Source: Patiria pectinifera (taxonomy: Eukaryota; Echinodermata; Asteroidea; Valvatida; Asterinidae). From it: a DNA stretch of 64,000 nt. The stretch's first letter is position 1. Every line of letters starts with the position of its first letter. The notes below the pieces were generated by a model. The model was not told where the DNA came from. It ran no database searches and saw nothing but the letters and a program-made list of their open reading frames with translations. Below, piece by piece: positions 1 through 64,000 of this stretch. The position numbers and the translations under genes were made by a program. Location of the stretch: positions 263,770 to 327,769 of the forward strand of contig CM057142.1 in assembly GCA_029964075.1 (NCBI GenBank). The letters run 5' to 3'.

Positions 1-1995
1 CCATGATAAGATTCAAATTGACAGGATGTTGAAGTTAAATGCATTCTGTCATTACTTAAATCTGTTGGTTTGTTTTTTGGTTTTGTTTGTTTGTTTGTTT
101 TTGGTTAGCGTAGGTGACGTTGAATTTCAAAAAGATCTTTTGGGAATTACATGTAAACTTGAAGCCATCAAGATCAAACTTATTATTTTGCCTAATTCTA
201 TAAAGAATTGACAACAGTTTACACGTACATGTATTTCTTGCAAACCACAGCGGTCATTTGATGAGGGAATCTTTTCTTGTACACAGTCCTTCAGTGTTAT
301 TTTCTGTTGGCTTGGTAATAATAAATAAAGTTCTGCATGCCTTAATTGTGAGCTTTGAAAAACACACCACTGATCATTTTTGTTTTGTCTATCAGAAATT
401 CAGATGCTACAAAAAATTCACACGTCACAATGTACAATATAAATGTTATTTCACCCTTGCGTGTTGTTGTATGCCAATTTTCCCTCGAAGCAGCTTGCAG
501 ATTAAGCTTGTGGAGAGAACCTTTTAAGTAAAAAAAAAGATAACTGAGTTTGGTGTGCCCATTCTATGTACTGTACATGTACCGGTACAGTACAATGTAT
601 TTCATCAGCCTCATGCGGCAGACCTCAGGTTTGCACAATTCCCAGCTGACAATAGTATCCTTGTAATTTTTTTCCAACTGCAAAGTCAGAAGCCGAATTA
701 ACATGCAAGAGAAAATCCCCAGGTACCGGTAGCCGGGATGAGATTTCCTCTGTCTCCTTCGCTTTTCAACTCGGAAAAACCATTGTGATAAATGCTCGGG
801 CAATTTTTCTGTGCGGCAGATGCGCAAATTAAGTCAAAAGCTTAGAAACCACGGTCACGGATGCACCATCAGGAATACACAATTCGGTTGTGAGACGCTC
901 AAATTCAGTTGTGAATAGGAAAAGAATTGTGGGGAAAAAAATTTGCTTTGTGAAAATCGGCGTCTGCCTTGGGAACTCAGCAAATTGAAGGTCACAATAA
1001 GTTAGTGGAAAGATCCTTGTGTACGTGGATTCAAATGTATAGTCCATCATTTGTAATTTGTGCATTTTGTTCGTTTGAAGCAACAAAAGTGCTCAAGATC
1101 TAAAGAAGGGTACTGAACAACTAACCTGATGAAGTTTCAACTCGGTTTAGCTGTATATTTCGAGACAAACAACATTCTAGGATCTCAATTTCAAATCAAA
1201 AGTTGCTGAATCATGTTTTGAATTGGGCCTGAATTCAGCGTCCGAGACACGTTCTCACTGAGCCGATTGCAGTTACGCGATGTCGCACACTGACCCAAGG
1301 AATTACAGCAACCGCGCGCGCATGTGTGTCGTGCTAATGCTTGCGCGCGCGTTTCACCGAATAACAAAGCAAGCTACTAATTTGAATTTCCTACGGTGCT
1401 TCTTGGAAAGGCCTTCTTTTGTTGATTTCTTCAAAATGACAGCTTGCCAGAAAGAATAATTTCACAGGGAGTTTAGTCCCCTTACTATCTTTCAACCAAG
1501 TATAATATTCAACAATAATTACGCCAGTTACTTTTTGGATAGCTGCAAATGATGGACTCTGGCTTTAAGGTTGCTGTAGAATGTCATTGAAAAGCAGATA
1601 CCATTAAGAGATAGGGAGCTGTGCAATTACGTGAAGAAGCAATCTTCTGCTGTTTACGCTGATGCGCTTGTATCTCTCAATCTGTCCTTTCCTCTCCCCA
1701 CCTCCAATCCTTCCCTGGGGCCTTCGGGGCTTCCTCCCCCGCTGCCTCCCTGATCTTTCCTTCTGTCTCAGTGACCCTTCTTCCCTTGATTATTCTTTTA
1801 TAACCCACCCACCGCCTTGCATGTCAGTTCTCATGCATTCCGCGTGGAGATCATCGTTTCTTTGATCTTTAACGCTCACCACACAAAATCCACAGATTCG
1901 AGTGACGCCGTAGGTGGCATTTTTTATCTGCATGCAAACGTTGATATCAACTTCATTTTGTAAAGTAATGTTAGAACAAAGACTGAAATAAGTAC
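1..1995. other. Intergenic left flank, no gene seen
   Basis: AT-rich sequence with only short spurious ORFs. A CpG-rich patch with cgcgcgc runs lies near 1313-1350. The stretch 1418-1558 is recognisably similar to 31325-31462, indicating an unnamed dispersed repeat. Confidence 0.6.
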
Positions 1996-1997
1996 TA

Positions 1998-2422
1998 CAG
2001 GGTGGTGCAAAAAGAAGGAAACCCACTTTTGACAGGAATTTCAACCTACTGACTTAACTTATTTGAACTGTTTTTTTTAATTTTTTATAAAGTAGTAAAG
2101 TGTAACTCTTCAACTGTATGTGGTGAAACAAATTGCAAGAATAGTGTCATTATGCCAATTTGAATACAAGTCACCAAAATCACTGTTGTCCACGTGTAAG
2201 TCCGTCTCAGTCAAGCGGATGGATTAAAGCCGTCCGTGGACAAACAGGTTTGGCACATGAAATTTTTAAACTACATCTCAGAGACAAAGTATGCATTTGC
2301 AATCATTTTTTGCATCACCTATGTATAAAGATCAATACCATTAAATGTAATTTTTCAAATATGCTCAACAAGTAGGTGAAAATTGCTGTCAAAAGTGGGT
2401 TTCCTTCTTTTAGCACACCCTG
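1998..2422. mobile_element. MITE, CAGGGTG-terminus family (copy 1)
   Basis: Left end TA-CAGGGTGGTGCAAAAAGA and right end TAGCACACCCTG-TA. The terminal arms continue as inverted repeats (caaaaagaaggaaacccact against agtgggtttccttctttta). TA duplication on both sides suggests a Tc1/mariner-type origin. No transposase inside. Confidence 0.75.
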
Positions 2423-2424
2423 TA

Positions 2425-3186
2425 CTGTGGGGTCATAATTGGGTAGAAAATGATGCAAATGTGGGATATTCTGATTTCTGTATGAACATGTTTCAACTTT
2501 CCACTGTTTCCTCACTAAGTTCACTTTTTGCCAAAAGAATTTCCTAAGATTAAAACGTTCAGCCCCCTTAAATTTAGGATCGTGACATTTATTTTCATGT
2601 CTATCTCGTTGGTACATGTAAGAAGTTTGCAGTGAGCTTTTTATTTCTTACTCCATTTTCGCTGTTTTTTCTGAGTTACCGTAGTTTCTGATCACTTTAT
2701 CCTTCAGATTTATTCCTGATTGTAATTCCCAAAATATTACGGTTTCCTTTACATCTTTACTTATTATTTTGTTTCCCCTTTTGGCCTGCTTTTATCCCAT
2801 GCACAGGTAGCTGCCCTTGTCAATTTTCCCCAATGTTTATCTCTTTTGACACACTTTCAGTTTGTGGCCAATTCTCCTCCATCTATTCCCCATCTGACCA
2901 CCCACGGTGATTCCGTCACAGAAACCCGTCACTCTTAGATGACAACCACATCCTGTCCTCATCAGGCGCAGTTCCGGGACTAGAAACAAAATATTGTTGC
3001 ATTAGAGGAGATTCTGTTTGTGTTCTCGTCGGCAGGTTGTGAGCGCAGCATCGCCAGCGGGCAATCTAGCGGAGCAAACCTGAAGAAGTGATATCCAGGA
3101 AGAGAGGTTGAAACGAGAGAAACTAGCGAGATGGCCGGGAGCAGGCTAACAGCACTCATCATGGTCGTTAACTCCACGCCATCGCC
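2425..3186. other. Upstream region of Dispatched
   Basis: Unique sequence that becomes GC- and CpG-rich after about 2940. It probably holds the Dispatched promoter and 5' UTR if exon 1 at 3187 is right. A short ORF starts at 3131 (MAGSRLTALIMVVNSTPSP) and could act as an upstream ORF. Confidence 0.35.
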
Positions 3187-3281
3187 ATGAAGGTCGGAGA
3201 TGCGACGGGGACTAGCCGGGAAGGCCGGAATCGCTCTCGCAGGCCGTGGGCAAGCAGCCTGCGCCATCGCTGTTGCTTTGG
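3187..3281 (+). CDS. DISP: Dispatched, proposed first coding exon
   Basis: The ATG at 3187 has G at -3 and a TAA three codons after the start of its upstream frame (TAA at 3172-3174), so it is the first start in frame. It opens 31 codons rich in Arg/Ser (MKVGDATGTSREG onward) inside an unusually GC-rich island (about 2960-3290). The exon would end at 3281 with two bases (GG) before gtgatt; these join the single C that begins exon 2 to give Gly. A basic cytoplasmic leader before TM1 fits the topology. Against it: the donor is weak, a short upstream ORF starts at 3131, and vertebrate DISP1 has a much longer N terminus. The real first exon could lie elsewhere. Confidence 0.42.
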
Positions 3282-6200
3282 GTGATTATCCTTCTCATTG
3301 TGGCTTGTTCACAAAAGTGTTTATAAATTCTCATGTCACAGAGATATCTACATGTATGTATAATGCCAGGCAATTCGTTGTTACGTAGTCCAAATCTCTC
3401 CAGGAAGCGTGTGAATTCATGAATTTTTAACCATTCCAGCATTTCCTTTCATCTTTTGTAATGATTGTATTCGTCCATCTGTGATAAACACAGCAGATAT
3501 TTGTTGAACCAAAAATGAAACAAATATCAACCCTTAGAAATGAAAATTTTTAAATGAAAGAAAAATATCATGTTATTTTGTGCATAACAATTTACAAAAC
3601 TTTTTTTTTAAAGCTGTGCACTTATAAAGAAGAGTCGACTTGAAAACAATCAAACATCTTTAACATAATAAATAAACGGGGAAAAATTGCAATACAGATG
3701 CACGTCTGTCTAGGAACATTGATCAAAAGTGTGCGGAACAGCTAGACCATCTGTCAGAAAAGCACCAGACCAGCACTGAAATTATTAGACACAGTCGAGC
3801 AGTCCAGTGTGCATTACGACTACGAGCCCCAATATTCCATTGGGGTTGGTGTATTGTTCTAACTGTTTGATTTAATTACATACAGCTAGTTACATACTTT
3901 GCTCTTGAAGGTTGGGGTTAAAGATGTAGTGGTCATGCTATTTTTGAGTTGTCACCCCCAAAAGGATTTTTTTTAATGTTATTTTTTCTGAATACAAGTG
4001 TTTTTCACTTTTAAATGAGACATCAGATGAAAAAAAAATCAGCCCACATGTAATTGAAAAATTACTGTACAAATTGCAAAATTGTTTCTGGTCGACAATA
4101 ATTTAGTTCTTGTATAGTTGACTGGTTCATCCCAATCAGACTCAGTAATGTACATACCGGTACATGTACATGTACCAGGAACCAGTCAACTAGCAGTACG
4201 CATCTCTCTGCATGCAAAGGCAACCAAATAACAACTTTTTTAAAGGTTGAAGATGCCACAATTTAAAGAAGATGTTTGTGTTGAAATATTTACAGATCGA
4301 AAAATCATTAGAAAAAAAAAAAAATCTAATATGTGGAAGCGCATGGACAATGCACCTATTAGGGGCCTACAGCTTTACCCTTCTATGCAAACACACATTC
4401 TGTGCAAAGTTGTCCTTTCAGTCAAAATCAATCAAGTGACTGTTTTCAACTATTAAGAGCTCCCAGCCTATACATAAAGCAGGGTTGATTGGTTTTGACT
4501 GTTTTTACAGCTATGCTACATGGCATGACTGTAGGTGATTGATAAGGCAGCTGTGCCTAGTGGCACTTCTTGCCTGCTTTTGTCTGTTGACTGAATTTAA
4601 CTAGTCACAGTGCTTGCTTGAAAAGTGGTCTGACTGTTGGTGACTAGCCTGTGTAACAGGCATGGCAGGGGAAGAGGATTGATTTTTTTGACGGTCTGTG
4701 ACTGTGCAGACAGCAGGAGGGTTAATATACAGAATCGCATTTGTTGAAGAGCAATGTTACAATGTATCTTTCCGTTGCAGCTATGCCCGGCTGATCAGTC
4801 AACATCCGATCCTACTCTGTCTGATCATTCTGCTTTGCATCACTGCCTCTGGCCTGCTGGCTTTCCTGCTCTACGATCTCCCTGATTTTGTGGATCCGGT
4901 TGCCGTAAGTAGATCTCTTTGAAAATTCAAGAACCCGCTGGAGTGCAGTCAGAGTTGGGGAAAAGGGGAAATATTTGACAATATTTGGCAACTCGATGTT
5001 GTCCTTTTTTTTTTTAACATTTGAAAAGTGGTTTTGTCCAATTGGATTATTTTTTTTTCAACGTGTCATCTGATTACATATGTGTTTGGAATTGTAGGTT
5101 GTCGTAAACATTTCCATTTTTTTTGTTTCTGTAGAATTCCCATCTTATCTTAAAGTTGCTTCCCCGTGCTATCTTCCAAGTTTCATTCCAAAAAAAATTG
5201 ATTCCTTTTCTAAATTGCTATTTTTCTAGCAATACAAAAGTTGTTCACTTTTGAAAGAGACTTCAACCGAAAACAAATCGGCCTATTCATAGTTATTGAA
5301 TTATTACTTTACAAATTCTATTTTTTTTGGACTGCCAGACAATAAGTCCGTTCTTGTGAAGTAGGCTGGTTCACGCCCCACAATCAGTATCGATGTTGTA
5401 TATGGACCGGGAGCCAGTCTGCTTGCAAAGCTGATCTGTTTGTGCCCAAAACATACAAGCTGAAAATGTATTAATTAAAAAACAAAAAAATTCAACTTGT
5501 TGAAAAGCACTGGAACCTAACTTAAAGGGAAAATACAACATTTGCAAACATCAAAAAATAAAACTATCAAATCATTTTGAAATACCTTGCTGGACTGTTA
5601 GTGAATGACAGTGTAAAGCATCCTGTAAAATCATGGCACCTGGTATACTGTCATTTTCAAGAAAAGTGGTATTTTTGTATCAATTTCCAATGCTGGTCAG
5701 TCGACCAGCGTTGGAAAAAAAATGGCTTTTTTTTCAAATACTGGCCCCAATTGACCATCGCACTTGTTTGCAATCGATTACACACCTATGAACGGGTACA
5801 AGCCAGCTAGACTGGTTCCCTGACCTTACAATTCCCCAATGTATGTAAACTGCTCTGTTTCTTCTTATATGGAGTCAGGGAACCAGACTACAGGAAAATG
5901 ATTGTTTTTCTTGGTTTTTATAGCGTTTTCGAACCCAAAACCTCAAAAAAGTCAGTGTAACTATATTTGCTATATATTTCCAACCCCCCAATTCCATCCA
6001 TTTCTGAAAATTACAGCAAAAGCAAATGATGTATATTCTCTTTAAAGTGTCCCTAGTGGTGTCCAGCCATTTGTCCAGTCTTATTCACAAACACTGTAAC
6101 TTATCCAAAGCTGATGATTGAAATATTAAAGATGCTGAAACACTGTGCTTCACAGGACCTTTGTTCTGAATAGAGCAGCATGTAGGTAGAGTATATTGCC

Positions 6201-9200
6201 CTTTAAATGGGAAAAATACAAGACCCTTTGCTTGGAAAACACCGGCCACTTTACTTAATTAAGTTTATCTCAGATGATCCCTTGTTATCAATTCAGCTGG
6301 ACAAATCAAACATCGGACAAATATTGGAACAGATTTGAAGTATGTGCATGGATGCAAGGTTGTTTTCAGAGCACTATAGTGCAAGTGGCGGATGATCTTA
6401 AAACTTTTGTATTGAAATTTTAGCCTCAAGGAATTTCTCTCAGTTTACTGATGGGCTTTCTCGGATCGGTGATGGCTGGCTCAAATTAACCTCCCCCAAA
6501 AAATGTAATTGGCACTGGATAAAAATTGAACGAAAATCATGGTACCAGAAAAGGTTGCATAATGGCGGGGGTACCGTAATTAAAAAACAAATACAATTCA
6601 ATTTTTCTCTGCATTGACAAAAAGCTTCTTTAACCTTTTGGTGCACAGATTAGTTGGATTAGATATTACATTTCTAGGGCGGCTTCTAGTGACCGCCCTG
6701 TGCATTAAAGGCTTAACCCTAACTCCCTAGGCTTTTTTGCAAGGATGCAACCTCAATCCTGCAAAATTCTCCAACTGCCTCCATGTAAAAATTGCATACG
6801 TGTACATGTACAGCCTCAATCCTGCAAAATCATCTGTTATTTCTTGAATGTGGTCCTTGGAGGGGTGACCACTGCCTCAATCCTGCAAAATCGTCCGGCA
6901 ATCACTGTCAATATGTTGAGGCAGAGCCAGTGACATCCTGGAGCAGTGCGGAGGATTTCAAATGTAATCTAGGCCTAAATTATGCACGGCTGAGCATAAC
7001 CAGAGGTCTGGCCCAAGACCTTGACACAGGGCATCCTCCAAAATCAGCCACTCATTTTTCCATACAGCCTGAATCCTGCAAAATCCTCCATTTTGCAAAG
7101 AGCATTTAGGATTTGGGAGGATTAGGTTTAATACTCTACATGGACACATTCACCCTGTATTTTCTCCAATCATGACATGGCTTGCTCCACATGCAGTTCA
7201 CAGGTGCATGTACAAGCTGTCTCCAATCAGTGTTTATTATACACCTTCTATGACGCCAAAATAAGAAAAACTATCGGTGGTTTGTAGAACGCCTAGGTCC
7301 AGTGGTTACGGTGTTTGACTCATGTACGAAGGTGCTTGGGTTCAAACCCTGCCAGGAACATTGTTCATTGTTCATTGTTCATTGTTCATTTATTTTCCAC
7401 AGTGCCACACATTTTTAATGATCGTAATTAATACAAAAAAGATACTATATAAACAGATAGTGAGACTGTAGAGGAACCCACTAAGAAGCTAAGCTTGTAA
7501 TCGTAGGCCCCTTGTATACAAATTTAAAGTTGCTTTTAATACATAAGACACAGGACAGACAATAGACAAGGACAATACACAAACTTTACATGCCAGTAAA
7601 CAAGCAGGATAAGATTTGTTGCACAAGCAATTCTCGAAATTAATGGGTTACACGGGATCATAACATGGGCAAGACTCTTAACTACAATTGCCTCTCTCCA
7701 TCCAGGAGTATAAATGGGTACCTGTGAGGGTCGAGGACCGATTGAGCGCTGATATCGGCTGCCGCGTGGTCCCATGGTCTGATGAACGGTGTAATAATTG
7801 TAAAGCGCTTTGAGATTGTTGATACGATGGAAAGCACTATATATGCACAATTGTTATTTATTAGTATTATTGTTTGTACTTCCAAAAACAAAGCACATGT
7901 AAGCCCCATGCATGCTATAAAATTGAATTGGGCAATGAGCCATGGTTTTACATGAAGATGTTACCAATTATTGAAATGAAACTGTTTAAAACAATGTTAA
8001 TAAAGTGGGTCCATAAATTGGCTCCCTCAAATAGAAAAAAATTGGTTTGGCACGATATTACCTTGGTGACACAATATGTATCGGTATAACGGGAAACGAG
8101 TACATGTTCATTGCCAACCCATGCGTGAACATACAATGCACATGTTCATGCGTGAGTTGGTAATGTACACATGTACACGTACACGTACATAACACGTTGC
8201 CTAGCCATACTGTGGACAGGCCCATCACGGGTGTAATCTCATAAGCCTAGCACCAACACTTCTACCATACATTTACGCCCCCCCCCCCATATCTCTCATC
8301 CCCATCACCCACCCACCGACCCTTTATATCTTCCATCCCCCATGTCTCCCATTCCCCATCAATCCCCCCCCCCACCCTCCCCCGCCCTCCCTTTCAACAC
8401 ACCAAACACCAGATGGTCAGGATGCATTACAGAGACACCGCAGGGGCAATTTATTAGCGCACAGCCAGAATTAGAAACCTGCCTTCACACGTTTGCCAGG
8501 ATTTGATATTAAATCTCAAGGATCAGAGAAATGAACAGTAGCACATACTGTACGTTAAGAGTTAGGTAGTAGTGTGCATTTATGGATAGTAAGGGAACCA
8601 AGTACCCGTAAAACAAACCCAACCCCAAACTTCAAATCCAGAATTTGTCTGAAGGGCTTTATAGCTTCATTTCATTTCATTTCAGAAACATTTATTTCCA
8701 CATGAATAAGCACTTTAGAAAACAAAACAATTGTTACATAAAAACTACTAAGTGGAGGCATTACACAAGAAGCGGGAGCTTATAAACGCAACAAAAAATA
8801 TATATATACATATAAACAATACTGCAAAAGGAAGACTAAATTCAAAGACAAAACACAACAAAACAATGAAAACAGAAACAAACAAACAAACAAAGTGGAC
8901 ATATTTGTGTGTAAACTTAATAAACTTTACAGACGGACATACAAAACATACTAGTGATACAACGACACAGTTTATGAAATGGATGATGCAAGCAAAAGAA
9001 AGCACAATTAAAGCAAACGGTATGAATGTAGAAAAACCAACAAAAGACAAAGCAAACTATGCTATATACTGGGAGATAAGATGGTTCTTGAAAGTGGTTT
9101 TAAATCGGCCAACAGAGGACTGCGATTTCAGACTGACTGGAGTCCATTCCATAGACGAGGCCCATAAAACGAAGAGTGTTCATTACGTATGATGTGCGTG

Positions 9201-12200
9201 CAAGAGGGATGTAGTAGTTATTATGTGATCTAGTATGGTATTGATGAATATCGTTAATCGAGGTGAAATATCGTTAATTGAGGTGAAATATGAGGAGCTT
9301 ATTTCATTTCATTTCAGAAAATACTTATTTCACACAATAAGCACTTTAGGAAAACAAAACAATTGTTACATAAAAACTACTAAGTGAGGCATTACACAAG
9401 AAGCGGAGCTTATAAACGCAATAAAAAATGGCATATATACATATAAACAATACTGCAAAGGAAGACTAAATTCAAAGACAAAACATAACAAAATAATGAA
9501 AACAGAAACAAACAAAAACAAACAAAAGTGGACATATTTCAGTGTAAACTTAATAAACTTTACAGACGGATACAAACATACTTTAGTGATACAACGATAC
9601 AGTTTATGAAATGGATGATGCAAGCAAAAGAAAGTACAATTAAAGCAAACGGCATGTGGAATGTAGAAAACCAACAAAAGACAAAGCAAACGCTATGCTA
9701 TATACTGGGAGATAAGATGGTTCTTGAAAGTGGTTTTAACGCTAACAGAGGACGCGATTTCCATAGACTGACTGGAGTCCATTCCATAGACGAGGCCCAT
9801 AAAAACGAGTGTTCATTACGATGATGTGCGCAAGAGGATGTAGTAGTTATTATGTGATCTAGTATGGTATTGATGAATATCGTTAATCGAGGTGAAATAT
9901 CAGCACTGAGGAACATGAGGAGCTTGACCATTTCAGAAACATTTATTTCCACATGAATAAGCACTTTAGAAAACAAAACAATTGTTACATAAAAACTACT
10001 AAGTGGAGGCATTACACAAGAAGCGGGAGCTTATAAACGCAACAAAAAATATATATATACATATAAACAATACTGCAAAAGGAAGACTAAATTCAAAGAC
10101 AAAACACAACAAAACAATGAAAACAGAAACAAACAAACAAACAAAGTGGACATATTTGTGTGTAAACTTAATAAACTTTACAGACGGACATACAAAACAT
10201 ACTAGTGATACAACGACACAGTTTATGAAATGGATGATGCAAGCAAAAGAAAGCACAATTAAAGCAAACGGTATGAATGTAGAAAAACCAACAAAAGACA
10301 AAGCAAACTATGCTATATACTGGGAGATAAGATGGTTCTTGAAAGTGGTTTTAAATCGGCCAACAGAGGACTGCGATTTCATAGACTGACTGAGTCCATT
10401 CCATAGACGAGGCCCATAAAAACGAAGAGTGTTCATTACGTATGATGTGCGTGCAAGAGGGATGTAGTAGTTATTATGTGATCTAGTATGGTATTGATGA
10501 ATATCGTTAATCGAGGTGAAATATCGTTAATTGAGGTGAAATATGAGGAGCTTGACGTGTAAACTGCAACTTTTGCGAGCGTCATCTGTCGCTTGTTAAA
10601 ATACACATAAACATGAAATCTGTTTGGGTTTTTCATGTAGCCTGGTTTTCATTTTGAAAAACAAATCCCCACAAATGGCATTCAAACCTTTCTTTTTCAT
10701 TGTCTGAGAAGTTACTAAATATAAGTAATTTCTAAAGTTTGTTATGGATACCCGATCCCATAATCTGGAACCTGTTTCTGACATCAGTGGTTGGGTACTG
10801 GATTGGGTGCCCAGTTCTGATGCTCACCCCTGGAGTTGTGGAGACCTTATTTAGGAGTATTATCGGTACATTAACATTGGGATTTAATGGACCAAAGTTA
10901 TTGTAAAGGTCCTTCACACCATCCAAAATGTCCGCGTTGGACCCGGGCCCAACACAATGATTTCAGGATCCCCTTTCTCACAAGTAGGAATCCAACATCA
11001 TACATGGCTTCTTCACAGCTCCGGCGCTCTACATGGGTAAAGTCATCCCTGGCTGTTTACTCTGCCTTATCTAGCTTCCAGTTCTTGAAACTCAATGGGT
11101 CTTGAGTCTTGAGTGCTAAGTGGTAACACATAGCAACCGATGAAAACTGGTGTGCAAATAAATGGATGTTTTCATCGGATGACATCAGCCTGCCCCAGCA
11201 TACCGATAGTTTAGTAGTGAGAGAGGCAAGTTTTAAAGAGTGGTCAATGGACTGATCAGGCACTGGAAGTTAAGTCAACATCCAACATACATGTACGTAT
11301 TCTACATAACAACAGATCCTTTCAATACTCGAGCGTTGGGTCCTTTGTTAAAAAAACGGTCCTATATATCGTACAGTTGTGTGCTTAGTCTATGGGAGAG
11401 TGGTATATTACAGGGTCAAAGGGAAACACAAAGCATTGTCCTCGAGAGTATAGTAAAACATGGCTGTATGTGTACATGTACATGTAAATATTACAGAGTC
11501 AAAGGGAAACACAAAGCATTGTCCTCGAGAGTATAGTAAAACACGACTGTATGTACAGGTTAACTCAAAAGCTGTGAAATTTAGTAGGTGCTGAGTACAT
11601 GTTTATCAAACCCTGCTTGTAGTTGTCGCATTCTGTATGTCAGGTGCGTACATCGTCAAAATTACATTTGGAAAAGATTGTTTACACCTGTCAATATTGT
11701 GAAAAATAGAAATAAGTGTTTGGCATTTTCTGACCCTAAAAATAAACTGGACTTTGCTCGGCAGACATATGAAAAATTACGCTATTGCACTGTACCATTG
11801 ATTAATTTGGCGATGCCCTAAAAATATTGCAGATATCCATTTCACCGGCCCCTTTTTGAAAGTGTAAAGGTGAATTGTTCTAAATAATGATTTGTGGAGT
11901 GTTCAGAACATCTGTCGTCAAAACAGGATGTTTGTGGCAAATACTCCCTGTTTTCCCCTCAGTTTGTGTACAAAAAATGGAATGAAAACTAACAGATTTT
12001 TTTGTGAAAAGGAAAAACCAAAACATCCAAAAAGGCTGTCAGACTCGGATGTAAATGTCAGATTTGAATGTAAGTGAGCACTGTCGCATAACCATCATTT
12101 TTACATAACCAAAACAAGTGCTTTTTTAACTTAAAGAATTTTATTTTAAATCGGATGACATGTCACCTTGCTGATTTTTTTCCCTGCTTTAATCAACCCC

Positions 12201-14165
12201 CCCCCCCCCTTCCCTATCCCAATTAAATTTTTGGAATATTCCATTTGGCAAAACAAGCTCCAGCACATTGTGATAAACATCTAACAAATCCAATGTTAAC
12301 CAGATGTCATTCAGCGCTGCGTCAATTTGTTTGGGGTGATTTTTCCCCCGCTCCGGTAATCACTTCAGGAAAAGCCAAACAAGAAGCTTCTAATGTTTTC
12401 CAAACACTGCGGAAATAATTTTCCCAACGGCCTGCGGCATGATTTCACACTAAGTTTACCCCTGCGGCTGCGCACGGCCACTACGCAGACATCAAGTGTC
12501 CCGTCTGATGTAGACGTTCCATAACAAATAACAAACTTGAAAAGACCCCCCCCCCCCCTTTTAAAGTTGCATCCTCATGCTATTTTCGAGTTGCGTCCTG
12601 AAAAGTAGTTTCCTTTTCGAAAATGTTATTTTTCCGGTGATCATTTTTTGAATGAGACATCAACCAAAAAAAAATGGCCAGTGTTTAGTCACTGAATTAT
12701 TACATGTACTTAACAATTTTATCGCGGGATAGGCTGGTTCCTGACCCACAATCAGGATCTTATGGTGCCCAAAACAAACAAACAGAAAATGTTCAGAGAG
12801 TTGCAGACGTCTAAAAAAAAAAAGGAAAAAAGGGAGTTTTTTTGGTTGGAATAAATCATACTAGTTGAAAATTTATTAGTAGAAAACAAATTTGACAAAA
12901 TATTTTTTGACAAAAAAACTGACACAACATTTGTTCATGAGCTCAGGGAACAAAACTTTAACACCGGGCCCCCCCCCCCCCCAATGTAGTATGCAGAGAT
13001 GTTCTCAGGATGTCTTTCATTACCTGCGTCCTTCCCTTTGAGACTTTACATTAAACCTGTTTGGGGATTTTCTTTTTTTCTTCTTTTTTTTAATTGGAGA
13101 CTGTTAAGGTTAAAAATAGCCACTCACAAGTCCGTACCATATGTCGCCGACATTCAAAACAACTATGCCGAGATGTCTCAGCATTACTTATATCCTTCCA
13201 AGGAAACTTGCTTGTGCCCGGTGTGTTAGACGGGCCGTGTTATTGAATTTGAGACGAGTTGGGTTGCTGCACTCTGCTTGAGTCCCGGCCAAATTGTTCA
13301 GAAATTGGGATAGCGTTCTGGGGTAATTGACATGAACTACGTGCAGTGCATGTATTGAGAATTCGATATGCTATCATGACTGTCTGTACATCACTGGAAC
13401 ATTTTGTTAAAAACATGTATAGGAAACTGCGCTGCTTTTCAAAAATTTGGAAAGCAAATACATTTTTGTGTGTGGCAGTTTGTGAAGTTTTAAGCCAAAA
13501 GTAAAACTCGACTTGCATTTGCAGTGCAAATCAAGGGAAATTTCTCAATGCATGTACAGGGTGAGACAAAATGATCTGGACCCAAATTAAAGAAAATATA
13601 AAAATATGTAGCAATTATCAAAACAAACTGAGATATGTTTTATAGGCTTTTGAGGTGACCTCAGTAAGGCCTAATGGCCTAATGGCCTTACTGAGGTCAC
13701 CTCAAGCTGCACGCTGAAGGATATTTTGAGAGTTTTAAGGGATCGAAGTGTTATCTGCAACATCAGCCGTCATTTTGAAGAGAAAGAAAGTTGGGTAAAA
13801 AAAAAAAAACGCATCGCCGCACCACTTTTGGGGCAAGCTCCATACCAGAAACCGGGGACTTTTTTGGGGGGCCTTGGGTCCAGATCGTTCTGACTCACCC
13901 TGTACATGAACAGTGTGCATAGGCGTAAATTGGTAATGGTAAATTGATAAACTTCTTCTCTCTATTCCTACAGGTTCAAAATCCCTTGGAGACAAATCTT
14001 TTTCAATAGCAGGCCCCAAATTATGGAACACTATTCCCATCAACATCAGGGACGTCCCATCTCTCACCATTTTCAAGAAACGTCTTAAAAGTTTCTTATT
14101 CATAACATCCTAGTCCTCTCTTGTACAGCGCTTTGATCTATTTTGTAAAAGCGCTTTATAATACT

Positions 14166-14196
<31 letters not shown>

Positions 14197-17100
14197 ATTT
14201 GCATGTTCCAGTCATGCGCGTGCACACATGTCGGACATGTGCACTTACACAGTGTATGTTGACCATTAGTCACAGCTGTGATTGGTCAAAAATGGGGGGC
14301 GGGGCTTACATGTATTGAATCAGTCTATTGGATGTACACAACTTGTGTGAAGCACTTCCCCTTATACATTACATTCAGCTTCAGTAGAAGACATTCAAAC
14401 GGGTGCATACCGATGTTCCCCAACACCGATGTTCCCCAATACCGATGTTCCCCGAAATCCTTACCCTATAACCCTAGCCCTAACCCTAACCGGGGTATTG
14501 GGGAACATAGGTACAGGTATTGGGGAACATCGCGTAGATCCCCATTCAAACTACAGGGTGAGTAAAAAAAAATGAAACCCAAATGTTGGGATCATTGTTT
14601 TAGTGAAGTTCTGCATGTAGCTATTGAAAAAATTAGGATATGAAAGCCCAAGTCATAAGCTTTCTTTCAGTACAAGAATCATTAAAATCACTCATGTACT
14701 TTTCAAGTTACGGAATTTTAAACACAAATACTGTTTTAAACTTCTGTGCACGGATCACAAAAAAGGTAAGTATTCTTTTAGCAAAATGAAAACAATTCTC
14801 ATAGGGATGTATGTGAATTGTTTTTGTTTTGCTGAAGGAACTCTTACCTTTTTTGTGATCTGTAGACAGAAGTTTAAAAAAGAAACGTGTTTAAAATTCC
14901 GTAACTTGAAAAGTACGTGAGTGATTTGAATGATTCTTGTAAAAAGCTTATTAAGTGAGCTTTCATATCCTAGATTTTGAAAGTGCTACATGCAGAACTT
15001 CACTAAAAAAATGGTCCCGACATTTGGGTTTCGTTTTTTTAACTCACCCTGTACAGTGCATCACCAAGCCACTTTTAACATTCATGGCCAACTTCTTACA
15101 TCAGTCATGTCAATTAATATCTTTGCGTTTTTCACTCTCCTGACCACGAGGCCACGGCACTCGGCTCTTGTTTCTGTAAAGGGAGAGAAATTCTAAAAAA
15201 TCTGAAGAAAAAAAAATCAACCAGAGATTTCGAGGCTCAGTGTGAAATTTTAATATCCGACAGATTTCTAGCCATCCAGCCGTCTTATTAGGAAAGTTGT
15301 TACTCTCATTTGGCACATCTGGAGATGGGACAAAATAATTGGATGCTCAGTTTCGAAAGCTGAGTAATTGCGATATGATTGCACCTGGGTACGCTCGCTG
15401 ACACGCTCGCTGACACGTGCCCAGATATCTGACTTCTTACTCAAGGTGCTGCTTGACGTCAGTGCTTCTTTCTGTTGTTTTTTTACTCCATTTCATCTGA
15501 TAGCAGGATTTCTTGGCCTGAGATGAATTTTGTTAGGGACCCCGGGTAAATATTTACGCAGGGGTGGTCTCGGCGTCAACAAAAAGCAAGTATCCGCAAG
15601 CGTCTGATAACGCAGGCCTGTGGAAATGACGGGTCTAAAGTGCACCGGGGGTTCATGCTTGTACGTTTGTCACCCGAAGTGGAACGTGTGGATCATGCTG
15701 AAAGTTAAAATGGAAAAAGACTGTGATTCTCGGAGCAGTTTTAGTCAAGCATTAGAAATTGGCATTCCAGTTTTGTTTTTTCTGTGCTGTGTAAAATAAA
15801 CAGTCATTTGTAAAATAAACATTACTGGTTCCTGTTATTTCCTAACCCAATAATGCTTGTGTCGCCCCAAATCCCCTGATTATGCTATGGGTATTTAAAT
15901 ATTGTTTTTCCTTGTTATTTTTCGGATCTTCACGGATGTCAGTTTCCCTGGTTTTGTGTGAAGTGGAAAACAACATCTGACTCAGATGGGTCACGCCAAA
16001 TATTGAGAAAAATGGCCGGTGTACTGGGTTGGGTGTTCCATTTCCATTAAAAATGCAAACGTTGGGCAGTGTGTGTACCCTGAATCCCTACTTGATTTGA
16101 CCTCACCAAGATCTGCAAATAAGGACCTGCTCGTAATATTCTCCGAATCAGACAATTTTGTTTTTTAATTGTTGAATGCATTTTCATTGTGAATATCATG
16201 TTTTATAGATACACCCTGATTCTGTTGTATAGAGACCGACCAAAACTAAGGCTTTCCAAAAAAATTTGAATATGCGATCATCAATCGAATATTCGAATAT
16301 CTTTTTCCTGTCTTGATCATTCAAAAACAAAAAATTACGCACATAAACACAAGACTGTGATGTTACTTCTAAATTTGCGGCATTTTATTGTCAGGTGCCA
16401 CTGTTTTTGACGGTAACTTTTTTGTCAACGGCGATTCATTGTTTCTATCCTTTTAGCAGGTTAAGCCCTCAACAATTATAAAATAGTTACTGCAAAACAT
16501 TCCTTATCGATCACTGCATGCATATTTCAACTGGCGCGCTCTGCGTGCAACTTTTGACCGGCGTGGCATGCAGTTGCAGCTGGCAGTTTGGAATATCCGA
16601 ATATTCGGTCAAACACATCAGTGTCGAGTAATTGAATTCTAAATTATTTCAAAATGGACAGCCCTAAACCTTAACCTTTCCACAGCCCACAAATCCCCCC
16701 CCCCCTCATGTGAAGGAGAGCTGAATAAACAGAATGTTTAATTTCCAAAAATCCATTTATTTTAGAGGGTCCTTATATCCGGCACTATTAAAATGGGCAT
16801 GTTCCTCACCTGTGAACAATCCTTCCAAAAAAAAAAAAATCTGTCAACAGATTCAGAGACCTGGGAACGGCCAACTCGGGAGGAAGAAGTCTCTTGATGC
16901 GTTGCTAGGCAACCACACACCATCGCTTCCCATCCAAGAAGACGGGAATAAAAACATCTTTTGGGGATTACATGTACGTCCAATTCACTTCATCTCCCCT
17001 GGGCTTGGAGAAACTGTAGCATGCAGTCCCATTCCAATTTCGACAAAGAGTAAAGGCTCGGGGGAAGGAAACGGAAGTGTGCTCTTCATCTCGGTTTTGT

Positions 17101-20100
17101 TTTTGTTTTTCCGTTGGCTTGTCGCCAGCGTGGGATTTCTGTTTGTCAGTGTTGATCAAGACGTTTCCGAGGAAATGTCAGACCGCCTTGTCAGGGATAA
17201 TCTGTGGGGGTTGACATTAAAAACGGTTTATTTGGTTTCATGGGGTCATGTCAGTCAGCGTACCATATTAATGGGTTATTAGGCATGATAGCAGTTATTC
17301 ACATGTATTTATTGTGTAGGTAATGAAGATTTTTTTTCCAAAAATGCCAATCCAGTTGGGAAAAATAAAGTGAAAAATGTGCACGGTTAATATGAAACGT
17401 TAAATAATTAATACAATAAAACAGTTTTCTAAACTTCATTTTTCGCTTTATTGTATGTTAAAGGGGCACTGCATCCTGAAATCCCCGAAAATTTCATGTT
17501 TTTGATTGTTTACTTATCCTATTTCAAACATCTGGTTGAAAGGAAACCAACCTAATGTCTTACCGTTCCCGAGAAAAGACGAAACCACTTAACATCGGAC
17601 ACGTCGGAGTATGATACGTGTTTCCTGTTGTTTTCATACCATGTACGATATGCGTAGTGTGTGTCTAGCACCGTGCTCACGAACAGCGGTGACCAATCAC
17701 CAATGCACAATATGTGATTTCTGACACGTCCGCAAACGGCGAACCCTTACGGCTGGAGTCACAACTAGCATGAACAGCCCGACTTTTTTGGGTCCCAAAA
17801 GTGGACCCCGAAAGTCGTTCTCACACGAATAACACAAGAATACTACAAAAGCGCCCAGTTTATAAAGGATAGTTGTGTGGGTGTTGATACATGTATCCTA
17901 CTTTTAAATGTTCTTTCCGATTAACATCATTTCGTTCAAAACGCGTTTTGTAGCCCAATTGGGCGTATTTCAGGACGCAGTGTCCCTTTAAACTGACTTT
18001 GGGCAGCTGGGAGAGAGCGGGATTCTAAAAGGGAACAAAATATCATTTTATTGCATTTTGGAAATAAAATCTTTAAGTATAAATAACCAATAATGTGCTT
18101 CATAATGCTGATTAATATTGCAAACGTTCCAGAGGCTTTCTCAGTAACCTTGGTCGTACAGATTCACAGCTCGATGCTGCCATTTTAGCAAAAATACATA
18201 ACTTTGTACAGCTGTCTTTGTCCCCACAGGTCCTTCATGTACTCCTGAACGAGAAGAAATTATATACATTGTATCAGTATATAATAATTCTGTTTGCAAG
18301 ACTTAACCCACAATCTACAGAATGACCTACAAATTCTATGACTTTTCTGGACCCCTTTTTTTTTCGAAGGAAATTTTTTTGTAGCATGAATTGTTGTTCA
18401 TCCAGCTTTAGACGGAATCCAGTTGTACAACGTATAAAATTGCATGTATGCTTGTTTAAAATCCTAATCACAAATGACATTTCGTAGATTGAGCAACACA
18501 CCACACCCCCCCCCCACATCTTTCGTTTTGGCATCGTGCAAGTTTTGATTGTCTCTTCCTTAATTATTCTAGGCAGCCCTGATCAATAGTGTCAGTATCA
18601 GTTATTGACTCGCAATTAACCCTGTGACATCCCCCCTTATCCCCCCCCCAAGTAACCTCTCTGGATTTGCCCTTGTTACCAACTCTGCCTGAAAGCATTG
18701 GTCACCTCCCTTAGAAGTTATCTGAATGTGTACAAGCAGTAAAAGTGACAGACATTGTGTCTCTCTCATCCTTTTTCCTATATTTTGTTAGGGTTTTAAC
18801 CACGGGTACGTGGCCATAAGCCAGCGGCGGTCTGTCCTACAGCAGAACACGCTGGATCAAACTGGAGTTCGGTTATCTGAATGTGTACAAGCAGTAAAAG
18901 TGACAGACATTTCCCTCTTTATTTTGTTAGGGTTTTGAACCCCGGGGTACAGCCATAAGCCAGCGGTCAGTTACGTGGCAGAACATGCTGGATCAAACTG
19001 GAGCTGGCCAGCTTCTGTCTGTCTACCCAGTGCATGGCAGCCGCCATCCCTACAGCCAGACAAAACAGCCTCCAGTGCACTCTACCTCATCCAATGCCTC
19101 CGTCAACTCAACCACAGCAACCTCAATGCCCCTCACGCTGACTGCCGTGCCAGACACAACTCAGACATCCTTGGATGAGATTGAGGCTGTTGCCTCTGGA
19201 GATGATGACGACAGTAGCAGCAGTTCCAGCGATTGGCGGGGTCCGTATGACGGAGAGTTGCCCTTCGGAGCCGTGGATGCCAATGAGCCGTTCTTCTGTT
19301 TCAACCCTTGTGAGTTCATGTGGTCTTCTGTTTTCCATTGTATTACTGTGTGTTTTTCCCTGATAATCTATAAAACCATAGACTGCTTGCGTGGATTTGA
19401 GCAATACATAGGCAGGATGGTTCAGAACTTTACATGGAGTAATAGGCAGGGTGGTTTTGGGCTGAACATAGTATAGTAGGAAAGTTGGTTTGGGGTGGTA
19501 GTAGTGGAACAGGGATTTATCGGTTAAGGTTTTATGAGAGAGGAGACGGTTAAGAACTATGGAATTGAATTTGCTCAATGCAACAAGGTTCGTGGCTCAG
19601 ATCAACTGTTCACTGTTTATCAACAAAATTGACCTGAAAATTCCATGTGAGATTTGTTTTCGGTTTTAGCAGGGTGACTGTTAACTTACATACTCAGGAG
19701 CGGATCTAGCTTTCAGGAAACGGGGTGGTTGATGTCAAGGTGGAGGGGTTTGAGTGATGGTTTGCTTAGATCCGCTACTGATACTGATACTATTTTGGTT
19801 TGACCTTTACAGCCAGAGAGTATGCCAGGATGGTGTTTGAGCCAATTCACTCCGGTAATCTGCTGACGTTACATGGTCTGCAGTCAATGTGCCAGTTGGA
19901 AGAAACCAGTGTCCGTCAGCATCTGCAGTTTATGAGGAGCTGTTACACCAACACGAAGGGGGAATGCTGTCACAGCTGGTCAATCGGAAACTATGTGGCA
20001 CTGCTGAACAACCGTTCCAGCTGCGCAGAGATAACGGCGGGTGACGTGGCAGAAACCCTGGAATTGCTGCAGAAATGCTCCCACTTCTATCGCAGCCGGA

Positions 20101-22787
20101 CCTTGCTGCCTGACTGTTGGGAGACAAGGAAATTGAGACCGTGCCCAACCAACATCCACCAGGACTGCATCCGCTATGATGCTGTCTACTCCATCATGCA
20201 TTACCTGGCTGACGTGGAGTTCCTGAGTGTGGAGAAGCCAAATAACGTCCGTGTGCAAAACGCCATGGTCATCCTCCCTGTGCATGCTGGGAACGACATG
20301 CGGGAGGTCTACGAGGACATCTTCCAAGATAAGGAAGTGGAGAACTCGGAGGTTCGAGTGACGGGATTGTTCTTCAACCTCAAGTACGATCTGTTCGGCG
20401 AGCATCTCACCGCCGAGGCGTTGTATCCGTGCCTTGGAGTGGTGATCATCATCTTGCTGATGTGGATCTACATTGGATCGTTGTTTATCACCGTTATGAC
20501 AGTGCTGAGTATGGCCATGTCACTTATTCTGGCCTATTTCTTCTACCGTGTCGTCTTTGGGATTCCCTTCTTCCCATTCATGAACCTGACCACCGTTATC
20601 CTCCTGGTGGGCATTGGAGCCGATGACGCATTTGTCTACTGTGACATCTGGAAGCGTACCCGTCTAGACCACGTCAACACCCCTCACGTTCTGGTGGTCT
20701 TGGACACACTGCGGCATGCCGCGGTGTCCATGTTCGTCACCAGTCTGACGACGGCGTCCGCTTTCTTTGCCAACACCATCAGCAGCATCACCTCCATTAA
20801 ATGCTTCGGCATTTTCGCAGGGACAACTATCCTTGTCAACTGTTTCTTCACCGTCACCTGGTTGCCTGCCGTTGTCACCATTTATGACCATTACTTTGAC
20901 GGATTCTCCTCCCTCAGGAAAGACACGAGGGAGTACAGAACCTACAAATGGAAACACTTGTGGTGCACTCGTATCGTCTGCTATGTGCACAAAATCAAGT
21001 ATGCCGTGAGCGAATGGTCCCGCATTTTCTTTGACAAGATTTTACCTTGCGTTGTGGTCAAACTGCGGTACATGTGGCTGCTCACCTTAAGCACGCTTAC
21101 CCTGGGTGGATTCATTCTGATCTTCTTAAACCCAAAGCTTCAGTTGCCCACTCTTCCTGAATTCCAATTGTTTCGCTCGCTGCACCCATTCGAGCGATAC
21201 GATTTCATCTACAAAGATATGTTCTGGTTTGAAAAGGTCAACAGTACAGGGTCACAGGTTTACGCTCATTTGCCTTTAACAATTGTCTGGGGTATTCAGC
21301 CTAAAGATAATGGCAATCCCCTGGACCCGGACAACCGCGGCACCATCACTTTTGATGAGACATTTAACCTTGCTCTGCCGGACTCCCAGCAGTGGCTTAT
21401 GAAATTCTGTGCCAGGTTACGTAACCACACTTTTTACTTTCCAACCTCAGGGCTGCAATTCAAAAACTGTTTTATAGAGAACTTCAAGACCTGGATGCAG
21501 TCTAGAAACTGTCTCGACCCCGAAACGGGGGAAAGTCACAGACCATGCTGCCAGGAAAGCGCATTTCCGTATTCTCAAGACGTCTTTGAGACATGTCTCA
21601 AGGAAGCAGTTAGTGTACTGTACCATGAGTTCCCAGTGGCCTTCTCAAAATACACCCCGGGGCCTCGTTTCAGTGGCCCCGAAGACAAAATTGTGGCTGC
21701 CATTGTTGAGTTTGACAGCACACAGACTTTCACATACTCTTTTGAACAAATCAAATCGTTTTGGACCAGATTTGACGCTTGGGTGAACTCAGAGATGAAA
21801 AACGCTCCCCCAGCCATGCAGCATGGATGGTTCACAAGCTTCTTGGATTTCTATGATCTCCAGGACAACTTGGCCCACGGTACGCCCATTGCTCTAGGCA
21901 TGTCCATCATCATCTCTACCTGTGTCATGTTTGTGACCACCCAGAGTCTCCTGATCAGTCTCTACGCCATCCTGTCTATATCCGGCACCATATGTGTCAC
22001 CATCGGGGCCTTGGTGCTTCTGGGCTGGCAGCTCAACATTCTGGAATCTGTCATCTTGTCCGTCGCGGTGGGGCTGTCTGTTGACTTCACGGTCCACTAC
22101 GGCGTGGCTTACAGGATTGCACCGGAGAAGGACAGGGAGTCGCGGGTGGTGTTCTCTCTGGGCCGCATGGGATCTGCAATCACCATGGCTGCCCTGACCA
22201 CGTTTGTGGCAGGTGCCCTGATGATGCCATCGGCCATCCTGTCCTACACCCAGATGGGTACCTTCCTCATGCTAATTATGTCCATCAGCTGGGTGTTCTC
22301 AACCTTCTACTTTCAGTCCCTGTGCCGCACCATCGGCCCCGAGGGTTCCTTGGGTCAGTTCCTACTCCCGGGCAGTACCTGCTGCGCTCAGAGAAAGAAC
22401 ACCATCAGAGCAGTCGAATATTCAGAGGTTATCCATTCTCATTCCTCGGAGGTGCCCAGCTCAGGTGAGTCACATGAACTGGAACCCCTCAGCTCCTTTG
22501 CAGCATCAGATCTGAGCTCACCTAGTACCAGTTCCCTGGGCGCCTGCAACAAATTCTCCCGCCATCTGGGAGTTGCCCCGCATTGCCCGCACCACCACAG
22601 GGCCAGGCACAGGCCCGAGAGACCGCTGGTCCCAGTCCCTGGCCCTGCTCATTCGGAGGTGGTATGGGAGGGAACCAGCGGGTTTGTGACCCGGCTCTAC
22701 CAGCCAGTGCCTCAAAGTGAACCATCCCCGTCGGCTATTCTTCCAAACAGGAATCCAAATATTCCCGACATCTGGGTAAAAATGTGA
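3187..22787 (+). CDS. DISP: Dispatched (Hedgehog-release RND/SSD transporter), four-exon model
   Basis: Join 3187-3281, 4781-4904, 18931-19309, 19813-22787 gives about 1190 residues; phases agree at every junction. The family (DISP1/2, fly Disp) is a 12-span plasma-membrane protein related to Patched and RND pumps that exports cholesterol-modified Hedgehog. Visible landmarks: TM1 around residues 41-63, then LPDFVDP and GFEPRGT (from residue 74), a cysteine-rich first extracellular loop, the sterol-sensing domain with GIGADD (466-471), the second RND-like half with SVAVGLSVDF (Asp957), and a low-complexity cytoplasmic tail. The paired intramembrane aspartates expected for cation-driven transport are all present. 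Length is close to fly Disp and shorter than human DISP1. Exons 2-4 are certain; exon 1 is a proposal. The family call is very secure, DISP1 versus DISP2 cannot be assigned, and the gene may be the single pro-ortholog. Confidence 0.9.
3282..4780 (+). other. Proposed Dispatched intron 1
   Basis: Contains a family D repeat (about 3918-4262, see 5150-5460 and 12560-12800) and a TACCGGTACATGTACATGTA run near 4155. No exon-like segment was found between. Confidence 0.4.
3918..4262. repeat. Dispersed repeat family D (copy 1)
   Basis: Shares the order 'ttaaa..gt.g...tcatgctattttt.gagttg', 'cttttaaatgagacatca', 'aattattac', 'ggctggttc..accc.caatcag' with 5150-5460 and 12560-12800. In this copy the arms gttgactggttc and gaaccagtcaac flank the ACATGTAC core. 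Nonautonomous, unclassified. Confidence 0.6.
4781..4904 (+). CDS. DISP: Dispatched exon 2: first transmembrane segment
   Basis: Pyrimidine-rich acceptor ending ttgcag before 4781 and a perfect gtaagt donor after 4904. One base completes the preceding codon, then 41 codons encode YARLISQHP, a strongly hydrophobic span, and LPDFVDPVA. Vertebrate DISP1 has the same arrangement: TM1, then a Pro-Asp-Phe-x-Asp-Pro motif, then GFEPRGT. Ends in phase 0, as needed by exon 3. Confidence 0.88.
5150..5460. repeat. Dispersed repeat family D (copy 2)
   Basis: Degenerate copy of the repeat at 3918-4262 with gaaagagacttcaaccgaaa and ggctggttcacgccccacaa; inside Dispatched intron 2. Confidence 0.55.
5522..6046 (+). 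mobile_element. TTAA-type MITE, family E (copy 1)
   Basis: Ends ttaaagggaaaatacaacat and ttgcaaatg-type arms ending ctctttaaag. Internal palindrome ctggtcagtcgaccag. Two further copies at 51301-51825 (+) and 33951-34493 (inverted). TTAA at both tips suggests a piggyBac-like target preference. Confidence 0.7.
6743..7095 (+). repeat. Short interspersed 18-mer repeat cluster
   Basis: Four copies of gcct(c/g)aatcctgcaaaat in about 350 bp (from 6748, 6812, 6872, 7069) with unequal spacers. A related aggattttg motif recurs near 57115. Degenerate minisatellite or remnants of one element. Confidence 0.6.
7283..7400 (+). mobile_element. tRNA-derived SINE head with ATTGTTC tail
   Basis: Pol III A-box-like ggtccagtggttacggt and B-box-like gggttcaaaccctg at the usual spacing, followed by four ATTGTTC repeats as a tail. 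Short, 3' truncated SINE. Confidence 0.6.
7630..7868 (+). mobile_element. 5'-truncated SINE body
   Basis: Carries the shared SINE body text gcaagact...caattgcctctctcc and ggagtataaatgggtacctg, then taaagcgctttgaga and an AT-rich tail. The same body is seen at 27050-27171 and 55480-55545. The tRNA head is missing. Confidence 0.65.
8565..10830 (+). mobile_element. hAT-like element interrupted by a repeat array
   Basis: Compared with the intact element at 24546-24971, the left part (gtgtgcatttatggatag ... aaacccaaccccaaac) ends near 8650 and the right part (cctggttttcattttg ... gaagttact ... acccgatcccataatctg) resumes near 10555. The three-copy array lies between. Split element, so insertion order is array after hAT. 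Confidence 0.6.
8661..10555. repeat. Three-copy tandem array (about 0.63 kb units)
   Basis: Units at about 8661-9300, 9300-9925 and 9926-10555. Each opens with ttcatttcagaaacatttat (or a variant) and ends with ttaatcgaggtgaaatat. Read on the minus strand this is a retroelement-like 3' end with a (GAAAT)n tail. Units 1 and 3 are nearly identical (offset 1251) while unit 2 differs by many one-base indels. Open frames of about 100-146 codons occur on both strands, low complexity and probably not coding. Confidence 0.8.
11300..11545 (-). repeat. Dispersed repeat H with internal tandem duplication
   Basis: Two tandem copies of a block containing agggaaacacaaagcattgt and cctcgagagtatagtaaaac (about 11407-11461 and 11490-11543). 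The same sequence in the other orientation occurs at 52135-52335 and 53810-53985. Confidence 0.65.
12560..12800. repeat. Dispersed repeat family D (copy 3)
   Basis: Third copy, with gaatgagacatcaaccaaaa and ggctggttcctgacccacaa, followed by A- and C-rich simple tracts. Confidence 0.55.
13557..13902. mobile_element. MITE, CAGGGTG-terminus family (copy 2)
   Basis: TA-CAGGGTGAGACAAAATGATC at left, gatcgttctgactcaccctg-TA at right. It encloses a perfect 21-bp inverted repeat (13650-13670 and 13685-13705, gaggtgacctcagtaaggc). Confidence 0.75.
13950..14192 (+). mobile_element. LINE 3' end (reverse-transcriptase C-terminal tail)
   Basis: Frame from about 13970 reads GSKSLGDKSFSIAGPKLWNT then IPINIRDVPSLTIFKKRLKS, the typical end of L2/CR1-like RT proteins (LWN-x-(L/I)P...-F...LK). 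A TTA microsatellite tail follows (14168-14192). 5' truncated. Confidence 0.75.
14400..14545 (+). repeat. GATGTTCCCC(A)AA-x-ACC minisatellite with inverted copies
   Basis: Three direct copies of accgatgttcccc are followed by inverted copies (attggggaacat). Between them lie about two CCCTAA units next to ccctataaccctagc. The telomere-like motif is too short to be a telomere relic. Confidence 0.6.
14554..15051. mobile_element. Fully palindromic MITE, CAGGGTG family (copy 3)
   Basis: TA-CAGGGTGAGTAAAAA left, aactcaccctg-TA right. The arms pair over most of the 498 bp (for example gtgaagttctgcatgtagc against gctacatgcagaacttcac, and ggatatgaaag against ctttcatatcc). It would fold into one long hairpin. 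Confidence 0.85.
17458..17992. mobile_element. TTAA-type MITE (aaaggggcactgcatcctg ends)
   Basis: TTAAAGGGGCACTGCATCCT at left and caggacgcagtgtcccttta at right, TTAA at both tips. Interior is unique, with no transposase. Confidence 0.75.
18717..18871 (+). pseudogene. DISP: Decayed tandem copy of the Dispatched exon 3 start
   Basis: The block from gttatctgaatgtgtacaag through the acceptor and the first ~78 bases of exon 3 occurs twice, here and from 18872. In this copy ggttttaaccacgggtacgt has lost the GFEPRG frame by small indels and no donor follows, so it is a pseudoexon. It still keeps ttttgttag and ataagccagcgg. Confidence 0.8.
18931..19309 (+). CDS. DISP: Dispatched exon 3: start of first extracellular loop
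   Basis: Follows ttttgttag and begins GFEPRGTAISQRSVTWQNM, the hallmark Dispatched sequence after TM1. The rest is a Ser/Thr-rich loop with a short acidic tract, a serine run and then FFCFNP. It ends with one base before gtgagt at 19310; that T joins CC of exon 4 to give Ser. No RxxR/RxKR furin-type site is visible in the loop. A decayed copy of the first ~78 bases of this exon lies immediately upstream. Confidence 0.9.
19310..19812 (+). other. Dispatched intron 3
   Basis: GT-AG intron of 503 bp. It includes a small remnant with ggagcggatctagc and tagatccgctactg arms (19693-19780), related to the gatcca-ended elements at 52552 and 58330. Confidence 0.75.
19813..22787 (+). CDS. DISP: Dispatched exon 4: SSD and second RND half, stop
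   Basis: About 990 codons in one exon after acceptor cctttacag (the apparent ATG at 19800 is intronic). It starts REYARMVFEP; conserved loop cysteines follow (CCHSW, NNRSSC, LPDCW), then five spans of the sterol-sensing domain with GIGADDAFVYCDIW, a second extracellular loop (HPFERYD, TPGPRFSGPEDK), and the C-terminal membrane block with LGWQLNILESV, SVAVGLSVDF and HYGVAYR. The tail after about codon 850 of the exon is Ser/Pro/His-rich, unlike any domain. No frameshift or stop interrupts it. GC is clearly above the flanking DNA, as expected for coding sequence. Confidence 0.96.
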
Positions 22788-23283
22788 ATTGCCATGAAAT
22801 TCTGGATTATTCATGATTTGTAACTTTTTTGATTGGGTATTTTGGTCAGTTTTGCTTGGAGGCAGAGGACCATCGGAACACCTTTTGATTATAAATTTGA
22901 TGGTTGCAATTTGAAAGGGGAGAAGGTTTAATTTTACTTAACTTTACTAGACCTGTGTTACTTCCTTAAGTTGCAAAGAGGTGTGTCATATCAAAACACA
23001 TGCATGTCAGACATTTTTCCGACATTTATCATGCTTGTGATTGGTCGCAAAAAAGGGGGTGGGACTTATATTGGTCTTTTCACCCTAGTTAACTTTTATA
23101 ATTAATTAAATTAAAAGATTTGCTGAACGACTTCAATGGAAATCATACCAAACCTGAGCATTTGCTTTGAGTGAGCTCAACCTATACCTTCGATTCGATA
23201 CGGTTTAGCAGTGCCCTGTTTTACATAACTCAATAGAACTTGTATCACATTGTATTACATTGTATTTACTCATGGACGAAATT

Positions 23284-23289
23284 AATAAA
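23284..23289 (+). terminator. Candidate Dispatched poly(A) signal
   Basis: AATAAA about 500 bases after the stop codon at 22787, the first such hexamer downstream on the + strand. Further AATAAA hexamers follow near 23621 and 24030, so the true 3' end is uncertain. Confidence 0.3.
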
Positions 23290-23546
23290 AGCTTAAGTGC
23301 TGGGCGGTTTAGGGCGGTATAAGGAGTAACAGGTAGGGCGGTTTGGGGCGGTACAGGGACTAACCCTCCCTCCCTCAGTAACCCTATGGGTCAAAATCTA
23401 TTACGTTACAATTTTGAAAAGGTCTGTAAACTGGCCTCATATTGGTACAATTGACAGGTTAAAATGGCTGCTACTCAAGCTGTACCAGTATTAATGGTCA
23501 CCCTATCTATCAAACCACTTAGGCTTTGGCAGTTATGGGGTGTAAT

Positions 23547-23852
23547 GGGCCTTATTCACGAGTCGGCCATATTGAATTGAAAGTGAGGTGAAATCTTAAT
23601 TCTTTGAACTTGCGAAGAGAAATAAAACCAAGTTAATTTCTAATTAATTCCAGTCTGCTTCAATGATTAATTTAAAATTTGTAAATAAACAGTCCCTTAT
23701 GTTTAAAGCCAGATTTAAAAGAAAAATTACAGTAAATAAGGCTGCATTGTGCCTGCATAAATAGTCTGGCGCCATCCCATTCAACAGTTAACAATTAATG
23801 AAGTGCATTCAGGGAACTTGACAAAAATGGCCAACATGTGAATAAGGCCCAC
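23547..23852. mobile_element. MITE with gggccttattcac ends
   Basis: Left arm gggccttattcacgagtcgg ccatatt pairs with the right arm aatggccaacatgtgaataaggccc. About 306 bp, no ORF. Confidence 0.65.
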
Positions 23853-24545
23853 CCATAGGGGTTTCTGGTAGTTAGTGACCAGCCTGTACAAGAGCTATTT
23901 AGAGAGGTACCTAGGGGCTAGGTTTTTGACAGTTTGTGATAGTTACAAGTATAGGATGGCTTAACCAATGGGTTAGAGTCATCACCCAAACTCTTTTTTC
24001 GTTTTGTTACAAGGCTCTGCTAGGGTAACAATAAAGCTATCAATTAAATAATCTTGCCTCGAAACATCTCACAAACTACTCAATTGCAGCCAGTACTACA
24101 TGTATATGGCCCTAGGTGAAATTATGGAAAATGTTTTGTGTCATTATGATTTTATTGGTAGGGCTGGTTCCATATTGACTTACATGTACTGCTTATTAAT
24201 TGTTTTACAGCTTCTGCTTTAAAAAAAAATATTTACATTACTTTACACAAATTAATTGCAGATAATGCAGTTTTTTGCTCTAAGCTGGAAACAAATATGT
24301 TTGCAACATTGTTTTATTTTAATTTTAAATGCTTCAATTCTTTATATTATTTAATTGCAAAACTCATTGCTCCCCGTTTTATATGGTTGTTGCAATTGCA
24401 GGTTTCCTTGTGCTGTAAATTTTTTTGCGGGTGTTTTGGACACATTAGGTAATGTGGGTATGAATTGGCTTGCGTAGGCTACATATGTTTTGTGTTCAGA
24501 ATTTGGGTGCAGCCATATTGTTAGAACTCTGCACTGTATGTACAC

Positions 24546-24971
24546 TAGGGGTGTGCATTTACAGGTAGCATGGGAATCGGGTACCCGATTAAAATAAAAA
24601 AAATGGGTACCTGGGTATCCGTTAAAGAAACCCAACCCCAAAACGTAAATCTCGGAGGTTGCTGTATAGAGGTTGTTCATAAAGATTCGTCCGCACGATA
24701 ATTCTGCTACATCGGTGCATGAACACAGAAAGATACAAGTGTGTTCAGTGAGCTCAATACATGCAGCTTCAGGGTGTAAATTTCATTTTCACAAGCGTTG
24801 TAAACAGCCTGGTTTTCATTCCGAAAATCCTCCACAAACAACATTCAAACCCTTTCTTTTTCATTGTCTGAGAAGTTACTTAGTAATTTGTGAAGTTGGT
24901 TATGGGTACCCGATCCTGTAATCTGTCACTGTTTCCTGACATCGGCAGTCAAGTTCCAATGCACAGCCCTA
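24546..24971. mobile_element. hAT-type nonautonomous element with exact 8-bp TSD
   Basis: TAGGGGTGTGCA ... TGCACAGCCCTA termini, flanked on both sides by ATGTACAC (24538-24545 and 24972-24979). The 8-bp duplication is diagnostic for hAT elements. Internal sequence is shared with 8565-8650 plus 10555-10830. Confidence 0.88.
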
Positions 24972-26751
24972 ATGTACACATGTATACAACAATGCTTGCT
25001 ATGTATATGTTTCCTATGCCAGGCTTTGAGGGTTTGTGTAGTTACGGGCCCTGTTCCTATAAGAGAATGAAAATCAAATTTTAGGTTATTGGACTTACCA
25101 AACTAGTTATTTTTATTCATTAACGTTTTTTTGTAGATATACACCATATATCAAATACACAATCATGCATAACATGATCACGTCTATTCCACTAAGTTTT
25201 ACATGTAATGGGGCCCGAGTGCCCTTTTTAAGAGAACTTTTGTGAGAAATTACTTCAAGGACTAAAACGAAAGACTGGCTCGTAACTACATAATCACCAG
25301 GTTTCCTTGACTAAACTTCTTGTTTTACTGATATATGATGTCATGTTAAGCCAAGTAGCAGTGGTAGATTACATGTAACTAATATGCAACCTTGCATACT
25401 GTACTACAAAGAACTATTATGTGCATTCCCATAATGTTTTTTTTTTTATTTATTAATATTAATTTTTGTTGTAGATATACGCCAAATACACAATCATGCA
25501 TAACATGATCATGACTATTCCACTGTGTGTACATTGGCCCAATTAACTGCCCTTTAATAATGGACATTTTTGTGAGAAATTATTTTTTGTGTGTTTGATG
25601 TCAAACTGTTACCTACATAATGTTGTATAAAAAGCACAATTTCACATTTGTAAATATTAATGTTGGTATTTGCGTGTACATGTATATATATCTGACATCT
25701 CTTTGGAATCAACTCACAGCAATGCAAGTAACGTTTGTATAACTTTCTTCACATGCTTTCACCTTTAATATACATGTAAATCAAGCTTTAATATAACTAA
25801 ACTAAAAAAATATGTGTATATTTTGTATCAGCATTTTGAACCACAATAAAAAAAATCATGGCAATTAAAAAAAAAATCAAGTTCAACAAATGTCTTTCAA
25901 AATTTTTTGGGAGGGGCTGATCCCAAAAGGCCAGTCAACACGTAGTCCTTTTTCTACATACCCCACTCACTGTCATTTGTAAATTTGAATTGCCAAGACC
26001 CAAAATTTGACTTTACTGGTCCTAGAATCGTGTTCATCTTTTCAAACTGTGGACGAAAAATACCACTGACACACAGGGTGACCGTTTGGAAATGGCACAA
26101 TTTTGCTAGATGCACTTCAAAAATCTGCTCCCCCCTAGATTTAACAAAAATCTGCAAAATCACCCAGAATTACACAAAACACATTATAAACACTTGTACT
26201 CGCATGCAGATGTTATAAAATTTCCTTTAAAAAAACAAAAATAACAAAACAATAGACGCGTGTCTAGCCTGCACCTTCAAATGTCTATAGTACTTTACTG
26301 CGTAGTCGTATGGTCAGGGTACCTTAACACAGACTGGCCTGTCTATCCCTGCTGTTCAAGGTGTTTTTTTATAAGTGATTGAACAAATTAAGCTTGTTCA
26401 AAACAAATGTGCTATATTATTTTCTGCTGGGATCACCGATTTTACAGAATTCTGCCAGAAATCTGCTAAAATGTTCATTCCTCTACATGTAGATTTTCTG
26501 CTAGATTCAGGTTTTTTTTGTCCAAAAAAAATCTGTCAGATCTAGCTGAAAATGAGCTAAAACGGTCACCCTGCTGACATATGATTTAGACTTGCGTAAA
26601 CCTCACCTTGGCCCCCAAAAATGATTGCTGGGATGAATACCCTTGAACGGAATTCGTCCGGCACCTGCAGCTTGCTACTCGACTTAAGTCTTGTTTTGTG
26701 ACATTTTCTTTATCTCAATGAGGGTTGGAAGTATCTTGGGTCTAGACTTCA

Positions 26752-27270
26752 TGGGCTCTGTGCACAAGTACCCCCTTAACGGGAGAGTACCCCCTCAACG
26801 GTAAGAAAGGGAGATTTGGGGGAGGCTAGAACACTGGCAGAGACATTCAAATGCATCGACGATGCCTGATGCTCACGCGAAGACGCTATGGCTTTGTGAA
26901 TACTCAGAATAAAATTAGTCGTGTGTATAGGCACTATACGCTGTGGAGCGGTGTGGTCCAATGGTTATGGAGTCGACTTGTGCCGTGGTACCGGTACATG
27001 GGTTCAATCTGACCTCGGAATTTGGGCTTGTGTTATGGGGCTTGTGTTCTTGGGCAAGACACTTTACAACAATTGCCTCTGCCTGACGTGTAAATGGGTA
27101 TGTGTGAGGGTAGAGACCGAGCGCTTTGAGACCTTTGGTATAAAGCGCTATAAGCACCACATTATCATTAGTATACGCTCATGAACCAGTACACGCGCAT
27201 GCAATGTCTCCTGTCCACTGGGCTCTCAATAGTGGTCAGAAAGCGCCCTCTGTTTGGTGAACTGAGCCCA
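26752..27270. mobile_element. Element B (tgggctc ends) carrying a SINE
   Basis: Left end tgggctctgtgcacaagtac and right end aagcgccctctgtttggtga..gagccca match element B at 58251-58838. The SINE at 26943-27171 has inserted inside. Confidence 0.6.
26943..27171 (+). mobile_element. Full-length tRNA-derived SINE with TSD
   Basis: A-box-like gtggtccaatggttatgg, B-box-like gggttcaatctgacc, body gggcaagacactttacaaca and caattgcctctgcctgacgt, 3' end aagcgctataagcaccacat. Flanked by TATACGCT on both sides (26935-26942 and 27172-27179). Confidence 0.85.
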
Positions 27271-30200
27271 TAAGGAGCAGGAGCATTCAGCCTGAAGCAT
27301 CATGACGTCACGCTTTGTTTACATGTGCATTTCCTGTGACAGCCTGACGTACTATCTAGGATCCATTTATCTTAGATTTCAAGTAATTTACATGTAAATG
27401 GCACATTTCTGTACACATGAGGGCGCTGCATCGTGTCGGAATAATTCAAGCATGATTCAGTGTGTAAAAAGTTGAAGCAGCAGGGGAATATGGAAAGAGA
27501 AGGGGTTGGGGGGATAACTCGTGAAAAGAAAAGTCAAATAGAGGGCAGACTTGTGAGGCTGAACTGAAGTGTTCAATTTTCTGAAAGGCACACAAGAAAC
27601 AGGCCGACTGCATTGGGCTTTTTTAAACGTTGATGTAATATACTTAGCCTGCATATATATGTGTATAAATTTGAGCTAAATATGTAAGTGTTACGGACGT
27701 CAGACGAAAGTTGAAATTGGGATATATACGATATCACAGCTGCAAATCAAATATGATTTATCTGGTGGAATTTTAATCAAAATGACACGAACGAACTTTG
27801 TCACAAACTTCATTTACACATAATAAAATTTACATGTACATGTATCTACAGTACAATAATCTTTTATACATTGTGTGAAAATCATGCTTCAAACAATGGG
27901 AAACTTTTAAGACTGGTGGTTGTAGCAAACACACCGGCCCTTTTCAAGCGTTTTAGTTATAATGTGCGCATGTTCAAAACAACAGAAAAAGACCAATGTG
28001 TTAGTGCTGCCACCAATTGTCTCAAAAAGTCTCCCATTGTACATTTGCATATAATTATGTGTATGTCCAAAATTCAGTCGAGTTTCTAGATTTAACACAC
28101 CATCAATGCCTTGACAGCATACTAGGAGCATTAGGGCAACATATTACATTCTTTGCAGTCTAAGGAATGCAGTGTTTTAAAACAATTGGCCTATCAAAAA
28201 TTCAACTGCCCATTGTAAACAGTGATAACAAAATCTGAACATGAATAAAAGGTCAAATTTCTCCAAGGACTGGTGAGTTTCTCCTTGAAACTACCGGTAA
28301 ATGTGCTTGATTCCAATTGCATGTACTTTTTCATTTTGCTCACAGTTTAGAAATAAGATCAGAAATGTCTGAATTGAAGCTATATAATTAAAATTTCAAA
28401 ATTATTGTAAGATTTTTTGAATACTCAACAGAACATTGGTTTGAATTATTTGTAACATGAGCTTCTCAGTTCGCACTTTAAAAGTGGGCAAGGAAAGCTT
28501 ACATGTAAGTGCAAATTTTTGGCAAATATAAAAGTGCAAAATGCTTAGTCCATAAAATTGCACAGGGTTTTCAAATTAGAATATCACTAGCAACACAAAT
28601 TAACAATTATAATTTGGAATTTGGATCAAGTGCCAGCTATGCTTCTACAGTTTATCATCATACATTTAGTTTGATTACATAAACTTTTGTTTTAATAACT
28701 CCTGACAATCGCTATCACATTGTTTCATTGATACTACTCCCATACACATGCCTCAAAATGGCCCCTCATCCAAATGTGGATATTCTAAGCCATTTTCATT
28801 CCGGCAAATGTGCAGTGCGATGTGTATACACAAGTTATCCATGTTTCCAGGTATTGGCTGTTGCTTCAATTCCAAACAGTCCACATGGTTTAACTTCAAA
28901 AACTCTCTGCCGAAAGAAGTTCAAGCCATGCGAAACAAGATGGAAAAGTGCGTTCATAAACACACAAAGCCCACTGTCAGTTGCCAACCATGTTAACTTT
29001 GAAAAGCACAACACAAAATGCCAAGTAAACTCTTCAAATTGATTGTAAAGAATATGGTAATTCTGAACGGACCAAATAATGTCACAGTTTTGATAATGAA
29101 AGACTGCATTTTACAAAATGACATTTAAAAATTTGAAGATATTTAATTATATTTCAAATGTAACAATTTATACTTGATCGTTACACATGCAGTAATTGCA
29201 AGTATTACTTAGAAATTTTTTCTAATTCTTTGTTTTTATTTCAGTTACAAATTTGAGCAGCCGACCAGTATCAAATGTATCAGAAACTGTATAAGAATAC
29301 TTCAGCAGATTTCCTTCTGAATTATAAAACTACAATTTACACTCAGCCAAGTTTCATGTTACATGTACCAGTATATAAATGTACACACGCATGCATGTGA
29401 TATTAATTTACAAAATGTCATAATTAAGTGAGAGCCTCATGGAACAAATATTTGTTTAAAATATTCAATTTTTCATTCATATTTCTAGTAGCTATGGACC
29501 CAGAAAACCAAATTCGGAGTATTTCATCTTTTTTTCGGAGGGATCATTGCAATCTAAACCATGCTTTTTAGAATACACAGGTGGATTTTGCTAGGATCGA
29601 CGCACGTACACAGAAACACGTACCTTTGCACAATCTTCATTTCAGAATCTGATTAACATTGAATATTATCAGGAATCTACAGACAATGCCACCTGGGCCA
29701 TAATGTTTGGGAAAAAAAATCATGTTTTAGCTTGTTTAAGCCCTGTTTGTTTACAACTGTCGCCGCAGGAATTTTTGGCCTTTGAGCTAGACTTTCACCA
29801 AAAAAGGGCGCCGCATAAAATGCACTCCATACACTGCGAGATATCAGATCCTACGTGAGCTTCGGAATTATACACATAGCGATCCTAGTGAAATGATTTT
29901 GAAAAGAAACTTGTATAACTGGAAAGACAAGTAGCATTCCGACATCTTGATTTGTTGAGGACCACAATTTTGTACTCCGAAATTCCTGTGCGCAGTAATT
30001 ACACAGAAGATACAAATGTCCAAGTTGCGTGAACATTCGTATTCTACTTTCTAACGATCTTTCCAACTACAATCGTTTCGTTGTAATCATGTTTTTGAAC
30101 CCAAATGGGTGCTTTCTCTCAGAAGTCTTTTTTTAATATCCACAGGCAAAAGTTCTACTTCTTAAAATTCTTTTTCAAGTGACATACGTGCAGAACGCTG

Positions 30201-30973
30201 AACGGAACAATTTGCTGTGGGTGGGTATCACGTGACCACAATATGTTCCAGTGTTATGATTGTCCGATCAGCAATAATAAATAATTATAACAATAAAATA
30301 AAACCAAAAGGAGGGCGGGATCTTGTGCTCATTATATACTGTGGCACTCGTGCTGATTATAAAACATTACTTCAGACATACATTTTTCAATCAAAGGACC
30401 ATGGAACATAATTTGTTCATAATCAAAAGCGAACCCCCCCCCCAAAAAAATCCAATTACTGTCACTGTGTAAATAAAAAGCTTTAAGAAAACATGAAAAT
30501 ACAGCCTCCTGTCCTGCTGATGTTGATTTTTCTTGCATATTAGAAAAAGAAATTCTAAGCTTTGATAATAATCTACATTCATGAATTCGGATTTGCAGCT
30601 GTTTCTATAAACACAGCATCTCAACCTATGGCCTGAAAAGAACCCATTTTCTACTGTATTTGGAGAGTTTTGCATTTGTCTAATGCCTAGTATGAAAACA
30701 AGAATCCCTAGAGCAAATATGTGTCCATTGAAATGTGATTGTACTCATGGAAAGTACTCGTACTTGTTTCTCGTGGATATACTCGTAACTGTATTCATGG
30801 GAAAAAAATTACCTGTAGTCATACTTGTATTGGTACTCATGGCAAGATACTCGTACTCACACTCATGAAAATGTACTCAATTACTACACTGATGTACACA
30901 GAGGGACAAAAAAAATCTCACACTGAGCCTGATTTAGGAAGTCAGACGGACGGTGCCAGGGCTGATTGACGAC

Positions 30974-30979
30974 TTTATT
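30974..30979 (-). terminator. Candidate RMDN poly(A) signal
   Basis: AATAAA on the minus strand (TTTATT on +) about 37 bases after the RMDN stop codon. The 3' UTR would be very short; other signals further left are possible. Confidence 0.35.
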
Positions 30980-31015
30980 CCTCCTCATAATGTTGTGTTG
31001 GGTTGCTTCTCTCCA

Positions 31016-31066
31016 TTACGTGTACTTTCTGAGGTAAAGTTGAGCCTCTTCTTTGGATTTTAATTC
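31016..31066 (-). CDS. RMDN3: RMDN exon 8: C terminus and stop
   Basis: Sixteen codons plus TAA after a strong acceptor (ctttcttctgtccag): ELKSKEEAQLYLRKYT. Charged helical C terminus in phase with exon 7; the human protein likewise ends about 20 residues after the equivalent point. Too short to be found by ORF length; identified by acceptor, phase and composition. Confidence 0.75.
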   Translation of the reverse strand, partial: ELKSKEEAQLYLRKYT

Positions 31067-34000
31067 CTGGACAGAAGAAAGTGGCATATTTAAATACAAA
31101 TTGAAGACATATAGCATCATTTGCTTTTCATGCATTTTGTACGTTTCCAATAATACCACCACTCAAAATCCACAGAAGGATGTTCAAAACCCAACCAATG
31201 TAAGTTTCGACTCATTGGATATGACACTGCTCAAACTTTTGATCACACTACACAATTTTGTTAACGCTAATCTTTATTTCCAAAGATAAGTCAATTGACT
31301 GATCGTTGGCAATCACCTACATTTCTTGATTTCTTCCAAATGACAGCAAGCCAGATGGAATAATTTCACGGGGTGTTTAGTACCGGTACAATCTTTAGTC
31401 CAAGTAAGCTTTTGATAATAAATTCAGTAGGTTACCTTTGGGATAAATGCAAATGATCCTATGTGCCTTTACATTTTTTGGGCATTCCAAAAAAAAAAAG
31501 AGTGGAACATTAAAAACATCTAATGAAAAGGCTGTTTACCAATTTGTACATTTATTTTACCTGAGACAATTATGTGTGTGAAAAGTAAAAGGAATGTGCA
31601 ATAGGCGGGGCCATTTAGCTCCACCCACTGCACACTTGGGTAACAATACATGCGCCTCTTCAATGCCACACTGCATGTTCCAGCCGCGCGTGTCATACGC
31701 ACATGCACGCATGTCGGACTTGTGTGCACACATGCTGGACATTAATCATGGCTGTGACTGGTCAACACACCATGGAGCAGAGCTTAGCCAGTTCGCGTCG
31801 GAGGACATGATAACATGCACTGGCTGTTTCTATACACAGACATGGCTGATGGGTTAAGACGTCAAGATTGCCTCGCCTCGCCTTTGGGTGACGTCTAAAC
31901 ATGCTTATCCCTAGCGTTTTATTGCATACACACAAAGTCCGTGAAGCCTGTGGAGGCGGACCGTGTGTTGATCTTGAATTGGCCGTTGTGCACGGCCTAT
32001 TGTACTACAATTTACGCTCCAGTGCACACCTCCGAGTATTGAAACATATGAGGTCTTTAAGAAATGTCGTACAAAGTGTTAAAATGACTCTTGCGAATCA
32101 GTGTTTGTGGCGTTTGGCTGTATATCAGAAGTTGGCTGGAAAATTTGGCTTTTTGCAAAAATCGAAATTTCGGCAAAAAGCGGTTAATGTATTAGTCTGT
32201 TGATTTCCTGCAAACTTTTGGATTTTGGATGTTGCAGAAAGGTTCCTACCAACTTATATCGGCAGTTGGGATTAACGGTTGAGAGTAAACCACTTACGTC
32301 CGCTGAGTTTCCTGGGATACCAACTGCTGTCTGGAACCATGCCACGGCCTTCTTTGTGTCCCGCTTCTGGAGGTAACACTGTGTTCATGCAAGACACATG
32401 GCAAAAAAAAAACAGACTTCAAATTCTCTTCCTGAAAATCTCATCTGATTACAATGGACCAGTGCGTGATCTACTGAGGGGGCCCTGTGAAGTCTTACGT
32501 CCCTGGTACCCATGCACCTTTAGACAGATTTCACATCTGAATGGATATATGTATGCATCCGTTTGGCTATCCGTAACCGTTATTGACTATTCGTTGTTTC
32601 GCACTACGGGCAAAGATGCATACACTTTAGTTCTTGGAACCAAAACCAATAAAAGCAGTACTCCAAAATTGCAGCCACTAATAAAAGTATCATATATGCG
32701 GCTAATTCTGCTTCGAAACACAGACAAATGGCACATACATCCTCGGTAATTCATCGTCTTTCATCATCAAATCATAATGTACTTTTGAGTTTCCTTGGGC
32801 TGTAATTACCTTACTGAAAAGGTTTAATAACTGTTATCCCCATGGTAGATAGAGTAGACCTAGACCTACCTAAGCACCAAAGATGACATCCAGAAAAATG
32901 TGTGTTATGTATGATAAACAAGACGCACAAAATCGGTTACTCACGTTACGAAAATGTAACGTGAGTAACCGTGGAATTGCCCAAATGATTACATAACTTA
33001 TCAGAAAATACGATGAAACTCAACAATGTATGATGTGTTTCACACTCACACACAGCATGCAAGTTACATCCGTGCCGTTTACACCTCTAGTGATAACGAG
33101 TTGTGTATTACATCACAAGACCACACAAAGTAAGGACCTATCCGGTGCACTAACCGTATCCATTCACTTGCAATACCTCTCTGACCATCTTATGATTATC
33201 TTCGCAGATAGAACAGCCCTAATAGACCCAGATGTCCGCAGTGTCATCAGTGTCTATGTAATTGAATACCGAGTCCACATAAAAGCACTCTAATTAAAAC
33301 AAGACAGTGCTGGATTTTAGCAGGATTCTAGATTCCTAGAAAAAAAAGCTGGCGGGGTTATGAGTTTGAACATTTTGGGAATACGTTGCCAACCTTTCCC
33401 ACATAGAGCGCATTCGTGCTGAAGAACTGCGGCTGCAAAGCTTCTGCCTTCAGGAAGTTCTCTAGGGCTTCGTCGATCGTTCCTGACGGCGGCTCACCAT
33501 AGAGGGCAGCAGCCGCTTTCCGCAGAATCCAACTCATCGTGGCTACCTAAAAGGGAAAAAAACACAACAGTCAGGATTTTTAAGATCTGGTGGGGTTTAT
33601 TCTGTCAAGTGAACCACGAGGGGAAATTACTTTCTGTACGTTTTAGATGGTCCCAGAGGGCCAGCCTAGTGTCATCTTTGTAAATATGTCACTGACTGAT
33701 TCGCTGACTGTCACTTGTGAGCAGGGCAGTGCTGTTGTATAGGATTAGCCCATAACGCCAATGTGTGGAGTTAAATCCAGCCCTTTGTGTTCACCCGATG
33801 CACAAAAGACGTTCAGTGAATAGCAAGTCTGAATCAATGGAATAGGATTTTGTGCACTCTGAGACCAGCTCTACTGGGCTTGCTGAGTTTTATTTTATCA
33901 ATTTTCTGGTGAACATAAAAACTTGACAAGGACAATCCAAACCCGTAGCCTTAAAGTTAATACAACATTGGCTTAAGCTGTATTTTTCAGAAATGGATGG

Positions 34001-37000
34001 ATTTGGGGGTTAGTTTTTTTATACATGTAGCAAATGTTGTTCCACTGACCTGTTTAAAGTTTTATGTTCATTGATGCTGGAAAACAAACACTAAAAAATG
34101 CTGTCCTTGTAGTCTGGCTCCCTGACCCTACTTCAGACAAAACGGAGCAATTTATAGACGTCGGGGAATTGTCAGGTCAGGGAACCAGACTAGCTGGCTT
34201 GCACCCATTCATGGATGTGTAACTGATAGCAAACAAAATGTGGAATAACTAAATTTGGTAAATTGGGGGCGGTGTTTGAAAAAAGGCATATTTTTTCCCA
34301 ACGATGGTCAGCCAACAATCATTGGAAATTGATACAAAAACTCCACTTTTCTTGAAAATGACAGCACACCAGGTGCCATGATTTCACAGAATGCTTGAGA
34401 CTATTATTCACTAACAGTCGAGTAAGGTTTTTCATAATAATTTGGTAGTTTTTGTTTTTGTTGATGTTTGCAAATGTTGTATATTACCCTTAAGAACAAG
34501 CAAATCCTGGCATGTGATAACTGTAAACTTACAGAGGCCCCCAGCAATGGCAGAAGCATTGAACCAGCTTACATTAATAATAATGATCATAGAGCAGTTG
34601 CTTTGCACAACAACTGGCAGGTTGTTTTCGCCATTACTGGGGGCCGTTGTAAGTGAACTATGATCACATGCCTGGATTGGTCTACATTGTATACCGTATC
34701 ATAACACCTCACCCACAGATTCTGTATCTTGATTGCCCAACAGAGAGTCACATGGCATTTGCTATTTGTACTTTGCTATTTGTATCTTGCTGTGCACAGC
34801 CAAAAAGACTATAAAACAGCTCAAAAATTACTACAGCATAGCAACCAACGTAGCAACCGGAGGTCTACGTGCTCATGCATACGGGTGTGCATGTTGCGTG
34901 TATTGTTCCAATGCGCTATGAAGTTGGGTTCAAACATTTCATGAAGGGGCAATCTGGATAAGTGCAAGTTAATTTTCAACTAATCTAATACCCAAATAAA
35001 AGTACATTTTAATTAGATTTTGGTTAAATCGATCAATAATCTCTCAAAATCAAGCATAATCTGTGGGAGAGGTGTTATAAGACAAATATTGACTGCTTTA
35101 ACTCGTGTTGCAGTAAAACTAGCCTCCCTCGGTGATCAATGGAGGGTTCCATTTCCTTTGGCTATGCCTCCGGAAAACAGAACGCTCCATGGATCACCTC
35201 GGGAGGCTAGTTTTACTACACCCCTCGGAGCAGTCAATATTTGTGTAATATTGCTGCCTTACCTCATATATGTACCTGCCATAGTAGTTATACAGATATG
35301 GATCACTGGGACGCAACTCTAAAGCCTTCAACATGTGCTCCTGTTTGAGAGACATCCAAACAGACATGTGGTCAAGACACGTTTGCCGGTTAATGGGATT
35401 ATAATGAACCCTCATGTACAGGCACCAAAAGGGAGAGTTACAAAGTTGGAAGGTTGAATCTCAGTATGGTTCCTATTTTGACTCGGGTACCCAACTTGGA
35501 AATTCAGTGCGGCTTTTTGAAGCTACAAGTTTTGGTGCAAATGTTGACACACCGAATCCAAAAATGTGATGGTTGTTACTTGCAACATTCCTATCCGCTC
35601 CGTTCACAAGTACCCCCTCACCGGCAAAGAAAGTACAGTTGGGGGGTGACCGACTGACGCCATCTTGCCTGACTGCAATTTTGCCGCGACGCGCAGTCGT
35701 ACCACTGCGTGAACAAAGTACAAATCCCCTGGTGTACATGCATCACACACAAGGAACGGTGCGCGTCAACCAGCTAAATGTCCCGCCCATGGGACGTCGT
35801 TGCTAGGTAAAAGGGCGCCCTCTTTTGTTGGTGCACGGAGCCCATAGGTTCTTTTAAGTGAGCATTTACAGGTGCTTTTTTACCACTTTCGAGAGCCCAA
35901 TTGGCGGGACACACCTCGTGTGCTACTTTTTCGCGAAAGTATAGGGCGAAGTACGCTCGACATATTTTATTCTAAATGTGCACAAAGCCATTCCGTCTTT
36001 GCATGAATGTCAGGCGTCGGCGGCAATACGTTCAAATGTCTTCCCCAGTGGTCTCTCCCAACTCTCCCTTTCTTACCGTTGAGGGGGTACTTGTGCACAT
36101 TCAGAATAAAAAAAATCTTGCATTGATCCTTTCAGTGAGGCTCTCGAAAGTGGTAAAAAGCGCCCTCTTGTGCACAGAGCCCGTGACCAGACTTGTCTGT
36201 ACTCATGGCCTGTGATGCTGGTTACACTGAAGTGCTCATAGGAGGACGTCGGTATCCCGTAGATAAAGGCTCATCACCTTAAAGTCATATCCCAGCTGGA
36301 TCTTCTCTTGATTGGAGACGTAGTCTGTGGCCAGACCAATCAGAAGGCTGTACCACTTGTGAGTGTCGGCGTTGTTCTCGTCAATTGACATTGCAGTGAA
36401 TGCGTAGTCTTTACCTGAAATGAATGCACAATGAAAGCAGGGTGGAGATGCAATGAAAATTAGGAACTCAAAAGAGTTGAAAGAATCTGGTACAATCTGA
36501 GGTGTAGGTTGATTGATGTTGCGCTCTGAAACCATTGGTAAGTACTATGCCATAATAACTTTTGCTGGTCCAAGAGGGCCAACAAATAGCGCTCTTTGCA
36601 CCCGACTGACTGACTGACTGACTGACTGTTACTTGTGAATTAGACTTGCTGAGGTCTCATCCTGATGTATAAGTTTACCCCACAATGACAATGGGATAAT
36701 CCAGCCCATTTTTTTTCTCGTGGAGAAGCACTGAAAAAAGTAGTGCCCACTTGTACCAAAAGGAACCAAAAGAAGGATAACAAAGAGCAGTGATGATAAC
36801 AATATACAGGGTGGATAAAAAAACCGAAACCGAGATATTATTGCTAATTGGAACAGAAGTAGGGCACATGTGAATCAAAGGGAGATATCCTCTGTTAGGA
36901 TTGAATCTCCTCTTTAAAATGACACCCTGGTCTCATGTCATTACATTCACGGTTGACTGAGCAGTGACCAATTTTATGAAAGGGTCTATTGAGAGAATTG

Positions 37001-40000
37001 CGCCGCTTTTCAATTGTGGTTTGTGTCATTTAATTTCTGACAGAGTGAAAGGCTATGGTTGCCAATCAAGGAAGGTGGGGAAAAAAGAGATTTCACCATG
37101 AAAAGTGGCGCAAGTCTCTAAACAGACCCTTTCATAATGTTGGTCACTGCTCAGTCAACCGTGAATGTAATGACATGACCAGGGTGTCATTTTAAAGAGG
37201 AGATTCAACCCTAACAGAGAATATCTCCCTTTGATTTACATGTGCCCTACTTCTGTTCCAATTAGCAATAATACATGTATCTCGGTTTCGTTTTTTTCTT
37301 ATCCACCCCGTGTGTCTAGGCCGGCAGAAACTGTATCATGTGTCCCAAATCTACGGATTGTTTTCACATTTTCATGCTGCTCTGGACCTAGAAGTGTCGT
37401 CTATAGCCTGACAAGCTGCATGCAGGAAAAGAGTTCCAGCGAATAGCAATTCTGAATGAATTTTATGTGCTTTGGGACCATTTTTAATAGGCTTACGGTA
37501 CCTTGTTAGAATCATTTTTAATAGTTAATATTTACAGGCATCAGCATTCTCAACCACGCATTATTTCATTTCATTTATTAAATTTCATTTAAAACTCAAT
37601 ATCTAGAGGTCAGTAGTTTTAAACAGAATGCTCAAAGCCCTACGTGTACCTTCAAATATCAGTCTCTTCTTGTTGGTGTCATCACCATTCTTTGTTGCCA
37701 CGTCTGACGCTAGTAAGTGCGCTTTGGCAAGCCGCCACATGAAGTGAACGTTGTCGGAATACTGTCAACAAACAAAAACAGAAATATCAGTGGAAAATAT
37801 GACACCTGCCAAAACATAAAACATATAGTGCAATATTACCTCGGCGTACATGCTACAAGAATAATTAAGACTTTTTCTCCAAGAAGATATTTTGCATTGT
37901 GTTAATTCGGGCGATTCACAATGCAGTGCGCCACCAAGAGTTCGCCACGGAGAGTCCATTTTTCAAATTTTCGGTCGACAAAACATGGCTTATTTGAACG
38001 AGTGTCAGTAGACAACTTAAGCTTATTTGTTATAGATTGGGGCACAGCGTTCTGCTGCCTTACAAAAAAAAACACCACCATATTGATAAAGAGAAAAGGG
38101 CAAAAAGATACTCGAATCATACGCTTACGAAACTACTGACCGGAAAAACTAACAATTTGAAATGTCCCGCGCTGCAAATTTGTCGACCTTTTCCCACAAT
38201 GCACTGGGAAAAATTAACTCTCCATGGCAAACTCTTGGTGGCGCACTGCATTGTCAAACGCCCAAATGCTCCTCTCACACTCAAAATGCACCATTAAGAA
38301 GATGGTACTTTCCACAATGGGGACAAGTAGTGTGTCCAGATTGGGCGATTCCAAAGTTAGCACGAACAGTTACCATGGTTACACACAAAACAGTCATAGA
38401 CAACATTCTCAAATTAAATTTCCCAGACGTTCCCAGGCTGCAGGGGCATTGCAAGACTGATCTGAATGAGGTGTGCATCAACCTGCAAAGTCTGTAGGAT
38501 TTTTTTCCTGGTCCACCCACCATTGCAAAATCAAATAGGGGTCAGGGAGTGTTGGGGGTGTTAATGTTACACCCCAAGTATGGCAACGGTCCCAACTAAT
38601 GTTGGGACTGACAGTCCCAACAATAGTATACAAATATTGAGTTGCTCAGAGTGAAATGGGAGGAATATTATCACAAGGTAAAATCTGGACTTCTCCATTT
38701 TACGAGGAGAAGCAGAGTAAACTGGAAAAGTCCAGATTTTACCGAGCAATAATATTCCTCCCATTTCACAATTTAAAGCCACTCAATATTTGTTTTATAT
38801 AACTGACATACATGTATAGATCCTTGTCATTTGATATATTTGAACTCTTTTCAAAATTTCACAACAAAATTTATCGGAAATGTATTTCTCTCTTCCAAAC
38901 CACCCCTTCACGAAAAATGTTTGAACCCCACTCCGTAGTGCTGGCTCTTTAGAACAATACGAACTACGCGCAACGCTGAACGCGCACACCAGCATGCCTT
39001 TGCACACAAATACCGCATCTTGGAACAAAAATGATGCTAACTGTTCAATAGTATTTCCCATTCCCCATGGGCGGATAGTACTTTTTGAGACCCGGCGTGA
39101 ATGGGAGTAATAACGAATGTCACGTGATGTGAGTTCCACCAATCAAATGACAAGGATATGTATGTCGGTTATATAATTGGAACTACCCTATGGACCATTG
39201 CCATCATTAGGGCGTAACATTAATAACAGTCCAATGCAACAAGGTCCCACAGACTTTTACATCTGTTGCACTATACTGCACTTTGCAGGGTTCGGGCTAT
39301 TGGTGCTGAAACATACTGCACATACCTGTAACCTTTTTGCTAATAACCTATTGAGTGCTGTTTCCTGTTCCTCGTCTGTCCCCAGGAATAATGTGTCCAT
39401 TTCCCTCAGGAATGCCACCATCTCCAGGTTAGTTTCGCCTTCAAATTCCACCGATTCCTCTGCATCCTTGTATAGGAGAGCTTCCGGTGGTGTGGTGAAC
39501 CTACAAGTTGTGGTACAAGAATAAGCAAAGTTAAAATCCCTCTAAAGAGAGAGAGGAGGTCGGGAAACCCATTCTTCGAGCAGACGCAATCTTTTGCTCG
39601 TACCCACCGCCCTTAAACGTTGTAATCTTGCCTCACTAAAAAGAACATCTCCAAAATCGAATCTGTCCAACATCGTGCTGCCCAGTATGTCATGCTGCCC
39701 AGTATGTCATGAACAACTTCTCCAGAGACAGCAGTGTCAACACCAGGCTGAGTAACCTGAGTTGGGACTCTATAACATCGAAGAGCCACCTCCAAAGTCA
39801 CACTCATTGTCCCTATAACATCGAAGAGCCACCTCCTAAGTCACACTCATTGACATCCCTGCCAACCAGCAAATTCCAGTCAACTCATCCACCAAAGGCA
39901 ACAGCCAAAAACTCCTTGTTCAATCCACCCGTTCAACCTTACTGAAGGGCTCCTTCTTCCCAGACACCATCCGCCTGTGGAACTCACTGCCCCAGAAAGT

Positions 40001-42856
40001 TGTTGAGTCACCAACCCTGGATATCTTCAAGACCAGTGTGTATGGTGTCACCTTCAGCTAATCAACCTTGAACCTGCCCCAAAATAGCTGTTTTTACTTG
40101 AACATATATTTGTCTTTTTATGCCTTGAGTTATGTCTGCATTAGCCCCATAAATGTGGCCTAAGTACTGGACTTCATCCGTACAAGTGTCCAGTGCAATC
40201 TAACGCAAGTTTATAGTAGGCCTACTCCCTCCTGATGTCATTTCCCTTTCAATGAAATCCATTCATAGGGATGAACTCAGGAGGGAGGACAATAAACTTG
40301 CAAAAGCGTCCAGATTGTGCTCGACAGCAGTAAGCCACATTTATGGGGCTATGTCTGCACCTAATTGCTAATTGCACTTCAACTAATGTGCGAGTATACT
40401 CCAGAGAAGGTTTCTGCACAGATGATGATGATGATGAATCAATGATACTTTCATCAGAAGATATTGAAACCAGCAACTCCTGGATTCTCGATAGCTTTTT
40501 AAAAAAAATTAATAAAAAAATAAGTAAATAAAACCCGACTGACCCCGAAAATTAAGATCAAAAATTATGCTAACCCATTATGCTATCAATAATCAATAAA
40601 GACAATGTTGTGACTGTAGATAAAATTGAATACAGTCGAGTCTCGTTAATACAAACTCGTTTGGACCTAGCCAAATTGTTTGTTATATCAGAATTTTGTA
40701 TTAAGAGGAACATCAGTCCCATTTATTATGCACATAAATGCACAGTCAGGACTACAGCTTTAGTTTATGTTTGTTATAACCAGAAATTTGTATTAACAGA
40801 GTTTGTACTAACGAGATTCGACTGTATTATGATTTTTCATACGAAGTGGCTATCGTTACGGCAGCCGTTGTTTAGCGCCCTCTACGATACTTTTTTGATA
40901 CGCACGCAGGTATATAATTATTTGTTTCCCCACGTTTTAGCGAGCAGTGCGACAGCTCAGTCGATAGAGGGTAGGATTTTGCACCGCGAGGTCGCGGGTT
41001 CGCATCTCAGTTTTGCACTCGAATTTTTTTCCTTTTCTAACCTGAGGCTTTGGAGGATTTTTTTTAAAAGGGAAATAAAGTCCGAATTTCATAATGTTCA
41101 AATTCAATTTTTTAAAAGTTGCAGTACTACCGTAACGATAGAAAATGGGAAATGCGTTGAGGCTGCCGTAATGATAGCCAGTGCGTTTTTCTTAGGCAGT
41201 GGATATTTTGCCGGAGACGGCAAACCTTTAGTAAACGTTAGTTTGCCGGATATGCACTGAACATGCGCAGTTACTGTTTTTTTGTACTTGAACATTTTCC
41301 GCTGACAAATTTTAGTCTGGCTCCATGCCAATATTATCGTTGTAACCTCGTATTCACAAGATGGGATTCAGACCATTTTATAATTTTGGACTTTATTTCC
41401 CTTTTAAAAAAAATCCTCCAGAGCCACAAATCTGAAAAAGAAAATGTAATACTCTGCAATAAAATGTTTGAGACATGTTAAAATAATAAAAGAAGAATAT
41501 TCTTATTTATTTGGGGATAGGAAAAAAAACCTTAAAAATGTGGCGGGGCTCGGGATCGAACCCGAGTCATCCCGCTCACTAGACCCGTGAACGTGGCTTG
41601 TAAACTACGCCACGTTCTTGTGTCATTTTGAACCTGGCGAAATTGTCCCTCTGACTCCCTCCGTTACACACACTGGATGTTATTTTGCCCATGTACATGT
41701 AATAAGTACTCACATATGAAGCTGTCTTGAAATCTGTTTGTACGTCAAAACTTGCATTTGACGAAATTTGAGGAAAATTCTGGCCCCGATTTTCCGGTTT
41801 ATGAAGTCCTGCTAGCTGCCATTTTCTCCCAAGTGACGCATGCGCATTGCGTTTTATTGTACCGTCCTTCGTATAATTCTACGGCTGTTTACTGTCGCAG
41901 CTAAAAGAGACATCGTTTTAGACAAGTTTCAAGTCCTTCCTCTCTCACCGCACCGCACGCTGGAGCACGTGCGCCCACGTGCGTGAGCGCACACGTGATG
42001 AGCCGAGCAGCCAATCGGGTGCGGGGTTTTTTTTTCGGGGTTGCGACATGAAACAGCCGTCAATCTGTCTCAGCGACTCGTCCGGGGTCATTTGTCAGGG
42101 TCACTTATCGTGTTAAAATGAAATTTCTGTACACGTTCGTATGGGTCTTTACTGATGGGCAAATTTCGTCGAAATTACACAGCATAAACAATCGGACGGG
42201 CAAATTTAGATTTCTAGGTGAGTACTCAACACCCATACGGAATTATGTAGCCGGATCGATTTTCGCTAGGTTCAAAATGACACAAGAACGTGGCGTTGTA
42301 TACAACGCCACGTTCACGGGTCTACCCGCTCACTAGAGCCTTTTGCTTAACCACTACACCAAACGTGCTTCACAACTTTTGGTGGGAATTCAATACATCT
42401 TATAATTCAGCCCTATCTTAAAGAGTACAGCGCCCTCTGTTGATATGGATTGCCACCGGCAAACCTTTAGTAAACGTTAGTTTGCCGTCATTACCTCCGG
42501 CAAAATATCCACTATCTTTTTCATAGGCCTATTTCAAAACATATTAACACTTTGCAAAATTACCCTTCATAGGCTTCTTCAAAGAATTCATCGTCATCGT
42601 CTCCACTGCTGGCGTGTATTGAGATAAAGCCCGAGTTGGTCCTCTTGATTGAAGCACCTTGCGCCGTCAGTGACTCTCGTAATTCCCGCCACTCTCTCTG
42701 AAGTGCCGCAATGGCCTCCGTCAACTTGTCCAATCTCGAGTGCACGGACGTGGTTTGTGATCGCAGCCGGTAGGACACAACCGCGCCACTGACGCCCACC
42801 ATGATCCCCATGCCCAGAGCGGGCAAGATTTCTTTAAAATGTAAATTTGAAAACAT
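31016..42856 (-). CDS. RMDN3: Regulator of microtubule dynamics protein, RMDN3/PTPIP51 type (complete, eight coding exons)
   Basis: Minus-strand join 42856-42564, 39500-39326, 37761-37650, 36414-36278, 35340-35263, 33546-33394, 32378-32298, 31066-31016; about 359 residues, all phases consistent. RMDN3 is an outer-mitochondrial-membrane TPR protein that tethers mitochondria to ER VAP proteins. The model shows an N-terminal membrane anchor (residues 10-31), a short coiled coil (about 37-70), an acidic FFAT-like stretch (86-97), and a C-terminal TPR-like helical domain with signature pieces YSDNVHFMWRLAKAH, ADTHKWYSLLIG, ALELRPSDPYLYNYYGR, ALENFLKAEALQPQF and KKAVAWFQTA. Human RMDN3 is longer (470 aa, as recalled) because of a longer acidic linker. 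RMDN2 is an alternative, but being head to head with GCHFR favours RMDN3 orthology or a pro-ortholog. Confidence 0.9.
32298..32378 (-). CDS. RMDN3: RMDN exon 7
   Basis: Twenty-seven codons between acceptor gaacacag and perfect donor gtaagt: CYLQKRDTKKAVAWFQTAVG then IPGNSAD. This aligns with the penultimate human segment [20 protein letters not shown], including the conserved Trp. Confidence 0.87.
32934..32971. repeat. Perfect 16-bp inverted repeat
   Basis: cggttactcacgttac, loop gaaaat, gtaacgtgagtaaccg. No mismatch. Intronic in RMDN (intron 6). Confidence 0.85.
33394..33546 (-). CDS. RMDN3: RMDN exon 6
   Basis: Fifty-one codons after acceptor ccttttag: VATMSWILRKAAAALYGEPP, then GTIDEALENFLKAEALQPQF, ending ALYVGK. 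It is equivalent to the human block that starts VSHLSWLEKK and ends VYISK. The donor is the weak GT at 33393-33392 (gttggc). The frame runs on 10 codons to a stop if the intron is not spliced. The phase-0 match to exon 7 (K then CYLQK, human K then CYREL) supports splicing here. Confidence 0.88.
33951..34493 (-). mobile_element. TTAA-type MITE, family E (copy 2)
   Basis: Inverted copy of family E inside RMDN intron 5. Ends ttaaagttaatacaacattg and caaatgttgtatattaccct. The internal block ccctgacc...ggtcagggaaccagac matches copy 1. Confidence 0.7.
34700..35250 (+). mobile_element. Composite nonautonomous element A (copy 1)
   Basis: Part 1 (34700-35082) has ends ataacacctcacccacagat and atctgtgggagaggtgttat. 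Part 2 (35083-35250) is a hairpin with gcagtaaaactagcctccct against gggaggctagttttactaca and caaatattgactgc against gcagtcaatatttg. Both parts co-occur at 53190-53748 (inverted) and 58148-59382; a partial copy is at 38870-39140. Confidence 0.75.
35263..35340 (-). CDS. RMDN3: RMDN exon 5
   Basis: Twenty-six codons between acceptor caaacag and donor gtaagg: EHMLKALELRPSDPYLYNYY then GRYIYE. This is a TPR-type helix pair equivalent to human [20 protein letters not shown]. A composite MITE ends only about 15-20 bp beyond its donor. Confidence 0.92.
35590..36190. mobile_element. Element B cluster
   Basis: At least two overlapping B-type pieces: acaagtaccccctcaccggc ... gcgccctcttttgttggtgc acggagccca, then ttaccactttcgagagcc ... 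ggctctcgaaagtggtaaaa and gtgcacagagccc. In RMDN intron 4. Confidence 0.6.
36278..36414 (-). CDS. RMDN3: RMDN exon 4
   Basis: Acceptor atttcag, donor gtgatg. Encodes KDYAFTAMSIDENNADTHKW and IGLATDY ... IQLGYDFK. It matches the family block with the invariant H-x-W-Y (here HKWY) and G-x-x-F/D-x-K. Ends in phase 0. Confidence 0.92.
36807..37310. mobile_element. Fully palindromic MITE, CAGGGTG family (copy 4)
   Basis: TA-CAGGGTGGATAAAAAAAC left and gtttttttcttatccacccc right. The arms pair almost end to end (ggaacagaagtagggcacat against atgtgccctacttctgttcc; aatgtaatgacat against atgtcattacatt). In RMDN intron 3. Confidence 0.85.
37650..37761 (-). CDS. RMDN3: RMDN exon 3
   Basis: Acceptor ttgacag, donor gtacac. 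Starts in phase 0 with YSDNVHFMWRLAKAHLLAS, a near match to the conserved F-L-W-R-L-A-R-A helix of the family, and ends with one base of a Gly codon. Confidence 0.92.
37908..38263. mobile_element. MITE with ggcgattcacaatgcagtgc ends
   Basis: Left arm cacaatgcagtgcgccacca agagttc pairs with right arm gaactcttggtggcgcactg cattgt (minor mismatches). RMDN intron 2. Confidence 0.75.
38631..38793. repeat. Stem-loop element, arms of about 70 bp
   Basis: caaatattgagt ... gaaatgggaggaatattatc ... ggtaaaatctggacttctcc on the left pairs with ggaaaagtccagattttacc ... aatattcctcccatttcac ... actcaatatttg. RMDN intron 2. Confidence 0.8.
38870..39140 (-). mobile_element. Element A, partial copy
   Basis: Inverted fragment sharing the block accccttcacgaaaaatgtt tgaacccc...tgctggc...cgcgcaac with the other A copies. 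Lies in RMDN intron 2. Confidence 0.5.
39326..39500 (-). CDS. RMDN3: RMDN exon 2
   Basis: Acceptor acttgtag, donor gtatgt. One base plus 58 codons (FTTPPEALLYKDAEESVEF ... LNRLLAKRLQ). This is the linker followed by the first helix of the TPR-like domain, aligning with the human helix just before LVYGSRQDFLWRLARAY. The downstream part continues in a cryptic open frame into the intron, which should not be taken as coding. Confidence 0.85.
39630..40065 (+). mobile_element. CR1/L2-like LINE 3' end
   Basis: Broken reading frame: KNISKIESVQHRAAQYVM near 39640, then FFPDTIRLWNSLPQKVVESP and TLDIFKTSV near 39955-40045, the C-terminal signature of CR1/L2 reverse transcriptases. Contains a ~46-bp internal duplication (ataacatcgaagagccacct at 39771 and 39817). 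Antisense in RMDN intron 1. Confidence 0.78.
40134..40357. mobile_element. Short palindromic MITE
   Basis: tgtctgcattagccccataa atgtggc at left pairs with gccacatttatggggctatg tctgca at right; acgcaagttta against taaacttgc and ctccctcctga against tcaggagggag lie inside. Confidence 0.7.
40633..40826. mobile_element. Pogo/Tigger-like MITE, TA-flanked
   Basis: TA-cagtcgagtctcgttaatac ... gtactaacgagattcgactg-TA. About 24-bp terminal inverted repeats with TA on each side. A single related end, attaacgagagtcaactgta, occurs near 57957. Confidence 0.75.
40850..41480. mobile_element. Foldback element with tRNA-like insert
   Basis: Nested inverted repeats: tggctatcgttacggcagcc against ggctgccgtaatgatagcca, and tttggaggattttttttaaa agggaaataaagtcc against its reverse complement at 41385-41425. 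A tRNA-like box pair lies at 40946-41019. Confidence 0.65.
40946..41019 (+). pseudogene. tRNA-like sequence (A and B boxes), probably SINE-derived
   Basis: agtgcga and ttgcact could form a 7-bp acceptor stem (one G-T) around cagctcagtcgatagagg and gcgggttcgcatctcag, at tRNA length. The anticodon stem does not pair, so this is not a working tRNA. Confidence 0.4.
41545..42345. mobile_element. Terminal-inverted-repeat element with tRNA-like arms
   Basis: cactagacccgtgaacgtgg c...acgccacgttcttgtgtcat tttgaacc at 41578-41634 recurs inverted at 42270-42336. A near-perfect T-arm/B-box (ctcgggatcgaacccgag) lies at 41552-41569. The interior is CpG-rich. In RMDN intron 1, ending about 220 bp from exon 1. 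Confidence 0.65.
42286..42315. repeat. Perfect 30-bp palindrome, no spacer
   Basis: gaacgtggcgttgta followed at once by tacaacgccacgttc. Confidence 0.92.
42564..42856 (-). CDS. RMDN3: RMDN exon 1: membrane anchor, coiled coil, FFAT-like motif
   Basis: ATG at 42856-42854. Encodes MFSNLHFKE, a 22-residue hydrophobic segment, an amphipathic stretch (RLDKLTEAIAALQREWRELR) and ISIHASSGDDDDEFFEEAYE. It ends with two bases before gtaatt. The order membrane span, coil, acidic motif is that of vertebrate RMDN2/3. Confidence 0.88.
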
Positions 42857-43234
42857 GGTGTTTGAGAGAAAACAGTAAAGTTACGCATGCAAAAACATGT
42901 CAAGAGGATCGCGATGATCGCGATGAGATCCGCGTTAATATCTGGCAATAGTCTGGCCCCTTTTTAGTATTTGTACTCATAATATACGATATGAGACTGG
43001 TTACTGATCCTACTATCTCAAGTTTGTCGTTGATGGCAGCAGACATTGTCAATAAGGCCCACACGTACACAAGATCAGAACAATCCGGCCGCGCCGCGCC
43101 AGCAGCTAGCTGATGATCGAGGGACTACGCTTCAAAGTGCTGCAATTTACTACCGCAATTCAGTTCAAGTGTGTTTATTCCGCTGTAGTCTCGTATCCTC
43201 CTAAATATTAATGCGTTGATGAACTAACCTGATC
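42857..43234. promoter_or_regulatory. Bidirectional promoter region, RMDN / GCHFR
   Basis: Only 378 bp separate the divergent start codons. The stretch holds both 5' UTRs and any shared promoter. It has CpG-rich patches (ccggccgcgccgcgcc near 43087) and two adjacent copies of the palindrome ATCGCGAT (42908-42915 and 42917-42924) close to the RMDN start. No TATA box is evident. Sharing of regulatory elements is inference from geometry. Confidence 0.6.
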
Positions 43235-43270
43235 ATGCCGTACGTGTTTGTGAGCACCCAGATAAGGCTC
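43235..43270 (+). CDS. GCHFR: GFRP exon 1
   Basis: Twelve codons MPYVFVSTQIRL, ending exactly at a gtaagt donor. The human N terminus is almost identical in pattern, and Met-1 needs no upstream extension. Confidence 0.93.
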
Positions 43271-46200
43271 GTAAGTATGTGAATAGTGTTTGTCGATCGT
43301 CGAGTACAATGTAGGCTGCAGTTGCTAGGCCGTTCATACCCTATATACGGGGCTTGCTACCCTTGCTCTGAGCTGTATAAATAATACACAGCTCTATTAT
43401 TTCTATAGGCTTACATGGCAAGTAATCAACAATGTAATTGACAACAAATCGCAATCCAAAATTAATAGCATAGACGTTAATGGCGAATCCTTTTTCCCGC
43501 CCACCTCCTTTTTTTTTTTAATCAATATACCGGTCATGCCGGTAGGCCTAAGCTATTGTCTTTTTATTTGTTTCCAACAAAATTGTAGGTATGTAGAAAG
43601 GTTGACGTCTCCTTTGGACACAATTTTGTATCAATCAGCAAAAGGGTCGAGAAAATGGAAGAATCCATACGTACGCAGAAAAAAAAGGATCCTCCTTCAT
43701 TTTTTAATAAAGTACTGGAAAAAAATGTTGTAATCTTATCCCCTTCAGCCGTTGTGTACAAAGCATTTCCTAACAAAATTGGAGGGAAAATTCAGCCAAC
43801 CGATCACCACTTACCTGCCGCCAAACATCCAAATTTTCATCTCACCTTGTGATTTCAACCAAGAGGAATCCAGGAAAGAGTGGACATGCGGAAAAAAATT
43901 GGTAAAAATGTGTTTTTGGAGCACATTTTGCATGCACATGTAGTGCAGATCTGAGTTGAAGCAGCCAGTCAAAACTGATTGAAGTGTCTGGAACAGCGGT
44001 ACGTTATACGCATGACATCGATAACCATGACGTCGCATGAGACGTCGCATGAGCTGGCCAATGATAGTGCAATACGTCATTATGAATATTTATTTTCTCA
44101 TGAATATTTAGTTTATTTCAATGGATACTTCAAATACGTCCAAAGATTGATCATTGCAACAGCGATCGTGCGCGGCCTAGCGGTTAAGAGACTCGTGTAT
44201 CAAGCAAGCGTCCGAGGTTCGAATCTCGATGAAGTGACTGATTGATAAATAGAAACTAAGGAAAGGAGGGGGTGAGAGTAGAGGAGGGAAAGTGGAGGGA
44301 ATAACCATAAAAGAGGTAACTTTTGGCGCTAGAAAATTAATTGAAAAAAGTGGTAATCAGATAGCCGAATTTTTCCGATATACGAAGAAAAAGTGGCGTC
44401 AGGTTGCTACATTTTATCCAAAGCCCGGACGAATAACTATTTTGTTTTTACTTGGCCTAATCAAGCAGACCTTATTAATGGGACTAAATGCTATTTGTAT
44501 TTTGCAAAATGTGCTTTTCAGTACAAAACAATACTAGTAAAAAATGGGACAAATGTCCTAAGATTGTTCTCAAACATTTTTTTTTATCAACCCTTTTTTG
44601 ACTTTGGGTCCAAATTCATGCCTAATAAGCATAGGCGTCGCCAGGATTTTTCCAGAGCACATTATTTTCCCAAATTCCTTGTACTTTCTCATTCTCAATT
44701 TATCATTTTTTGGAGGGTGGGCGGAGGGACATTTGCCCACCCCACCCCCATTGACACCCCTGCAGACCCCCATGTTGTCATGGTTGTTAACTGTCCATTC
44801 AATTAACAGCAATATGACTTTTCACCTCTTTTACAACATGTATTTTGATTTCCTTTATTTTGTTTTCTCCTTTTTTTCTTTTTCTTTTTCTCCCTCCTGG
44901 CAATACCCATGCCGATAAGTAAATAAAAAGACTTTTTTGTAACAAATTTATACCAATACAAACAGAACGACCTGTGGACATCGATTTGATGAAGATGTGT
45001 TTTGTCCAAATTTAAATGTTGCTTTGTTTGACCTCTTGTTTGCCGCTGACAGGAATGTGGCCCAACAATTTGCGGCGATGAGCAGTCAGACCCTGAGCTG
45101 ATGCAGTACCTCGGGGCAACACTCACCAAACAGTTTGGAAACAACTTGTAAGTAAGCTTGTTTTTCCGAGTCCACATTTTGATCATGAATGAGCTACCAT
45201 TTCAACAGTTTTTGCAATAATTAAACAGATTGAAACTGAAATTTCATTGACCATTCATATTATGCACAAAATATGACATACAGCAATTCCTAACAGCTTT
45301 TACTTGATTGGGATTAGAACCAGCAACCACTTGCTTACAAGTGCAGATGTCTTAACCACTCACAACTAATTACTGTTGTTATTATTTATTCGGCCAAATT
45401 ACAAAATACAAGCAATCCACAAAAATAAACTAAACAAAAACAACCCAATCCAAGCTGGCCAGAATTGACAAAAGTATAATAAAACACTGTGACTCGAAAG
45501 CCTGCTTTGGCCAGATGGTCGAGTAAAGAGTCGTCATTTTTTTTTAAGTAAAAAAAAAACCATGTTTCTCGTCCCCGCCCGCTTCCTTTTTGGAGGCCGC
45601 CTGGATTTTTTTATTATTTTTTATTTTTGAAAAATGTAGTAAAAAACACCGAAAAAGTCTACAAATTCATCGGAAAATAAATACCAATACCAATACAACT
45701 CTAAATGACACTGTAAATATGTTCAGTTCTCTTGTCCAACTTGCCTTTCATTTTTAAATGTGTCTTTGAACAGTGGAACACCAGTGGTTGCAGGAAATTT
45801 TGAAAAGGCGGTCATCTTGAAAAAAATTAAAAGCCCCGCTTCCTCCCTTTTTAAAAAAACACCGGACGAGAAACATGTTGTTTTTTTTACTCGGCCTAAA
45901 CACTGGGCATACAGTGCTTTTTTAGGTACATGTACCTTCATAATGTAAAATTCAAAGTGTTTTTGGAAACTAGTGCAAATATCACACTTGACGCCCAGCC
46001 GCCAGAAAAAGAACAGCTCTTTTACATAAATATTTTATCTTAAAATAGGGTGGCAAAGATGTGGGAGCAAACATCAATACTTGATATATTAGACATCCTT
46101 TTTCATCAAGAATGCTCAGCCTTTAGTGGTGGGATCTAAATCCAAATTTTTCAACATTTGGTTTGAATTTCACTATTCAGTTTCGATTTTAGAAACTGGA

Positions 46201-49200
46201 TATTCAAATTTCGAAACCGACCTTGAATTTTTTTTAAAAGCCTACCATTTTTGTGACACAAGCTAATGAAAACAACTGGAACATCCTTAATTTGCTCCAT
46301 GGTCTCTGATTGTAACTGCATTCACTTGCTAGTGGTCTTTTTGGTATATGAATCAGTCCTTCTGTTTTGAGGCATGCTATCACACCCCCCACGCAATCAC
46401 ACGCCTAAAAGCTTCCCGAGAAGTGCAAATAATCGCACGCCCGAATCCCTCTGTACCGCACACCTCGGCATACATTTACGGCATAAATACGTCATAATTT
46501 ATGGGGAAAAAAGTATGTCGGTGAAAAGAAAACGGCTTTAAACCAAGATGAATAGGATACAAAAACAATATATCAGATTGTTCAGAAAAATCCAGGTTTG
46601 CCTTTTTCCACACGCTTGTGATTTTCAAATCAGAAGGACTGATGAATAGCCCGCCCATTCGACTTACCACAGTGGGACTATGCTCATGTTTTGGGGGACT
46701 GCACTCTATGGAAGGAAGGAAGTTCCCATCAACATAATGGCCCTGGAATGTTTTTTGAAGGCCCAGTGGTCATTGAATCCTGCAAACTATACCCAGTCAT
46801 TGGGAGGGCATTTCATGTGGCACCTCACTTGCCACTGTTTGTTGTGCATGACTTTGAGCCGGATGGGAACTTCCGGTGAAATCAGATGTTAACAGTTATT
46901 CGGTTTGAAAACAATTAGGATAACCTGTTTTAGAAATCTCAGATTTCCCACACCACTAGCTCAGCTCATAAAAACAAATGCTCATCTCATGTTGAAATGG
47001 CATGCGGACATCCGGTAGCTTCAAACAACAAACATTGCCTTGTCTAGTTCCCAGACCTATTTACTGCAAACTCAATGGTCTGGAGTGCTGAAAAGCAAGT
47101 CAACGCAACCGGTGAAAACTGGCGTGCAAATGAACAGATGTTTTCATCAGGATTTCCCCCCCCCCCCCACTTTTTCGTGATGAGAAAAACAAAATGCGGA
47201 TTTTGAGGTATTTTTCGAACATCCCAACAACCCAAATGTATTAAATAGCACTGAAAAGTAGAGAAACAAAGTACAATTTAAGCTTTTAAAATGTGTTGTT
47301 TTGATGTAAGCACGAGTATACATGTTGATATACATTATGTACATGTATCTATATTCCCCGCTTTTCGAATTTCCACGGCCGGGCAATTTTTGGATTTTGG
47401 TCATCCCCGTTTCCCCCCCCCCCCCCCTCACGCCAGCACAGATTTACGCCACTGGTTTTCATCATCAACTGACATACATCTCACCCACATCCATACGATG
47501 ATATTATGGTAATTTAGGGTAATTCTATCAGAAAAAAAAAATGAGGCTCGAGGCAATAGCAGAAATAAAAAAGAAGACAAAAATCCCAAAATTCTCTCTC
47601 GGTTTCAGAAAGTAAGTTTTTTTTTTAAAGAATGTAAGTGCCCAATAAATTATATTTTGGTATAATGTGGCTGCTAAATATTGGCTGAAGTTTTTAAATT
47701 ACATTGCTCTGCACCTTATTTTTGTCTCAGAACAAAACTAAAGATTTTATCTTTCAATCATTGTCAATCAAAGTTCTTTGTGTGTGTGTTTAAGTTTCGC
47801 TCGTACCCCCTGCCCTGCAAACAGGGCGCTGGTAAGGGCTGATGAGCTTCACAGAATCTTGTGAAGGAAGTACAGATGATGGACACCGGAAGCTAGTTTG
47901 TGTGACGCGTTCTACGTCACAGGTCACGCAAATCTATCCAATGAGAGCTCAAATGACGTCAGCCCTGACCAGCGTCCTGTTTGCAGGGCGGGGGGTACGA
48001 GCGAATGTTTGAGTTTGTTTATGGTGTTAATCGAGTACAGTGTACACACATGTGACACATCCTTGTGTACAATGTATTATGGAGGACAGGAGTCCAATCG
48101 AGGACGTCCTCGATTAGAAAACGTGTACAAAACCAGTGGGAGCTGTTGCAAAAGTTAAGAGTATAAACAAAAGATCGATGAAGAGGAACAATAGAAAATC
48201 CTTGATTTACACCATAAACAAACCTGTGTGTGTTTGTGTAAGTGTGTATGCTTTTTTTTTCCTGCATCTTATTTTTAGCGACAATTTTATAACCCTGACC
48301 AAATCTCCCAAAAAATCACTACCTGTAATAGTCTGTCATGTTTGCAAGATTGTGAGCAATTTGCGAGTGACCTATACCCTTTGGGATTAAAATTTGACAA
48401 ACATCTGGTACACTGACTTGCTCAGAATGCTTGACACATTTTACCTGTGAATTCTCCAGACCAAAGACACTGTTGCTATTCACATGATTCGGGGCGAGCT
48501 CTTGCATGGTTACGTTAGAGACGCTCAGCACCTATACATTGTTCACAATGGGTGAGAATGGCACAAAGACGCCAGACCATGCTGGAGCTGGGGGTTGCTA
48601 GCATAAGGCTTGCCCCGAATCACGTGATGTAGTAACAGTCACTTTGGTCGGGAGAATGCAAAGTTAAAACTTGCAAAGCATTGGATTAAGTCAGCATTCC
48701 AGATTTTATTGAAATTTACAAAATGTAACTCACAAAAGGCTTAATACCAGGGGCCAATTTCATAGAGCTGCTTAAGCAGAAAATTTGCTTAAAAGCATAA
48801 AAACGTCTAAGTTAATAAAATCAGGTTACCGGCCAAAACTCCATGCGATTGTTATGCTAAGTAAACAACAGCTAAATACCAGTCACAAGCAATGTACATG
48901 TACATCACATGGATTTTTGGCCGGTAAACTAATTTTACTAAGCAATGTTTTTTTGTGCTTAAGCAAAATTTCTGCTTAAGCAGCTCTGTGAAATTGGGCC
49001 CTGGTGTTGAATATGGCACATGTAGTTCATGAAAGTTCCACAAATATGCCAATGAGGGTTAAATGAACCAATTTTACTGTCAACTAAGGCCGAAAAAACC
49101 TATCAAGATTCACCTGCCTGCCTGCCAGCCTTCCAATACACATTGTGCATAAATTAATGTACATTGGCACAACCAGCTGTTCATTTATACAAATTTAAGG

Positions 49201-52200
49201 GCAAAGTACCGGTACATGTACAGTAGTTAAAGGGCAAATTAGCATACTGTTCTAGTTTCTATTAGCCTACATGTACATGTACAAACTCTGAAGCTGATTT
49301 AAAAAAAAAAAAGATTTTGGCCATATGGTATTTCATGTCTGCAGAGTAATACATGTACCGGTACATGCACATGTATACCATGTACAGTATACTGTATGAA
49401 AGGATGCATGTCCAGTATATGTGTGATTGCAATTTGGGGGGCATTAGAATTCGCAATAACGTGCCAACAATGTGTCAGTTATATACACAATGTACGCAAT
49501 ACCAATTATTTGGCCAATGTGGTCCAAAATGGAACACGTTATTAGAGAATCTACACGCAAGCTCTTCGAGTAAGGCATTAGTTGCGTAGAATCAGGCCTG
49601 AGATTTTTCAAAATCTGAGAGAAAGACATTGTTAGTGTCGAACATGTTTCAGACATTTCTTCAATTTCCAGACTTTTTTTTATAATTAACAATCTCATCC
49701 CTGCAGAATTGAACCAATACTCTTTGACATGTACACCAATACTTTGTCTCTAGGGGTCGCCATTTTGAGCCAACACAATCCCCATACCATGCGCACAATG
49801 AATAAACTGTTAGTCGTAAGCTATCAGTGAAAGAGTTTAGGAGAAATTAATTGCTTAAGAAGATGGTCAAGTTTACAGTTGGCGACCTCACAGTCACAGT
49901 CAGGATGAAATACCCTACGGGCAAGTAGTCTAGAAGGTAAATAAAATATGCATGATGATGTACATGTACACTTTCTCTGTGTTTAAAGTGCCTTTTTCAA
50001 AACAATCTTTAATTAATAGCAAAACTGAGAAATAGTTTCAGAAATCATAGCAGTGATGGAAGTTTGATGGAATCAATATGTTGATAACAATTTATAACTT
50101 CATGCACACATCGGAAAGACAGAATTGTAAACATGATATAAAAGCTCGAAAAAATTTGTAATGAAATAAACAAAATACACAATATACCGGTAGTTCATGC
50201 TAACAACAAACAGGCCTATTTGTAACCCCATAAATTTGAAGCTCAAATAGTCTTTCCCTTTTAACAATTGAATACTAGTAAATATCTACATTGTATCAAT
50301 ATGAAATTAAACTTTTAATGATACTTTTTGTAAGCTCGGTGGGAACAAGCAAATGAGTTTTATTTAATATTGTTTCTTTTTTAAGTATTTCGAAAGCGTC
50401 ATAAAATGGTCTCGATCCCAAATCTTCCCAGGATATTGAAATTTTAAAGTTGGCAGGTAGGCTGGTGAACCATGATTCAATGTGGGGGGTTTTTGTCCTA
50501 AAAACTTGAGGGATTCCTATGTACAGCAGATATTTTGATACAAAGCTTGCCTGATAGGCTTCCCTAATTGGACAAATTGACATTTTATTGCGTAATCATG
50601 GCCAATCTCTACTCTCCCTGACCCACTCCACAGCCAGCAGTACAGCACCACAGACATACCAAGAAACGTGCTCGACAAGCTGGAGAGGCGGGGGTACAAA
50701 GTCATCTGCCAATCAGGAGCCGGGCAGACCATGATCTGGACCTTGCATAAGCCGCTGCCATTGGCCAATGGACCTTCAACCGAGGAAGGGTCACCCTAAG
50801 ATGCTACGGACCGTGTCTCTACCGGTACATTCTCTGGGATTTTTAGCTTGATGTACATTAAATGGATTGACTCAGAGGTTTTCTTCAAGATTTTTATATA
50901 AATGTATTTCGTCATATTATGATATTCCTTCAGTACTGACCTTGTGCGTAGCAGCCATTGTAGAGGGCAATGCCTTTGTTTTGCAGGGATATCCATGAGT
51001 GAACCTTGTGTGTATTCATTGTTACATTCATTCATTGGTATTAAAGTAACAAAAGATGCCCTCTAAGATGGCCGCTTCGCGTAAGGTGTATAGACTTGTA
51101 ACGTGATTAGATAATATTTTAGCAATTATGTAATGAATGTAAGCATTATGGAGACACAGAAGGCCTATACTAAGTAAGTCATGAAAAAGAAAGATGTACT
51201 AAAAGATATACAGTCAGTGTTTGTCCAGGAGAAATCTTTTCATGGAATTCTTCCAGCTATCAAATGAAAAAGGCCAATTTCCACCAGAAAAAGAAACACT
51301 TTTAAAGGGAAGATACAACATTTGCAACATTACAAAACAAAATGATCAAATTATCACAAAATACCTTGCTGGATTGTTAGGGAATGACAGTCTAAAGCAT
51401 CCTGTAAAATCGGGGCTCTTGGTGTGCTGACATTTTCAAGAAAAATGGTATTTTTCCAACGCTGGTCAGCCGACCAGCGTTGGAAAAAACTGGGTTTTTT
51501 TTCAAAACTGCTCCTAATTGTTCATAATTACTTATTCCATGTTTTCTTTGCAATTGATTTCGTCAACTGTGAAGGGGTACAAGCCTACTAGACTGATTCC
51601 CTGACCTTACAATTCCCCAAAGTCTGTAAATTCTCCGTTTCATCGTAAGTGGGGTCAGGGAGCCAGACTTCAAGGACATAATGGGTTTTCTTGGTTTTTC
51701 CAACATCTACAAGCCCAAAACGTGAAACAAGTCATTTTAACAATATTTGCTATGATATACTAATCCTCTGAATCCATTTATTTCTGAAAATTGCAGCAAA
51801 AGCAAATGTTGTACATTCCCTCTAAGACATTTCTTAACACAGACATGGCATGCTTATACAAAGATTGAAACTAGTGCATTCCTGCTCACTATAGGTACAT
51901 CATTTTTTTTTGAAACTAGGATTCTTCCAAATTATATTAATGTGATATATATTGCGTTTTGTCTCATTTGATAGCAAAATTTAACTTTAGCACTGCTGAG
52001 CATTAGCAATTAACTATGAGTACTTCTATTTCGAGGTAAAACTTGCCAAGTTGCCAAAATCTTCAGCATTGCTAGAAAATTACAATTAACTGTGAACGTT
52101 TTTTTTCTCAGGGTGATACACCCAAAAGGCTCACACACTCTTGTTTTACTATACTCCCGAGGACAATGCTTTGTGTTTCCCTTTGTCCCTGTAATATAAC

Positions 52201-55200
52201 ACTGTCCCATAGACTAAGCACACAAACTTACTACAGAAGATGGTTTCCAACAAAAGACCCAACTCCTGAGGACTGAAAGGATCTGTTGTTTTCCCTTTGT
52301 GTGTCGGTCCTCGGGGGTTTATGTAGAACATTCCAAAACGTGTGTGTGAATTGATTATTTGTCTCTTGGCAAAATTGACCAACATCCGGCTGTTTCGGAA
52401 TTTCAATTCCAAAGATAAAGTCAACGAAAGCGCATGTGGAACAGGGTAAAATGTCACGTGGCTGTTTTGCATTGGTTACGCCACGAAAGGCTAATCAGCA
52501 TTAGAGGAGACAGTCGCACAGTTGCCAAAAAAGTGGAATTTAATTATACATCAATGGTGGATCCAGCATATTTACGGAAAGGGGGCGTGCCGAAAATGGA
52601 GGCGAAACCCAAACATACAAGCGGGGCACATAAATTTTGAATTGATTAAATAACCAGTTTACAGCAGAAGAAACAGGCAAAAAAAAAGACAGACGTTCCC
52701 CCCCCCCAAAAAAATACTAAAAATACCAAAAAAAATACAAAATGTCAAAAATAGGGGGATGCGCGCAAACTCCGCCCCCCTCTGGATCCACTACTGTACA
52801 TTTATTCAGAGGCAATCAAGAAAATACCTGTACATGTACCTTTAAAGCAAGAAACCTAATAGCATTATTTTAAGGATTCTCTAGATCAAAATACTTGTTT
52901 CCTTTTTTTGGTTACAACTTTTTGCACTTTTGAGACATATTTTCGTTGCCAGGGTAATCCCAATGTAACCGTCACTTTGTTCCCATTAACTGATACCTGT
53001 TTTATTTTAAATTCTTAAAATATGTTGAGCAATTTTTTTTGTTATTATTTACTTACACGTAGATTTAGTTGTGAACTTCTGTTACCTTTAATTTTAATGC
53101 ATGGAAATTCTAATTTTCCTGTTATGAATTTTTACTCAGATAATAATCGTCAGTCACGGTATGGCTTCTTTTCTTCTGTTCTTTTTGCTTATATTGCCTG
53201 TTATACAAATATTGACTGCTTTGATGGTGAAGTACATAAACTGGCCTCCCAAGGTGATCCGTTGAGCATTCTATTTTCCCCAAGGCTAGGCGAAGCTGAC
53301 AGAAAATAGAATGCTCCATGGATCACCAAGGGAGGCTAGTTTTACTACAAGCTGTCAATTTTAATTTTATACATGTTATAACACCTCTCCAACAGATTCT
53401 GCTTGATTTTAAGCGATAACTGATTAATTTAATTGCAACAATTAAAATGTACTTCTATATGAATATAAAATTAATTAGAAAGTTACTAGCACTTTTTCCA
53501 AATCACCCCTTCACAAAATGTTTGAACCCAGCTCTGTGGCACTAGTGCTTGGTAACAGTACGCGCAACATGCACGCCCGTATGCATTTGCACACAATACA
53601 GGTTGCTATGGGTATAGTACTTTGGTTGCTATAGTAATAGTACTTTTGGCTGTCAGCTGTGCACAGCAAGATAGCAAAAATATTGAATGCCATGTGACTA
53701 GCTCTCGGCCAATTGAGACACAGAATCTGTGGGATGAGGTGTTATAAAATGAACTACTGCCCTAAGCATGCAGCAGACACACACAGAAACACACAGCCGT
53801 GAATTTCCCTACACCCGAGGACAATGCTTTGTGTTTCCCTTTGTCCCTGTAATATAACACTCTCCCATAGACTAAGCACACAAACTTACTACAGAGGACT
53901 ATTTCCAACAAAAGACCCAACTCCCGAGGACTGAAAGGATCTGTTGTTCTCCCTTTGTGTGTTTGTCCTCGGAGGTTATGTAGAATACGTGCACACCCAC
54001 AGTCGTTTTATCCCTATACACTGTACTTACAAGGACTCCTTATTGTTTCCTTCTTTTGTTCCTATTGTTTGTACTCAAAACTTTTTCTCGACACGTCCCA
54101 TAAGGTTTCACGAAAACCTCCCGAGGACTTGGCTCAGGTCATCAGGGTCATTGTTATTGCACTCACGGTAAACTTGTTCCTGCCCCTATCAGACTCAATA
54201 ATGTTGGACCGTGAACCAGTCTACTTGCAGAGCAGATCTGTTCGTGCGCCCAAGCAGCCCAAATTAAAGGCTTTTATTTGGCAGAGGGATGTAGACTCCT
54301 AAAAAAAACATACCAGCTGAAAATGCATTAGGAGAAAATATTTAATTTGTTGAAGAGCGTCGACAGTACATGTACATGTTTATGGAAAGGCAGTTTTAAA
54401 ATGTTAAGTGTTTACGGTATATTTTGTGACATGTACATGTACATGTATTTATCCCAAAGTCAGGATTGTGGGACAGTATTGTAAAATAGGACAAAATCAT
54501 GCTTGAATTTAAGTGAAATTGTTCATATATATACATACATGTGCATACCCAATATATTTGGAGTGTACACCTAGTGGTATCATTATGTATTTTTGAAAAT
54601 TTGGCTAATTTAAGCAAAAAACATGCATTATATATTTCTATTATGGTGTATATATATCTGCTATTAAATGTACATGCCGATCCAGTTTAAATTATATCAA
54701 GTAGTCACTACATATTAAGTACTCACTATTCATGTACAATATGTTTTCTGAAAAGTACTGCACATTAAATTTGATAAAAGACATAGAGAAAATAAAGTCA
54801 TGTTTCATCTGTGCCAAATGTGTTTCCAGGATTGTTAATTCAATGAGTTAATGTTTGTAAATGTGAATAAAATATAATGTCATGCGTCTGTGGAAAATTC
54901 CCCCCCCCCCCCAACGATGGCACACCCCTTGCCCACAAGTCCAGCAGGGATAAGAAATGTTTTACCCCGTTTCCTTAAAAAAAGGACTAATGATTGTATG
55001 TTTTGCCAAAATTAAGTTTTAGAAATGATGCAAGGACAGAAATAAAATTAATTCTCAGAAAGATTGGTGGCCTTATAGTCTAAATGTGGTGGCTTTTTGT
55101 TTAATTAGTTAATCTGTGACTGCATAGTCTGCTGAAGAATACGGTAAAACAACAAGCTAATTCAGACAATGAAACCAACCCATCAAGATTGAACATTTTC

Positions 55201-56729
55201 CTTTTAGGGTGAGGTGCCGTTTCTATCCCAAATCATATAAAAATATACAAGTAGAACTACCAGCAAAATTTAAAAAAAAAAGGTTCTTGTATGTATTGAA
55301 GTAAGTCCATTAAAAAAAAATTACAATTTCAGACAACAAAATATTTTTTTTATGCAACTAATGTGTTGGATGTGTCTCCATCTTCATTAGATATGGGGAG
55401 TGTGGCCTAGTGGTTAGGGTTTGTGACTTGTGATCAGAGGGTCAGGGGGTTCTAATCAATCTGCTGGTCATATGTTGTGTCCTTGGGCAAGCCACTTCAC
55501 CCCCACTTGCCTCTCTCCACCCAGGAGCATAAATGGGTACCGGCATTAACTGGGGAGTAACCTGCGATGGACTAGCATCCCATCCAAGGGGGATAATGGC
55601 CTGATGGGCCCCATTGGCTCATGACAGACTGATCTCTCTCTGCTTTCTTTTATTATAATATTGTGGATTGCAGATCTAGTTACTGCTACCCTCATAGAAT
55701 TATGGACATTTAATTTGATTTGATTCATTTGATTTTTGAAGTCAAACTTCCCAGTCAAAGTAAGGAACTGTCTTATTTGTTCAGCCATTTTAATCGAAAT
55801 CAAGATAAAGTTGAAACACTCTGCCAATGTTGCAATGTTTACCACCTAACTGAGAATTAATTATCACAAATGAACAAATTGGCCTTCTGAACGCTACCCG
55901 ACCATATATTGTTGATGTACCCTAACGTGGCGCGGCCCCCAACATGGCACACTTTGATTTTTCGCCTGAAGCGCCTACCTAGAGCAAAAGTTTTAACTGA
56001 AAATTTCACAGAAAGTGAAATTTCATCAAGTGCTAAACACTCCTGTTCATAAATCGCGAGTTTATTTACCCGTAACAAAGTTAGAATAAAGACTTATTTT
56101 GGCGTGATTTTCCGATATTATTTTCAAGGGCAAAGTGAACCCTTTGAAAATGCCCCGAAAAATAAGAAAATAATTTTCTGACAAACATCTGGCTGGGTAT
56201 GTAAGTAGAGATAATAATTATTTATCAGAATTTATCAAGTTTACAAAAATTCTTAAATGTTAATTTGGAATTTTCCCAGATTTATTCAAGTGCGCCACGT
56301 TAGGGAACACTCCGCCAATTTGTGCCCAATTTCCGGACGCCACCGTTTTTGAATTTCGGATTAAATTTTATGAAACTGAAAATGTTCACTGAGGTTAAAT
56401 AGCAAGCATTAATAAGGTAAAAGTACTAGTATTTTACAGCATGAATTTCAGGTTTGTCAACAAAGAGGTTTGGCAACACTACATGAGGAAAGTCGGGTAA
56501 ACTTCGAAGTGCGCGACGTTAGGGAACACGATTATACCACCATATTTTTAAAAAAATGTTGGTGTTCTTTTTCTTTTCTTTCTGTAATAGCAAAGAATGG
56601 AGGTCAGAGTTGCTGCCTAGAGTGGTGCTGGACAGGTTGGAGGGCAGGGGTTATAGGGTCATCGCTGCAACGGGAATGGGTCAAACAATGGTGTGGACAC
56701 TGCACAGGAAACGTTTGGAGCTTACGTGA
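43235..56729 (+). CDS. GCHFR: GTP cyclohydrolase I feedback regulatory protein (GFRP) with two alternative last exons
   Basis: Isoform A: 43235-43270, 45053-45147, 50634-50799 (98 aa). Isoform B: the same first two exons then 56591-56729 (89 aa). GFRP forms pentamers that sandwich GTP cyclohydrolase I, mediating feedback inhibition by tetrahydrobiopterin and activation by phenylalanine. The shared half reads MPYVFVSTQIRL, ECGPTICGDEQSDPELMQYL, FGNNF, matching human MPYLLISTQIRM and GDEQSDPELMQHLGA. The C-terminal half carries VLD(K/R)LE and GQTM(I/V)WTLH as in the human protein (84 aa). Splice phases (0, then 2) suit both terminal exons. Divergent with RMDN and convergent with DNAJC17. Confidence 0.93.
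43271..45052 (+). other. GFRP intron 1
   Basis: Clean GT-AG. Contains a tRNA-SINE-like box pair near 44172-44226 (gcggcctagcggttaag, gaggttcgaatctcg) and AT-rich tracts. No exon seen. Confidence 0.75.
45053..45147 (+). CDS. GCHFR: GFRP exon 2
   Basis: Acceptor gctgacag, donor gtaagt. Encodes ECGPTICGDEQSDPELMQYL, GATLTKQFGNN and two bases of Phe44. The GDEQSDPELMQ block is the most conserved part of the family. Confidence 0.95.
46347..46647. mobile_element. MITE with atcagtccttctg ends (copy 1)
   Basis: tgaatcagtccttctg left, cagaaggactgatgaata right. Interior repeats of cgcacgcc/cacacgcct type. The right arm is shared in inverted orientation with 63753-63830. Confidence 0.65.
47796..48005. 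mobile_element. MITE with ttcgctcgtaccccc ends
   Basis: ttcgctcgtaccccctgccc tgcaaacagggcgctggt against accagcgtcctgtttgcagg gcggggggtacgagcgaa: 38-bp arms with few mismatches. Confidence 0.85.
48747..49004. mobile_element. Palindromic MITE, GGGCCCAATTTC(A)CAGAGCTGCTTAAGC type
   Basis: ccaggggccaatttcataga gctgcttaagcagaaa left and tttctgcttaagcagctctg tgaaattgggccctgg right; inner arms also pair (ccggccaaaa against ttttggccgg). Similar elements are, from memory, widespread in marine invertebrate genomes. Confidence 0.85.
50634..50799 (+). CDS. GCHFR: GFRP terminal exon A (proximal)
   Basis: Acceptor ctccacag; one base completes Phe44, then QQYSTTDIPRNVLDKLERRG, YKVICQSGAGQTMIWTLHKP and a 14-residue tail absent from human GFRP, ending TAA. 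The core aligns without gaps to the human C-terminal half (VLDKLERRGF, TGVGQTLVWCLHK). Confidence 0.93.
51040..51045 (+). terminator. Candidate poly(A) signal after GFRP exon A
   Basis: ATTAAA about 240 bases after the exon A stop codon, in otherwise unique AT-rich sequence. It would allow isoform A to terminate before exon B. Confidence 0.3.
51301..51825 (+). mobile_element. TTAA-type MITE, family E (copy 3)
   Basis: Ends tttaaagggaagatacaaca and gcaaatgttgtacattccct. Internal ctggtcagccgaccagcg palindrome. Lies between the two alternative GFRP last exons. Confidence 0.7.
52135..52335 (+). repeat. Dispersed repeat H (copy 2)
   Basis: Contains ttttactatactcccgagga, caatgctttgtgtttccctt and atagactaagcacacaaact, shared with 53810-53985 and, inverted, with 11300-11545. 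Confidence 0.7.
52552..52796. mobile_element. MITE with ggatcca(c/g) ends
   Basis: caatggtggatccagcatat at left and cccctctggatccactactg at right, with purine/pyrimidine G- and C-runs just inside both ends. Same family as 58330-58589. Confidence 0.65.
53190..53748 (-). mobile_element. Composite element A (copy 2, inverted)
   Basis: Hairpin part first (tattgactgc ... aagggaggctagttttacta), then the inverted body to gatgaggtgttataaaatg. Includes ttgtgcacagc-type and caacatgcacgcccgtatgc blocks shared with copy 1. Confidence 0.72.
53810..53985 (+). repeat. Dispersed repeat H (copy 3)
   Basis: Nearly identical to 52135-52335 over about 175 bp, including gaggactgaaaggatctgtt. Confidence 0.7.
55388..55660 (+). 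mobile_element. tRNA-derived SINE
   Basis: A-box-like gtggcctagtggttagg (about 55398), B-box-like gggttctaatc, body ccttgggcaagccacttcac, tgcctctctccacccaggag, cataaatgggtacc, and a distinct 3' part (gggataatggcctgatgggc). Confidence 0.8.
56591..56729 (+). CDS. GCHFR: GFRP terminal exon B (distal duplicate)
   Basis: Strong pyrimidine tract and acceptor ctgtaatag. One base completes Phe44, then KEWRSELLPRVVLDRLEGRG, YRVIAATGMGQTMVWTLHRK, RLELT, TGA. Same phase, same 20-residue distance to the invariant RG, and no stops. Over 32 aligned codons it shares 21 residues with exon A, yet 12 of the 19 shared non-Met/Trp residues use different codons. This pattern indicates an old duplication under protein-level constraint rather than a fresh pseudo-copy. 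Whether both exons are used cannot be told from DNA alone. Confidence 0.8.
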
Positions 56730-58250
56730 TTGCCGGAGAAATGAACGATGAATGGATACTACAAATTACGACAGACATACATGTATTTCTTAGTTACAGA
56801 CTTAACTTCACTTTGTCAGTACTTATTGTCTTCAGTACTGAACACATGCACAAAAAAAGTTCATTGAAAACTTACAAACTTTTTAAAATGCAAAATATTT
56901 ATCGGACTATGAGTACAGTTTCTTGAATTTAATTTGAATTTTTAAGTTTTTTTAAGTTAGACTTTGATTTTACATATTTCCTGATATGCCTTATTTGTAC
57001 AACCGTTTTCTCATTGCTTGCTTGGAGATGGCAAGGACTACGCATATAGGTAGCATGTAGACCAGATAGTACACTAAACCCTAAGCCCTCCCAAATCTTT
57101 CAAAATCCATTAAGATTTTGTAGGATTTTGAATGCACAGTCTTGCCCATATTACTCTACATGGAACTTAATGCTCCTCGATTGTAGTGTGCCATAATGGA
57201 GTCCTGCATAGTGGTGGATTTTGGAGGACGCAGGATAGTTCAAAACAAAATGTCATGAATGTGTAGGGAGCTACCTAAGGATTAACATGATTTGTTTTGA
57301 TCAGTGCAAAAAAGGACAGATATGACAGCAATCATGTAGGATATATGACATAACACCCAGCTAGGAATGAGATTTCAAACAACGCAACATTTTGCCCTTT
57401 GAAGTCACATAGGATGATCATTTGCAAACCTTGATTGAAGATAGGACTGGTGTCAAATACCCTGTGAAATTATTCTGCCTGAAATGGTATCATATTTGGA
57501 AGAAAACTAACATTGAAGGTGGTTTCAAGATAGGGTGCTTATTGGCACTTTTTGACATGTGTTAGCAACGGAATGCAGATACAGAACCCAAAAATTGTGC
57601 GTAAGTTTATACTATGTTTTCTCAAAATGCATACGTGTGGTATGCACTAGCTGAGCAGAAAATTTAACAGGATAATTGTTAGTTACACACCCTACTTAAG
57701 ATTTGGAGCAATTTTGTTGCGTCAAACAAAACAGTTACAAGAGCAAATGATCCTACGATGTTTTAGGTAGTGTCGGCTCTGTGACAGCTTTTGAGAAAAA
57801 CTTCAATTTACTGAGTGGGACTCGAACACATAACCTGGTATCTCCAGTGATTGACATCTTGTAAGCATACAATAAGTTCCAGCCTTGCGGAGTATTAGCT
57901 TGTACAGTTTTTTCCCACTCTCTTCCCTACATATAGACTTTTTGTATTAACGAGAGTCAACTGTAGTCAGGTTTCAGTCAATCCCTTTTGAAATTACCTC
58001 AAATTATTGGATCATGTTCTTTTATTGAAAGGTGCAAACAGCCCTGTATTGGAGTAAATGAAAACAAATCGTTTTATGAATATCATTGTTGTGGTCACAT
58101 GGTAAACTGGGGGTGGGGACATTTTATATTTGAATGGTAGGGGTAATTATAACATCTTGCACACAGATTCTGTATCTTGATAGGCCGAGAGCGAGTCACA
58201 TGGCATTCGCTATTTTTGCTATCTTGCTGTGCACGGCTAAAGGTACTATA

Positions 58251-58838
58251 TGGGCTCCGTGCGCCAACAAAAGAGGTGCGTTTTTACCACTTTTGAGAGC
58301 CATGTGGAAGGGACACACACCGAGTGCGCAAGGGCGGATCCGGGGGGGCCAAAGGGGGCCATGCCCCCCCCCCCCAAAAAAAACGAAACCAATTTTCTTT
58401 TTTTTTTCATGACATCGCAATAAAGGCAGGCAATGAGTACACCACCATCTTTTCCTCAAAAAAACATTGGTTAAAGTGGTCAGAAACTGCCTCAGATCGC
58501 ACCACAGAGCATCTAGAATCCCAAAAAAAATTGGGGGGGACCAAAATTTTGTTTGGCCCCCAAAAAATTGTGTTCTGGATCCACCCTGCGAGTGCGTACC
58601 ATACTGTACTGGTTCGCATGCGAAGTATGCACGACTTTGAATGTGCCAAAGCGTGAGCGGCCAGCGTCATCGGCGCGCGAATGCGTTCAAATTTAACTAG
58701 CGATGGTCCCCCATACTAATCCCCGTCCCCAATAACTTTGGATCATTCAAAATACGCAGAGGATGGGAGCGGGAACCAGTCTACGTCTCCCCCAACTCCT
58801 TTTCTGGCTGTTGAAGGGGTACTTTTGCACAGAGCCCA
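58251..58838. mobile_element. Element B (tgggctc ends, TA-flanked), interrupted
   Basis: TA-tgggctccgtgcgccaacaa at left and gtacttttgcacagagccca-TA at right. Carries the hAT-like element at 58330-58589. Confidence 0.7.
58330..58589. mobile_element. hAT-like element with ggatcc ends and near-8-bp TSD
   Basis: agggcggatcc ... ggatccaccct ends. Flanks GAGTGCGC (58322-58329) and GAGTGCGT (58590-58597) differ at one base. Interior G-, C- and T-rich. Confidence 0.7.
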
Positions 58839-58839
58839 T

Positions 58840-58992
58840 ACCCGTAGCAGCCAAAAGTACTATACTTGTAGCAACCAAAGTACTATACTTGTAGCAACCA
58901 AAGTACTATCCTCGTAGCAACTAAAGTACTATAACCGTAGCAACCAAAGTACTTTAACCATAGCAACCAAAGTACTATACGCCTAGCAACTC
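58840..58992 (+). repeat. Minisatellite, about 22-bp unit, 6-7 copies
   Basis: Unit (g/t)tagcaaccaaagtactata with small variations, from 58845 to about 58990. Single-copy traces (tagcaaccaacgtagcaacc) are in the A element at 34840. Confidence 0.85.
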
Positions 58993-60359
58993 AGTATTGT
59001 GTGCAAATGCATGGGGGAGTGTGCGTTGTGCATATTCCCAAGCGCTAGGGCTACAGAGCTCAGGGTTCAAGCATTTCGTGATGGGATAGTTTGGAAAAGT
59101 GCTAGTCAAGTTTCAACTAATTTCGTATTCAAATCGAAGTACATTTTAATTGCATTTAGATTAAATTAATCCTATCGCTAAAAATCAAGGAGAATCTGTG
59201 GGCGAGTTGCTATAAAACAATATTGACAGCTTTATCTTGTGGTATAGTAAAACTAGCCTTCCTCTGTGATCCATGGAGCTTTTATTTTCCCTCGACTTCG
59301 CCTCAGGAATAAATAGAATGCTCAATGGATCGCCTCGGGAGGCTATAGTTTTACTACACCACTCGAAGAAGTCAATATTTGTACTCTATGTAACCTCTCC
59401 TGAGGACGGATGGAGTACACACTGTCCAAAAGTATGAGATCATTCTAAAACTAATTCTTGTAAATTAATCCATGTTACATTTAGTAACGGTAAGCCCTTC
59501 TTACACGTCTTATATCAGTAACAGTTTACTGAAATGTGTCACATTATCATTTATGAAAAATGAATGCAACCTCTGTAAACTGCACACGGACTGGATTGAC
59601 CTGAACTATACAAATCAAGAAAGTTATTGGGCCTGGCGTTTCTATTGTAGCAAGATTTTGAGGAAGATCCTGCTGGCATGAAAACCTCAGAACCTCCAAC
59701 TGAATTATTTAATGCAACAGTATGCAAATTCAAGTGTGCAGGATACGATACCTTGGATAAAGGTGTTTTCAATTTTGTGTACATAATAAAAAAAGACTTT
59801 ATGCCATTTGTGCCTTAAATTTGTTTTATTTTAATTTCTGATTTCTCTGTGTTCCTTTCATGCTCTGTATAGTCCTGATAAGTAACTTGCAGGTCTCACA
59901 GTAAGGCATCCTTTAGGGTTAGTTCACAATAGACAGTACAGCCTTTGCACCGTGCCGCAGCATTCATGTTCCCATTCATGACCTTCGACGAATCGCATGC
60001 AACCGGACTGTTGGCATGCGTGTTACGGGCGCCTGCCTTGGTGAATCGCTGCACAGTCCAATATTGCGCACTAAAACATCGCACCAAGACTAGCCTCACA
60101 GCAAAGCCTTTAAAACCTATAAAAATGTATATGTCAACTTGGGAGCCTATTTTATTTTTAAGTAACGTACATGTATATCACTGATAAAAACCTATATTTT
60201 TATTCTGGCATATGTTTATTTCAACACTTTTTAAAGAAAATTTTAAGAATCAATATGACCAACAGTTTAGTTAATCCAACAGTTTAGTAATTCCAAAATG
60301 ACCACGTTGTCAATATAGGCGTATCTCTCTAATTTTTTTTTACAAGTGTTTCAAGAAGC

Positions 60360-61131
60360 GTTTCTATGCCCACCGGTCAACACCAAGAAACTAAGACACG
60401 TACCCCTGTTGGTCATCACTTCAACCTGCCTAACCACTCCATTTCTGATATGATTTTGCAGGGCATTGAATCTCTTGGCCATCGCAAGGACTCAGTTCGC
60501 CTCAGCAGAGAGAAAGTGTGGATGAATCGTCTTCAAACTATTCAACCACATGGTCTCAACATCCAACTTGGGAATGATTAATCCTTTTCTTCCTCCATTG
60601 TCTTCTGTTACAGATAATCCACCTGGTCTTCCTTGTTTGTGTTTACCCATCTTGCCCCATCTTTCATCCCTTTCCACCTCCATACTTTTCCCCCCCCCCC
60701 CTGCATCATCCCCCTTCACTCTCACACTCTTTTGTCCGTTCCCACTCCCTGTGACCTTTGATCCTTCCCCTTTCTGGTCCCTCCCCTGTTTACACCAGAC
60801 CCCTTGTGGTTTGCCATCTCCCTTTGTTTCTTTGTTCTCTCATCCACCCCCCCCCCCCATCTTTCCACACCTTTCCCACCTAATCCTCCTTTTGTGTTTC
60901 TTCTTTCAGCCCTGCATGTTTGTGTGCACCCCCATGTTAATGTATGTACCTCTGTCATTTCTGTTTTAGCCTCTGAAGAAGAACTTGCTAAGTTCGCAAT
61001 GTCAGGCCACATTAATTTTTAGATTTATATATTTCAGGTCCATCCAGTCAGTAAGCAGTTTGCAGCAGTCTTACTTTTTTTCATGTTTCAGAATTTGGCA
61101 GTTTGCATGAAATTGGCAATATGGAAATAAA
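60360..61131 (+). mobile_element. Penelope-like retroelement 3' end (GIY-YIG C terminus)
   Basis: Frame from 60366 reads TRTPVGHHFNLPNHSISDMI, then LSREKVWMNRLQTIQPHGLN. This is the end of Penelope-like element proteins: VG-HF-LPxHS-xD, then RE-x-W-x-x-x-L-x-T-x-x-P-x-GLN. A C/T-rich stretch, a hammerhead-like core (60973-61003) and an AATAAA (61126-61131) follow. 5' truncated. Confidence 0.75.
60973..61003 (+). ncRNA. Degenerate hammerhead-like core
   Basis: CTGAAGA, a perfect 6-bp stem GAACTT/AAGTTC, then GCAATGTC. This resembles the CUGANGA-stem-GAAA order of hammerhead ribozymes carried by Penelope-like elements, but GAAA is changed to GCAA, so activity is doubtful. Confidence 0.4.
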
Positions 61132-61764
61132 TGTTAAAGTGAATTGAATTGAATGGAAACTTTATCTAGTGTGGAGAACTTAAGGTGAGCAATTTGTCTG
61201 GTACTTCATGCTGGAAAATTGCATCCTAAAAGTCTATAAATGCCTATATTTGGCGCTGGGGAAAAACCTTTAAAATACCTAAATTTTGATTTTCAAAATC
61301 TATTAAAAAAACCTATATTGATTAAGAAGGGCACTGTGAGGCCTGAACGTGAGAAGTACATGTGGGATAAAAACCGGTTTATTTTTGAAATGCATGTCAT
61401 GTCAAAATAATTCAATCAAACATTGCGACACTGCGCTTAACCCTTAAATGGATATTGAATCAAACCACGATTTTCCAAAAATATACGTTAACCGCTTCCA
61501 TAGTTATTGGTGCCATCTTGCCACATAATTGTAATTGGCAAAGACCTAGACAAAAGCTTGAGACAAGAGATTCAGATATGGCCTGTCTTCAAATTGCAAG
61601 AGTTCAGATTTCTCAGGATAAAGTAACAAACAAATCCAGCATGCCAAAACATGTGTTCAGCTCAGTTTAGTTCAGTTCATTTATTTTTTCCACTTATTCA
61701 ATTCAAAATTAATGACAAGAATTACCAAAATCTGACATTACAAAATAATAACAATAATAATACC

Positions 61765-62192
61765 AGAGTCTTACATAGCGCACTTATCTACCAACAATTA
61801 GGTACTCAAGGCGCTGGTAAATTATAAAAGACTATTATAATTATAAAAGTCTATTATAAAAGACAGGTAAATGAAGTTTATGAGAAATATGAGACCCATT
61901 ATGTAGCACCTTATAAGGATTTACAATGTGCTGCGGCGCATATTGCAGCCACTGCCAGAAACACCGGGGCAAACCCCTTCTCTTAGCGATAAGTGTTACT
62001 GGGTTCTTTAACGTGCATTACACAACACACGGGACCTACGGCTTTACGTCCCAACTGAAGGACGAAGCAATAATGGTAAACTGCCTTGCTCAAGAGCACA
62101 AGCAACATGTTCCCACGGTCAGGCTTCGAACCCATGTACCACGGCACACGAGTCAAACACCATAACCATTGGACCACAGCACCCCACATAAA
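61765..62192 (-). mobile_element. tRNA-derived SINE/composite, minus strand
   Basis: On the minus strand: gtggtccaatggttatggtg, then gggttcgaagcctgacc, ttgagcaaggcagtttacc. The left part (agagtcttacatagcgcact, actcaaggcgctggt) is a second conserved module. Confidence 0.75.
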
Positions 62193-62402
62193 AAAAGTGG
62201 TGGAGGTCTCAAAAAAGCATGGCTTGTAAAACTGAGATCCAAATGACACGTGATTATATTCAGACATTTGTGGCACACACCGTGGTTTTCCCACTGAAAA
62301 TTGCCACCGACGATTGCTGGCATGGTTTTAGCGATATGTCCACAAATGATACACAGCAAATATGGCTGCCTGCAATGTCACTCGAGGATCTCCCTTCTCC
62401 GG

Positions 62403-62408
62403 TTTATT
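62403..62408 (-). terminator. Candidate DNAJC17 poly(A) signal
   Basis: TTTATT on + (AATAAA on -), about 225 bases after the DNAJC17 stop codon and next to the TTTG microsatellite. First such hexamer after the stop. Confidence 0.35.
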
Positions 62409-62412
62409 GGGG

Positions 62413-62452
62413 TGTTTGTTTGTTTGTTTGTTTGTTTGTTTGTTTGTTTGTT
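62413..62452 (+). repeat. (TTTG)n microsatellite
   Basis: About ten tandem tttg units just left of the DNAJC17 3' end. Confidence 0.95.
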
Positions 62453-62516
62453 TTTTCGTTGTAAAGCTGGAGATGCTTCCTCTTGAGTAGTAGCATCATG
62501 TGGCTCTTGATACACG

Positions 62517-62632
62517 GGCCGTTTTCCAAACCCCGGCTTCGGTTTTGTCTCCGTCTCCGGCTCCATCCCCATTGCCATACTGCATGAATGACGCCATAGA
62601 CGGAGAACGAGACCGGGGTTTGGAAAATGGCC
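62517..62632. mobile_element. 116-bp inverted-repeat element at the DNAJC17 stop
   Basis: ggccgttttccaaaccccgg and ccggggtttggaaaatggcc (19 of 20 paired). The right tip overlaps the last base of the DNAJC17 stop codon. Confidence 0.75.
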
Positions 62633-63054
62633 TATGACTCCTCAGCATCTTCTCTGGCCATCTGCTCTATCAACCTCTGCCTCTCTGCATTCTGCCTCAT
62701 TCTCATCGATTCCAAACTCTCGTAATCCTTAGCCTGGGCTCCGCCCGGGTTGGAAGTCACAAAAGTTGAGCGACCTCTGTCGGCTTGCCCCTCTGTGGGG
62801 ACGCTATCGTCCTCGGGACAGACTCTTTTAACTCCGCCCACGCTTGAGAGTAAATCCTCAGCCGTTCGTAAGTTCCTCAAATGCTGTTCCTCAGCTGCAG
62901 ACGCATCAGTATGGTGGCCATCTTGTACGGTTGATTGTTCTACATATCTTTCCTCCTCGGCATGTTGTGGAGTGGCCTTTTTTTGCTGTCTGGCATTTTT
63001 CAACCTCTGTAGCACCATGGATTCAAAGTCGGCATCTGTTGTGGGGGTGGGCTG
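62632..63054 (-). CDS. DNAJC17: DNAJC17 last exon
   Basis: Acceptor attcttacag followed directly by another CAG (a NAGNAG site). It encodes QPTPTTDADFESMVLQRLKN, a charged linker, then DYESLESMRMRQNAERQRL and a stop TAG. Coding begins upstream of the internal ATG at 63018. The stop codon abuts an inverted repeat (62517-62632). Confidence 0.88.
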   Translation of the reverse strand, partial: QPTPTTDADFESMVLQRLKNARQQKKATPQHAEEERYVEQSTVQDGHHTDASAAEEQHLRNLRTAEDLLSSVGGVKRVCPEDDSVPTEGQADRGRSTFVTSNPGGAQAKDYESLESMRMRQNAERQRLIEQMAREDAEES

Positions 63055-63677
63055 CTGTAAGAATTAAATGGTTGGTAACTGATTAAAGAAGAGAGGACCA
63101 TTACCAGTAGGCTATTTTGGGAAAACTTGTTATGTTTATAATAAACTCAAATTTGCCAGCAAGACAGAGTTTAACTTTGCATGTGATTGCAAGACAAATA
63201 AATTTGATGCAAGACGAAGTGGTATCTTTTGCTTGTGCATGACACCTATTTAGGGGGAATTACAGAGTAAGTACATGTACAACTGCTGGAATGTTAGCTG
63301 TTCAATCTCCAGCATGAACCAAGCTTGAATATGGAAAAAAAATCACTCATTTTATTTTGTGTAATTCACAAAAAATGACCTGGACAAAATAATGATAATT
63401 ATAGCTGTTTTCTTTAACTTTTTTTTTGATTGGATACAATTTACAGATCTTGATTCCGATTGACGTTTTCTTTTATGTATTTATTGATTTATTCAATTAT
63501 TAAAAAAAAAAGATAAAGGAAAAAGCTAAAAGCTAGCCAGCAATAACATATCAATGGAATGGTTCTCACCTGTGTTGATGAGCCTGATGTTGCTGTGGAT
63601 GGCTGGGGTTGACCTGACAGCCACGATAGCTCCAAGGGGTTGCTACTCAATCCCAACTCATTTCTGACTGCAAGTTC
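62632..63677 (-). CDS. DNAJC17: DNAJC17, C-terminal part (gene continues beyond the right edge)
   Basis: Two exons, 63677-63570 and 63054-62632, give the last 176 residues. DNAJC17 is a nuclear J-domain/RRM co-chaperone linked to splicing. Here only the end of the RRM (ELAVRNELGLSSNPLELSWL, human equivalent AVQNEVGL-DNPLKISWL) and the tail are present. The tail ends with the family signature DYESLESMRMRQNAERQRL, then IEQM and a short acidic end. The J domain, any coiled region and most of the RRM must lie to the right. The linker between is longer and more acidic than in human. It converges on GCHFR exactly as in vertebrates. Confidence 0.88.
63055..63569 (-). other. DNAJC17 intron
   Basis: GT-AG intron of 515 bp, AT-rich, no repeat family recognised. 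Confidence 0.75.
63570..63677 (-). CDS. DNAJC17: DNAJC17 exon: end of RRM
   Basis: Thirty-six codons, acceptor ctctacag, donor gtgaga, phase 0 at both ends. Contains NPLELSWLSGQPQPS, the diagnostic post-RRM block of the family. Confidence 0.88.
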
Positions 63678-63749
63678 CTGTAGAGAACAATTAACATATT
63701 GAATTAAATGGGTTCAGGCAAATTCTTAACACATAAGCTACAGCATCAG

Positions 63750-63900
63750 GCAGTAGTAGCAGTCCTTCTGATGTAAAAATCTCAGGCGTGTGGAAAAAGG
63801 CACGCCTGGATTTTTCTAGGTGTGCGATTTTTCTAGGCGTGTGATTTGTTCAAAATTTGTTCAAAATTTGTTCAAAATTTGTTCAAAATTAATCACACTA
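63750..63900. mobile_element. MITE with agtccttctg end (partial copy 2)
   Basis: agtccttctgatgtaaaaat then gcgtgtggaaaaaggcacgc and ctggatttttcta, about 85% like the reverse complement of 46584-46641. Followed by three ttcaaaatttg tandem units. Confidence 0.6.
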
Positions 63901-64000
63901 GTAAAATAAAAAGGTAATCTCTGCGCCCAACTATACATAAATTAAAGTGAAGTATATCGATGAAAATCAATAGCTTCATCAAACAAGCAAAACAAAACAA

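Follow-up and report, generated by a model that had tools for sequence, protein, structure and literature searches.

The only GTP cyclohydrolase feedback regulatory protein (GFRP) gene, GCHFR, visible in the analyzed window, a stretch of 64,000 nucleotides from Patiria pectinifera, very likely carries a tandemly duplicated terminal coding exon, either copy of which (3A or 3B) could be joined to exon 2. The gene can thus probably make two forms of the regulator. A single pre-mRNA would be spliced from exon 2 to either 3A or 3B, each terminal exon would bring its own stop and its own 3′ end, and the outcome would be a 98-residue and an 89-residue GFRP that share their N-terminal half. The route we infer is alternative splicing combined with alternative 3′ ends. 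As to the two alternative terminal exons proposed in the earlier note, their homology, the one common exon 1 and exon 2, and the intact frames and stops could all be substantiated, while their use in transcripts is suggested by the sequence.

All four exons are on the forward strand. Exon 1 (43235-43270; MPYVFVSTQIRL), which is an addition to the earlier note, codes for just 12 residues and ends in phase 0 at a GTAAGT donor. It was matched by the human N-terminus in a tblastn search (E 0.014) and by a profile of residues 1-43 that contains exon 1 itself (E 3.3e-06). Exon 2 (45053-45147; ECGPTICGDEQSDPELMQYLGATLTKQFGNN) ends in phase 2, also at a GTAAGT donor, and was matched by tblastn with human residues at E 1.7e-11 and by the same profile, which likewise contains it, at E 1.9e-22. 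Together the two exons supply residues 1-43 and the first two bases of codon 44. The coding sequence of exon 2 stops at 45147 with TT directly before gtaagt, and both terminal exons begin with the C that completes the Phe44 codon, so that the identical phase claimed earlier holds for both. Exon 3A (50634-50799) continues for 54 codons after the split Phe codon to a TAA stop at 50797-50799, and exon 3B (56591-56729) for 45 codons to a TGA stop at 56727-56729, confirming that each has its own stop. Both joins are in frame, and the difference between 98 residues with 3A and 89 with 3B bears out the tails of different length. The spacing of 20 residues to the Arg-Gly pair was also reproduced: in both exons this pair is reached at the 20th residue after Phe44 with no gap. 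The interval between the two exons (50800-56590) contains interspersed repeats and no N.

After Phe44, 3A and 3B align without gaps and are identical at 21 of 39 residues, all of them within residues 53-82. The earlier count of 21 of 32 core residues is therefore right in its 21 identities, whereas the denominator compared here is 39; its statement that 12 of the 19 common residues other than Met and Trp use different codons was reproduced. With exon A as query, tblastn gave exon B an E of 6e-13, with E 0.63 for the following match in the window, and a C-terminal profile built without B gave it an E of 1.4e-18, the runner-up among 4144 frames (stop-to-stop, at least 8 codons, in the window) having E 1.7. 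By these measures the likeness of the two exons is not a matter of chance. The full-length products score 133.4 bits (E 2.5e-39) with 3A and 130.6 bits (E 1.8e-38) with 3B against the Pfam GFRP family (PF06399, cut-off 25 bits), both covering model positions 1-82 of 83, and a single terminal exon with its Phe still scores 56.4 bits (3A) or 54.0 bits (3B). In the PDB, exon 2 joined to either terminal exon matched every one of the four distinct GFRP sequences listed, from human and rat, with E no higher than 5.4e-24. 3A and 3B are thus homologous terminal exons in tandem, with a common 5′ part, the same phase and their own stops. Scans with the GFRP alignment of prokaryote contigs (90 stretches matched the pattern) and of IMG/VR (19 stretches) yielded no confirmed relative, as expected for an animal protein.

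Splice acceptors were scored with our own matrix built from the acceptor consensus, over the 3354 AGs on the forward strand. Among these, the acceptor of 3A comes 51st, that of 3B 118th and that of exon 2, for reference, 57th; among the AGs within 1 kb, 3A has the third best of 118, 3B the best of 112 and exon 2 the best of 99. These ranks agree with the good acceptors that had been noted before both terminal exons. The two exons differ in their 3′ signals: ATTAAA occurs 58 and 241 nt past the stop of 3A, while within 1.2 kb past the stop of 3B there is neither AATAAA nor ATTAAA, only weak variants, and the next AATAAA is at 1690 nt. Of the whole gene structure, this lack of a canonical poly(A) signal close to 3B is the least convincing feature. 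Possible RNA pairing was assessed by folding six pairs of stretches of about 500 nt against block-shuffled controls, a coarse method to which we give no weight. The three pairs involving the donor region gave 29, 40 and 35 of 40 shuffles as low as the real pair, the pair made of the regions upstream of A and upstream of B gave 0 of 40, and the other two gave 30 and 20 of 40.

The aligned parts of 3A and 3B are identical at 67 of 117 nucleotides (57%), as opposed to 28% over the 100 nt upstream and 22% over the 100 nt downstream. A blastn comparison of both exons with 1 kb on each side gave a best E of 0.10 and nothing in register; by these comparisons the sequences flanking the two exons are unrelated. 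Agreement by codon position is 23 of 39 at the first, 29 at the second, and 15 at the third. The dN/dS comparison between the exons that the earlier note had proposed was run with a pairwise codon model, which returned an omega of ~0.03 (values as high as ~0.15 stay within 2 log units), with dS at saturation, and rejected an omega of 1 (2dlnL 25.9). Judged by this model, the pair has evolved under purifying selection, and the description of the copy as old and constrained is supported. Comparison with human GFRP gives 22 matches in 39 residues for A and 21 in 39 for B. When residues 44-83 are compared, the agreement is 22 of 40 for A with B, 23 for A with human and 22 for B with human, which puts the duplicates at about the same distance from each other as from human. 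In this stretch four positions unite A and B against human, five are shared with human by A only and four by B only.

These numbers bear directly on the possibility that 3B is what is left of a tandem copy of the gene, a terminal exon now unused or recently dead, which we regard as unlikely. The lack of a canonical poly(A) signal close to B is what such a remnant might show, and part of the likelihood analysis is lenient to it. In a three-leaf codon model with human GFRP as the third leaf, a shared clock and kappa fixed, one common omega gave lnL -345.1, compared with -357.7 for a neutral B and -359.7 for a neutral A, and when B was left free its omega was 0.018; times in the constrained fits lie at or near the upper bound because change is saturated. 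Under the shared clock a neutral B is thus 12.5 log units worse. When B had a time of its own, its neutral model came to lnL -347.4, only 2.3 log units worse, and assigned 0.75 neutral substitutions per codon to B; the penalty stays small because the saturated synonymous change can then be taken up by A. Against a dead exon speak the open frame, intact stop, good acceptor and identical phase of B, its almost equal match to human GFRP, and the absence of any trace of duplicated exons 1 and 2 in a profile search of the window. In decay simulations (4000 runs each; rates in neutral substitutions per site), an A-like start retained 21 or more human matches with B open in 5.5% of runs at 0.1 per site and 0.35% at 0.2, and an optimistic start with 26 human matches did so in 37% at 0.1 and 4% at 0.2. 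Neutral change on B beyond roughly 0.1 substitutions per site (A-like start) or 0.2 (optimistic start) is thus unlikely, which leaves room only for a short, recent loss of function of B. We therefore strongly infer that purifying selection has acted on exon B for the greater part of its history, and such selection argues that B is used.

Very unlikely, in our estimation, is that 3B is part of another GFRP-like gene or transcript whose 5′ exons went unrecognized because they are very diverged, unrelated or outside the window. Similarity cannot recognize every 5′ exon, and exon 1 with its 12 codons shows how short such an exon may be. Searches of the window by tblastn and with the profile of residues 1-43 (4144 frames) found the known exons 1 and 2 and no second copy of either, the next best profile match having E 5. 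There is no N in the interval 50800-56590, nor anywhere else in the window, and 3B shares its phase and the split Phe codon with 3A. A second GFRP gene was accordingly rejected as a candidate, and 3B does not appear to be the end of a second gene visible here. Hardly plausible is an assembly artefact in which exon B is a second allele left uncollapsed or was misjoined from another locus: the exons disagree at 24 of the 39 third positions and in 18 of 39 residues, far beyond what alleles show, their flanks are unrelated, and the order of the probable neighbouring genes fits that of vertebrates. Transport of exon B by a repeat was also considered and rejected, since self-comparison of the window (low-complexity filter on, matches of at least 100 columns) shows no repeat over it.

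The neighbours on both sides are probably those of vertebrate GCHFR, namely FAM82A2, which we take to be RMDN3, and DNAJC17, the latter by resemblance. A probable gene of the RMDN (FAM82A) family (36236-42856, reverse strand), of which two ORFs were examined, stands head to head with GFRP. The ORF at 36239-36535 (reverse strand) matches PF21033 (RMD1-3) at E 1.3e-05 and 25.0 bits, just below the cut-off of 26.7, and the ORF at 42560-42856 (reverse strand) was presumptively assigned to RMDN, the best Pfam match of its part 42563-42856 being SUKH-4 at E 1.5e-4, below the cut-off. Less than 400 bases (42857-43234) separate the apparent first codons of this gene and of GFRP, and this head-to-head arrangement suggests a common promoter region. 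On the other side, tail to tail with GFRP, lies an ORF (62632-63018, reverse strand) that we tentatively liken to the C-terminus of DNAJC17; against Pfam it gave nothing above cut-off (best DUF2563, E 0.035), and against the PDB no convincing match (best E 0.46, unrelated). A single ORF of 995 codons at 19800-22787 encodes a Patched/MMPL-type sterol-sensing protein and may, we presume, be the Dispatched neighbour. The order FAM82A2, GCHFR, DNAJC17 is reported for Xenopus tropicalis, anole, chicken, mallard, mouse, and human, with FAM82A2 located elsewhere in zebrafish (PMC3229566), and a goat gene list has DNAJC17, C10H15orf62, GCHFR, and RMDN3 consecutively and DISP2 further along (PMC10763158). 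The order RMDN-GFRP-DNAJC17, which is probably kept here as in vertebrates, supports one orthologous gene that ends before DNAJC17, and if both neighbours are read correctly, exon B lies where the 3′ end of that gene would be expected.

In mammals, two GFRP pentamers flank a decamer of GTP cyclohydrolase I, and phenylalanine binds a pocket of GFRP near the interface (PMC7750480). By coupling synthesis of the cofactor tetrahydrobiopterin (BH4) to the levels of phenylalanine and BH4, the small protein GFRP is linked to monoamine and nitric oxide chemistry (PMC7750480). In the portion consulted, the same source treats mammalian GFRP as one protein form, and the single GFRP contact it names is that of L40 with R235 of the enzyme, with no residue of exon 3 mentioned, so that it gives no backing to the earlier note's statement on a contribution of the C-terminal region to the pentamer and the interface; the corresponding extract of PMC3234217 names no GFRP residues. 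The position of human L40 falls in the common exon 2, where the protein described here has Phe40. A GFRP orthologue, gfrp-1, is reported to be present in Caenorhabditis elegans and any such orthologue to be absent from Drosophila (PMC4423366). The vertebrate proteins (rat 1JG5 and 1IS7; human 6Z80 and 7ACC) belong to the same family over their full length and have the same conserved motifs, and the mammalian tails are shorter than those of both forms predicted here.

With the N-terminal half in common, the two predicted forms differ in the C-terminal half, which comprises a helix, two strands, and the tail. Residues kept in A, B, human, and rat are F44, P53, R54, V56, L57, D58, L60, E61, R63, G64, V67, G72, G74, Q75, T76, W79, L81, and H82. 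A and B differ at all of residues 45-52 and at 55, 59, 62, 66, 69-71, 73, 78, and 83, and after residue 83 the tail reads PLPLANGPSTEEGSP in A and KRLELT in B. Structure prediction for the exon fragments gave a mean pLDDT of 66 for A (54 residues) and 72 for B (45 residues), both with a helix-strand-strand arrangement. Foldseek placed GFRP first for the short, low-confidence model of the A fragment at a non-significant E of 0.2, and found no GFRP for the equally short and low-confidence B model in the best 50 of 86 PDB matches; these fragment models carry no weight in our reading.

What the two C-terminal halves might do is a matter of speculation: the forms could differ in pentamer assembly, in binding of GTP cyclohydrolase I or in the response to phenylalanine and BH4, or could mix within one pentamer. 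A more far-reaching scenario, which we put forward tentatively and consider rather doubtful, is that two subunits made through alternative last exons have been kept since early in the phylum or before, that they form separate or mixed pentamers, and that splicing would set the response of GTP cyclohydrolase I to phenylalanine and BH4. If this were true, some animals may control BH4 synthesis by splicing. The two C-terminal halves, if they have indeed diverged under selection, would also be a natural mutational experiment on the residues that govern the ligand response and the pentamer.

The earlier note knew of no description of this arrangement. For GFRP itself this agrees with the open-licence literature, where none of the matches listed described a duplicated last exon in GFRP/GCHFR, and an annotated isoform may exist in databases; in other genes, however, terminal exons that are duplicated and used alternatively have been described as a class (PMC9013439). 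In the account of that source consulted, the Drosophila genes pip and PGRP-LC have mutually exclusive terminal exons or 3′ variable regions, those of pip being tandemly repeated and homologous, and the choice between them is tied to competing RNA structures and treated under untranslated regions (PMC9013439). The likeness to GFRP lies in the 3′-terminal exons in tandem, of which in the Drosophila genes one is chosen per transcript. The genes themselves are unrelated, however, and GFRP has two coding exons, predicted alternatives for which the folding gave no clear pairing. The mutually exclusive internal exons covered by the same account (PMC9013439) likewise involve tandem exon duplication and alternatives of equal phase, but the GFRP duplicate is the last exon, and the choice between its copies would therefore also set the 3′ end. 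GFRP is thus a new case, with its exon choice predicted from the genome, within the known class of duplicated alternative terminal exons.

Searches of the window with Rfam and ARAGORN returned nothing. The interspersed repeats in the interval between 3A and 3B lie at 51302-51825, 52142-52328, and 53199-53985. The first is a copy of a repeat of about 530 bases found also at 5521-6045 and 33960-34494, the copies being 74-78% alike. A shorter repeat occurs twice in the interval (52152-52328 and 53810-53985; 93% alike) and is 83-84% alike to 11308-11471. At 8663-10556 the window contains a tandem segmental duplication, where an alignment of 626 columns between 8678-9300 and 9929-10553 shows 99.4% identity and one between 8663-9928 and 9296-10556 shows 90%; this is a recent local amplification.
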